Source: Antedon mediterranea
Lineage: Eukaryota; Echinodermata; Crinoidea; Comatulida; Antedonidae
Reading direction: 5' to 3'
DNA length: 64,000 nucleotides
Assembly (NCBI RefSeq): GCF_964355755.1
Contig: NC_092680.1
Location: forward strand, 17,523,001-17,587,000
Below are positions 1-64,000 of this stretch, piece by piece. Position 1 is the stretch's first letter. Every line of letters begins with the position of its first letter. A model generated the notes under the pieces. That model made no database searches, was not told the origin of the DNA, and saw only the letters and a program-made list of their open reading frames with translations. A program made the position numbers and the translations under genes.

Positions 1-435
1 CCATGGAGTAGTCCTAGGCTAGTACTAGCCTAGATTCATTAATATGGCGGCCAGGCAGGGCTAGCAGACTAGCGCCCTGCCTTGCTCGACATATAAACAA
101 GTGAGCCTGCCATAGGTAGGCCTAGCCCTAAACAAATTTATCTACTAGGCCTAGGGAGGGCTAGGCCTATCTATACCATCTTTTAAAAAACAATGTCATG
201 ACTCAGTCTTTGGTTGATTTTGAAATTTCTTTACAATAATGATGAATTCTTTTTTTATAAATAACATAGGGCCTAGAACTAGAATTATTTCATCGATTTA
301 AACACAGATTGACCATGTGTTGCGGGTTTATGAATGTAGACTACTGACTGTTAAATCTAATTCCAATACTACTACTCATTATTAATGTATATGCCATTAC
401 AAGAAACAACTACTAGTAAAGGAATAATACCAACA
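1..435. other. Non-coding sequence upstream of first gene
   Basis: I see no convincing coding sequence, RNA gene or clear promoter here. The first 180 bases are rich in short palindromic pieces built on CTAGGC and TAGGCCTA, a motif scattered through the whole window. The 5' UTR and promoter of the gene that follows probably lie in or left of this stretch. Confidence 0.5.
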
Positions 436-3400
436 ATGCTACCATTTATGAAGTAAGAATATAAATTAGAATTCTTTATTCAAACTATTTTTAATTTTTG
501 GTAGAGGTTTTGTAATCAGAATTAAACTTTTTAAAATTAACTGGTAGTAGTACAAATAATGTTATATCAAACAATTGCCTCTTCTATTTGATACTGGAGT
601 TTATAACACATCTATGTTGATTGTTCTAAAGTAAAATTAATCCATGCATAATTGTACTAATGTTATAGTAACTGACTTATTGTTTTTTTTTATTAAATTA
701 TTCATTCAAATTTTATACTATTATTATTAGATCATCGTCAACAGTATCCAGAGAAGATGATAAAAGTGAAGAGAACCAGAAGGGTCCTACAGATCTCAAT
801 TCATTCTGGTAATTTGGATTATTGTATATACTATGACAAATCAGAATATATTTTCCTTTATTTAAAACAAATCATTTTGAACAATGTAATTATTATATAC
901 GGGGAACAAAATAAATAAACCCTTTCCTAAATTAGCATTGATTAAATGAATGAATATTTATTCTCTTAGGAATGATGACTTGTCTATACCAATGTACCAC
1001 ACTGAAAATGGTACAGGCATGGTATGTATAAAATTCTTATCATATTCAAACCATACCAACAGTTTTTACAACAACTGAATATCAGCTGATCTGTGGGTTC
1101 AGTTGGAAGGGTTAATCTCTCTAAAGTAAAGTTGAAATAAATAAATAATCTACTGATTATTTTTGGTTATCCGCACTTGGGGGATAACCCCTTGTTATTG
1201 TCAGGATTTTCTTTTTCTATCTTCTTCTTTCTTTCCACAAATTTTGTTGCGCGTGTATCTCTAAATCTTCTCAACATAACATTGTATAACTTTATCAGAA
1301 GATTGACCTCTATCTGAAGATGTCATAATAAGGTTTTCGGTGCTGCACAAGTTACGAAGCGCAACAAACACGTGATTATACAATTTAAAAAAAATTTATC
1401 TTAAATTCAGAACCAAAAGAAATTTGTTATTGAAACTTAAGAGAATGATAATTTATATCGAGGGTCAAATTTCTATAGAGTAAAAAAGTGCGCCATCCAT
1501 ATTCTACGTAAAGTGATGAGTTCAAATCTAGTTTTGTTCTTAGATTTCTGTAAAAAAAGAAAGAACATTTGGAAGTCCATTACAACTATCTCCACTTTCT
1601 GATAGTGGCTTGAAGAGATACCTTATTCATCCAAGTATGCTTAGAAAAAGCAAAGCAAAAAAAGAGAAAAAACAAAGGAAACTGAGGTTTAATATTGATG
1701 AACATTTAGCCCAGTTAAGAAGAAAACAGACAGGGTTTAATGACAGGTTAGAAAACAAAAAACATTGTATTACTGTATGTCATTCCTCAAGAAGATCTCA
1801 ACCTGTTGTACGTCACAAAATATAGGTACAAAATATAAGTCAAGCAACAATGTAACTTAAAGATGTATTTTCCCCAAAAACATTTTTTTTCGACCCAATT
1901 TTTGGTCAAAGTGACATTAAAAATGGCATATTTAACAAAAAATGTTTAGTGAATTATTTTTTCAGGGGACAATACATCTTTAAGCCAGGGAGTTGCTAAT
2001 TACCAACACCCAACATTGTCAGCCCCTCCCACTTTAACAATGGTACAGTCCATAACAGGTGGTTAGTGTCTGGGTGGCTAATGTCTGATTTTCAGAATGT
2101 GAATGCATCATTTGAATCAAATGCAGTGACGTAACGGCTATGAGCACTCACTGGCTAAACCCAGGGGCACCCGGAGCTTACGAGGCCCTTGAGCAGTGCC
2201 TAGAGTTGGAGGGCCACTTTAGGGTTCCTAAACCAGGGGCCTCCGGTCTCTACGTTACGCCACTGGTCCAATGTATGGTTTTAAGGGAATTTAAAAATAA
2301 TAAAATTTATGTAAATATTTATTTAGTACTGTACCACGCTCTAGAACGTTATACAAAGAGAAAAGTGTCACAGTAAAGCGAGAGGACATACAGCCAAGAA
2401 GCGTACTACCCACTGAAATAAAATATAATCCTTGTACAGGCACTGAGTGGGATAATGGCTATAATCAGGTAGGCATTGGAATCTAGTATGAGATTTAGAA
2501 CTATAACCTGCCTAAAGGGTCTTTCACACCTGTTTCGGTACAGTTGTGGTCTGGCGCTGTCAGTGTTTCGTTATTACGCGGCTATGCGCCAATCAATATG
2601 CGCATGCGAGCGTGGATCGTCGTGAAAACGAAACATTGGCGTTCGATTCGCCGTACCGGAACAGTTGTGAAAGACCCTTCAAAACAAAAATTAAAACATC
2701 ACAACACAAACACTTTTCTTTTTTTTCCTGAACTTGCTTGTTGTTTGTGACCCTCTATTAAGGAATAATTACACTACTTTTTAATGTGAAAATATCCTAT
2801 ATTGTAGTCTATATTTTTAAAAAGAAACATTTTTTATCAGTTAATTAAGTTGTAACATGCATACATAATTTTATTCTATTATTTTGGCAAGCAAACAAAA
2901 ACAGAGATAGCTTTAATTGTGCCAAGGCATGTAACTCCAACAATAAAGCCAGATAAATGAATTACATTAAAACATTTATCAATCAATCAATTTCTTTTAT
3001 TTCATCCCTATAAAGAAACGTACAAACAAAAAAAGAAAATTCGCAAAAAAAAAAAAAAAATATATAGTTATAGTTTAAAATAATTATTAATTGTGTGTCC
3101 AACTAAACTAAATTGATTTATTTATTTATCTATTTGACAAAATAGTATGATATAATAACTATTAAGTACAATTCACCCTTATCAATAGTATACAGAAACA
3201 AGTTGACAACATCTGACCAATCGTATGGCAGAATTGTTATATACTGTACGCTGGCATTAATATTTTTGTTTAAGTCTAATCATGCAATAATGTAATTTTT
3301 GAAAATTTTTACAGCCATTTGTGAATGCAAGCAGTGGACCAATATGGAATGATGATAAAAGTGACTTTAAATTTGGTAAGATGCTCTTAGAATAAGAGAT

Positions 3401-3890
3401 ATTAATTTATTGGTCATGATAACCCATGATCACGGTTAACTTTGGTAGCTCAGTGCACTTTATAAATTATTATTTTACTAATACCAAAAGGGCCGGCATT
3501 TTTTTAATCAAGAGTGAGATTTAAAAATCCATTTGAAAATGTTGTTTCTCTAGATGTAATTTATCCAAATAAATTATTATAGTAATTTTCTTTTTTGCGA
3601 ATGATACAAATTTAACTCGTGGAAGCATATTAATAGAGGCCTAATTTTTGGGAATTGTTTTTACACTAGTATAATTTTGCATTTTAGATAAAAATTATAA
3701 TATTTTATTGTGTTTTTTAGATCCTACTGATGATATTTCAAATCCGTTTTTGACGAAACCAAGAATGATGTATCCCATTGAATTGAGGAATGATTACACG
3801 GTTAAAGAAAAAAAAACTGCTGGTGGTAATATGGTGATGAAGACATTACTGACACAACAAACAACATTTAGATTGGGAATTGAAGAATAG
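436..3890 (+). CDS. Unrecognised ~240-residue protein, seven exons
   Basis: I assembled this gene from splice sites with matching phases. The exons are 436-452 (tentative first exon, MLPFM-K), 731-808, 970-1021, 1544-1746, 2327-2468, 3315-3375 and 3721-3890, ending in TAG. All internal junctions are GT/AG and the frame stays open, giving 723 nt (240 residues). AATAAA follows at 3956-3961. The protein is hydrophilic with no signal peptide or membrane segment. It has a very basic stretch (RKSKAKKEKKQRKLR) near residues 70-85 and two similar short acidic-aromatic motifs, SFWNDD (~30) and IWNDDKSDF (~175). I do not recognise a family. The tryptophan-containing repeats and basic patch could be protein- or microtubule-binding segments, but that is a guess. 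It lies upstream of GFM2 on the same strand, separated by 5 kb of repeats. Confidence is good that it is a real gene and lower for the first exon. Confidence 0.7.
2515..2679. mobile_element. Hairpin MITE, GGGTCTTTCACACCTGTT family, copy 1
   Basis: This element lies in the intron between 2468 and 3315 of the upstream gene. Its ends are inverted repeats: AAGGGTCTTTCACACCTGTT at the left and the complementary AACAGTTGTGAAAGACCCTT at the right. Inside, CGTTATTACGCGGCTATGCG and the CGTGAAAACGAAAC arm continue the fold. Two better-preserved relatives sit side by side at 36047-36411. No open frame of interest is present, so it is non-autonomous. Confidence 0.75.
2980..3075 (-). repeat. Retroelement-type 3' tail remnant (AATC repeat)
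   Basis: A short run of AATCAATCAATTTC followed by a T-rich stretch and a poly-A tract looks like the simple-repeat tail of a non-LTR retroelement in reverse orientation. Only the tail remains. Confidence 0.35.
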
Positions 3891-4569
3891 CTTCAAACCT
3901 ATTACTTTTTACCCTCATATCATTCACATATTATTTCAAATATATTTAATCTAAAAATAAATTGTTCATATTAAAGTTGGTCTATCATCAAACATATGAC
4001 AAATAAAAATTAGGTGTAAATTTAGTGGTACTGTACTAGAGCAATTTTCCTGGTAATTTAATTTTAATTAATTAACATTTTTGTTAATTCAAGAAAATGT
4101 TATGTTGTCTGAACGAAAATGAATCTTTAAGGTATTAAAAAAAATAAGGTATTATTTAAAAACACTATACGGTAATAGAAAAAAATTTAGTTTAATAAAA
4201 AATTGTGCAATATAGTTTTTAGTTGATTTTAGTGCAATATAGTAGATATAATAATATTTTGTAATCATCAATGTACCATACTAATGTGGAAAATAAACAT
4301 TTTTGTTGTTTGTTATTTATATATTCATATTATTAACAGCAGAAAGAAATTTTTAAATGTTCCGCAAACTCGGGCACAAACTCACACATTTCATTTACCT
4401 CCGCCAAGGAGATATATAATCAATCGCGTGTGTCTGTTAGTTTAAAAAGTTATTGCACGATATTTAAGGTAGGGGACACCCCTCCCCCAATGACTAGGCC
4501 CTACCCTAGGCCTATTTATTTTATTATTTAATAATAATATTATTAATATTATTGAATTTGAAAGAAGGG

Positions 4570-6920
4570 TTCTACACCCCCAGATACCTACCAGCCAGAA
4601 CAACAAATCCACCAGAACAGAGAGCAGCCTCCTGCTTCGAAATGATTATTGGTATACAAATTTCAAAGCTACTTAGTATACTTAGTCCACGAGGTGGACT
4701 AGGCTAGTAGCTTAGGCCTACGTGGCGCTTACGATCTTTGGCCTAGAAGATTCTTTCAGAAACTGACCTCTCCGAGACTGATAACATTTTCTCGCCGTCG
4801 CAATTACAGAATCGAATGCGTTTCATCATCATAATTGTAACGAAACGAACGCGTTCATCCGTTCTTTTGTGTAAAATTTAGTGGTCAACTGCGAGGCGCT
4901 ACCGATGCATTTATTTCAAAATAAATAACGCTTTTGTTGCTCTCACAGTATTTATTTGGTCAAATAAAATCAGAAATTCTTTTTTGTACACTAATGCAAC
5001 TATGTTCACAAAGTTTTTTTTTTTTTTGTATTAAAAATTTATTTATTTTATTTTATACAGTTGACAACCAACAGCGATGAAACCGCCATTAACAGATTAA
5101 TCTAAACATATTAAACTATAATAATACATTCAAATAAGCACCAATAACATCAACAAAGATCGGAAATGTATCTTTGATATTCTTTTCTATATTGGTTAAA
5201 ACCATATAGGCCTAGTTGGCTACGGTAATTCCGTCAATCGGACACGCCCTTCGGTCAGTGGTGGCCCTATTCAAATTATTGTTCTGAAAGTCGATTATTT
5301 ATAATTTGTTGAAAATTTGTTAGGCTTTCGTCGTATGTTAAAAAAGGTGTAAAATCATTAGGGATGTGGCAAGAAAATAAAGTTTTAACTTGATATTACC
5401 AGAGAGTTTATTTTACAACTCCCTGATATTACCGTGTATTTATATACGGTAGCATGCAATGCTATGTCTACGCCATGTGGAGAAAAATGTACGAAGACAT
5501 CTTCAAACAATTGGTACAAAAAATACATCAATCGATTGCGCGATTTCTTTCTTTTTTCATGTTTTTACCATGTTTCGTATTGCAAAAACGGTAACGATAA
5601 CAAATAACACATACTAAAAATACTAAACGTGGAAGTTCATCAATACAAACGGTGTAAAATGGCTTGTTGGGTTCACGATCCTTTATCTTGTCAATCAGGT
5701 CGGCTACTTTTAATGTTTTCCAGTCAGTTGCTAATTTTAATATATTGTAAATGCTCTCGCAAGAATGTTTCTTCCAATCAAACGGCAACCATGTGTTTAA
5801 TTTCTGCAGCAAAATAGGGTATTTTAACAAAATCATGATTTTCTTTCATGATTCTTTCCTTTAGTAACATCGACAGTTTTTGAAAGTCATGTTTGTCTTC
5901 ACATCCAATTAAAACCTTGATTTGCAAAAATAGCCTTCATTAATGTTTTGCGTCATTTTCTTTTGTACCAATTTTTAAAGATATCTTTGTCTTTGAACAT
6001 TTTGTTCCAGATGGCGTATAGGCCTACAGAGAATTTGAGATAATGACGGGATGTAAGCTGAAAACACTTGACTAAAATCACAATTAACACAATCATTTTT
6101 ATTCATTTTGTTATTGTATGTTATGGTGTAATAATTATTATTATTGCTAATTACTTGTTATATATAAAATACACGGTAATATCAAGTCAAAACGTCTGTT
6201 TTTATTTTATTTTGCCACATGCCGGCCCTACTATATAATGATTCTACTCTCTGTACTGTATTTAACATAATGAATCCTCACGAATTTTAATGTTTATCGA
6301 CTTTCGGAAGAATAATTACGTGAAAATCGAAAATGATAATATTTGGATTGTGTCTGAATAAATACGTACAATTTTAGATGATCAAAAAGACAAACGCATT
6401 ATAAACATAATATGCCTACCATCACTGACAGAAGGGCGTGTCGGATTACTGAAATGACCGTAGGCCTACTAGCCAATTCTATGGTTTCATTAAAAATCAA
6501 AACAAATTGTGTGAACTTGATTGTAAGGCTTATTTATTATTATGTTATAGTGTACAGAAAAGAATTTCTGATTTTATTTGACCAAATAAATTCTGTGAGA
6601 GCAGTTGAGTGAGTAACACAAAGCAGGTTAGTAAAATGTTATAGTGCACAGAAAAGAATTTATTTGACCAAATAAATGCATCGGTAGCGCCTCACAGTTG
6701 ACCACTGAATAAAGATAAAGACACGGATGAACGCGTTCGTTTCGTTACTATTATGATGATCAAACGCATTCGATTCTGGAATTGCGACGGCGAGAAATTC
6801 ACCTTTAACTTAAATTTTATCAGTTTCTGAGCTTTGAAATTTGTAATATACTGTTAAAAATCAATTGCAAGCAGGTGGCTGCTCTCTGGTGATAGGATTT
6901 GTTGCTCTGGTAGGTATCTG
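4570..6920. mobile_element. Large fold-back element with ~800-bp inverted arms
   Basis: The two ends are long, diverged inverted copies. The segment 4570-5470 (CAGATACCTACCAGCC..., then a block with GCGAGGCGCTACCGATGCAT) matches the reverse complement of 6170-6920 (...ATGCATCGGTAGCGCCTC, then GGTAGGTATCTGG). Matching blocks include CGTTTCGTTA, CGCCGTCGCAATT, the TTTGGTCAAATAAA palindromic piece and the CGGTAATATCAAGT inner end. The right arm carries an internal duplication of the AAATAAAT segment (about 6540-6690). The arms enclose roughly 700 bp with one short minus-strand frame. This is the layout of a non-autonomous fold-back DNA transposon, or an autonomous one that has lost most of its transposase. 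The superfamily cannot be assigned by eye. Confidence 0.75.
5528..5836 (-). pseudogene. Short frame inside fold-back element, possible transposase remnant
   Basis: This is a 102-codon open frame in the loop of the fold-back element. The predicted peptide (MILLKYPILLQKLNTWLPF at the start) looks globular over its first 70 residues and ends in a hydrophobic, arginine-rich tail. I do not recognise it. Its position between inverted arms makes a decayed transposase or accessory protein the simplest reading. A random frame is also possible. Confidence 0.25.
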
Positions 6921-6959
6921 GCCGTTTTTAGCAAGACCGAAAATGAATGCATCACGGCC

Positions 6960-7085
6960 ATGCATTCCGCGGGACGATTCGGCCCTGAGTTGAGACGATT
7001 CGGCCCGGGACGGGACCGTTCGGCCCAGGACCATTCGGCCCGGGACCATTCGACCCGGGACAATTCGGCCCTGAGACGATTCGAC
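6960..7085. repeat. GC-rich degenerate minisatellite, CGGCCCGGGAC units
   Basis: About seven imperfect copies of a 15-19 base unit (TTCGGCCCGGGAC and variants such as TTCGACCCGGGAC) occur here, in strong compositional contrast with the AT-rich surroundings. Confidence 0.7.
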
Positions 7086-7189
7086 ACATTTAAATTTATC
7101 GGCTTTGATATGTATTTTATAAACCTTTTCCCCCCAAACGTTATTTTCAGTATTTTTGGTCTAAAGTGAGAATTTTCGGCAGGAAGTTG

Positions 7190-8945
7190 TACGTCAACTC
7201 CCTGGCCTGGTTTCGGCCCACACAAAGTCAAAGGAATACCGTCGTGTTCGGCCGCCAACGAGTTCGGCCGCATGTATTTAGTATGGAACGCCAGGCTTGC
7301 TTGCATTGTTTATATTAAATGCATTGTTTAGATTGGCGATCTCCGTGGCTTATTCCATTCAAAAAATAGGGGTGCATTGCTTTACCGATTTTTCTCTACA
7401 TTTGTATTATTGTATATAATATTACGATTTCTTTTCAGATACGGTTAGAGAAAAATGAAAATTATTTTATTATATACAATCTTAACACATCACATTTATT
7501 ATCAATTCTTGTATTTTTATTTAGACACGTTATAAGTTTGAGAATTTACAAACGAATTAACTTAACTACCATATTTTATAAATAAACATATAATATAACA
7601 TTTATATTTATAATTGTTTTTTTCATTAACCACTAGCATGCATTAAAATTGACTTTATTACTAGTAATAACATGTTATATTACAAAACTACTTAACTAAT
7701 AAGTAATATAGTTTGCAAATAGTTTAAAATGTAACAATGAAACAATATCTTTTTTAATTTATATTACTAACATACGATTTTTACTAATATCTTACTACTT
7801 TACATACATTAAAATTGACTTTATTTCTAGCAATAACATGTTATATTACAAAAGTTCTTAACTAACGTATTTTGCAAATAGTTTAAAATTATATTTAATG
7901 TTTATTACTAACATAAGATTTTTTACTAATTTTTTAACTAATTTAACTAACATACATACAATAGCACTATTCAACGCGAGCATTGCGAGTGATATGCAGC
8001 TACAGTATGGGATCCCCATCAATCACAACTTATAAACAAGCTTGAAATGGTACAACGAAGAGCTGCAAGATTTGCAACATCCGATTACAGAAGAACATCA
8101 AGTGTCACATCCATGCTACACACACTACACTGGCCAACTCTTCAACAACGTAGGAAAAAGAAAAGATTAATGTTACTAAAACGAGCTATTAATGGGGAGA
8201 TAGCCATTGACATCCCATCATATGTTAAGAAACCATCACGTCAACAACGAAATACGAACTTGCATTATAGTGCTGAAATCAGCGATGTCCAGTTATTATT
8301 CTGAAGATTCATAGGCTTAGGCCCTATTTAAGCATTGTTGATAATATACAATATTATTAGACATACAGGCCTATATAAACATAGTTTTAAAATACTTAAT
8401 GTATTATTACCTGATTTAATGGTCATTTCTGTTTTCATTAGAACACATTACAATAGGCCTATATAACCAGAGTTTTAAAATACTTAATGTAATATTAACT
8501 GATTTAATGGTCATTTCTGTTTTTATTAGAACACATTAGGCCTGCAAGAGTAAATGTACAAGACACAAGTACAAGTTTATTGCCCGTTTAAGATTATTAT
8601 TATAATAATAAACGTATATCTAAATCATTTAAAATAGATTCAAATATATCCACACCACAGCATTCTAAATAATACTTATATCACAGAAAGTAATATGATA
8701 ATACGCCGTACATTTTATGTCGGTCAATTTCGATCGATCACGTTAGAATGCACCCACATTTTTAGAATGGAATAACCCAATGAAAAGACCAGCAGAACAA
8801 ACGGAAGTTGATGCATCGTTGGCGCTCCATACATAGCGCCTTATATGGGCATTCAAAACATTGCGGCCGAAACCGTTTGCGGCCGAACACGATGTACACC
8901 AAGTCAAAGGTGGGACGTTTCGGCCCACCAAAAATGGGCCGAATC
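7190..8945. mobile_element. Inverted pair of CGGCCGC-rich segments enclosing 1.5 kb
   Basis: The segment at 7205-7295 (with TCGTGTTCGGCCGCCAACG, then TTCGGCCGCA and a TATGGAACGCC end) matches the reverse complement of 8825-8935 (TCGTGTTCGGCCGCAAACG, TTCGGCCGCA, TATGGAGCGCC). They could be the ends of a degenerate DNA element or two independent opposite insertions. The interior contains duplicated AT-rich blocks (7640 and 7805 share AAAATTGACTTTATT) and a LINE fragment. Confidence 0.5.
7993..8304 (+). pseudogene. 3' end of a CR1/L2-like LINE reverse transcriptase ORF
   Basis: The frame opens after a stop at 7990-7992 and ends at 8304. It encodes AATVWDPHQ..LEMVQRRAARF followed by TSSVTSMLHTLHWPTLQQRR. 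This is the typical post-RT C-terminal segment of CR1/L2-type non-LTR retrotransposon ORF2 proteins (family knowledge). Everything upstream, including the RT and endonuclease domains, is missing, so this is a 5'-truncated dead copy. Its 3' UTR probably runs on into the sequence after 8304, where a duplicated AATACTTAATGTA block appears at 8388 and 8478. Confidence 0.85.
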
Positions 8946-9186
8946 ACACTGATGAAAAAGATAAAAGAATAATTTGTAATATTATTAATTTAATGTTTGT
9001 CCTATCCTATAAAGGGCCACCATAAGCTACAGTAACATTTTGTATGTAGTGACAAATCTAAAGTAAAAAGTATTTCTATCAAACCAAACAATTTCTTTAT
9101 ACTTTGGTTTGTTTTAGTGTTAACTGTTATTGCTTATTCTGATTAATTAATATTAATAATAATATTTTTGTTTCTCTTCTTCAGGA

Positions 9187-12100
9187 ATGTTGTCATTGAT
9201 ATACAGAACTGCTATACACAAGGGAAATACCCTTAATAAGTATGCTCCACTTACTACCAGCCTCTTGTCTTACATCCCTTGTATGTGCCACTGTCACAGA
9301 GGTATAATATTTCAAAAAATATTTAAATATTTATTTACCATATTTTAAGAATTTGTTTATAAATTTAATTTTTTTTATCACACCTTCTAACAGCACATTC
9401 TGACATTGAAGCGCTTGGGCCATTGCCAAGTAAAAAGGATGTCACATAGTATTGTGACGTCAGAACTGTTATACTCTTTAAGAATCCTGGAATTTAGAGA
9501 ATTTGAACCAAGAATCGTGGAATTGGTACCAAGCATGTCAACCACCAAGGCACAATTTGATATAATTATATCATCATCATTAAAGAAGAAAGAGATTGCC
9601 ACATTAAGATGTTACAAATGTAATTTTGTACATTTGATCATTTAAATATAAATTTGTTTTTTTCCAGAGAGAAGGCACTTATCATTAAAGAGTAGCGATG
9701 CTAAAGATATTCGTAATATAGGTATCATGGCACATATTGATGCAGGCAAAACAACCACAACAGAAAGAATATTATTCTATTCGGGACAGATCAAACACCT
9801 CGGTGGTAAGTGTTTATGGATGGTATGTCAGGATTTGCTATTTTTAACAAAGTGATAACCATAAACGAATTAATTCAATATCCTTCTTAAATGTGGCAAT
9901 CCTGTTCACAAGACAAACATACACACAAGATGCTCTACATAAACAAAGTCTTGCTACAAGTTTTTGGAGTGGAGTTGTTTTTTTTTTGCCAAGAGAAATA
10001 TCCTGAAATATGACAGGACTTGAACGCAGGATCTTTGGATTGGTATTAAGTATCTTTAACCACCAATCAAAAAGAAGGTGCTTACTAGTTTATCAACTGG
10101 TATACTGTACACTAACAAAACAAACCTAGTAGCCTATACTAGTAGTCTTTTGTTTTTACATTCTAGTAAAGTGGCTTTTCTTGCTTTACTGACGTCTGCT
10201 ACTTATCTTTTACTAGATGTTGATGATGGGGATACTGTGACGGATTATTTACCACAGGAGAGAGACCGTGGAATCACTATTACATCAGCTGCTGTTACCT
10301 ACCATTGGAAAGATTACAGAATAAATCTTATTGATACTCCAGGTATAAATATGGGGATCTCTGGTGGTTTTTATATTAAATTGCCCAACACAATTCACAA
10401 TGAACCGATACCGAATAACCAATACAGAACCAATGACTAATGTTGTTGAAAAACACAGATGGAATACGCTTGGTCACATTTTAAGGCTTGATGAAAATTC
10501 TTTTGCATTTGGCAGCTCAAATTATTTTCGGAACGCCACGGAAGACACCACATTTGTCTTTTCAAAACTTTAAGTAACGACTTATCTAGTGGCCTTATTA
10601 CAAATGATTTTGATAAACAGAGAGAAAATGCAGAAAATCGTGCACAATGGTCAAATTTATTTTAAGTATGAACATGTAGAATTATTACTGTACAATTTGT
10701 TTATGCAAGAAATGTTACATTTATTTCATACATGGATTTCTTACCAGAAATTGAGAGTTAATTCTTTTTAACTTTTAATGGATCACGTCAACATTCTACT
10801 CATTTGCATAACAGCGTAGGTCCAGCCAACAGTTGGGCAACATACTTGATCTTTTTGATTTCGCTTCAATGGTGTAGAATACAACGCATGTATCTTGCAT
10901 GCAACATACGCCACTTGTATAAAAACAAATCATGGAATACCTTCGCTCTGGTGCTAGTACCAGGTGCTTAGCTGAGCTTGTTTGATCATGCATATTGGGT
11001 GATAAATAGGATATTGTGATGAACAATATGTCAATTTGTTTGGCTTAATTAAAAACACCTTTAATTTGCCATTTGTTTCCTAATCATTTGCAGAAATTTA
11101 ATGATTCTTCCATGTTTCGATACCCTACGGTTAATGGTTTTCATTGACGCTATTTTTCAGAAATAAGATTTTGACGTATGTAAGTAAGTTTTTCGTCATG
11201 CTTGCGCATGCGCAGATTTATTTACAAAGAGGGCGGAGCTTGCGCGTTGCATGTTGGAAAATAGCGTTAAAGTTAACATTTATGTGCTCCTGCGAAAATG
11301 CCCTAATGGCAACAAATATAGTGCAGATTAAGATTGTGACGGTGGTTACAGTGTTAAGGATGATCTAATGATTTTATATAACTTTTTTAGGTCATGTTGA
11401 TTTTACTGTTGAGGTTGAGAGATGTCTACGGGTGCTAGATGGAGCGGTTGCAGTTTTTGATGCCTCTGCAGGAGTTGAGGTAATAATTAAAGAAATAATA
11501 ATAAGTTGGTCTTAAATAGCGCATAATGTACAAACACTCTAAGCGCTTCATATTATTACCCTAATGTTTTGAAACATACTCCCATAATGTTGTAGCCGTA
11601 ATCAGCGCAGTTGTGTTTTTACAAATTTTGTACACCTCGGTTGAGAGAATCAAACATAAGTAAAGTGTCTTGCCTAAGGATACAAGCAATGCGATGAACT
11701 TTGAATTCAAACTCACAATCTCACGATCCAACACCCTTACATATTGTCTTCCTTTTATTTCTAAGGCTCACAACAGTTATATTCTTTTTTATTGCTAGGC
11801 TCAGACACTGACAGTTTGGAGACAGGCTAACAATTATCAGATACCTAGGATAGCTTTTCTAAACAAAATGGACAAACATAATGCTGATTTTGAATTCTCA
11901 ATTCAATCTATAAAAGAAAAGCTACAAGTTAAACCACTAATTTTACAGGTACAGTATTGTTTTTTTTAAGAGAGTGAAGGTTAGGGTAACTCATTTTTTT
12001 ATATAACCTCATAATTTACATTATTAAAGTGATGAAAAAATTACTTTTATAGTTACCATTGGGGAAATATACAAGTTTTGAGGGTGTTATAGACGTTGTT

Positions 12101-15100
12101 ACTATGGAAACTGTAACTTGGAATTTAAAAGATGATGGCAGAGCATATGTACAGCAGCCTGTGGATAAAAATGATGCAGTTGCCTGGGAACAAGTAGTAG
12201 CAGCACGAACAGCTTTAGTTGAAGATGTAATAGTTTTTCTTGTTTTTTGTTATGTAAAAGCCGACCTGTAATGTCGTACTGAGCTGTCTTTTATTGTTAT
12301 TTTCCTCATGATTCTATTCGAAAGTCAGATTCTCAACAACTCTAAAAGTTATGTTATTATTATAAGATCATCTCTTGGCATACCATTGAGTTGTGGCCAA
12401 GCCGTTTAAAACAGAAGCACTGCATATCACCGTCATAATAAGCACCGATTCAAGACATAGCTCTGGTGATAGAACATAGTTTTCTCGAATAAGAAAAATT
12501 AGAGGTTCAGTGAACACAATTGGTTTGTGTGCACTTAAAAGAACACAGTGCATCTTTTATAGAGATTTAGGGGATTATCCCAAAGCTCTGGTTCATTTCA
12601 CCCCCATTTGTTAATCACTTTGTGATTGAGCTTACATCCCTACCAGTTACTATTACTTTGTTAGGGAAAGTCATAAGAGTGGCCCTATGTCCCAATGGGA
12701 TGAACAAGTTATACATGCTGGCAAATCATCCTTGAGTTAACACTAAAATGGATATTTTACTAACAAGCATAATTACAAAATTTATTTACAGCTTGTAGAA
12801 TTGGATGAAGAATTTGGTGATAAAGTTTTGGAAACCGATTCATTTGATCCTCTTCAAATTGAAGCTGATGAGGTTGGTATTTTGGTGTTTCAATCAATCA
12901 TTCAATTACAATGAATCATTTTTTTTTTACCATCTTTAATCAGGGTGATCCATCCAGCAATTTCTGATCATTATTGACCCTCAGAGGTTCACAAGACAAT
13001 ATTACACAAGATGCTCTACATAAACAAAGTCTTATTACAAGTCTTTGGGAGTGGAGTTGTAATTTTGTCCTTTAGAAAAAATCCTGATATGTTACGGGAC
13101 TTGATCAATCTATTTTATTTGATTTCATTTATAATCCAATCAATGAGTTGTTATCTAATCAAGTCTAAAGCTCTGTCTAAACTATCAAACTATAGTTTGA
13201 CAAAAATGTGTGATACATGCTCAAATATGGTAGTGATATGCTCAAATATGGTAGTGATATGCTCAAATATGGTAGTGATATGCTCAAATATGGTAGTGAT
13301 ATGCTCAAATGTGGTAGTGATATGCTCAAATATGGCAGTGATATGCTCAAATATGGTAGTGATATGACATCATCATGTCCATATGGGCACATCACATTTT
13401 TTGTCACATAAAGTTTGATTAGTGTGGACAGAGCTTAAAAGTGGAATTGTGGCCTAGTGAAAAGTTGAAATAATATTCAACAGAAAAATATGTACGGCAT
13501 TGAATTTTCTTGCGTGAAGAGTAATACATTCAGTTATTTATTATATAGAAATATGTTTTATTTTATTTATTCGACTTCTCACTAACACAGTTAGTGAAGG
13601 ATCTGGACCAACAGGTGGTAAACACCTCTAAAACGGTCCAGTCCCAATTTGCAAAGTGGCTGTGTGTGACAGTGGCTGTGTTTGTGTGGACTAGTACACC
13701 GGGGTAACCCCCTACTCGTCTCGAAAGATGTACTAGGTTCTTTAAAGTGCGCATGAGCTATGTGTACACTGGACCTACGGTTTATAGTCCTTATCCGAGA
13801 AGACTCGTTCTACCACCAGAACCATGGAGCGAGTGAGCCTCGAACCCTTGCCGATGTTATGGCTACGTAATTACGGTTCCACTGTCTTAACCGCTCGGCC
13901 ACTCACTCGCTCTTCCACTGTCTTAACCGCTCGGCCACTCACTCGCTCTTCCACTGTCTTAACCGCTCGGCCACTCACTCGCTGTGGTTGATTTTATATG
14001 TGTTTGTAAATTGATTTTGCAAGTTGTATGCCGGGCCCTCTACTCTGGGAGAACAGTTTTGTATTGAAGTGGTCAAAAGAATAAATACATTTATTTAATG
14101 ATGTTGAAAGACTTGATTTTGAATTTTGAATATGTAATTCTTTTTATAGTTAAAAGCTGTAATTCGTAGAGTGACATTAGGTCAAGGTGCAGTACCGGTG
14201 TTATGTGGGAGCTCACTTAAGAACAAAGGTGTTCAATTGTTAATGGATGCAGTAATAGACTACCTACCATCACCTCAACAATGCAATCAAGAATTAGTGT
14301 ACGTTTATATACTATAAATTATATTTAATTGTAAGGCGCCTCTGTGTATTAAAATATACTTAATAAAAAAAAAAAGATAAAAAAAAGTTATTTTTATTTA
14401 TATCATTTATAAAATAATATTGAATGTTATACTCTTAAAAACAAAATAAAGCCGTTTCGCAGAGAAAAAATCACACTACCCTTTCTACTACAATGCGAAT
14501 GTTCATTGCGTGTCTGCTGAGCTTTTTCGATTTGCATGAATTCGTCATAGCTCATTTCCTGAGCTCCAATTGATTGCCCAATTTTCGCTTCGCAAAAAGT
14601 AGAAACAATTTGAACTATCAATTTTACTAAAGCGAAAACTTTGTCGGACACTGTGATTTAAAAGATGGAAACATGAATGTGTATAAGCTGCCACTTTCGA
14701 TTCACACAAACAATAGCCTAGTGGAAAATCGGCTTATGGATATGTTGTCCTCATAGGCAGATCAGAATCTAAATTGTGAAGAATACAGCACAACAAATAG
14801 AACTCCAGCTTTTAATTTTTATATTTTTTTTGCAATTCGTGGCCCCTACACATCTTCGTCCCTACTTTAAAATCCTGAATTTGTCACCCTACTTTAAATA
14901 TGCATATTTGAACTTCCAGATGGAATTCTGATTGTCTTGTGTGTGTAACATATCAATATCATATAATATTGTTATTCTCTAAATACCAACTTTTTAAATT
15001 TTTTTTCAGAGAATCATTTGATGGCGAATTGTGTGCATATGCTTTTAAGATTGTCCATGACAAACATCGAGGCCCTCTTGTGTTTCTGCGAATCTACTCC

Positions 15101-18100
15101 GGGGAACTCAAACCTCAGTCAGCTTTATATAATTTAAATAGAGGAACAGTGTAAGAATCGCTTTATAATTAAGTTGTTTTTAAAAAATACAATAAAGTAT
15201 GTAAAGTACTATATTTAACTTGAGTGAAGATGAAAATTTGGCTTATAAATGTTGCAAGCAGTGTCTCACTCTCTTTAGTCAGGTGGTGCAAATCTTGTTG
15301 CGGTGGTATAAATATCACGCCAACATTCTCTGTCCACAGTTAATGCTTCTACCATCCTTGTCCATCTATTCTTTATGTCATTTGCCCGTGTTGTTGTTGG
15401 TATTCCTCATTGTCCATCCACTGACCCCTATATTATTTCTATATCAAACCTCCTTGACAAATGGCATGGCTGAAGAATCGCATAATTCTAACTGCCATCT
15501 GCTGTCGTAGCATCATTGCAGTCTTTGTGGTGTCTAGTACCCAGTGATTTGTCTTCCTTGCAGTCCAGGGAACTCGGAGGACTCTTCTATCTACCTACAT
15601 CTCACAAGGCATCAATCTTTTTTGCGGAGATTTAGTCAAAGCCCATGACTCGCATTCATATAAACATTTTTAAAGTTGAAAATTGTTTGTCTCGTAATGC
15701 TATTTAGATAAACCACTAAAATAGAATAAATTTTCTCCGTTTTTTTTCCCTAGAGAGAGAATAAGCCGATTATTAGAGGTATTTGCCGATGAGCATAGGG
15801 AAGTTCACAATATGACCTCTGGTAATATTGCTGTTGCTGTTGGCATGAAACAGGTTTGATGCATTATTTATTACAGCTATAGGAGGTTGAAATCCATATA
15901 ATTTTGCCTTGGCTACTCTTAGACTTAAATGAATTTCACACACTTAAACATAACCTTTGTGGAACCTACGCACTGATATATGATGATAATTAAGATTTAT
16001 ATAGCGCCATATCCGAAATAGCGCTCATGGCACTGTGGACTAATAAGATGTTAACCTTTTCACTAACATTCTTCTCCCCTAAGGGTCACGTCATGTCACC
16101 AGCTGCCAACTAAAGTGCCATTACTTCTGTCCACGACAGTGGCTGTGTGAGCTAGCACACTGGGGTAACCCTTTATTTAGCCATTCGACTTGCTTAAGAT
16201 AAATTGATTGATGTTGTAACACATATCAAAGCCATAGAACCAATATTACTACCTAACCTTTTTTTGGCAACTAATCCTATATTTTTCTTTCTTTAGACAA
16301 TAACAGGGGACACATTGGTTTCCTCAAAATCAAATCTAGCGAAAATCTCAAAGGATACTAAAATACAGTCAAACAGAAAGAGTAAGAAACATTTAGGCCA
16401 AGATGTTAAAGACAAAACAGAAAGGCAATTAGAACTTCTACCAGGCTTAGACATCCCTCAGCCTGTGTTTTTCTGTACTATAGAGGCTCCATCAATGGCT
16501 TATCAAGATGGTAAGCTTACATTCACTACCTTTATAACAAAAGATTTATGTGATTTCTTTTTAGTTTTTATTTCAACATTGCACAAAATTGATGTGTCCA
16601 TCCCATAGAGATAATATAAGCCGAAGGCTAGAGAGCGTACTCCTGGCTAGAAAGCGTACTCCTGACTAGAAAGTGATTTTTTATTGACATAATCTTATTT
16701 TGCTAATCAAATATTTATTACACCATCTTCATATTAAATTCCTAGCTCTTGATAACGCATTGGAATGTATACAAAGAGAAGACCCCAGTTTGCAAGTAAA
16801 AACGGATGAGGAAACTGGGCAAGTTAGTATCCCAAGTAGTTGGTATGCCTAGTAGTTAGTATCCCAAGTAGTTGGTATGCCTAGTAGTTGGTATGCCTAG
16901 TAGTTGGTATGCCTAGTAGTTGGTATGCCTAGTAGTTGGTATGCCTAGTAGTTGGTATGCCTAGTAGTTGGTATGCCAAGTAGTTAGTATCCCAAGTAGT
17001 TGGTATGCCTAGTAGTTGGTATGCCTAGTAGTTGGTATCCCAAGTAGTTGGTATCCCAAGTAGTTGGTATGCCTAGTAGTTAGTATCCCAAGTAGTTGGT
17101 ATCCCAAGTAGTTGGTATCCCAAGTAGTTGGTATGCCTAGTAGTTAGTATCCCAAGTAGTTGGTATGCCTAGTAGTTGATATGCCTAGTAGTTGGTATGC
17201 CTAGTAGTTGGTATGCCTAGTAGTTGGTATGCCTAGTAGTTAGTATCCCAAGTAGTTGGTATGCCTAGTAGTTGGTATGCCTAGTAGTTGGTATCCCAAG
17301 TAGTTAGTATCCCAAGTAGTTGGTATGCCTAGTAGTTGGTATCCCAAGTAGTTGGTATGCCTAGTAGTTGGTATGCCTAGTAGTTGGTATGCCTAGTTGT
17401 TAGTATCCCAAGTAGTTGGTATGCCTAGTAGTTAGTATCCCAAGTAGTTGGTATGCCTAGTAGTTGGTATGCCTAGTTGTTAGTATCCCAAGTAGTTGGT
17501 ATGCCTAGTAGTTAGTATCCCAAGTAGTTAGTATCCCAAGTAGTTGGTATGCCTAGTTGTTAGTATCCCAAGTAGTTGGTATGCCTAGTAGTTAGTATCC
17601 CAAGTAGTTGGTATGCCTAGTAGTTAGTATCCCAAGTAGTTGGTATGCCTAGTAGTTAGTATCCCAAGTAGTTGGTATGCCTAGTTGTTAGTATCCCAAG
17701 TAGTTGGTATGCCTAGTAGTTAGTATCCCAAGTAGTTGGTATGCCTAGTAGTTAGTATCCCAAGTAGTTGGTATGCCTAGTAGTTAGTATCCCAAGTAGT
17801 ACTAATATATGCATTAGATTAAAAATTGTTGTTGGTCACATGTTAATGAAGTCTCCCGATATTCTTTCTTCATGTTAATTATTATTGTTATTATTTATTC
17901 AAGCAAAAGATAAATTTTACAAAATATAATACAAATCACAACACAAGGAATAAATATTAAATCATAGTCACTACACTAGCTGCCAGGAAAGCACAAACGC
18001 AGCCAAAGCCATTGTCACCAATTTAAGTGTGTACCTCTGTTGGTCTCAACAAGATTTGTTGAGGATAAGCAAAGATTCTTTGACTATTAACAAAATGCTG

Positions 18101-21100
18101 AAGGTTGAAATATGGTTGAAAGTCACTCTTTACGTAAAAAGACTAAAATTTATTTTTGTTATCATGCAGACAGTTTTATCAGGAATGGGTGAACTGCACC
18201 TTGAGATAATACATGACAGAATCAAGAAAGAATACAAGATTGATGCTGATCTAGGACCACTACAAATATCATACAGGGAGATGATAACAGAAGAGGTGTC
18301 AGAGCAGTGTAAGTACCATATCATTAACTATGTTCTCTAGCCAGAAATGATCACATTGTTGTCTGTGAGCACTGGTTGGATCTCATTATGATAATCGCAC
18401 TTCACATGATCCTTTAGATGACGACGGTTTCTGACATTTGGAAACAGTATTGCATTAATGGTAGCTGATTCACGATTTTGAAATAAGGTAGATCCAGAGT
18501 CTAAAAATAGTTTTAAAATGAAGTTCTGAACTTATATAGCACACAACTAAACAAGTATGTATTGCAAATAAAAAAAATGTAAACATCTATAAACTTTGAA
18601 AAATTACAATGTTAAATAAGATGGGTATAATAAAATATAATACTATATTAAAATTAAGTTTTCTGCACTGCTCTTCAATTGATTATTTTTATCATTTTAT
18701 AGGTAAATATCTAGTTTATTTTAACCTAGCATGCTTAGCTTGTAGCTTCTGCTTTGTAATTAATGTTTATTTTATATTTACCACAATAAATATTTTTAAT
18801 GTGGTTACCACTGCATTGTTAAACAGCAGTGGAGTGTTCACAGAATTTTACAATGATCATGATCCCAAATTACTATTTTTTATTACAATTAAATGTGCCT
18901 GTCAATGTATTTTTGTCCTTTTTTAGCAACTTTAGAAACAACTATTGGTGAACAATTTCACATGGCTAATATAGGAATGAAGGTGATACCTACCTTCGAA
19001 CTTTCTGTACCTGATTCAGTGGTTTTTCCAGAAGAAAATGACGAATTTGTCTATGATCAGGATGCCATGGATGCTGTGGAGAATGGAGCGTTATCAGCAT
19101 TATCAGCAGGTTAGAACAAACCCTTTTTTTTCTTAAGTATTATTTTCTCAACTAGGCCTAGCGACTAGTATCAGTGCCTAGGCTTAGCTCATTTTTGTGG
19201 CCATCATGCCTAGCCATCAGGCAAATTTCATCTACTACGGTAAGTGGGAATTAATTTCAATTGCGTTTTGTTTTACCCTGTAAATCATACACTGCGATGA
19301 TAAGCACAAACAAATTCGTATTTGTTGCCTTTCTGTAACAATCTCAGCTACAAAACTTTAGCCAAGTTATTATCTTTCAATAGTATGGTAGAACTTGTGT
19401 TCTTTAAACTGATAAATACAGTGTCATGATAGTTTTGATTAATTTTAGGTGTGAAATGGATACTGTATTTGGTAAAACTTGTGTAGTAATTTGTATGTCT
19501 AGCGTCTGGAAATCTTTATGCAGAGGTTGACATTATTGAGCTAACTGAGGATGCGGATGCTTTGATTAAAAACATTGGGTATAAAGTTGGTGAGGCATTT
19601 GCATCTTAATAAAAACATTAATATACAAGTTTTTGTCTTGCTAGGTCCACGGATCAGTGCACAAGTACTAGGTGTTGAGGTAGTCCTTGAGAGCTTACAT
19701 GTTGCTGCTGGTACTTCTCTTGCAATAGTATCAGCTTGTGCAGCAAAGTGTATCCAATCGTGTTTGCAATCTTCGGAATCTGAAGTTTTAGAACCAATGA
19801 TGAATGTCGAGGTAAAATATCGTGTATAAAGCTCTGTCTATACTATCAAACTAGTTTCACAAAAAAAGTGTGATATGACCAAATATGGTAGTGATATGAC
19901 CAAATATGGTAGTGATATGACCAAATATGGTAGTGATATGACCAAATTTGGTAGTGATATAACATCATCATTTCATATAATGAGCACATTACATTTTTTT
20001 GTCACATAAAGTTTGATAGTATATAGACAGAGCTTTAAATGGATAAATCAGTGCTTTAGTCTTCATATAGTCTCACTAAAAGTTTGATATTCCACTTCAC
20101 AAAGCAGACACAAATCCCTTGTCTGATCTGAAGTCATCTGATGCTGATGATCATATAGAGTGCAGTCTACTGTAAATCTCAATTTTCTCGTTTTAAGTTC
20201 AAAATAATGATTTTAGTATGGTATTTCTAGATATGAATAGTAGGGAAAACATTTTAAAATAGTGATTTAGTTAGTCCAGGTGACTTAATTGATTTAAAGT
20301 GATTTTGCCGCAAGTTTAGTTTTAGTTGAATAATATGTTGCAAACTTATTTTTAAGGTTACCACAGATCAAGACCGACTAGGAGCAGTTTTAGGTGACCT
20401 TTCAAAAAGACGAGGTCATATTATTGACATTGAGAATCGGTTAGACTGTAAGGTTGTTGTAGCTAGAACTCCATTGGCCGAGATGCTTGTACGTTTGTCA
20501 TTTTTAACTTGCTTGATTTCCTTTGATGAGTTCCCATAAAAGTGTAACTCTAAATTTCCTTTTTTATTGAAAAAAGTAAATATTTTTCCAGGTTCAGAGA
20601 AAGAGAGAGTTTTTTTTATTTTAGGAAGTCTTTTGATTGGAGGGAATCCTTTAATTGAAGGAAAGGTAGTCCTTAAATTGAAAGGAGTGCTTGAATTTAA
20701 GGAGTGCTTGAATTGAAGGGAGTGCTTAAATTGAAGGGAGTGCTTAAATTGAAGGAGTGCTTAAATTGAAGGGAGTGCTTAAATTGAAGGGAGTGCTTAA
20801 ATTTAGATGGGGGGGGGGGTGTTCTTAAATTGAAGGGAGTGCTTAAATTGAAGGAGTGCTTAAATTGAAGGGAGTGCTTAAATTGAAGGGAGTGCTTAAA
20901 TTTAGGGGGGGGGGGGGGTTCTTAAATTGAAGGGAGTGCTTAAATTGAAGGGAGTTCTTACATTTAGTAGAATCCTTAAATTGAAGGGAGTGCTTAAATT
21001 GAAGAGAGTTCTTAAATTGAATATTATATAATTGGAAGGAGTCCCTTAATTAGAGGTAGCCTTTGAATTGGAGGTGGAGTGCTTAAATATAATTTGAGGT

Positions 21101-21262
21101 AGACCTATTTAAGTCTTTCTCTTTCTTTTCTAGGGTTATGCAACATCATTAAGGACAATTACATCTGGAACAGCAACATTTACATTAGAATTATCAAGCT
21201 ATGAAAGGATGTCTCAATCTGAGAGAGATGCACTTGTAAAAAAACTGCATTATTCTTACTGA
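9187..21262 (+). CDS. GFM2: Mitochondrial elongation factor G2 / ribosome recycling GTPase
   Basis: EF-G2mt works with mitochondrial RRF to split ribosomes after termination, using GTP (family knowledge). I read 17 coding exons: 9187-9301, 9668-9805, 10217-10342, 11391-11479, 11799-11948, 12053-12226, 12792-12872, 14150-14298, 15010-15150, 15754-15853, 16297-16510, 16746-16822, 18170-18308, 18927-19109, 19645-19811, 20357-20488 and 21134-21262. All junctions are GT/AG and phases agree, giving 2304 nt (767 residues; the human protein is 779 as I recall). G motifs are AHIDAGKTT (60-68), RGITI (102-106), DTPGH (124-128) and NKMD (178-181). Later landmarks are [30 protein letters not shown] and, near the end, [11 protein letters not shown]-like sequence. 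The first 38 residues lack acidic residues and hold Arg/Lys/His, as expected of a mitochondrial presequence. The start is the first ATG after an acceptor-like AG at 9183-9184, so a 5' UTR exon is likely upstream. Introns are repeat-filled. It converges on the GTPase cluster. Confidence 0.95.
9905..10075 (-). repeat. tRNA-derived SINE-like copy in GFM2 intron 2
   Basis: This sequence shares ACAAGATGCTCTACATAAACAAAGTCTT and the following GGAGTGGAGTTG with 12980-13110. On the minus strand its right end reads GGTGGTTAAAG...GCGTTCAAGTCCTG, resembling tRNA A- and B-box promoter pieces, so it is probably a SINE in minus orientation. Confidence 0.5.
11137..11258. mobile_element. Small hairpin MITE-like repeat in GFM2 intron 3
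   Basis: Inverted ends TTGACGCTATTTTTC and GGAAAATAGCGTTAA enclose about 95 bases that include CGCATGCGCA. It is short and has no reading frame of its own. The element call rests only on the inverted ends. Confidence 0.4.
11500..11755 (-). repeat. SINE-like repeat in GFM2 intron 4
   Basis: The sequence contains TAGCGC, CTCTAAGCGCTTCA and GTGTCTTGCCTAAGGA, followed by an antisense B-box-like stretch. I know this pattern from tRNA-derived SINEs common in marine invertebrate genomes. A related piece with TTATATAGCGCC lies at 15985-16190. Confidence 0.5.
12975..13110 (-). repeat. Second copy of the intron-2 SINE-like repeat
   Basis: It matches 9905-10020 over GATGCTCTACATAAACAAAG and GGAGTGGAGTTG but is truncated at its right end. 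It lies in GFM2 intron 7. Confidence 0.5.
13168..13436. mobile_element. MITE carrying an internal 21-bp tandem array (copy A)
   Basis: Terminal inverted repeats AAGCTCTGTCTA and TGGACAGAGCTT are flanked by TA on the left. The interior (13216-13370) holds about eight tandem copies of a 21-base unit, TATGCTCAAATATGGTAGTGA. Two relatives with fewer internal units lie at 19829-20035 and 37931-38105. It sits in GFM2 intron 7, and open frames through the array in both directions are artefacts of a unit length divisible by three. Confidence 0.8.
13580..13995 (-). repeat. tRNA-derived SINE with partly triplicated head
   Basis: On the minus strand the sequence begins GTGGCCGAGCGGTTAAGAC (a good A box of Ser/Leu-type tRNA) and reaches GGGTTCGAGGCTCACTCGC (B box) before a body with GGTACTAGTCCACAC and GGGGTTACCCC. 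The 36-base head unit (GAGTGAGTGGCCGAGCGGTT...) is repeated three times at 13880-13990. The body resembles a SINE body widespread in marine invertebrates; the piece at 16130-16170 shares it. The family name is not certain. Confidence 0.65.
14440..14735. mobile_element. MITE-like repeat in GFM2 intron 8, relative of 62048-62525
   Basis: It shares AGAGAAAAAATC, TTCGATTTGC, TTCGCTTCGCAAAAAGT and CCTAGTGGAAAATC with 62048-62525. Loose inverted ends suggest a non-autonomous DNA element. The minus-strand frame through it shows no known domain. Confidence 0.5.
15985..16190. repeat. SINE body fragment in GFM2 intron 10
   Basis: It contains TTATATAGCGCC, GACAGTGGCTGTGTGAGCTA and ACTGGGGTAACCC, matching parts of the SINE-like sequences at 11500 and 13580. 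Confidence 0.5.
16823..17800. repeat. 16-bp minisatellite of about 61 units in GFM2 intron 12
   Basis: Units alternate between GTAGTTGGTATGCCTA and GTAGTTAGTATCCCAA. The array begins exactly at the donor of intron 12: exon 12 ends GGGCAA at 16822, followed by GTTAGTATCCCAAGTAG. Every unit therefore carries GTTAGT or GTTGGT, similar to the true donor. The array ends at CCCAAGTAGTACTAATA. Confidence 0.95.
17875..17970 (-). repeat. LINE-type 3' tail remnant in GFM2 intron 12
   Basis: TTATTATTGTTATTATTTATTCAAGC followed by an A-rich unique stretch resembles the reversed tail of a non-LTR element. No coding part is visible. Confidence 0.35.
19829..20035. mobile_element. MITE with internal tandem array (copy B)
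   Basis: The ends AAGCTCTGTCTATACTATC and its complement TAGACAGAGCTT are flanked by TA on both sides, consistent with a TA target duplication. About four tandem units of TATGACCAAATATGGTAGTGA lie inside. It is 17 bases downstream of the GFM2 exon 15 donor. Confidence 0.8.
20620..21100. repeat. 18-bp minisatellite with embedded G-runs in GFM2 intron 16
   Basis: About 25 variable units of TTAAATTGAAGGGAGTGC occur here. Two units contain runs of ten or more G (near 20810 and 20908). It ends just before the polypyrimidine tract of the last GFM2 exon. Confidence 0.85.
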
Positions 21263-21329
21263 TGCTGTTAATTTATTGTGCAATATTATACAAATAATGA
21301 ACATCAGTATTCGTTTTATATATCATCTA

Positions 21330-21358
21330 AATAAATCATTTGAATCAGATTGAATAAA
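21330..21358 (+). terminator. GFM2 poly(A) signals
   Basis: AATAAA occurs at 21330-21335 and again at 21353-21358, about 70-90 bases after the GFM2 stop codon. Confidence 0.65.
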
Positions 21359-21698
21359 TGGTAGGCCTACGGTTGATTCACATTGAAACAGTGACATTTT
21401 TTTAATCTCAAAAAAAACAAAACAGCTGGGCAAATAATTAGTCATTTATTGCATTATTTTTACAAACATGGATTTCATAATAATTATGATACTTTCTCTG
21501 AGTTTTCATTGGTGAAATGTTGACTGATAAAGTTTTAATCATTATTCAAAATTTCTTGTCCAGATCAATTAATTTACTATATGAATTTTGGGATTTGTTT
21601 TTTTTTCATCGGGACAGTTTTGGTAGTGTCCCCCAAATATAGGTTCTGTTGTATTTAATGCAACACTGTACACATAACCATTTTGTTTTATTAATTTA

Positions 21699-24600
21699 TC
21701 AAACAGTTGTCTGGCTGAAGGTTGGTCTACTGCAGGTAAAACTGAACTGCAAAATAAAAGAATTTTTAAAGCAAATTAGTAAAAAATAAAACAAACACAA
21801 AGCTACTCCACAGTAGTTTAATATAATTACAACCCAGTTGGTGCAGTACCCGCTGCTTACTTGGGCTCGAATCTAACCACTATAGCGATCAGCTCAAGCT
21901 GGGTGGTCAAGAGGTATGAACGCCAGGCTAGTGATCTTGAGGTCGTGGGTTCGAGTCCCACCCGAGAATTATGTCAAATTACGTCAGAGTAGGGCAAACA
22001 TCTGACAAAAAACAAAAACCTAATCAATTAAATGGCGTTACTTCTCACTACTAACATAGATAATTACTTGAACCACATTTAGGTAACATAACCATTATAA
22101 TTACCTCTGGTTTGTGATACACTTTGTGATATTTATCTACTCTGTATTCATTATTCGATGCATCGTTAATTATTCCAACAAGATTCACCAAACACATCGT
22201 TCCATCCAAAGAACTACATCTTTCACATACTGGACCAAAAAGATACTGATCATCAAAGTAATCCGGATTAAAAGTTTGTAGGATTATTTCTTCAATGAAA
22301 GTATGCATATTCTGTAAGATATTAACTGACTGACTCGGGATTTCCTTTAAAACTGAAAGTTTGATGAGATTTCTATCGTATAAGAAAATACTGCCCGAAG
22401 AAATTGTTTCTGTGTTCATTTGAAACAAACATGTGTCACTTGCTCTGAAATGTGCAAAGTTATAATAGACTTCAAGCCAATCAAAAACTTGGCAGCATTT
22501 TGCAATAAGTCGAAGAAATATAAATTCTAGTAAAACTTCACCAAAATCGAAGTAAAATATGTTAGAAGTATGATTAGAATCAAATTCACCTTGTTGTAAA
22601 TTAATTTTGGGCAATTTGCAAAGAGGACAAAATGTTCCAACTTGATCAACTTGATTAGTTATTGTAAGTGGAAACATCAACTGTGTTCCTACCAAGTACC
22701 GAATCACATAAGGATACACTCTCCAAATTCCTTTCATTCGGCAAATGTGTTCCAATAGTCTACTGTCTACAATCCCTGTTTCCAGTAATCTCTGCCAAAG
22801 ATCAGACACGGCTCTGTTTCTTTTGTGTGGTTCAGGTACATTCACTAATAATTTCAGAATGTCTATTAATATCTGAGGATCACAAACAACATAATTCTGA
22901 AGTAGTTCATCAAGTTCATTGTATATAATGTCTCCGGATTTATCAAAGAAATTCAAAAGATGACGCATCTCATATTTCACAAAGATTTTGCTTGTTAACT
23001 TTAATTCATTTTCAATATCTTTTATACTCACAATAACGGACTGTCTATGTCGAAATCCGTTTAAAGTGTTTTTAAATAATAGGTATTGTACAGAAAACAT
23101 TTCGCAAAAATATTTCAATTGTTTTACTTCATTATATATCCTTTCTCGTAAGATGTTAAGCTCCTTATCAAAGTTGAATGCGTTTTCAATAAAAAAGCAA
23201 AGTCGTCCATTTGGATGAAAAGCAAGCAATCTTGAAAACCTTTTGTAAAGATGTGCATTTACAAATTTATCAAAAGTAGAAAACGCTTTTTCATCACGTA
23301 CACTTCCTCTTCTTGTTCCTACAAGAAACACTACAACATTCTCAATTTCAACATGCATAGCAATAGATTGTAACCAGAATTGTAGCCGTTTAATGTGTCT
23401 ATCAGGATTAGAAATCGCCGCTACAGTGTTGAAAACAACTAAGTATACGCCTTGCTTTGGCATAAACAGATGGTGTGTATTATAGTACATTTCTTGTCCT
23501 GCAAAATCCCATAAACTTAGTCTGGCATCAATGTAACATTCGTTTCGCAGATCTGCTTCCATTGATTTTCTGATATGCACTATTGGTATCGATGACGTCG
23601 ATTTTACTTTCATGTAAGAAAACCATTCGTAGATTATAAACCCCCAGATCGGGGAAATAAATGTCAACAATCTTGACATAGAAAGGCTATTCTCTTTCTC
23701 TAATAGACTCAGAAGGTTAACATTTCCAATTTCCCAACCACACATTTTGCCAATATATATCCCAGCAATAAACCCAATAAATCTTTTAAGAAGGTAGTGC
23801 TGAGGAACATACCCATACGCAACAAATTTTCTTCCTAGAATACCACCATAACATAAGAAAGACACAGTAGAAATAAAACGAAATAATGTACATATGTCAA
23901 CAAAATTATGTCTTTCGAAATATATTGCTACTGTTATAAGCATCGTATTAAGTAGCAATACAATTATCACTTGTTTTCGACTAAGCCTAAATCTTTTGGT
24001 GTGAATGATCCTAAAAATGGCCAATATAGTAATTCCATAAATTGAGAACTCTAAATATTGCATACTGTACAATATCTTAGATATGTGTTCTAGTAAGACT
24101 TCGAGGGAAATTATTTTATGGCTTGGATGTATCATGCAACATAAAGCTATACATATGCCAGTCCTCCCACCTGTAGCCATCAGAACACCGACAAGGAACG
24201 ACCCCAGTCCATACATAAAAACACATGTTATAGCCGTTATGTAAATCACTAAATTTAATTCTATGACCTGTTGCTGGCCAAAATGTGTAGTGCTATCTAT
24301 GAGTACCATACATATAGTATAACCACAGCCAAAGCGATAGGCACTGTGAACATCACAAAATACCGAAAGACAACTGACATAAAACCACGCAACTGGCCCG
24401 AATCCAAATGCAAGTCCACCAAAACAGAACATTACTGTCATAGGCATAATGTGAAACATCACGTAATATGCGTCATGTAATACTTTTTGGATCGAAGCCT
24501 GAGTATCATTTTCAGACGTATTGTTTGCCTTTAACTTATCTTTATTTTTATCCAGTTTAAGCACGCGAGATACAGTCCACCACGCTGCTGAACATTCATA

Positions 24601-24927
24601 ATCTTCTAATGGAGTGTTTGTCACCTCACGCCATTTACTGTTAACATCACTAACGTTCGTCTCAGCAGTGTTTGTTTCTATTCCGATTGTACTAGGCTCT
24701 TCTGGTCGAAATTCTTTACTCTGCAAACGCCTGCAGGTTGACGTTTTCCCGGCACCATGATCACCTAGAATAAGTACCTTCGTTCTGTTAAAAGGTACTT
24801 TTCCTCTTTCTTGGGCTGTTTTGTAAGTGTCTTTAATCTCGGAATCATCTGCTAGAACTCTCAAGTTAAAGCTTCGCTTATAAGATTCAGAACATCCTCT
24901 CAAGTAATTTAATCCTTTCTGTTCCAT
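21699..24927 (-). CDS. Roc-COR GTPase split by a multi-membrane-span insertion, copy 1 (intact)
   Basis: The main exon is 24927-22105 (941 codons). A donor follows KPE (GAG then GTAATT), then a 358-bp intron, an acceptor TTTTGCAG, and a last exon 21746-21699 coding FSFTCSRPTFSQTTV. Total is 956 residues. The P-loop GDHGAGKTST is at 55-64, the switch I-like STIGIET at 79-85 and SLWDFAGQE at 471-479. The usual G4 motif is replaced by VGTRRGS (536-542). Residues ~155-440 between switch I and DFAGQ hold 8-10 hydrophobic segments (for example 157-178, 223-250, 319-337, 343-362, 382-398, 419-437). A COR-like region follows from ~610, with CDPQILIDILKLLVNV and two CxxC motifs (CPLC, CERC). There are no LRRs, kinase domain or signal peptide. 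Roc-COR homology is family knowledge; membrane anchoring and signalling are inferences. TTTATT at 21687 gives an AATAAA on the minus strand. A splice acceptor-like TATATAG upstream of the ATG hints at a 5' UTR exon. Confidence 0.85.
21880..21967 (+). repeat. tRNA-like (SINE head) sequence in intron of copy 1
   Basis: GGGTGGTCAAGAGGTATGA resembles an A box and GTGGGTTCGAGTCCCACCC forms a T arm with a perfect stem. The anticodon arm does not fold properly, so this is more likely a SINE promoter region than a working tRNA gene. Confidence 0.5.
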
Positions 24928-25140
24928 CTTGTTTTCCGATTTGATTTTCTTTTCCTATATAAGATAATTGTATAAAATAGGGCATTTCTACAACCGTAAT
25001 TATCAATTAACTATTGTAAAATTATTAAATCAAACATTTCTTAAAAGTAACACTTATTTATAAGGAATGGCGCGTCGAGGGTGCAGAACAATGTGGTTTG
25101 GAAAGGTTTAGCGCATTGCAGTAGTTATTTTGACTATGGC

Positions 25141-25800
25141 CATCTAGATCGTGCCCACATGGTTCTCGGTAGTTTCAGCTTTAAAAAAATGGCGATTTCA
25201 AATGTACGTACCGCAGGACTATAATACATGTCGTTTGTCGTTTACAGAAACGAATAAATAGACACGATGATTTATGTAACTAAAATTAGCATCCTGGGAA
25301 TTTTACTTCTGAAAGAGAAACTTATCACAAAATGGGTTCAAACGTTTGAATCAAGCGGAAATAAACCCACTTTGTGCTTTGTATGTAACATTACGTTACG
25401 TTTGTGTAATAGTAGTAGAGTAGTAGTAAAGTAGTTAAAAAAAATAAATTTGGTTTTTCTTCAACATTATGATTCTGTACTCGAGCTGTTTAACCGGTTT
25501 TCAGCAATTAAAAGATTTTTTGTAGAAGAAGTTAGGTAAATGCGAAGAATCTTTGTATATTGTGTGCGGGTATGTTTCTGCAGCGACAACCATTACACAG
25601 TGCATACCACGTTTGGAGAAATCGTTTAAGCTAAATTCGTTTTAATCCTCAATAACTAATTATTTAAGTAACCTTAATTAGTAAACAGATTTACATTATA
25701 CCGAAAGTATGTACTAACTTACTATACCATTGAGTATAAATTCTAAAAGTTACGCGCGATTAACCCTTATTTGCTCTTACGTGAATTTATATATAGATTC
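25141..25800. repeat. Duplicated flanking block A (upstream of copy 1)
   Basis: This block is colinear with 26704-27985 and 58450-59370. Shared stretches include GCGATTTCAAATGTA, GAAACGAATAAATAGA, CAACTAAAATTAGCA, TTCAACATTATGATTCTGTA, TTCGTTTTAATCCTCAATAA and the end ACGTGAATTTATATATAGA. It lies 0.2-0.9 kb upstream of the copy 1 start, so it could include promoter sequence. Alternatively it is an unclassified repeat that was duplicated with the genes. Confidence 0.7.
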
Positions 25801-26204
25801 CAATTTCTTTTAAATTTCCTCGACAGAACCTGCATTTTAATTTTCCAAAATTAAAATTGTTGTCTCTCAATAAGATTGCATCTAAACATGATCTCGCAGC
25901 ATTACTTGGGCTTACCACTAAGTTATCTGGTTACATTATAATTTGAAACAAACTAACTGTTCCTTATCTTTAAATTATATGAAGGAATTATACACATGCA
26001 TCCGAGATTCAGTAAACCAACAACGCAGTGGGGTACTGCACTATCGATTACGGTACCATTGCCAAACAATATACAGTTAACAGGAATTATGCTGTTACCT
26101 TCTCATTTATTTTCGATCTTAAAGTAGGCCTAAACACTACAATAATGTACCGGTAATACATAAGGGAATAGGAACAAAAAGGGGGATTTTCGAAGCACAG
26201 CTTA

Positions 26205-26350
26205 GGCCTACCTGTCTGGCTGTTTAACTTCTCGTTTTGATTTAGCTTTTCGCTTTTATTTTGTATCTCCATTGAGATCCAGCCACTGATACCCACAGCA
26301 TTGTCATTTTTTCAGTAATTTGCCTTTGGATTTATATATATATATATATA
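26205..26350 (+). repeat. Fragment of the hammerhead-bearing repeat (ribozyme part missing)
   Basis: It matches, in opposite orientation, 53264-53412 and 60476-60640 over TGGCTGTTTA, CGTTTTGATTTAGCTTTTCG and GATCCAGCCACTGATACCC. It ends in a TA microsatellite. The hammerhead-like section is absent. Confidence 0.65.
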
Positions 26351-26703
26351 TAGGTATATTTTCTGGTACAATAACCCGGTAACCCCTTATGATTCCTTAA
26401 AACATGAATACGCCATAGAAATAACAGCCGTTTATAACTATTGATAATCTTACCTTGGTTAACTCACAATACATCAATCAGATACAGTATGATGTACTTC
26501 CTTATACTGATACTATATCGAAGCTTAACAATCCTTGGGAACATAACTTGGGAACAAATATGTTAGAAACTCAATGACACAACTGTTAATAGGCCTACGC
26601 CATTTCCTACTAATAAATAGCGCACGAGCTTTCGATTCAGGACAGTAGGCCTAATGTGAGAGTAATTGTATACAACTAGATGGCACGCTCGCTTCGCTCG
26701 CGT

Positions 26704-27985
26704 ACCATCTAGGTCGTGCCCACAGATGGTTCTCTCGAATACACAGTATTTCCAGCGAGAAAAAAATGGAGATTTCAAATGTACGTACCGCAGGATATAA
26801 TACATTGTCGTTTACAGAAACGAATAAGTAGACACGATGATTTATGTAGTCAACTAAAATTAGCACCCTGGGAATTACTTCCGAGAGAGAAACAAAATGA
26901 GTCAAATTTTTTTATTTGGACTCATTTAAACAACCCCAATTTGTGTTTTGTATGTAACATTAAGGGTTGAGGGATGGGGGAAGAAGATAGGTACAAAGAG
27001 GAAACATTTTAAAATATATTCTTATCCACTCAGTAACGAAATATTGTTTTTAATGTTTTATAGGCCTATAAATAATACACCACTAAATACAGTAAAACAT
27101 TTACGATTTAATACGGTACTTTGTTAAAACTCTCACTGTCATAGTCGATTGAAATAGTAAAGTAAATGTAACGATACACCACTACGACGTTTATATAATT
27201 TTAAATTATTAATTAATACAAACGTTGAGAAGCAACTGTCAGTAATAACGTTTATTTATTTGTATATTATATGTTTATAATCTAACAGTAGGGCCTACCC
27301 ACACTCACAGTAATAAAGTTTATTTGTATATATTTTTATATTACATCTAACAGTACCAACACTCACAGTAAGAAATTTGCGATTCAAATTGCGATCAAAA
27401 GTGGTTAATACCATAACAGTATTGTACAGCATTGCAATACTATTTATGTTTATTCTCCAAGGGGGCCCATAAATCTAAATCTATACCTGTATGGTTAAAC
27501 CAAATAATTTGGAATGTTCCATTCATCACAAATCAATACATTTGTAAAAACGTATATTAAATGTATCAAAATAGTATTTTTTAAAGAAAATCGGCCTGTC
27601 TTCAACATTATGATGCTGTACTCGAACTGTTCAACCGGTTTTCAGCTATTAAAAACAATTATCGTAGGAGGAGATAGAAAAATGCGAAGCCTCCTCGCAT
27701 TTTTGTGGCGGGTATTTTTCAAGATGGACATCCATTAGACAGTGTATACCACGATCGGAAAACACCCCTATTTGGGGCAAATCGTTGAACCTAAATTCGT
27801 TTTAATCGTCAATAACTAATTATCTTAACTTATTAAATTAACTTAATTTAATTAGTAAACAGGGTTACATCAGGTGGTTAAAATTAGTACCGAAAGTACG
27901 AACCAACTTTATATACCATCGAGTAAAAATTCTAGAAGTAAGGCGCGATTTACCGAATTTTGCCCTTACGTAAATTTATATATAG
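26704..27985. repeat. Duplicated flanking block B (between copies 1 and 2)
   Basis: This is the same block as 25141-25800 and 58450-59370, here longer because of an extra ~400 bp (26990-27480) that has counterparts in block C (CCACTCAGTAACGAAATAT). Short frames inside are not conserved between the three blocks, so I do not call a gene. Confidence 0.7.
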
Positions 27986-28781
27986 AAACACCGATCTGCG
28001 CATGAGTTATGATCATCCCAGTACTCCCAAAGCTCGATAATAAAATTGAAATACGACGAAGTTACGTACAGTATCTGGAAGTCAAAAGCGCAGCCTATTA
28101 ACAACACAATTACTGTATTATTTATAGGCTATAGATTTCCGTAATTTAGCTTTAGGAGTTTTCCGGAACAATATATTTTAACCATAATAAGATACTTAAA
28201 AGTACGGCCGGCCGAGTGCAGTGCAGTATAATAATTATGTTTGTTAATAAACGCATATCAATACAGCAATCCGACTGCGCACACGATTAATAACGCGTAG
28301 GTTTTGTTGTTGACAGTTATTTACGACTATACCAGTTGATTCGAAACTTTCTATAGAGAATTGCGGCATGGTAGTAAACAAAGACATTTTTACCTCCATG
28401 GTTGCAACAAGAGACATTTACAAATATTAAACAATACATTATGTAAACAATACAACATAACAATACAACTTAACAAGTAAAAATACAAATATTGTTTACA
28501 TTGCGCATACGTTTGTTTTTGTTCAAATTAATTTCGTATAATTTATGGAATGCTTAAAAAGTGATTTGTACAGTTTATTCATCGCAATTGTGTATGCTGT
28601 CAATACTCCTCGCAAATAAATTGTTCTCAGCAAGAGTAAATTGAATCGATGATGATTGTAGAAAAAACAAGCACAATAGGCCTATGTTTATGTCCGAATT
28701 GGATATCTAACGGTTTCTAACAAACGTTACAAATGTCCAACATTAGTTTCCATTACAAAAAAAAAGAGCTTGTAGTCAATA
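27986..28781. other. Intergenic sequence, nothing identified
   Basis: AT-rich sequence with scattered TAGGCCTA pieces. I see no coding frame with recognisable features, RNA gene or clear element. Confidence 0.4.
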
Positions 28782-31700
28782 TTATTGAAGACTTGTGTCG
28801 GTGAAGGTCATTGGTCTACTGCAGGTAAAACTGAACTGCAAAATAAAAAGAATATTTAATTACATTAAGCAAACGCAAGTTATTGTTGTATGCATACCGG
28901 CATGGTTATTCTATATTATATAACAAAATTACCTTTGATTTACGATAAACTTTGTGATATTCATCTACTCTGTATTCATTTAATGCAAAGACATCGTTAC
29001 GTAATAAAATAAGATTCACCAAACACATCGTTCCATCCAAAGAACTACATCTTTCACACACTGGACCAAAAAGATACTGGTCATGAAAGTAATCCGGATT
29101 AAAAGTTTGTTGGACTATATCTTCAATGAAGATATTAATCTTTCGTATGATAGTAAATGATTGACTCGGGATTTCTTTAGACACTGAAAGTTTGATAAGA
29201 TTTCTATTATACAAGAAAATATTGCCAGAAGAAATTGTTTCAGAGTTTATTTGGAAAAAATATGTGTTACTTGCCCTGAACCATGCACAGTTATAATAGA
29301 TCCTAATCCAATCAAATAAGTGTTGTGATCAATTTTTGGCAATTTGCAAGGAAGACAAAATGTTCCAACTTGATCAACTTGATTAGCTATTGTAAGTGGA
29401 AACAACAACTGTGTTCCCACCAAGTACCGAATAACATAAGGATAAACTCTCCAAATTCCTTTCATTAGACAAATGTGTTCCATTAGTCTACTATCAACAA
29501 TTCCTGTTTCCAGTAATCTCTGCCAAAGATCAGACACGGCTCTGTTTCTTTTGTGTGGTTCAGGTACATTCACTAATAATTTCAGAATGTCTATTAATAC
29601 ATGAGGATCACAAACAACATAATTCTGAAGTAGTTCATCAAGTTCATTGTATATGATATCTCCAGATTTATCAAAGAAATTCAGAAGTTGACGCACCTCA
29701 TATTTCACAAAAGTATTGGTTGTCAACATTAATTCACTTTTAATATCTTTAATACTCACAATCATACATTGTTTGTGACGAAATCCATCTAACGTTTGTT
29801 TAAATAACAAGAATTTTACATAAAACATTTCCCAAAAGTATTTTAATTTTGTTACTTCACTATATATACTTTCTCGTAAGTTGTTGAGCTTCTTATCAAC
29901 TTTCAATGCGTTTTCAATAAAAAAGCAAAGTCGCCTAGCTGGATGAAAAGCAAGCAATCTTGAAAACCTTTTGTAAAGATGTGCATTTACAAATTTATCA
30001 AAAGTAGAAAACGCCTCTTCATCACGCACACTTCCTCTTCTTGTTCCTACAAGAAACACTACAACATTCTCAATATCAACATGCATAGCAATAGATTTTA
30101 ACCAGAATTGTAGCCGTTTAATGTGTCTATGAGGATTAGAAATCGCCTCTACAGCATTGAAAACAGCCAAGTATACGCCTTGCTTTGGCATAAACAGATG
30201 GTGTGTATTATAGTACATTTCTTGTCCTGCAAAATCCCATAAACTTAGTCTGGCGTCAATGTAACATTCGTTTCGTAGATCTGCTTCCATAGATTTTCTG
30301 ATATGCACTATTGGTATTGATGACGTAGTTTTTACTTTCATATAGGAATGCCATTCGTAGATGATAAAACCAGTAATAGGGGCAAAAAATGAAAATAAAT
30401 TAAAGAAATCGTGTGATTTTGAATCGCTATGGTCATCCCTTACATTAATTAAATTGTTCACATGTCTAAATTCCCAACCACACATTTTCGCTAAACATAT
30501 TCCAGCAATAAAACCAATAGCTTTCTTTAAAAAGTAATTTCCAGGTGCATACCCATACGCTTTAACCTCTCTTCCTAAAATAACCCCATACAACATTAAA
30601 AATATTGTTGCAATACAGCAAAATAAACTGCATATGTCAATACAATTGCTCCTTCCGACGTATATTGCTGAAATTATACAAATTATGTTAACTATTAATA
30701 CAATAATTAACTTCATTCGACTAATTGAAAATATTTGAGTCACTCATGCTCCTAAAAATTACAATTATAAAAACGGCAGGAAATAGGAATTTAAGATAAT
30801 ATATTATATTGTAAAGAAATGATGGTTTTTCTAAAAAACTGTCAATGGAAATTACAGTTTGATCTGGATGTACCATAATGTACAATGCTACACAGATACC
30901 AGTCCTACCGCCTGTACTCATAAGAACACCGACAATGAACGAACCAAATCCAAATATGCAGACAACTGTAACAGTAGTCACGTAAATCCAGATATTAAAA
31001 TCTATTTTGTCTATGCTTGCAAACAGTTCCTTCAATTGTGTAGCTCTATCTAAAGCTTGGTTCCCACTAGAACGTAACGCAAGGACGTAAACGCAACGCA
31101 AGCGTTTTAACCAATGAAAAGCGAAGTTATAGACAGTCAGCAATCACAAGCAAATAAGCCATCGCTTGTGATTGATCAATTCACATGCGTTGCGTTACGT
31201 CCTTGCGTTGCGTCGCTAGGAAGAACCACGCTTATGAGGAGCATACATGTAGAATATCTACAACCAAAGCGATATGCACTGTGGACATCGCATAATTATT
31301 GTCATAATACAAATGATGTACAACCACACGACTGGCCTGAACCCAAATGTAAACCCACCCAAACATAGTATAGCCGTAAAAGGGATAATATACCACATTA
31401 AGTAACATGTGTCCTCCAATACTTTTCGCATCAGTGAATTATTACTAGATGAACATTTGCCCTTTGACAACTTATGTTTACCCTGTTTAAGTACACGCGA
31501 TACAGTCCACCACGCTGCTGAACTCTCATAGTCTTCTAGTGGAGTGTTTGTCACTTCAGACCATTTACTATTAACATTACTAACGTTCGCCTCAACAGTG
31601 TTTGTTTCTATTCCGATTGTACTAGGCTCTTCTGGTCGAAAATCCTTTCCTTGTAAACGCCTGCAAGTTGACATTTTCCCGGCACCATGGTCACCAAGAA

Positions 31701-31857
31701 TAAGAACCTTTGTTCTGTTAAATGGTACCTTTCCGTTTTCTTCGGCGGTTTTGTAAACTTCTTTGATCTCAGTATCGTCTGCTAGAACGCGCATGTCTAA
31801 ACTTCTCTTGTACGATTCAGCATATCCTTTCAAGTAACTCAGCCCCCTTTTATCCAT
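28782..31857 (-). pseudogene. Split Roc-COR membrane GTPase, copy 2 (broken)
   Basis: The order of parts matches copy 1: N-terminal G-domain half from 31857, membrane block, DFAGQ half, COR region, donor after KSK (exon edge at 28933), and a last exon 28835-28782 coding FSFTCSRPMTFTDTSLQ. It is disrupted in several ways. An element of about 180 bp is inserted at 31053-31232 in the membrane block. A 1-base frameshift lies near 30735. About 110 bp is deleted near 29325, where the segment between the CxxC motif and the YYN..RAS region is lost. The P-loop reads GDHGAGKMST, so the Thr that binds Mg2+ is Met and the site would be crippled even if the frame were open. A strong acceptor (GTCTTTACAG, about 31920 on the minus strand) upstream of the ATG suggests a 5' UTR exon. 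Confidence 0.88.
31053..31232. mobile_element. MITE inserted in copy 2
   Basis: Comparison with copies 1 and 3 shows that the sequence between CTATCTA and TATGAG-like flanks is extra here. Its ends are inverted (AGCTTGGTTC and GAACCACGCT), followed inside by inverted AACGTAACGCAAGGACGT and its complement. The flanks fit a TA target duplication. No frame is present. Confidence 0.8.
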
Positions 31858-32137
31858 TTTATCCAGTTAAAAAGGTTTTGACATTGTATCTATAGTTAGG
31901 CTTCTCTCACTTATTTTCTGTAAAGACAAAGAAACGATTTTTATCAATACAATTCCTTTTAAATAGTAAACACATTTAATTTTATTTCATTTTATTCTCA
32001 ATATTATTGGTTAAGAGAGAATCTATTTTTTTTATCTATACCAGCAATATCATAATGTTTGTTTTATGTTGTTTGTTATTGTGTATGCTTTTTTATTACT
32101 ACATGTCGCTATGTTAAATGAATTCACAATATTAGCG
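31858..32137. other. Upstream flank of copy 2, nothing further identified
   Basis: This contains the probable 5' UTR acceptor of copy 2 near 31920 and AT-rich sequence. No element or gene is visible. Confidence 0.4.
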
Positions 32138-32945
32138 ATGAACACCAAAACACTAGTATGGTGTCTTTGCATAAATCCCATCTGCAAACCAACACCAAAA
32201 CACTAGTAGGGTTTCTTTGGTTAAATCCCCTCTGCAAACCAACACCAAAACACTAGTGAGGTTTCTTTGGTTAAATCCCCTCTGCAAACCAACACCAAAA
32301 CACTAGTTAGGGTTTCTTTGGTTAAATCCCCTCTGCAAACCAACAGCAAAACAGTAGTAGGGTTTCTTTGGTTAAATCCTCTCTGCAAACCAACACCAAA
32401 ACAGTTTGGGTTTCTTTGGTTAAATCCTCTCTGCAAACCAACACCAAAACACTAGTTAGGGTTTCTTTGGTTCAATTCCCTCTGCAAACCAACACCAAAA
32501 CAGTAGTAGGGTTTCTTTTGTTAAATCCTCTCTGCAAACCAACACCAAAACACTAGTTAGGGTTTCTTTGGTTAAATCCCCTCCGCAAACCAACACCAAA
32601 ACACCAGTGGGGTTTCTTTGGTTAAATCCTCTCTGCAAACCAACACCAAAACACTAGTTAAGGGTTTCTTTGGTTAAATCCTCTCTGCAAACCAACACCA
32701 AAACACTAGTTAGGGTTTCTTTGGTTAAATCCCCTCTGCAAACCAACACCAAAACACTAGTTAGGGTTTCTTTGGTTAAATCCCCTCTGCAAACCAACAC
32801 CAAAACACTAGTTAGGGTTTCTTTGGTTAAATCCCCTCTGCAAACCAACACCAAAACACTAGTTAGGGTTTCTTTTGTTAAATACCCTCTGCAAACCAAC
32901 ACCAAAACACTAGTAGGTTTTTTTTTTGTGAAATACCCTCTGCAA
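32138..32945. repeat. ~50-bp minisatellite, about 16 units
   Basis: Units contain AACCAACACCAAAACACTAG, TTAGGGTTTCTTTGG and TTAAATCCCCTCTGC in order. Length variation of one to four bases between units keeps several frames open on both strands, but the peptides are pure repeats without known features. It lies between copies 2 and 3. Confidence 0.95.
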
Positions 32946-33489
32946 GTCATATACTAATACAATTGAAATTCAAGAATGAGCTTGACGTATCGTATTTACT
33001 TTATTATGGTAAGCAGATTTGTTATTTTAGAGTTTATTATAATAATAATATTCAAAGACCGTGAATTTAGCCTATGCCTATATTGTTCTTCATTGTTTAC
33101 TGTATATTGTTATTCAATGATATTGAGAATAACTTCACTACATGCATGCACTTCCTCCTTTCACGAATCAAATGGTTAGAAACAAATTGAAACTCAATGA
33201 TTCGAAATCAGAGCTCTTCCTGATTTCATATAATAGGCATATTAACTATCTATCTCACCTCAATCTGAAAATAGGTTAGCAAACGATTACTCCGTCCGGC
33301 TCTATTAAAAATATTATATCATGTTTGATAACCAACGTCTGTGAAAAATCATGCTAGTCAGTATAGAACGATTCATTTTCACCTTCGTAATTGAAGTCGA
33401 ATCCGTTGCTTTTTAGGCAGGTGTACTTGTGCACATGTAGTGAGAGCTTTGTTGATTTTATCTTTAAATACCACTTGGGTAGACGAGTA

Positions 33490-33780
33490 CTTATATCTGA
33501 ATAGGATATTATACTTAACATTCTTAAAACTAAGCGGTCTTTTGGTGTCATTTTTTATTCTGGGCCTCGATTGTGGAATTGCCTACCTGAATGCGCTCGT
33601 GAGGTTTCTAATGTGCAATCTTTTAAGAAACTACTTAAGACGCATCTTTTTCCAAAGTGTTAAGTATTCAGTCAATGTCATATGTAACATTTTTTTTGAT
33701 TTGTAAATTATTGTATACAATATTTATATTCTTGTACAGCGTTTGGGTCTCTAAGAAAAGCACTATATAAATAACTAATA
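33490..33780 (+). pseudogene. LINE (CR1/L2-like) ORF2 C-terminal end and 3' UTR
   Basis: The frame ending with TAA at 33660-33662 encodes SFGVIFYSGPRLWNCLPE and then SFKKLLKTHLFPKC, the characteristic tail of CR1/L2-type reverse transcriptase proteins. The following sequence, with AAAAGCACTATATAAATAA and an AATA-type tail, is its 3' UTR. It is heavily 5'-truncated. Confidence 0.8.
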
Positions 33781-36046
33781 ATATAGATGTCAGCAAATAT
33801 AGATGATATCAACATTCTACTTAGTAGGCCTACAATCAATCCATCAGATGAATTATAAGTACTATCGCTGTAAAAATAATAAAATACAAGTAACAATAAC
33901 ATAGCATGTGTTTTATGAGTGGTGTAACTATTTCTATGCTCGCATACTATAGATAAATCTTAAAAGAAGGTGACAGGAAGTATTGTTTTTTGTTTACGCT
34001 TTACCTTTGTAAGCGACTCAGAAACACTGTGTGTCCGGTAAAATCCTAACAACAAAAGCAAAATAAAAAAGTATCAAATATAGTTGACAGTTGACAAAGT
34101 GTACAATAGAAAATAAAGTCGACTAAAATCTAAATGCGTAGAAAATGTATTTTAGCTATTCTGCACACAAAATTGTATAAGACTAGAGGGTGAGCTCGCT
34201 TCGCTCGCTCCCCCTCTAGGAAGTGTAGACGATGGTTCTCGGAATGATAATGTTCTCCTTGTACGTTTTCTGTCGGTTACCATTATTGAAAATGCTTGAC
34301 ATTCCTAAAACTAAACTACTTTGTTTCACAGTGTTTTAGATGATTATAACATTTTAAAGTATAGTTTTTATTGTTTGGTAGGGCCCTTTGGGGAAGCGGA
34401 GGTCATTTGAGGGAGGTGCTTATTCGAGGGATATATGTTAAATTGTTTAGTTTTAATAATATGGTAACATTTATAATCAAATGAAATCCTCTAATAGATA
34501 TGAAAAGTGGTAAAAAAGAATAACACATGACTTGGTAAATTGTAGATAACAATGCGGTGAATTCTACTACAAATAGTATAGGCCTAATTGTGTTATTATA
34601 AATATGTGGATGGACGTTTATTAGATAGTTGGGTTGGAGGGGGGGGGGGGGGATATTATTCAAAGTGATGTTTTATTGGAGAGGCGTTTATTCAAATGAA
34701 TACCATCCTAATAATTATTAATACATTATTTAATTTAATCATCTTTTGAAACTAACTGCCGTGACAGAGTGGGCCCAAGAAAGAAGACATACGGCTTGCC
34801 ACATGGGCAGACATCTCGGTCCTAACGGGACACAGGAAGATAGCCTACAGTTATTCCTGCAAGCTTACTCAATAAAACTCAGCTATCGGGATTTCACTCG
34901 AAAAATGTCTTATCAAATCTCCCTATGTAATTTTATAATACTATTCCCCCGACTATTCCCCACAATATATTCTGATTCTTTATGGCGTATATTTAATTTG
35001 ATCTTTATTAATTTGCAGTATAATTTCTATTATTTAACTACTGTACCTTCACACACGCGCGGTATGTTTTAAAATAAACAAAAAACTGAAATGGCTATGA
35101 CTAATGGCCAACTTAAGCTCCAGTCCTACTATCTGATTTTTTTTTCGTCTTCCAAAGGGACACTGTATTGATTGATGGAAAGTGCCTGTTTCCAGTCACC
35201 TTTAGGGTCAAATCTATTATTTTAACTGCTCCCTTGTGTATAAAAGAAAGAAAATATTTGAAACCAGGTTGTTGCAAGGTGAACTTATCTTTTAAATTAA
35301 ACCCGGAAATTACTTTGACCGGGAAGAATTAAAAATCTAATGTTGAAATCATAAATTTTGTTAAAAAACTCTTTATAATATCTTCCTAAGATAGAAATAT
35401 GGAACAATAGCTTCGATGTGAACACTAATGTTATCAAATCTACGTTTCGCGGTACATCTCAGATAGATAAGGTATCCAAGGCGGAGATTTGTACCGAAGT
35501 TTTTGCATTGTGCTCGCCTATGTCAGAATTAACCATAATTTATATATAGATACGTACTTACGATTTGATTCGCAAGCCCCTCCCCCACTCAGTACGAAGA
35601 ATCTAAATTAGAACTCAGTCCTGTTGTATTGAAAGCAATGTATTGAAAGTAACGTATCGAACTAATCTGTCCGTATCCTTGAAGTTCCTTTATCGATACT
35701 GAATTACAAAAACATATCCTCTCTTCTTAGATTATGGATGTATAATACTTCCTTGTAAAACTAGATAGGCCTATATCTGAGAACTCAACTATATAAACGT
35801 GAATGATCCTCCATTTCCTATTCATAACGGATCGAAAATTGTTTAACGATATTCTGCCTATAATGGACTACTAGTCGGATATACAATCAACAACTAATAA
35901 TCGTAGCCTACCTAAACACACCAGTCTCATTCACGAATTTTAAATGTACGGCCTACCGTTTAGTTCCTTTGCTTTTCAAATTTAATTGTTAAATAACATG
36001 TAAGTAATGTTTTAGTAAAACATGGCCATATGTGTCCATTGATAAG
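33781..36046. other. Intergenic sequence with few recognisable features
   Basis: There is no supportable gene. Features seen are a short imperfect palindrome around GAGCTCGCTTCGCTCGCTC at 34190-34210 (similar to 26686-26704), a run of about 16 G at 34637-34652, and a TTTATATATAGAT end at 35535-35550 like that of the duplicated flanking blocks. Short frames have no recognisable domains. Confidence 0.4.
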
Positions 36047-36226
36047 TTAAGAGTCGTTCACACCTGTTCCCGCACGGTTCCGGTCCGAATCGAACATCAA
36101 TGTTTCGTTTTCACGACGCTATGCGCATATCGATTGGCGCATAGCCGCGTGAAGCGTCGTGAAAACGAAACATTAATGTTCGATTCGCCGGAACGGAACC
36201 ATGCCGGAACAGGTGTAAAAGACCCT
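36047..36226. mobile_element. Hairpin MITE, GGGTCTTTCACACC family, copy 2
   Basis: Almost the whole element is one inverted repeat. CACACCTGTTCCCGCACGG pairs with the CCATGCCGGAACAGGTGTAA end, and CGTTTTCACGACGC with GCGTCGTGAAAACG. The centre is the CATATCGATTGGCGCATAG region. It abuts the next copy directly. Confidence 0.85.
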
Positions 36227-36411
36227 AAGGGTCTTTCACACCTGTTCCGGCACGGTTCCGGTCCGGCGCCGGAAAATCCAATCGAACGCCAATGTTTCGT
36301 TTTCACGCGGCTACGCACATATCGTATGGCGCATAGCCGCGTGAAAACGAAACATTGATGTTCGATTCGCCGGACCGGAACCGTGCCGGAACAGGTGTGA
36401 AAGACCCTTTA
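36227..36411. mobile_element. Hairpin MITE, same family, copy 3 (adjacent)
   Basis: It begins AAGGGTCTTTCACACCTG and ends CAGGTGTGAAAGACCCTT, with long inner arms (GTTTTCACGCGGCTA pairs with TAGCCGCGTGAAAAC). It is the best-preserved copy in the window. The junction with its neighbour reads GACCCTAAGGGTC, itself a palindrome. Confidence 0.88.
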
Positions 36412-37930
36412 CACAGCTGAAAATTGACTGTAACTATAATACATTAAGTGAACGTCCATTTATTCTGATTACATTTTAGTAATTATATTTAATATTTTTT
36501 AGCAATTCGCAACTGTGAGTTACAGGATGCGCTCACTACCTCTGGTAAATTTACACCAGTTTCCGTAATGCGTTTTTTAGTAAAAATCGAAAAACGCTAA
36601 AACACAGTGGGATTTTAAAGATAAAAACTACACTTTGGGTAGGGGGAGAGTTTTTATCCTAAATGCTAGTCTTTAAGACTGTTCGTTCTTTGGTGCCATT
36701 CATGGTTTATCTAGCCTCGATTGCTATCGTTGTGAACTTGAAATTAGAGGCGATCAAACAGTTCCGCGTCTACAGCAGACTGTATAGATATCGTTTCGTA
36801 AATATTAGTATTACTCACCATATTCCGAGATCAGGTACATTTAAAAGATCTTCACGGATGGTTTACTTATACTTAATTAAAAATATCTTTCCATAAATGT
36901 AGGATCAGCATGGAATATAGTTGTCTAAATTATTGCAGGTTGATATCGAATGACGTTGTTTGCAGAAAATCATGTAGGATTGTGAATAGAGGAAGTAGAT
37001 ATATATTATGTATATTATACATTATTTAAGTGAAGGTGGCATGGTTTATTTATAGAATGTAAATTCAGTATATGGAGCTATCATTTTTTATTTATTGTCG
37101 TTTCATAATTATGTGATTGAAATTAATTCTCGTTTTCTCGCTTTTATTGGAAGTATTGTTTTCAATAAATGAAAACGTCTACTCATTATCCTCATGTATT
37201 ATTATCAAAATAGTCCTATAATATTTGTAGAAAAAAAACCAATATCGGTCGGTATTCAGTTTATTTCATATAGTTTGAGTACGGTAAGGTATCTATTAAG
37301 TCGACAATTAAGTGGCCGATTTATTTCCAATTGGGTCCATATATTTAAAATCAGAAAAAGTAAGAAGTGGAAACAGTTACAAAAAATTAAAAACGAGGAA
37401 AATGTGAACTATAGAAATACACAAAAAAACATTTTAAATCATTATACAAAGTTGTTTATTTCAATTCAATTCAATTCAACTTTTATTTCAGACAATTGTC
37501 CATATGGTATAATACATTACAAAAAAAACCAAAAAAGATGAAGGAGAGAGGACCAAAACTTTTATCTATTGGTATATAATGCCTCTCTCCCTTTGTAGTA
37601 CATGTATCCACCAACAAATATTTATATATACAAATTAACATTCTGTTTTATTTGTTCATTATTATTTGTTTACAGTTTTATTAGAAAACAACAATCCTAA
37701 TTTCAAGGTGAAGGTCATTGGTGATGAAAAATCAGAACATAGTACAAAATTAATCCAGTTATTTATACAAGATAAAATTGATTGAATACTAGTCAAATGT
37801 AAGCAAACGAAAAATCAACAGTATTGCTAATAGTCAATATTTCCAAATAAATTTGGGAACTTGCTGAATTCGTTCATTCATCCATTTTCACAAAATTATG
37901 TGAAACTTCCGCTGAAGCAAACAACGCCTT
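36412..37930. other. Intergenic sequence; one retroelement tail
   Basis: No supportable gene is present. AATTCAATTCAATTCAACTTT at 37458-37480 followed by TTATTTCAGACAATTG looks like a reversed non-LTR retroelement tail. A 115-codon plus-strand frame (37194-37541) runs into that tail and has no recognisable domain. Confidence 0.4.
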
Positions 37931-38105
37931 AAGCTCTGTTAACACTATTAAACTTTTTGTGACAAAAATGTGGTGCACCCATTATGGTCATGATGATGAT
38001 GTCATATCACTACCATATTTGGTTATATCACTATCATATTTGGTTATATCACTACCATATTTGGGCACATCACACTTTTGTGTCAAACTAGTGTAGACAG
38101 AGCTT
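37931..38105. mobile_element. MITE with internal tandem array (copy C, reverse orientation)
   Basis: Ends AAGCTCTGTTAACACTA and GTGTAGACAGAGCTT. Inside are about three units of the reverse complement of the copy A/B unit (TATCACTACCATATTTGG). This is the shortest array of the three copies. Confidence 0.8.
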
Positions 38106-38655
38106 CCGATGGAACATTTCATGGTTTTGTTTTGTTTTATACACAACGGCCGAATCTTGGATATTGTTGACATTCGAGTGTGCATTTAAAATCTTATTTC
38201 ACATTAAGTAATTTACTACATATTTATTCTCCTTGGTTGGTTTGTAGTTCAAACGTTTCAACAAGGACATTTTACTATAAATAATCTTATCACCGGTAAA
38301 TAATATTTTCATTGTATATTATTCTACTATAGAAAGTAGTAAAGACATATGTGATTATGTAGGCACATAGATTATTTACATTTTATGCTGCCCATTTATT
38401 ATTATATGTATTCGACTCGGTTGAACTGATACCTTCTGTATGCAATGATTAGGTATTAATAGATGTAACATTTAATAACCATGCAATATTATGACGATGA
38501 TAATTATTATTATTTTACATTATTATATTACAATTAATTTCTACCCTTACTTACACTATTAATTCCATATGGTATTATGCAACGAATCTTAACCAAGGTG
38601 GCTATGTGGCCATTACACGAATATAAAAGAGTCATTATTTGTTTTATACATATCT

Positions 38656-39542
38656 TGTATAACGGGTGTCTAGAAAACTCAGATCTCAGATATATCTGAG
38701 TTTTTTAGATCTAGAAAACTCAGATATCTGACTTTTCTAGATATAGAAAACTCAGATATCTGACTTTTATAGATCTAGAAAACTCAGATATCAATATCTG
38801 AGTTTTCTAATTCCAGAATGGAACTAGAAATCATCAGATCATCATATGATTGGTTGGTAGGTCATTTGGATCATTCCATTATTAATTTGAAATACTAGAA
38901 TATTATTGAAACTGATTACTGTAGGCCACCTATACGTTTTCTTACTAATATTGTAACATGTAGAAGCGGCCTACGGCCTACAAAATACATTCTCTTCCAA
39001 GGATAGGAGTAATTAATTAAAACTTCAACGGCGCGATCATTCGATACGGTTGACTAAAGACTGTTTATTTATACAGTGACGTAACATGGTCGCTAAGAAG
39101 TCAAATTACTGCTATATTTTGCCTTTTTTAGTGTTTATCCTTAAAATTTAGGAAAGTGAAATAGCCTATCGTGTGCGGCCTCTCAATAAACACCAGTGTG
39201 CCAAATTTAAGCACGTACCTTTCAGTGGTTTTGGACGAGATACGTAAAATTACGCGAAAAATTTAGTAGCATTAATATATACATTAATATATAGATTAGT
39301 AAGAAAACATATAATACTGTAGTATTTCAAACAAGCTACCCTCTGATAAAAATGGAACGATCCATTTGATGATCTGGGTTTTCTAGTTCCATTTTGGAAC
39401 TAGAAAACTCAGATCTTGATATCTGAGTTTTCTAGATCTAGAAAAGTCAGATATCTGAGTTTTCTAGATCTAGAAAAGTCAGATATATCTGAGATCTGAC
39501 TTTTCTAGATCTGAGTTTTCTAGACACCCCTTAGTGTATAAC
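38656..39542. mobile_element. hAT-like non-autonomous element with 8-bp target duplication
   Basis: The sequence TGTATAAC occurs exactly at 38656-38663 and 39535-39542 and flanks GGGTGTCTAGAAAACTCAG at the left and its complement CTGAGTTTTCTAGACACCC near the right end (CTTAG follows before the duplication). Each end carries a cluster of short palindromic units such as AGATCTAGAAAACTCAGATA. An 8-bp target duplication is typical of hAT transposons (family knowledge). The roughly 500 bp between the ends has no transposase. Confidence 0.8.
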
Positions 39543-40157
39543 ACCTAAATATATTCATTTGAATCAGAAAAGATAGGCCTACATTTGATTCGCATTGATA
39601 ATTATGTTTGTAACATATTTACATTGCAAAATAATTATATATGTTTTTTTATAATATATTTAATGTTATATTTATTTTGATTTTGTAATCACACCTACCT
39701 CGTGTTAATTATGTAAACGAACTCCAAAACAATCCTAGTCTTAACTAGGCTGAATGGCAGCGATACCATTACGAAACTTCGCCAGGCAACTAACATTGTT
39801 CTAGGCTAATTCTGTGTTTTCAAACAATTCTATGTCTTGTAGAGTTGTTCCCATTAATTATTCAAAATCATACAAACGATCTAAAGCTAATTCAAATGCT
39901 TTTTTGGCCTAAGTTAGTATGTATATCTCTCCAAAAATTCCGTCGCGAAACGAGAGTTCATATAATAGGCGCTGTTGTTGTATAGGCGGCGCTGTTGATT
40001 TTTGTTTCGTGCGCTAAAAAAGTACTATTGAACAACCGTTCAATAGTGCGTACTCTTGCACACAATTGTCAATCAAATGACAGGAATTTATTTAATTTAA
40101 TTCAATTAACACTATTATAAATTGTTTGTATTTTAATTACTAAGATGTAGCAACTTC

Positions 40158-43100
40158 TCAAACACTTGTCTGGGTGAAGGTGTTTGGTCTACTGCAGGTA
40201 AAACTGAACTGAAAAAAAAACATGTATAAAGAAAATTAGTACATAAGACACAACAAAAGAGTTGTTACATCTCACTTACCAACAGAGAAAATATTAAAGC
40301 AAAACAATATAAACAATAGATATATATTTACCTTTGATTTACAATATACTGTGTGATATTCGTCTACTTTGTATTCATTCCATGTAGAGATTTTATTACT
40401 TATGGCAACAAGATTCACCAAACACATCGTTCCATCCAAAGAACTACATCTATCACATACTGGACCAAAAAGATACTGATCATGAAAGTAATCCGGATTA
40501 AAAGATTGTAGGATTATTTCTTCAATGAAAGTATGCATTTTCCGTAAGATAATAACTGATTCACTAGGGATTACTTTAGACACTGACAGTTTTAATAGAT
40601 TTCTATCATATAAGAAAATACTGCCAGAAGAAATTGTTTCAGTCTTTATTTGAAACAAACATGTTTCACTTGCTCTGAAATATGCACAGTCATAATAGAT
40701 CTTAATCCAATCAAAAACTTCGCAGAATTTTGCAAGAAGTCGAAGAAATATAAATTCTAGTAAGAATTCACCAAAATCGAAAAAAAATATGTCCGAGTTA
40801 TGATAGCTATAATTAAATTCACGTTGTTGTAACTCAAGTTTGGGCAATTTGCAAGGAAGACAAAATGTTCCAACTTGATCAACTTGATTTGTTATTGTAA
40901 GTGGAAACATCAACTGTGTTCCTACCAAGTACCGAATCACATAAGGATAAACTCTCCAAATTCCTTTCATTCGGCAAATGTGTTCTAATAGTCTACTGTC
41001 TATAATTCCTGTTTCCAGTAATCTCTGCCAAAGATCAGATACGAGTCTGTTTCTGTTGTGTGGTTCAGGTACATTCACTAATAGTTTCAGAATGTCTATT
41101 AACATCTGAGGATCACAAACAACATAATTCTGAAGTAGTTCATCAAGTTCATTGTATATGATATCTCCAGATTTATCAAAGAAATTCAAAAGCTGACCCA
41201 CATCAAAGTTCACAATGATTTTGCTTGTCAACTTTAATTCATTTTCAATATCTTTAACACTTACAATAACACACTGTCTATGACGAAATCCATTTAATGT
41301 ATCTTTAAATAATAGGTATTTTAAAGAAAACATTTCGCAAAAGTATTTCAATTTCGAAGTTTCATTATATAATGTTTGTCGCAGGAGGATAAGCTCTTTA
41401 TCAATGTTGAATGAGTTTTCAATAAAAAAGCAAAGTCGTCCACTTGGATGAAAAGCAAGCAATCTTGAAAACCTTTTGTAAAGATGTGCATTTACAAAGG
41501 TATCAAAAGTAGAAAACGCATTTGCATCATGTACACTTTCTCTTCTTGTTCCTACCAGAAAGACTACAACATTCGCAATATCAACATGCATAGCAATAGA
41601 TTGTAACCAGAATTGTAGCCGTTTAATGTGTCTATGGGGATTAGAAATCGCCGCTACAGCGTTGAAAACAACCAAGTATACGCCTTGCTTTGGCATAAAC
41701 AGATGGTGTGTATTATAGTACATTTCTTGTCCTGCAAAATCCCATAAACTAAGTCTTGCGTCAATCAAGCATTCGTTACGCACGTCTGATTTCATCGATT
41801 TCCTGATTTGCACTATTGGTATCGATGACGTATTTTTTACTTTTATGTAGGAATGCCATTCGTAGATAATAAAACCCAAAATTGGTGTAACAACTGACAC
41901 AACTTTAAGCAAATGTCTTGATAAAGAATAGTTATGTTCTTTTTCTAAATTGGTTAGATGGTTAAAATTAAAAAATTCCCAACCACACATTTTGCCAATA
42001 TATATTCCAGCAATAAACCCAATAGTCTTCTTTAAAATATAGTTATCAGGGACATACCCATACGCTACAATCAATCTTCCTAATATAGTCCCACATGCTA
42101 TGAAAAAGGTAATTACTATAAAGCAAAATGAAATACATATCTCGACGAAATTATTACTTCCGAAATAATATAATGCTGCAATGATACAAAATATGTTTAT
42201 CGTGAACAAAATAATCAACTTCCTTCGACTAAGTGAAAATATATTAGTGTGAATTCTCCTAAATATTGCTGATATAATACCGACAGAAATAACAAATTTA
42301 AGGTAAACTAGATTGTCAATAAATGAGAGTTTTTCTAAAAAGTCCTCGATTGAAGTTTGTATTGGATGTACCATAAAACACAATGCCAGACAAATACCAA
42401 TCCTACAACCTACACTGACAAGCATACCAATAAGGAACGAACCAATGCCATACATGCAAACAACCATTACACCTGTTGTGTAAATCATCCATAAGTTCCT
42501 GCTTTGTAAATTTTCGAAATTTTCATTTAATTGTGTAACACTATCTACGAGTACCATCCATATAGAGAATCCACAACCAAAGCGGTAGGCCGTGTGAAAA
42601 TCACATATTCCCATAATACAAATGATGTATATCCACACGACTGGTCCGAACCCGAATGTAAGCCCACCAAAACATAGTATAATAGTGAAAGGGATAATAT
42701 ACAACATTAAATAACATGTGTCTTCCAGTACTTTTCTAATCGATATTCGTTTATTTTTATCAGGCAACACACTTGTCTTATTTGATACCTGTTTACCCTC
42801 TTTGAGTAAACGCGATACTGTCCACCACGCTGCTGAACTTACATAATCTTCCAGTGGAGTACTGGTCACTTCACACCATTTACTATTAACATCACTGACA
42901 TTCGCCTCAACAGTGTTTGTTTCTATTCCGATTGTACTAGGCTCTTCTGGTCGAAATTCCTTTCCATGTAAACGCCTGCAAGTCGAAGTTTTCCCGGCAC
43001 CATGATCACCCAAAAAAAGAATCTTAGTTCTATTGAAAGGTAATTTCCCTCTCTCTCCCGCTGTTTTGTAAGTGTCTTTAACTTCTGTATCATCTGCTAA

Positions 43101-43172
43101 AACTCGCAAGTTAAAACTTCGCTTAAAAGATGCAGTATATCCGGTTAAGTAATTCTGGCCTTTTTTATCCAT
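40158..43172 (-). CDS. Roc-COR GTPase split by a multi-membrane-span insertion, copy 3 (intact)
   Basis: The main exon is 43172-40332 (947 codons). The donor after KSK is followed by a 123-bp intron and a last exon 40208-40158 coding FSFTCSRPNTFTQTSV, giving 963 residues. G motifs are GDHGAGKTST, EEPSTIGIET and LWDFAGQE; the G4 position has VGTRRES. The same 8-10 hydrophobic segments lie between switch I and DFAGQ, and the order of domains is as in copy 1. The linker before the first hydrophobic segment (KQVSNKTSVLPDKNK) and loops in the membrane block differ from copy 1, whereas the stretch around NVPEPH and WQRLLETGI is nearly identical. CxxC pairs are FCLPCKLP and VCDRC. The read-through tail VNIYLLFILF after KSK is intronic. 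An acceptor-like TTGTTACAG upstream suggests a 5' UTR exon. Function is unknown: GTP-dependent membrane signalling is an inference from homology and architecture. Confidence 0.86.
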
Positions 43173-43538
43173 CTTACTGTACGTTATTTGAGATTTCTAA
43201 CTTTCTGATATTTATCTAAGATAGTTTACTCCCTTTTTCATTTCTGTAACAAGAACATTTTTATAATTTTATTAAAACAAGAATTAAAACGTGAAAATCA
43301 TTTATAAATAGGTATATTTCTGACCAGGTAGCGTTTACAACAAGATTAATATATCCACCCGCACCCAAACGTTTATGAGAGGCTGACACTACTGTTCTCA
43401 TTTATTGAAATTATAAATGAGATCAATTTACCAGTTAATTACCATGCCATACTAAATCGGATCGGAGTGCATCTTTTATTAAGAAGATTCGTTATTGAGA
43501 TATTACCTGCTTGAGGTGTGTTTTCACGACGGCGCTTA

Positions 43539-44253
43539 GGAACAATGTTTTATTAGAATAGATAATAATAATAATAACTTTATTGACAAACACTTTTGGA
43601 TCAGTGGCAACGCACTCATTAGTGGTGCAGTCAACTTAAACTACATACAAATAAACATTATAAACCAAACATGTATGTATGTACACTCAAGGATACATAC
43701 ATTAAATACAATAGTAAAACAAAACCAATGCAGTAGCTTTTCTTAACTTTGAACTTAAATTTTTCAACCTTTTTTTTGCAACAATGCAAATAAGCTCTTT
43801 TTAAATTCAGATCTTTTTTCCCAGGCAACTTCAAGAAAATGTTTACAATATTTGTAAAATGCTTAGCTTTACTAAGATCCATTTTAATGTCCCCTCCTAA
43901 ACTAAAATTGTTTTTTCATTAACATTAGCATGTTATGAACAATTTAAAGCCATGTATCTGATTTTTTGTATCGGTTTTCATTAAAAAAATATTTTACCAA
44001 GTTTCAATGAAGATCATGTAATACATTATATTTTAGTCACATGTTTCTTATTTTGGACTTTAAAATGCTGCAAATAATAAACGATGCCCAATAAGGAAGT
44101 GTAGTTTATTCTGTGGATCACCATTTTCTGCTCAAGGACAATTATACGTATAGTGATTCCAATTTAAATGCTAAACATTTTGTATGGCCTATTTGTGAAG
44201 AAAAGCAAGTCACTTTCATAAAGTTCACTCATCCATAATGATTCTATATTTAA
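43539..44253. repeat. Segmental duplication A, partner of 50993-51570
   Basis: It begins GGAACAATGTTTTATTAGAA, continues with an AAT-repeat and CTTTATTGACAAACACTTTT (a LINE-tail-like piece), and ends with GGAAGTGTAGTTTATTCTG through ATGATTCTATA. Most of it recurs at 50993-51570, where about 160 bp (43622-43785 here) is absent. Its last 160 bp also recur at 49697-49853. Confidence 0.85.
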
Positions 44254-44254
44254 A

Positions 44255-47200
44255 AATATACTATAAAAATGTATTTCTTATTTTATTTAAAAAATCATGA
44301 GTCTCCTCTTCTTAATTGCAAACACAAAAAACGATCTGAGCATGTGCAAATGTATATAAAAGCACTCAGATAATGTACAGAGGGCAGTATAATGATATAA
44401 GCAGTGAGTTAGGCAGATCATAAGTCAGCTCTCCTTAATTGCCTAAGTCACACAGCTGACTTAGGCAGAAACACAGAAAATATAATACATTGATATAAGC
44501 AGTGAGTTAGGCAGATCATAAGTCAGCTCTCCTTAATTGCATAAGTCACACAGCTTGACTTGGGCAGAAACACAAACAAATATAGTATATTGATATAAGC
44601 AGTGAGTTAGGCAGAAAAACAAAAAAAAAATTATGTCTTAGAAACTTTTGTTATGAGGCTGTCGATATCATCTATATACAAAAAATGCTACCTTTAAGTA
44701 ACAAAATTTAATAGCATCAGCTCTTCAGATTAAAATTAACACTGATGATTTTAGAAAAAGAAAGTAGCAATAAAAGAGAAAGAATTTGTAACAAATGAGT
44801 TAAAAAATATACTATAAAAATGTATTTCTTATTTTATTTTATAAATCATGAGTCTCCTCTCCTTAATTGCCTAAGTCACACAGCTGACTTAGGCAGAAAC
44901 ACAAAAAAAAACACGATCTGAGCATGTGCAAATGTATAAAAAAGCACTCAGATAATGTACAGAGGGCAGTATAAAGATATAAGCAGTGAGTTAGGCAGAT
45001 CATAAGTCACCTCTCTTTAATTGCCTAAGTCACACAGCTGACTTAGGCAGAAACACAAAAAATATAGTATATTGATATAAGCAGTGAGTTAGGCAGATCA
45101 TAAGTCAGCTCTCCTTAATTGCCTAAGTCACACAGCTGACTTGGGCAGAAACACAACAAATATAGTATATTGATATAAGCAGTGAGTTAGGCAGAAAAAA
45201 AATTATGACTTAGGCACTTTTGTTATGAGGCTGTCGATATCATCTATATACAAAAAATACTACCTTTAAGGAACAAAATTTAATAGCATTAGCTCTTCAG
45301 ATTAAAATTAACACTGATGATTTTAATAATAATAATAATAATAATAATATTTATTCGGTCATCAATGTAGAAATAACCAGGAATGAGAATAGGCTAAAGC
45401 CCAAACAGATTCTGCACTCACTCCATACAATACAATCAGTTAAAGATAAAACCATATACAAGAAAAATACAAATAAATTATACATAACATGAAATATAGT
45501 GTTTTGTTAGAGCAGCCTTAAATATTGAAATTGTTTGTGAATCTTTTATGTCATTTGGTATTTGCTCCCATAGTCTAGGAAAGGAAACAAATACAGAATT
45601 ATGAAAAGTATTGCCTTTCGAATTCCAACGTAAAAGCCTACCCGGACATCTTTCACTAGTTTTAATATACTCATTGAAAGAATGGGGACAGTAACCTTTC
45701 AACAGCTTAAATCTAAAAAATTTAGAAAAGGAAAGTAGCAATAAAAGAGAAAGAATTTGTAACAAATGGGTTAAAAAATATACTATAAAAATTTCTTATT
45801 TTATTTAAAAAATCATGAGTCTCCTCTCCTTAATTGCCTAAGTCACACAGCTGACTTAGGCAGAAACCAATAAACGATCTGAGCATGTGCAAATGTATAT
45901 AAAAGCACTCAGATAATGTACAGAGGGCAGTATAATGATAGAAGCAGTGAGTTAGGCAGATCATAAGTCAGCTCTCCTTAATTGCCTAAGTCACACAGCT
46001 GACTTAGGCAGAAACACAAAAAATATAGTATATTGATATAAGCAGTGAGTTAGGCAGATCATAAGTCAACTCTCCTTAATTGCATAAGTCACACAGCTGA
46101 CTTGGGCAGAAACACAAAAAAGATATAAAATTGATATAAGCAGTGAGTTAGGCAGAAAAACAAAAAAATAATTATGTCTTAGACACTTTTGTTATGAGGC
46201 TGTCGATATCATCTATATACAAAAAATGCTACCTTTAAGTAACAAAATTTAATAGCATCAGCTCTTCAGATTAAAATTAACACTGATGATTTTAGAAAAA
46301 GAAAGTAGCAATAAAAGAGAAAGAATTTGTAACAAATGAGTTAAAAAATATACTATAAAAATGTATTTCTTATTTTATTTTAAAAATCATGAGTCTCCTC
46401 TCCTTAATTGCCTAAGTCACACAGCTGACTTAGGCAGAAACACAAAAAAAAAACGTTCTGAGCATGTGCAAATGTATAAAAAAGCACTCAGATAATGTAC
46501 AGAGGGCAGTATAAAGATATAAGCAGTGAGTTAGGCAGATCATAAATCAGCTCTCCTTAATTGCCTAAGTCACACAGCTGACTTGGGCAGAAACATACAA
46601 AATATAGTATATTTATATAAGCAGTGAGTTAGGCAGAAAAACAAAAAAACAAATTATGACTTAGACACTTTTGTTATGAGGTTGTCGATATCATCTATAT
46701 ACAAAAAATTCTACCTTTAATTAACAAAATTTAATAGCATTAGCTCTTCAGATTAAAAATAACACTGATGATTTTAGAAAAGGAAAGTAGCAATAAAAGA
46801 GAAAGAATTTGTAACAAATGGGTTAAAAAATATACTATAACGATGTATTTCTTATTTTATTTTAAAAATCATGAGTCTCCTCTCCTTAATTGCCTAAGTC
46901 ACACAGCTGACTTAGGCAGAAACACAAAAAAACGATCTGAGCATGTGCAAATGTATATAAAAGCACTCAGATAATATACAGAGGGCAGTATAATGATATA
47001 AGCAGTGAGTTAGGCAGATCATAAGTAAGCTCTCCTTACTTGCCTAAGTCACACAGCTGACTTAGGCAGAAACTCAAAAAATATAATATATTGATATAAG
47101 CAGTGAGTTAGGCAGATCATAAGTCAGCTCTCCTCAATTGCCTAAGTCACACAGCTTGACTTGGGCAGAAACACAAAAAATATAGTATATTGATATAAGC

Positions 47201-48215
47201 AGTGAGTTAGGCAGAAAAAAAAATTATGTCTTAGACACTTTTGTTATGAGGCTGTCGATATCATCTATATACAAAAAATGCTACCTTTAAGTAACAAAAT
47301 TTAATAGCATCAGCTCTTGAGATTAAAATTAACACTGATGAATTTAGAAAAGGAAAGTAGCAATAAAAGAGAAAGAATTTGTAACAAATGGGTTAAAAAA
47401 TATACTATAAAAATGTATTTCTTATTTTATTAAAAAAATCATGAGTCTCCTCTCTTTAATTGCCTAAGTCACACAGCTGACTTAGGCAGAAACACAAAAA
47501 ACGATCTGAGCATGTGCAAATGTATATAAAAGCACTCAGATAATGTACAGAGGGCAGTATAAAGATATAAGTAGTGAGTTAGGCAGATCATAAGTCAGCT
47601 CTTCTTAATTGCCTAAGTCACACATCTGACTTAGGCAGAAACACAAAAAATGTAGTATATTGATATAAGCAGTGAGTTAGGCAGAAAAACAAAACAAAAA
47701 TTATGACTTAGACACTTTTGTTATGAGGCTGTCGATATCATCTGTATACAAAAAATGCTACCTTTAAGTAACAAAATTTAATAGCATCAGCTCTTCAGAT
47801 TAAAATTAATACTGAAGATTTTAGAAAAGGAAAGTAGCAATAAAAGAGAAAGAATTTGTAACAAATGGGTTAAAAATGTATTTCTTATTTTATTTAAAAA
47901 ATCATCAGTTCCCTCTCCTTAATTGCCTAAATCACACAGCTGACTTAGGCAGAAACACAAAAAACGATCTGAGCATGTGCAAATGTATATAAAAGCACTC
48001 TGATAATGTACAGAGGGCAGTATAATGATATAAGCAGTGAGTTAGGCAGATCAGAAGTCAGCTCTCCTTAATTGCCTAAGTCACACAGCTGACTTGGGTA
48101 GAAACACAACAAATATAGTAGGCCTATATATAAGCAGTGAGTTAGGCAGAAAAAAAAAATTATGACTTAGACACTTTTGTTATGAGGCTGTCGATATCAT
48201 CTATATACAAACAAG
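44255..48215. repeat. Satellite block: ~480-570-bp units made of ~100-bp subrepeats with hairpins
   Basis: The marker TACTATAAAAATGTATTTC recurs near 44260, 44812, 46348 and 47400, with variants near 45779, 46833 and 47876. Each unit has two or three ~100-bp subrepeats (ATATAAGCAGTGAGTTAGGC ... GACTTAGGCAGAAACAC) and a shared tail (GAGGCTGTCGATATCATCTA ... AAAGAGAAAGAATTTGTAAC). Every subrepeat carries an inverted repeat TGCCTAAGTCA-CACAGC-TGACTTAGGCA, often with one mismatch (TTGGGC). No coding content of its own. Confidence 0.93.
45325..45728 (-). pseudogene. LINE 3' end inserted in the satellite
   Basis: On the minus strand the frame encodes RWNSKGNTFHNSVFVSFPRLWEQIPNDIKDSQ, then SIFKAALTKHY, the C-terminal signature of CR1/L2-like ORF2, and the element ends in an ATT-repeat tail (45335-45355 on the plus strand). 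The satellite sequence GATGATTTTA resumes on the other side as TTTAGAAAAGG, so the insertion came after the satellite was amplified. Confidence 0.8.
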
Positions 48216-48224
48216 GCCAAGAGC

Positions 48225-48320
48225 CATTAACTCGCGTGCTACAATGCATAGTGATACCGGACCGACAGACAGACCGACAGACCGACAGACAGACCGACCG
48301 ACATAGTGAACATTTTCATC
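48225..48320. repeat. GACA/GACC-type simple repeat
   Basis: CCGACAGACAGACCGACAG and similar runs, bordered by CTCGCGTGCTACAATGCATA. A common invertebrate low-complexity motif often found at transposon edges. The minus-strand frame through it is spurious. Confidence 0.7.
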
Positions 48321-48576
48321 AAAAACGTGCGAAAATTATCCAATTCGACCTGCTCGTATGACGTAATTTTAAGTCGAAATTGTTTAAAAGTTGGCAAAGT
48401 TATTAGAAAAGGCTGCAAAAACATAAATCACGCAAAAAAAGTATGTACTTAACGCTACATGCGCACCGCGCGCGTAAAAATTTGCGCGCGTATGGGAAGT
48501 TTTGACATGCTCAAAATGACAAGAAACGCGTAGAAAGTTGATTAAAAAATTAATTTTGCGCATTTTAAAATTTTGA

Positions 48577-49575
48577 ATGCCTTCAAAGTGGAAATACTTA
48601 CCGACTATGTATTTAAATAATATCGAACCTCTAGATGTCCTTGAAAATATGTCTCACTATAATATAAAATGTTGTAAAGATGTACCTAGTTTTTATCTAG
48701 ATGTATTAAATGCATTAACTAAATATAATGAAAGTGTATTCAAATGGCCATCATGCTATGATGAAATATTAGAACAAAACATTTGGGGAAATACATTTAT
48801 AAGTTATAACAGCCTATCACTACTGTATAGAAACTGGATCAGATCCGGTATTAGAAAAATAAAAGATATTGTTTTTGGTAATAGATTCATTAATTCGAAT
48901 ATGTTACTTGAAATTCTAATTTCAAAATCAAATTGGATAGCAGAATTTCACACATTACTACAAGCCATTCCACAAGAATGGAAAGACGTTATTAAGTCAA
49001 ATAATGAAAATACAATACAGGACAAGATTCAGTCTGCTACTAAATTATGTAAAATGACAAGTAAGCAAATGTATAACTGTTTTATTAGAAAAAAGGGTAT
49101 AGAACCAAAATGTCAAATAAAATGGCAGTTGTATTTTAATACTACAATTGATTGGAAATTAACCTGGGAGCGTAAAATAAAATTAATGAAGGAAAACAAG
49201 CTCAAACAAATTAACTTTAAGTTACTACATAGGATTGTGCCAACTAGAAATAGGTTATGTATATGGAAAATTGTAAACATAAACAAATGTCCACAATGCG
49301 ACTGTGTTGAAGATGATGCACATTTATTTTTTGAATGTGCAGAAGCAAATCATTTGTGGCTTTACATAAATGAGCATACAATAACTAAATTCAATATCGA
49401 GGCAAATTTAAAAAATATAATACTTGGCACTGGAAATACATATGTAGATCATGTGTTTTCAATTGGTTTGCTAAGCATATACAAAGCTAATGTATTAAAA
49501 CAACTAAATAAATGGAAATATGCCTTACTTCATCATCTCTTTATAAATGAAAAAAAATTAAGAATATACATATAA
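48577..49575 (+). pseudogene. Tx1/L1-like LINE ORF2 C-terminal third
   Basis: A 332-codon frame ends at 49575. It has the features of the post-RT part of Tx1/L1-type LINE proteins: NTTIDWKLTWERKIKL, then INFKLLHRIVPTRNRL, then a zf-RVT zinc motif CPQCDCVEDDAHLFFEC (Cys-x2-Cys ... His ... Cys). The RT and endonuclease domains are missing, so the copy is 5'-truncated although this portion is open without a stop. AT-rich 3' UTR follows to about 49690. Confidence 0.85.
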
Positions 49576-49696
49576 TCAATGCTATAAACAACAATTATGT
49601 ATAAAAATAATGAAACCTATTACTTACCTGAAAAATTGTATAAATAAAAAAATGAATGTTCTTTTTGAAACAGTATTCATAAGGTATAATATTATA

Positions 49697-50048
49697 AAGG
49701 AAGTGTAGTTTATTCTGTGGATCACCATTTTCTGCTCAAGGACAATTATACGTATAGTGATTCCAATTTAAATGCTAAACATTTTGTATAGCCTATTTGT
49801 GAAGAAAAGCAAGTCACTTTAATAATGTTCACTGATCCATTATGATTCTATATTATTACGATTGTGTAATTTCAATAACAAATATGTTGGATTAGAATTG
49901 GGAATTGTTAGTATTTTTATGTTAATATACTTTTTACGTTTGGAATTTTACTGAATAAAGGATTCTAAACACCTTGAGGCAGTAACAGTGACATTGGAAT
50001 CAACCCCGATTGCGTGTTTGTTATACAAAATAATTAATATAAACTTAC
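49697..50048. repeat. Segmental duplication C, partner of 51421-51762
   Basis: It shares GGAAGTGTAGTTTATTCTG, TTGGATTAGAATTGG and CAACCCCGATTGCGTG in order with 51421-51762. Its first ~157 bp also match 44093-44253. Confidence 0.85.
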
Positions 50049-50214
50049 GTTGCATTTCATTGCAGAAAATGTATGTAACACACTGTTACATTGAATGAGG
50101 GTTGTGTGTTGGTGTGCGCCACTAGATTACTTGGGGACATTATTTTATATCATAAAACCGTACAGGGCGATACCGGGCGTAGATTAGTATGACCGACTAC
50201 TCAAGTATACACTA

Positions 50215-50990
50215 GATCCCAAACAGAACCCATTAGTCAACTCTGCGCATGTTTATTATGCTATAGTCACCATTTATGTCAAATATGGTTATGCTAGCAC
50301 AATTGACAGGCGCAGAACCCATTATTCGACTCTGCGCATGTTTATTATGCAATAGTAACCATTTATGTCAAAACTGGTTACTATAGTACAATTGACATGC
50401 GCAGAGTCAAATAATGGCTTCTGCGCATATCAATTGTGCTATATTTATGTCAAATATGGTTATGATAGCACAATTGACATGCGCAGAACCCATTTTTCGT
50501 CTCTGCGCATGTTTATTATGCAATAGTAACCATTTATGTCAAAAATAAAAGGGTCGAAAATAGGCCATTTTTCGAAAACTTTCCTGTACTATAGTACAGG
50601 GATTTTTTCCAAAAAATGGCCAATTTTTGACCTTTTTATTTTTCGATAAAACTGGTTACTATAGCACAATTAGCATGCGCAGAACCCATTAGTCGACTCT
50701 GCGCATGTTTATTATGCTATTGTAACCATCTAGTCAAAACTGGTTACTATAGCACATTTGACATGCGCTGAGTCGAATAATAGGTTCTGCGCATGTTTAT
50801 TATGCTATAGTAACCATTTATGTCAAAACTGGTTGCTATAGCACAATTGACATGCGCAAAACCCATTATTAGTCTCTGCGCATGTTTATTATGCAATAGT
50901 AATCATTTATGTCAAAAAATAAAAGGGTCGAAAATAGGCCATTTTTCGAAAATTTCCCTGTACTAATGGTACTGGGATTTTTTCCAAAAA
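50215..50990. repeat. Array of palindromic CTCTGCGCATG units
   Basis: About seven alternating copies of CTCTGCGCATGTTTATTATG and its complement-like partner GCACAATTGACATGCGCAGA occur, giving a series of potential hairpins. Two units contain an extra palindrome (GAAAATAGGCCATTTTTCG ... with a CTGTACTATAGTACAGG centre) at 50540-50650 and 50925-50985, the second truncated. Confidence 0.85.
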
Positions 50991-50992
50991 TT

Positions 50993-51765
50993 GGAACAAT
51001 GTTTTATTAGAATAGATAATAATAATAATAAATTTATTGACAAACACTTTTGGATCAGTGGCAACGCACTCATTAGTGCAACAATGCAAATAAGCTCTTA
51101 TTTAATTCAGATCTTTTTTCTCAGGCAACTTCAAGAAAATGTTTACAATATTTGTAAAATGCTGCCAAGACAGCTTTACTAAGATCCATTTTAATGTCCC
51201 CTCCTAAAACTAAAATTGTTTTTTCATTAACATTAGCATGTTATGAACAATTTAAAGTCATGTATCTGATTTGTTGTATCGGTTTTCATTAAAAAAATAT
51301 TTTACCAAGCTTCAATGAAGATCATGTAATACATTATATTTTAGTCACATGTTTCTTATTTTTTATTTTATTTTTATTTTTTGGACGTTAAAATGTTGCA
51401 AATAATAAACGATACCCAATAAGGAAGTGTAGTTTATTCTGTGGATCACCATTTTCTGCTTAAGAACAATTATACGTATAGTGAATCCAATTTAAATGCT
51501 ATATGGCCTATTTGTGAAGAAAAGCAAGTCACTTTAATAAAGTTCACTGATCCATTATGATTCTATACTATTACGATTGTGTAATTTCAATAACAAATAT
51601 GTTGGATTAGAATTGGAAATTGTTAGTATATTTATGTTTTGGAATTCACGTTTGGAATTTCACTGAATAAAGGATTTTAATCACCTTGAGGCAGTAACAG
51701 TGACATTGGAATCAACCCCGATTGCGTGTTTGTTATACAAAATAATTAATATAAACTTACGGATT
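50993..51765. repeat. Segmental duplication B, uninterrupted version
   Basis: Its left part matches 43539-44253 and its right part matches 49697-50048 without interruption. It therefore looks like the form that existed before the satellite and LINE block separated A and C. Confidence 0.8.
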
Positions 51766-53072
51766 ATATTATAATGAATAATTTATGCTTAGAAGGAACT
51801 CTTTGTGCGCATTGATTCTCACCCAAATTATTGCAGTTTGATGGTGAAAATATTCGCGATAAGAAAGCTGTAGATCTAGGACCTAAAATCTACGAAAGGA
51901 CATTGCTATTTGCACGGATGGCGACGCACGCAACGCGAAAATCTTTGCCGTCGTTGAGGTAATGGAGTTAAAGAATGTTAAACAATATGTTCTATCTTTT
52001 TTTTCTTTCTCTTAAGCAATAAACATTTTTATATACACCGTATTTGGATTACTTTAACAGTATTTTTAAAATTGACGTAGAACACCTATGACTGGTAAAA
52101 CCAAACAAAACATTAAAATGAAAGATGTTTAAAAGTTACCTTATCAGTTTAGTTCGTTTCACTAACAGCCTTTTCAGAAGAATGACATTCTGCCACTAAA
52201 CAGATTGACCTCTAGAAGGCCAATACTGTTCATACTGCTCCTTTTCTGTTCATAATAGGTTAAATTCTGTCCATAATAGGGACTAGAGGGCGATGTTGTT
52301 TGTCCATAATTCATAATTTCATAATTCATAATTTCATAATTCATAATTGGCTGTCCAAAATAGGTGACTTTTTGTCCACAGTAGGGGATTTTATTGGAGT
52401 AGTGCGCCATCAATTGTGTTGTCCATAATAGGTGATTTTTTTGGCGTACTCGTACGCACGTAGTTTATTTCGCGAGTAGAAGTAATAGGTAATACTAATT
52501 TGCTTTCTCTTCAGACTTCGAGGCTACCTAGAGCCCTAGGCTAGTAGTAGGGCCTATCCTAGTCCTGTTAGTTAGGCTACCTTTATAGGCCTACTACTAC
52601 TAGCCTAGGCATAGAGTTCATTTGTTATTGTCCACTAATAAAATCTGAGTTTTTTTTTCTAGGCCTACCTTACAGCAGGGTACAGTACCTCCCTGCCACA
52701 GACAGTAGGAATACAAATGACATGGGCTCCATATTAGATAGATAGGTTTCCTACTACAAACAAGCGGGATCTACTTTTTCTCATTCTCACAGACTTACTC
52801 ATCATTATCGTTTCAAATTAATTAATTACAATTTCAGTATATCACCGGGCGGTTTAGAATTAATGTTCTTTGCCTGATGTGTTTATATATATATATAAGT
52901 ATATCTTCGGAGATCCCGCTTAGCTTCGTGAATAAAAATACTGAATAGATGAGGGCGTATCAATTTGATCTCTGGTGCGCGTGCGTACAATTGAGGACTA
53001 GAGTGCTGTTCCGTCTTACCACACCGAGAATATTAAAGAGTCGCTATCCAAATGAGTTTGAACAATACCATG
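51766..53072. other. Intergenic sequence, short tandem repeats only
   Basis: No supportable gene. Features seen are about three units of CATAATTCATAATTT at 52305-52345, repeated TCCATAATAGG pieces (52240-52440), and a TAGGCCTA/CTAGGC-rich stretch at 52530-52690 like that at the window start. Confidence 0.5.
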
Positions 53073-53156
53073 AAAGCCCCAGTGGTCTAATGATTAGGAC
53101 AACTGCATATCAAGTATCAAGCAGGCGGTCCGAGTTCGAGTCTCGGTTGGGCGACT
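53073..53156 (+). repeat. tRNA-like SINE head
   Basis: GTGGTCTAATGATTAGGAC is a good A-box region and GTCCGAGTTCGAGTCTCGG a good T arm. The anticodon arm CTGC...GCAG encloses a 14-base loop, too long for a normal tRNA, so a SINE or tRNA pseudogene is likelier. It runs into the TA microsatellite. Confidence 0.55.
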
Positions 53157-53168
53157 TATTCTTATTCT

Positions 53169-53169
<1 letters not shown>

Positions 53170-53262
<93 letters not shown>
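53170..53262. repeat. TA dinucleotide microsatellite, about 46 units
   Basis: Uninterrupted TATATA sequence between the tRNA-like head and the hammerhead-bearing repeat. The poly-Ile-Tyr reading frame through it is an artefact. Confidence 0.97.
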
Positions 53263-53263
<1 letters not shown>

Positions 53264-53267
<4 letters not shown>

Positions 53268-53412
53268 ACAATGCTGTGGGTATCAGTGGCTGGATCTCAA
53301 TGGAGATACAAAATAAAAGCGAAAAGCTAAATCAAAACGAGAAGTAAAACAGCCAGAAAAGTTAGCAGAGCTTTCGGGCAACACTAGCCCTTCATCTGCA
53401 GTGCAAGTGAAA
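53264..53412 (-). ncRNA. Dispersed repeat with hammerhead-like motif, copy 1 (core altered)
   Basis: On the minus strand the right part reads GCAGATGA, then a GGGC/GCCC stem with TAGTGTT loop, then GAAA, then GCTCTGC and TAAC. This matches a hammerhead core except that CTGATGA is CAGATGA here. The rest (TTTTGATTTAGCTTTTCGC, GATCCAGCCACTGATACCC) matches 60476-60640. Confidence 0.5.
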
Positions 53413-54213
53413 CAAATATATATATACCCATAAATCTATATTTGAAGCTGACATCATAAATTTCAGTCTGCGCGAATGTTTCTTTATCGGTTTCAAAATC
53501 AGGAACTTCTTGCATTTCTGTCAAGTGCAAAATCCATCTCTCATAATTACAAGTAAACGATTAGAAATTTTATTCCCGGAACCCAATTTTAAGAAGAGCC
53601 CAAAAACATATTACCCAATAATAATAATTTTGTTTGTTCGAGTTCAATAAATAAAGAAGGTTCACTTTTTGTATGTGGCCTATATACAGTATTGTTACAT
53701 AACATAATTAGCGATGCAGACAACAACACATACTCAATTAAAAAAAACATTTTTTGTTTCATTATCAGGGTTATAGATTATAATTTATTAACACGTGGTA
53801 AAAACTGCTATATAAACATTGTATAGTACTACCAAGATACATTACAGTCTCTATAATTATGGAACTTACTTAACATTAATGAAAATAATACTTTATTTAG
53901 TAGTTACTTATTGTCTTAACATTGTATAAGTTTATTTTATTATTAACTATGTTTTGGTTTCAATAACAAGGTATTTTTAAATTTCTGCGATGTTCAAACT
54001 ATATTACTCATTATCATGATTGTCAGGGAATGTCATGTGCGATGAACCGAGTAAGAACACAATGTAACGTTTATTTCTATGTAAGCCTTATATTATAACA
54101 AATAAATATTCAAAAACCACTTATTTAATCACATATTGTATACAATGTACTGACCGCATAAACAGTAGTTATAGGTACCAGCTAATTGTAGACATTAACT
54201 TCTCAAATCTTGA
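53413..54213. other. Intergenic sequence, nothing identified
   Basis: AT-rich sequence 3' of gene copy 4. I see no coding frame, RNA gene or element with support. Confidence 0.4.
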
Positions 54214-57200
54214 CTAGGTGGTTATCCGTCTACTGCATGTGAAACTGAACTGCAAAATTAAAGAATTTTAAAACCAAATTAAGTTATGGTTAAAATAGAG
54301 TATTGATTGTTGTGCGAACTTGACGAAATATTCCCGGAAAACCGCTTGTAGAAGTACAAGTACAAGTCTGTGCGTAATTGTTATTTCCATTACAAAAGTA
54401 TTGCACTTACATCGTACGTTGCAATTATGTTAAGTGGAGAGAAAATGTCACTAAGACCAAAAATATTACTGTTTTCTACCAACATTTCCATTTACCTAAG
54501 GCTGAAGCCTACACAGTAACAACATTATGAAATGTATAATATGTATGTTTTTATTTAACAAACACAGACTCCTATCAGTAGGTCTATTAGTTCTTAAACA
54601 ATTCGAATTACAAAAGAAAAACAAATGTGCACAGAATTGAAATAAATGCAATTACCTCTCGTTCCCGATAAACCTTGTGGTATTCATCCACTCTGTATTC
54701 ATTCAATGCATAAGCATCTTTGCTTATTCCGACAAGATTCACCAAACACATCGTTCCATTCAATGAACTACATCTTTCACACACTGGACCACAAAGATAC
54801 TGATCACGAAAGTAATCCGGGTTAAACGTCTGTAAGATTATTTCTTCAACCGAAGTAAGAATTGTCTGTAAGATATTTACTGACTGACTCGGGACTTCTT
54901 TCGAAACTGAAAGTTTGATGAGATTTCTATCGTATAAGAAAATACTATCGGAAGAAACTGTGTCAGTATTTATTTGGAAAAAACATGTTTCACTTGCTCT
55001 GAACCGTGCACAGTTATAATAAATATTATTCCAATCAAACACATTGCAGCATTTTGCAATAAGTCGAAGAAATACAAATTCCAGTAACATTTCACCAAAA
55101 TCGAAATAAAATATATCAGAAGTATGATCAACATGATCAAGTTCACGTTGTTTTAACTCAATTTTTGGTAATTTGCAAGGAAGACAAAATGTTCCAACTT
55201 GATCAACTTGATTAGTTATTGTAAGTGGAAACATCAACTGTGTTCCTACCAAGTACCGAATCACATAAGGATACACTCTCCAAATTCCTTTCATTCGGCA
55301 AATGTGTTCTAAAAGTCTACTGTCTACAATTCCTGTTTCCAGCAATCTCTGCCAAAGATCAGATACGAGTCTGTTTCTGTTGTGTGGTTCTGGTACATTC
55401 ACTAATAATTTCAGAATATCTATTAATACCCGAGGATCACAAACAACATAATTCTGAAGTAGTTCATCAACTTCATTGTATATAATGTCTCCGGATTTAT
55501 CAAAAAAATTCAGAATTTCGCGCACCTCATATTCCATAAAGATTTTTCTTGTTAACTTTAATTCATTTACAATATCGTTTACACTCACAATAATACACTG
55601 TCTATGTCGAAATCCATTTAAAGTGTTTTTAAATAATAAGTATTTTACAGAAAACATTTCGCAAAAATATTTCAATCTTGTTACTTCATTATATATCCTT
55701 TCTCGTAAGATGTTAAGCTCATTGTCAACATTAAATGCGTTTTCAATAAAAAAGCAAAGTCGTCCACTTGGATGAAAAGCAAGTAATCTTGAAAACCTTT
55801 TGTAAAGATGTGCATTTACAAATCTCTCAAAGGTGGAAAACGCATTTCCATCACGTACACTTTCTCTTCTTGTTCCTACAAGAAACACTACAACATTCTC
55901 AATATCAACATGCATAGCAATAGATTGTAACCAGAATTGAAGCCGTTTAATATGTCTATCAGGATTAGAAATCGCTGCTACAGCATTGAAAACAACCAAG
56001 TATACGCCTTGCTTTGGCATAAACAGATGGTGTGTATTATAGTACATTTCTTGTCCTGCAAAATCCCATAAACTTAGCCTGGCGTCAATGTAACATTCGT
56101 TTCGTAGATCTGCTTTCATTGATTTTCTAATATGCACTACTGTTATTGATGACGTAGTTTTTACTTTCATGTAAGAATGCCACTCGTAGATAATAAAACC
56201 CAAAATCGGTGCAGCAAATGACAACATTTTAAGCAAATATTTAGAAAAGTCTTTCTCTACGTTAGTTAGATGGTCAAAATTGTCAAATTTCCAACCACAC
56301 ATTCTGCCAATATAAATCCCAGCAATAAACCCAATAACCTTTTTAAAAAGGTAGTGTTCAGGGAAATAGTCATACGCCACAAATTTCCTTCCTATAAAAA
56401 CTCCACAAATTATAAAAAACACCAATGAAATAAAGCAAAACAATGTAAATATGTCTACAAAATTATGGCTTCCCAAATATATTGCTGTTGTTATAAGCAT
56501 TACATTTAGTATAAATACAAGGACAAACTTTCTTCGACTAAGTGAAAATATTTTGGTATGCATACTTCTAAAAATAACTATTAAAATAACTGCAGCAATC
56601 ACAAACTCAATGTATATTATATTGTAAATGAATGATATTTTTTCTAAAAAACATCAGTAGAAATAATATTCTGTTTTGGATGTACCATGAGACAAAAAGC
56701 TAAACAAATACCAGTCCTACCACCTGCACTCATAAGCACACCAACAAGGAACGAACCCAACCCATACAAGCAAACGACCATAACAACAGTCATATAAAGC
56801 CATATATTTAACTCAACGACAGGTTGCTGAGCAAATGTTTCATTCAATTGTGTTGCACTGTCTATGAATACCATACATATTGCGTACCCACATCCAAAGC
56901 GATAGGCACTGTGAACACCAAAAATTCTTGAAAGATAAATAATGTATAACCATGCAACTGGTCCGAACCCGAAAGAAAGTCCACCAAACCAGAAAATTAC
57001 AGTCATAGGAATAAACTGAAACAGCAGGTAAGTTATGTCCTCAAATATTTTTCGGATCGAAACATTTACATCATTATCAGATTTATTTATTTATTATGTT
57101 TGCTCTGTTTAAGAACACGCGATACTGTCCACCACGCTGCTGAACTTTCATAATCTTCTAAAGGAGTGTTTGTTACCTCACACCATTTACTATTAACATC

Positions 57201-57479
57201 ACTGACTTTCGCCTGAACTGTGTTTGTTTCTATTCCGATTGTACTAGGCTCTTCTGGCCGAAAATCTTTGTCTTGAAAACGCCTGCAAGTCGACGTTTTT
57301 CCTGCACCATGATCACCCAGAATAAGAACCTTGGTTCTGTTAAATGGTACTTTTCCTCTTTCTTGAGCAGTTTTGTAAACTTCTTTAATCTCAGTATCGT
57401 CTGCTAAAACTCGCATATTAAAACTTCGCTTGAAAGACTCAGCACATCCTCTCAAGTAATTCAATTGGTTTTGCTCCAT
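54214..57479 (-). pseudogene. Split Roc-COR membrane GTPase, copy 4 (two frameshifts)
   Basis: The N-terminal part (57479-57087) has the intact P-loop GDHGAGKTST. It meets a stop in the linker, where a TTTA repeat (57082-57094) appears expanded: removing 8 bp would restore the frame. The membrane block runs from 57006 and is broken again near 56648 by a missing base relative to copy 2. After that, 56602-54656 is open and holds the later membrane segments, DFAGQE, VGTRRES and the full COR region. The donor follows REREx (exon edge 54656), and the last exon 54249-54214 codes only FSFTCSRRITT before a stop. Because both lesions are small and sit in or next to simple sequence, this may be a young pseudogene, a polymorphic null allele or an assembly error. 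It could still be a gene in other individuals. Confidence 0.8.
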
Positions 57480-57579
57480 CTCATTGGACTATCTCTAACT
57501 TGTCTGAGTAGCATCAAATCTTGTATTATATAAAATAATGTCAATATTAACATTAACAACTAAAAAGAAATTGATATTG

Positions 57580-57870
57580 AAATTACAAACTGGTTTGATA
57601 TTTGGTCAAGAAAAGTAAAAAATGAGAAAAACAAAAAATATGCACAACTTAATACAAATTACTTCTTAGAATTTTACCAACAAATTTACAATTATATAAA
57701 TGGAATATTAAGAACACAAAAAAATGTGAGTTATGTGATGTAACTGAGGATGAAAAGCACATGTTTTTCAAATGTAAAAGCAATATCTTATTATGGAAAA
57801 AAATCAATAAAATATTTAAAAAGTTAGATAATAGTAGCGGTTCTTTTGAAGTGTTTTGTTTTTGGGTCTG
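57580..57870 (+). pseudogene. Tx1/L1-like LINE zf-RVT remnant
   Basis: In the plus frame from 57654 the peptide reads KLLLRILPTNLQLYKW, then KKCELCDVTEDEKHMFFKC, matching the zf-RVT zinc motif of Tx1/L1-type LINEs (compare 48577-49575). WFDIWSRKVKNEKNKKYA lies just upstream in another frame, so at least one frameshift is present. It lies 100 bp upstream of copy 4. Confidence 0.75.
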
Positions 57871-58449
57871 AATGCAACATAAAAAATAAGTTATACTCAA
57901 TTGCTCTATTATAAAATAAAAATATTGCCAGAATTAAATAAGTCAGTCTGTAAAATCTCATGGATAATGTTTAAAAATATACTTACACAAGAGTATACCA
58001 TGAATGTATTTTATTAATTTTTTATTTTGAAGGTTACTGTAAATAAAGTAATTTGTACAAAAATGTAAAAAGAGCAAATAAAACAGAAAAAAAGAAAAAA
58101 ACAATAAAAAGAAGTGTAAAAAAAAATAGCATGGTAAATGCTATACTCTACAAGCAACTGGTTATTGAGTTGCCTTTGATTTTCCATATTTATTGATATT
58201 GTTTTCAGTTTATATGTAATGTAAATGTGTAAATGATATCTTGCAGAGTTTTTTTAAGATGTAAGGGAAAACTTTATGTCTATGAATGAAAATAGATAAT
58301 ATGCAAACATAATAAAATTGTTTATTTATGTTTTGAAATGAAATAAAGGTGAGTGAACCTCACAAAAGAGAAAAAAACAACAACTAATGTTATTAGTCAA
58401 ATTAGTTAACACTAGATGTTAACACAGTAATTTCAGCGTTAACGAACTG

Positions 58450-59370
58450 GCGATTTCAAATGTAGGCCTACTGTACGTACAGCAGGACTGTAATACATTG
58501 TCCTTGACAGAAACGAATAAATAGATACGATTATTTATGTAGTCAACTAAAATTAGCATCTTGGGAATTACTTCCGAAAAAGAAACTTGTCACACAAAAT
58601 TATTTTTGTGTGTGTTTTGTATGCAACATTAGAGATGGGGAAGAGGATGGTTACAAAGAGGACCAATTTTTAAATATATGCTTTATCCACTCAGTAACGA
58701 AATATTTTGTCAATTTGTATTGGCCTATAAATAATATACCAATACAGTAAAACATTTGGGATTTAATACTTTGTGTTAACATGTCACTACCATAGTCGAC
58801 TGAAATAGTAAAGTACGTGTAATGATACACCTCTACGATGTTTATATTTTTTTAAATTATTACCCAAAGGGCCAATAAATTTACCTACCTGTGTTAAAAC
58901 AAATAATTATACTAGGAGAGACTGAGACATCGGAATGTTCCATTCATCGGAAATCAAAACATTTGTATAAACGTATATCGGCCTGTCTTCAACATTATGA
59001 TTCTGTACTCGAGCCGTTCAACCGGTGTTCAGCTATTAAAACAATTATCGCAGAAGGGGAAGGAGATAGGTTAATGCGAAGCATCTTCGTATTATTGTGT
59101 GTGGGTATTTTTCAAGATGGACCATCCATCCATTGGGACAGTGTATACCACGATCGGAAAACACCCCTATTTGGGGCAAATCGTTGAACCTAAATTCATT
59201 TTAATTGTCAATAACTAATTATCTAACTCACTTTAATTAGTAAACAGAGTTACATCAGGTGGTTAAAATCAGTACCGAATGTACGAACCAACTTTATATA
59301 CCATCGAGTAAACATTCTAGAAGTAACGCGCGATTTACCGAATTTTGCCCTTACGTCAATGTATTTATAG
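58450..59370. repeat. Duplicated flanking block C (upstream of copy 4)
   Basis: This is colinear with blocks A (25141-25800) and B (26704-27985). It shares CATTATGATTCTGTACTCGA, GTGTATACCACGATCGG and TTTATATACCATCGAGTAAA, and lies 1-1.9 kb upstream of the copy 4 start. Confidence 0.7.
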
Positions 59371-60034
59371 ATTAGTAGTTTCTAAATCTGATCGAAAATC
59401 CGGTGATATTTCATACTTACCCTGTTACTTTTGACAGTATTGTATTGTCCAGTTAGCTCTCGATCTGTATTTGAATAATTTTGCTTGAACTGGTACTGGT
59501 TGTAATGTGATATAGTATTCAAAATCGATTGCTTCTTTAAGTTTAAAGAGCTATTGGAAACGATGGTGTAGAGTCTTTTGATTTCCGCTCCAGTATACTA
59601 TTATATAAATAATTTATATACATTATATACATACACAATTGTCAACAGGTACCTCAAGTCAACAGAACAAAGAACAGTCTTTACACTGCTTTGATTTTAT
59701 TGAATTCTGCAATGAGAATTGCTTCTCTGTCAATAAAGCTAATAAAAGCTTAAGTTTTAGTTTCAATTTAGTTTCAGTTTCAAAGCATTTCAAATACTGT
59801 ACATTAAAGATAAATATACAAATGCTTGTATGGATAAGAGCGAAGCTCGTTTACCGGCCACTAATTAGTTAAGTACATTACAAACAACATGAAGACAGGA
59901 CAAAGGTACAATACATAACAAGGCATGTGAAACCTTAAACTATTGGAATAACTAATATATTTAAAAAAAATAATAATGTTAAATTACTGAAGTAAGTTTA
60001 ACAGAAAGATTATATATATATTTACTGGTATTAT

Positions 60035-60170
60035 ATACCACTGTGGGTATCAGCCACTGATACCCACAGCATTGTCATTTTTTCAGTAATTTGCCTTTGG
60101 ATTTATATTTCGCCAATGAGCTATGCTCGACGCGATTATGAGATCATGTTCCGAATATGAGCACTGTTTC
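60035..60170 (+). repeat. Inverted partner of the hammerhead-bearing repeat
   Basis: GATACCCACAGCATTGTCATTTTTTCAG is the complement of the left part of the 60476-60640 repeat. GAGCTATGCTCGACGCG at 60118 is the inverse of CGCGTCGAGCATAGCTC at 60731-60747. The two form a ~700-bp inverted-repeat structure around the tRNA-like sequence. Confidence 0.7.
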
Positions 60171-60373
60171 TATAATTTACAGTATGATTTATATACAATT
60201 TACACAGTGCTACGCAACATCATTGATTTACATATACACAATATTATTTAAAAAACCGTTGCGAATTAAAGTTGGAATTTATTCTGACTTGTTAAGCCTC
60301 CACTGATTGTGAGGGCGTTTGTTGTATGAGAGAATGTATCTGGTGGGTGAAAATCTGTGATAATACCATACAT

Positions 60374-60445
60374 GGCTCTGTGGTCTAGTGGTATGATACT
60401 CGCCCTGTAAGCGAGAGGTTGCAGGTTCGAATCCAGCCAGAGACA
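60374..60445 (+). tRNA. tRNA-Thr(TGT)-like sequence, possibly a pseudogene
   Basis: This is a 72-nt cloverleaf candidate. The acceptor GGCTCTG pairs with CAGAGAC (one mismatch). The A box TGGTCTAGTGG and B box GGTTCGAATCC are both intact. The anticodon stem CTCGC/GCGAG is perfect, with loop CCTGTAA giving anticodon TGT. The T stem has one A-A mismatch and position 33 is C rather than the near-universal T, so it may be a decayed tRNA gene or a SINE head. Confidence 0.5.
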
Positions 60446-60475
60446 TTTTTTCATACAACTAAAAAATATGGAACT

Positions 60476-60640
60476 GAAAAAAATGACAATGCTGTGGGTA
60501 TCAGTGGCTGGATCTCAATGGAGATACAAAAATAAAAAGCGAAAAGCTAAATCAAAACGATAAAGTAAACAGCCAAAAAGTTAGCAGAGCTTTCGGGCAA
60601 CACTAGCCCTTCATCAGTGCAAGTGAAGGAATTTGAATAA
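60476..60640 (-). ncRNA. Dispersed repeat with hammerhead-ribozyme-like core, copy 2
   Basis: On the minus strand CTGATGA (60617-60611) is followed by one A, a GGGC/GCCC stem with TAGTGTT loop, GAAA (60594-60591), a GC/GC mini-helix with TCT loop, and TA at the expected cleavage position. This is the order of a minimal type I hammerhead. Such motifs are known in the terminal repeats of Penelope-like retroelements and in retrozymes (established knowledge). Weak points are the extra A before helix II and the lack of an obvious helix I. The rest matches 53264-53412. Confidence 0.5.
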
Positions 60641-61147
60641 CGTCAGAGTATAAAGTGTGGAAATATATATATATATACTGTAAGTATATAGAACAGTGCT
60701 CATATTCGGAACATATTCGATCTCATAAACGCGTCGAGCATAGCTCATTTTTAAGTAACAACAATAAATAAGTATACAACAAAGTTCAAAATAGTGAATT
60801 TAAAAATAATCTTTAGAAACTAGGCTTTAACCATTGTTGCCTCATCTATACAATATTAAAAAATGGAATCTTATACACAGACAATTATTGTTGAATGTAT
60901 TGTTATCCAACGCTATCCAATAAGCATGAAGTAGAGCGTACAGAAAACCATAAATGGCAATAGCAGCAATGCTTAGTTATACCAGGGATATTCCAAATAA
61001 TTCCTCCAGGGTTATATAAATAATCTGGTGGAATGCTTTGTATCCGTTGAACTGGGTACACATCTGCGGGTTTAATTAAAGCCAGGAAGTACATACCATG
61101 CTGCAGGCTAATGTACTTATTGGCATCTAAAGATCAATAATAACAAA

Positions 61148-61620
61148 ATGAAAGTGTGGAAATATGTAGACAACCTCACACTTGGTGAAAATAGGACTAG
61201 TGGTGATACATCGATTCAAACTAGTTTAGACACTCTGTTTGAATGGAGCATTAATAATAAACTTAAACTAAATACAAATAAATGCCTTGCAATGCATATC
61301 AATTTTCGTAAACGTATATCCCCCTATCCTGATTTGCATATATCTAATCACTCTTTTGCTATAGTACAGGAAGTTAAATTGTTAGGTGTAATCTTTCAAA
61401 AGTAGATAGAATTTGTATTCAAGCTAACAAGAAAATGTGTATGATACGCAAGTTGAAAGAAGCAGGTATTAATAGTAATGAACTTATTTCTGTTTACAAG
61501 GGTTATTTAATACCGGTGCTTGAGTATGCAGCCCCTTTGTGGCATGCTGGTCTTACGCATGTGAATCAGGTGGAAAAGATTCAGAAGCGTGTCTGCAAAA
61601 TTGTGTTGGGCAAAGAGTAC
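61148..61620 (+). pseudogene. LINE reverse transcriptase fragment (CR1/L2/jockey-like), frameshifted
   Basis: The first frame (61148-61405) encodes KYVDNLTLGENR and INNKLKLNTNKCLAMH, the YxDD-type catalytic region (here YVDN) and following segment of a non-LTR reverse transcriptase. After a frameshift near 61400 the second frame encodes NKKMCMIRKLKEAGI, LEYAAPLWHAGL and VEKIQKRVCKIVLG, the thumb region. The YVDN motif departs from the catalytic YxDD. The element stops abruptly at a fragment of the GTPase family. Confidence 0.85.
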
Positions 61621-61830
61621 ACTACAACATTCTCAATGTCAACATGCATCAATAGATTGTAACCATCAGAATTGTCGCGTTTCGTTGATCTGCTTTCAGA
61701 TTTTCTGATATACACTATTGGCATTGAGGAGGTAGTTTTACTTTCATGTAAGAATGTCACTCTTGAATAAATCGTTTAATGCAGCAGCGGCAACTTTAAG
61801 CAAATTAATGTCTTTCTCTAACATTATACA
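61620..61830 (-). pseudogene. Decayed fragment of the split Roc-COR GTPase family
   Basis: ACTACAACATTCTCAATGTC, ACATGCATCAATAGATTGTAACCA-like sequence and TTACTTTCATGTAAGAATGTC match the region around DFAGQ to G4 of copies 1-5, in the same orientation. Large internal deletions remove the DFAGQ motif itself. It adjoins the LINE fragment directly, and copy 5 begins less than 100 bp downstream of it on the plus coordinate. Confidence 0.8.
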
Positions 61831-61928
61831 ACTTGCCGCATGTATGAGATAGGTATGTGTATATGCAATCGTCATTTAGTGACAGGTACCAGCAAGCCAT
61901 CTAAATATAATTAATTGTTGGCAACTTC

Positions 61929-64000
61929 TCAAATAGCAACTTGTCTAGTGGTTATCGGTCTACTGCATGTAAAACTAAACTGTAAAATTAAAGCATTTTA
62001 AAATCAAGTTAGGTTAAAATAAGTATATTTACAGTGCATGTAATTTGTTCACGCGAATCCAACGTTTCAAAGAGAAAAAATCGCCTACTCTCTTTTCCAC
62101 TACATGAACGAATAGCTGCGACGTTCATGTTCTTCTCGCGTGGTTGCTGAGCTTTTCGATTTGCTCATGAAAGCGTCATAGGTCATGTCCTGATCTCTGA
62201 TTAGTTGCGCAATATTTCGCTTCGCAAAAAGTTGAAACAATTCGAACTAGTAAATTTCGCTGCAGCAAAAATCAAGGAACTAGAATTCGTCGCAGAAAGG
62301 GAGTATGACAAACAAAAACTCGAATACGCATGCGTAGAGCATAATTCAATTCAATTCAATTCAATTAAAACTTTATTATCCCCATGGGGAAACTCTGTTG
62401 GCCTTTTCAAAAGTACAGTACATACAAATATAAAATGGATACAGTACATAAAATATAAATACGATAAAAAAAGACGCTTTCGATTCGCGCGAACAAATTC
62501 GCCTAGTGGAAAATCAGCTTTAGACAATTATAATAAAGAGAACGGAACCATTAGGAAACTATTATCATCGCGAAAGCTATTTATTTTGGGTTTTGGGACT
62601 AATGTATAGGTCCATGCTGCTCGACCCAAAGTACGTCTGTGAAAAGAGACGAAGACTCACGGTTAAACGATTTTGGATTCTCATCCTTTGATTGGTTGAC
62701 GCAAATCAACACACTGCGGAAAAAAATGTTCTCACGTGTCGTGAAGTCACGTGTCTCTGAGGATGTTCAATACACGGGAAAATAATGTATCAAAACGAGC
62801 GGCGTTTTTTTTGTAAGAAATATTTCTTCTTTATCACCAATCAACAGTAGGGTTGTATTTCTGATACGTTTACGTTTACGTTTACGTTTACTCGACAATA
62901 TTAATGTATTTAAATGTCAAGTACATCAATATAATTTTAAAATGTTATGGAATAATTACGTAAATGTTGGTTTCACCATACAGTATAAAAATAGTGAAAC
63001 TGCATCGTGCATTGTAATTATGTTATGTTAATACGAGTGAAAACGTTGCTGAAACTAAAAACGTTGCTATGTTTTTCAAAAAATTTCCTTTCCCGTAAAA
63101 TGTGGCCTACTGTTTGTAAAACACAATTTGCAATGCTACTAATATGTCTGTTTTCACTTAGCAAACAAAAAACAGACTTACATTAACGGTGTTACATCTT
63201 ACTACAGAGAACAAAAATCAAAATAAATATATTTACCTCTGGTTTACGATACACTTTGTGATGTGCATCTACTCTGTATTCATTCAATGCAGAGACATCG
63301 TTACTTAATGTAATAAGATTCACCAAACACATTGTTCCATCCAAAGAACTACATCTTTCACACACTGGACCACAAATATACTGATCATGAAAGTAATCCG
63401 GATTAAAAGTCTGTTCGATTATTCCTTCAATCGAATTAAGAATTGTCTGTAAGATATTAACTGACTGACTCGGAATTTCTTTAGACACTGACAGTTTGAT
63501 CAGATTTCTATCATAAAAGAAAATACTGCCAGAAGAAACTGTGTCAGTGTTTATTTGAAAAAAGCAGGTGTCACTTGCTCTGAATCGTGCACAGTTATAA
63601 TAAATATTATTCCAATCAAATACTTGGCAGCATTTTGCAATAAGTCGAAGAAATACAAACTCCAGTAACATTTCACCAAAATCGAAATAAAAAATATCAG
63701 AAGTACAATCAATATACTCAAATTCACGTTGTTGTAAATCAATTTTGGGCAATTTGCAAGGAAGACAAAATGTTCCAACTTGATCAACTTGATTAGTTAT
63801 TGTAAGTGGAAACATCAACTGTGTTCCAACCAAGTACCGAATCACATAAGGATAAACTCTCCAAATTCCTTTCATTCGGCAAATGTGTTCCAATAGTCTA
63901 CTGTCTACAATCCCTGTTTCTTGTAATCGCTGCCAAAGATCAGATAAAGCTCTGTTTCTTTTGTGTGGTTCAGGTACATTCACTAATAATTTCAGAATGT
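61929..64000 (-). CDS. Split Roc-COR membrane GTPase, copy 5 (partial, window edge)
   Basis: The frame is open from the window edge at 64000 down to 63237. It covers the COR region from ILKLLVNVPEPHKRN to YRKPE, with CxxC pairs FCLPC and VCERC. A donor (GAG then GTAAAT) is followed by a 1257-bp intron and a last exon 61979-61929 coding FSFTCSRPITTRQVAI. The intron is longer than in the other copies and contains a MITE-like repeat (62048-62525) with a nested retroelement tail. The G domain and membrane block lie beyond the window, so whether the gene is intact cannot be judged. The seen part has no lesion. Confidence 0.85.
62048..62525. mobile_element. MITE-like repeat in intron of copy 5, relative of 14440-14735
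   Basis: It shares GAGAAAAAATCGCC, TTCGCTTCGCAAAAAGTTG and CCTAGTGGAAAATC with 14440-14735. GTTCACGCGAATCCAA at the left and TTCGATTCGCGCGAAC at the right are inverted relative to each other. A retroelement-type tail (ATTCAATTCAATTCAATT then CTTTATTATCCCCATGGGG, 62344-62390) is nested inside. Confidence 0.55.
62526..63236. other. Remainder of copy 5 intron
   Basis: No gene is visible. About four units of TTTACG occur at 62868-62891. The rest is AT-rich unique sequence. Confidence 0.5.

Follow-up and report, generated by a model that had tools for sequence, protein, structure and literature searches.

The window, a stretch of 64,000 nucleotides of the Antedon mediterranea genome (C11:17523001-17587000; genome of 354 Mb in 18 contigs), carries five copies of one gene in differing states of preservation (Table 1). 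The main exon of copy 1 ends in ..CCAGAG at the splice donor GTAATT, and donor and acceptor set the frame of a short last coding exon as FSFTCSR; the alternative frame SVLPAVDQ was rejected. With this exon added, the predicted products of copies 1 and 3 reach 956 (941+15) and 963 (947+16) residues, the lengths that an earlier note on this DNA had assigned to them. A PDZ-ligand C terminus (TTV in copy 1, TSV in copy 3) was dropped as a family feature, T-[TS]-[VL] occurring in 5 of 14 last exons. A short open reading frame at 61581-61775 (minus strand) contains the family remnants SSMPIVYIRKS and HVDIENVVV and is probably a further degraded copy. Elsewhere in the window, exons matching GTP_EFTU, EFG_III and EFG_C, with EF-G_D2 just below the cut-off, lie at 9652-20539 (plus strand) and probably form a gene of the mitochondrial EF-G type; a minisatellite-like tandem repeat with several open frames (CKPTPKH / LVKSPLQTNTKT type) occupies 32221-32957, between copies 2 and 3; and a 332-residue open reading frame at 48577-49575 (plus strand) with a zf-RVT match is a retrotransposon fragment.

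Table 1 Features of the window and related loci in the same genome. Positions are those of the window unless a contig or locus is named; residues use copy 1 numbering.
Feature	Position	Strand	Description
Copy 1 main coding exon	22105..24927	-	941 open codons; split Roc, membrane block and COR-like region
Copy 1 G domain, first half	24652..24795	-	residues 45-92
Copy 1 P-loop GDHGAGKTST	24736-24765	-	residues 55-64
Copy 1 switch I EPSTIGIET	24673-24699	-	residues 77-85
Copy 1 conserved soluble pre-block segment	24553..24672	-	residues 86-125, ..VSDVNSKW..SAAWW..; low dN/dS, invariant columns (alignment A3)
Copy 1 variable linker	24472..24552	-	residues 126-152
Copy 1 membrane block	23620..24471	-	residues ~153-436; ~10 hydrophobic segments by manual assignment
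Copy 1 G domain, second half	23128..23532	-	residues 466-600; G3 DFAGQ (474-478), G4 VGTRRG
Copy 1 COR-like region	22588..23127	-	residues 601-780
Copy 1 last coding exon, predicted	21699..21746	-	FSFTCSRPTFSQTTV stop; from splice sites and conservation
Copy 2, broken	28906..31866	-	pieces in differing frames; P-loop GDHGAGKMST
Copy 3 main coding exon, open	40332..43172	-	947 codons
Copy 3 last coding exon, predicted	40158..40208	-	FSFTCSRPNTFTQTSV stop
Copy 4, broken	54608..57488	-	three open pieces
Copy 5, 3' part of main exon	63192..64000	-	cut by window end; fully open in the genome as L023
L009-L014, L016, L018, L019	C11, 4.57-4.65 Mb		family members, as are copies 1 and 3
L020	C4		family member
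L021, L022	C11, 19.23-19.24 Mb		family members
L023, L025			family members; L023 is the whole of copy 5
L031 (C3)	L031:4851-6497	-	second family; 548 residues as translated; family match E = 6.5e-10
L032 (C1)	L032:4925-6544	-	second family; 539 residues as translated; family match E = 2.1e-4

In hmmscan searches, the Pfam Roc family matches both open copies in two stretches (E = 1.1e-20 in copy 1 and 1.1e-19 in copy 3). The genome-wide scan places the two stretches of copy 1 at profile positions 1-50 and then 37-117; judged by these coordinates, the pieces are complementary and overlap in the interswitch. The P-loop GDHGAGKTST and the motif STIGIET precede, and DFAGQ and the rest of the G domain follow, a hydrophobic block of ~285 residues, in the positions that the earlier note had reported. 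About 70 soluble residues, which the earlier note had passed over, precede the block in copy 1.

Aligned with the Roc domain of LRRK2, residues 42-85 of copy 1 correspond to chain residues 15-60 and residues 458-562 to chain residues 65-163, with 372 residues of copy 1 facing 4 of LRRK2 at the insertion site. This site we take, from secondary-structure labels, to lie past switch I/beta2 and ahead of beta3. The interswitch (beta2-beta3) is the edge hairpin of the G fold, and an insert at this place, which would amount to an exceptionally large hairpin insertion, does not require the two halves to come together across the bilayer. The earlier proposal of a nucleotide site put together from two tethered halves therefore stands in that the G domain is truly split, but no assembly across the membrane has to be invoked. 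Either of two stretches of copy 1, ~83-95 or ~447-455, could be the real beta2, as both are beta2-like in sequence. The Roc match of L034, an LRR-Roc gene elsewhere in the genome, runs uninterrupted over profile positions 2-119. The Roc exon of another gene (L036:4321-4704, plus strand), whose P-loop exon was not found, encodes 60-70 mostly polar residues directly ahead of IWDFAGQ, hinting that the interswitch of other Roc genes here tolerates soluble insertions.

A protein search of the same genome gave at least 44 matches to the family protein, among them 16 members whose main frame stays open for 850 residues or more; manual grouping adds about seven broken or partial loci. PF08477 (Roc) matches all 16 (best E 4.2e-21), and the genome-wide scan lists both Roc halves in every one with the same split point. 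All share one order within a single exon, namely P-loop half, soluble segment, membrane block, second G half and COR-like region, with a G2-G3 spacing of ~390 residues. Fifteen of the 16 keep their frame as far as the splice donor; the exception, L022, shifts frame ~20 codons before the donor and was retained in the alignments with a misaligned tail. The short last exon was found in 14 members (all except L014 and L020) and reads F.(F/L)(T/K)C.R.. in 13 of these automatically, that of L023 having been read by eye.

Members were chosen by open-frame length, which makes openness a selection criterion but leaves dN/dS independent of the choice. We calculated dN/dS by the Nei-Gojobori method over all 16 members (in brackets, without L021 and L022), excluding saturated pairs, which left 105-120 of 120 and 90-91 of 91 pairs, depending on region. 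The first G half gave 0.118 (0.152), the pre-membrane segment (residues 91-125) 0.094 (0.101), the linker (residues 126-150) 0.739 (0.735), the membrane block 0.384 (0.364), the second G half 0.162 (0.276), the COR-like region 0.215 (0.286) and the C-terminal part 0.276 (0.347). The values of the block indicate that it is translated and constrained, less so than the G domain, and the split noticed in the window is thereby borne out across a family of 16 genes. Within the block, outer loops show no excess of change (0.354, against 0.358 in helices and 0.346 in inner loops) and thus no sign of positive selection.

These data bear on two readings under which the architecture would be spurious. 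The block could be an unspliced or retained intron-like insertion, the real protein being an ordinary soluble Roc-COR protein, and in two small GTPases of this genome (L027 and L028) an intron does appear to separate the P-loop part from the G3 part. However, a block dN/dS of 0.36-0.38, 45 invariant columns in alignment A2 (16 sequences) and an order conserved in a second family at ~24% identity, described below, make this reading highly improbable. We give equally little credence to an origin of the copies as open reading frames of a mobile element or virus, or as an artefact of assembly. The tandem arrangement and the broken or partial loci would fit such an origin, but the genes are under purifying selection, keep their splice donor (15/16) and last exon (14/16) and lie on two contigs (C11 and C4). 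Searches of viral, phage and prokaryote contig collections, which have no bearing on other animals, returned no relatives.

The topology of the block was approached in several ways. The earlier note had counted 8-10 hydrophobic segments; manual assignment agrees with about ten, but hydropathy gives seven windows on the family average and, at a stricter cut-off, three to six per member. An AlphaFold model (pLDDT 31, no residue above 50), computed from a 9-row alignment of window sequences only, with the unrepaired pieces of copies 2 and 4 among them, places 11 helices across residues 139-442, to be taken as a hint only. One of them, helix 275-288 (LEVLLEHISKILYS), was dropped as a membrane span for being too charged, and ten remain. 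If the ten segments are arranged with the N terminus inside, the K+R frequency per loop residue is 0.178 for inside and 0.070 for outside loops, with the inside count the higher in 16 of 16 members, a comparison that is partly circular in that segments were assigned manually. A dynamic-programming topology score, which likewise rewards K+R inside, preferred the N terminus inside in 16, 15, 16 and 16 of 16 members at four parameter settings; copy 1 separates the two orientations little, its best score at one setting being 25.8 with the N terminus inside and 24.9 with it outside. The same settings preferred an even helix number in 16, 10, 13 and 12 of 16, with small margins in copy 1. Two outer loops contain glycosylation sequons, one in 5 and the other in 7 of the 16 members, but 14 members have them in the N-terminal stretch assigned to the inside as well, so that they do not discriminate between topologies. 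On these predictions, an arrangement with both G halves on one side of the membrane is favoured, in keeping with the positive-inside counts and with what the earlier note supposed. The even number of spans that the note deemed necessary is favoured too, in copy 1 by small margins, and the exact helix number is uncertain.

No PDB profile matches the block at E ≤ 10. At the same threshold in Pfam, copy 1 matches no family and no family is matched in more than one of the 16 members. As it matches no known family, no ligand or activity can be named for it. Seven charged residues in or beside hydrophobic segments are invariant in all 16 members (Asp192, Arg198, Asp211, Arg255, Arg366, Lys381 and Glu434 in copy 1 numbering). 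Together with the ~10 segments, these residues could suit a block that is itself a transporter or channel, for which the split Roc domain would serve as a regulatory lid, with nucleotide state controlling transport rather than being controlled by it. We regard this reading as rather unlikely: no transporter is matched by sequence in Pfam or the PDB, and comparison of the two halves of the block finds no internal repeat (hhalign E = 0.095 and 0.15).

Canonical G4 motifs are NKxD or THxD, and that of LRRK2 is THLD. In the family, GxxxxGK[ST], the switch-I Thr and DF[AS]GQ are kept in 16 of 16 members, while the guanine-specifying Asp of G4 is lost in 14, replaced by Gly in nine and by Glu in five; only L021 and L022 keep it (TRRD). 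The contiguous G1-G5 with NKxD/THxD at G4 by which Roco proteins are delimited are thus not found in this family. With the Asp gone in 14 of 16, GTP specificity or binding may be lost. We infer from the motif distribution that GTP specificity was ancestral and was later relaxed in the expanded clusters; loss of nucleotide specificity is just as possible.

Two further genes, L031 and L032, form a second family, of which residues 40-548 align with residues 47-609 of the main family (hhalign E = 1.7e-15, 488 columns, ~24% identity) across both G halves and the block. Their P-loops are degenerate (GDSTSDKY in L031, GDSRSGKY in L032), their G3 region reads WEF in place of WDFAGQ, and they end where the COR-like region would start. 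Pfam finds nothing significant in either, and a genome search with the L031 protein brought up no additional gene like it. The split order is common to both families, which implies that the inserted architecture predates their divergence, and its presence in genes that have lost their nucleotide motifs implies that it can exist without a working switch. By sequence, L031 and L032 would be membrane pseudo-GTPases.

The main family might likewise be a membrane-anchored pseudo-GTPase scaffold, in which the G fold is retained for structural reasons and for assembly through COR, nucleotide switching being slight or absent. The missing G4 Asp in 14 of 16 members points that way, as does the architecture kept in L031 and L032 despite degenerate P-loops and WEF. 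Against it, the P-loop Lys-Thr, the switch-I Thr and the Gln of DxxGQ are invariant in 16 of 16, and the dN/dS of the first G half (0.12-0.15) is stricter than expected of a scaffold; we consider the idea rather unlikely, though worth keeping in view.

The region after the Roc domain we term COR-like. Pfam COR-A matches it in copy 1 at E = 0.0013, with 19.1 bits against a cut-off of 35.3, and in 15 of 16 members at E ≤ 0.1, the best match (E = 6e-4) being sub-threshold as well. A COR exon of L036 that itself passes the COR-A cut-off (E = 4.2e-10) is similar both to the COR-like region in BLASTP (E = 5e-8) and to the family profile in hhalign (E = 1.4e-5, 31% over 55 columns). Searched alone, the COR-like region has no significant PDB match (best E 0.63, unrelated).

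The soluble and membrane parts of the genes appear to have different histories. For pairs from clusters A and B, whether of one cluster or across the two, the median dS comes to 0.71-0.77 in the block and 0.18-0.21 in the second G half plus COR-like region, and the soluble part has the lower value in 74 of 78 of these pairs. Comparison with L021 and L022 reverses the order (block 1.26-1.36, soluble part 1.95-2.05, near saturation). With L020 on C4 both parts are alike (0.79 and 0.72 from A; 0.71 and 0.74 from B), which argues against generally slow silent sites in the soluble part. The trees of the two parts conflict: L014 joins copy 3 in that of the block (support 1.000) and L012/L013 in that of the soluble part (support 0.983). 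These sequence comparisons are most simply read as gene conversion of the soluble part; the alternative is that older blocks were reshuffled onto a younger chassis. Clusters that lie 13 Mb apart still show a dS of ~0.2 in the soluble part against ~0.7 in the block. That the membrane part is diverse and the soluble part uniform suggests that many inputs feed one output, but the dN/dS values bear no mark of positive selection.

Roco proteins, which include DAPK1 and MFHAS1, are the closest known relatives in layout: as in LRRK2, the best PDB match, and in bacterial Roco, a Roc G domain is followed by a COR-like region. They differ in that here the block lies inside the interswitch, the Pfam scan finds no LRR or kinase, and the G4 Asp is mostly lost. 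We found no description of a membrane-interrupted Roc domain in a literature search of partial coverage, and the word 'transmembrane' occurs 0 times in a review of Roco proteins (PMC6337361). The earlier claim that Roc-COR proteins are soluble or linked to LRRs or kinases was nevertheless too strong, as excerpts of two reports describe C-terminal regions homologous to transmembrane proteins in brown-algal ROCO proteins (PMC4104024) and TLRs with Roc and COR in Aplysia (PMC9334734). Both resemble the present family in combining Roc-COR with membrane segments; in the excerpted descriptions, however, their membrane parts lie outside the G domain, and insertions in the brown-algal ROC are characterised there as non-conserved sequence.

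The present placement has a parallel in the KAP NTPases, for which Aravind et al. (2004) are said to have described membrane segments within the P-loop NTPase domain. In the excerpted literature, Kidins220 has four TM segments in its KAP-NTPase domain (PMC4632323), and KAP ATPases are grouped together with AAA+ and STAND (PMC9599734). The likeness to KAP (Kidins220/ARMS), with segments that are predicted here, is one of analogy rather than membership: KAP proteins belong, on those descriptions, with AAA+/STAND rather than with Ras-like G domains, and Kidins220 has four TM segments against about ten here. No KAP family is found among the Pfam matches of the 16 members (E ≤ 0.1) or the window copies (E ≤ 1), which match Roc instead. 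On this sequence evidence we would place the family as a variant of Roc(-COR) proteins, not of KAP.

A second parallel is offered by Arf proteins, which use an N-terminal amphipathic helix; we know of no insertion in the Arf interswitch. Fourteen of the 16 members have a weak Pfam match to Arf, which in copy 1 falls on the first G half. According to the excerpted accounts, the interswitch toggle of Arf/Arl couples nucleotide state to membrane binding (PMC4635315, PMC7817177), and what we propose here would similarly tie membrane contact to nucleotide state through the interswitch hairpin.

Weighing these observations, we lean towards reading the genes as a lineage-expanded family of membrane-embedded, membrane-gated Roc-COR switch proteins, best understood, by analogy, as switches comparable in mechanism to KAP NTPases and the Arf interswitch toggle. 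A polytopic bundle, most likely of ten helices with both ends cytosolic, would be inserted in the Roc interswitch hairpin, and the two G halves would refold side by side on the cytosolic face. The bundle would be directly attached at switch I/beta2 on one side and at beta3 on the other; these strands are the ones that shift in Arf-type proteins, and from this attachment we infer the direction of coupling: a conformational change in the bundle, caused by a ligand, lipid, ion or partner, would shift the interswitch and so alter the nucleotide state. COR couples to Roc in Roco proteins, and the attached COR-like region could read out that change, giving these proteins a signalling role. More tentatively, it is possible that the bundle acts as its own exchange or activating factor, the whole being a G switch built onto a polytopic membrane receptor or transporter, with the signalling half kept uniform by conversion and the membrane half diversifying into many inputs.

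If the halves form one G domain, the protein would be a signalling GTPase without a separable membrane receptor, in which membrane conformation and nucleotide state make up a single mechanical unit. It would offer a clean system for interswitch control of nucleotide exchange in Roc, with a bearing on LRRK2, and it brings its own comparisons in 16 members with differing blocks on a near-identical chassis and two relatives with degenerate nucleotide motifs. A decayed relative, by eye nearest the L021/L022 type, lies on C5 at 15.885-15.889 Mb (L029/L030), with retrotransposon-like open reading frames between its pieces.
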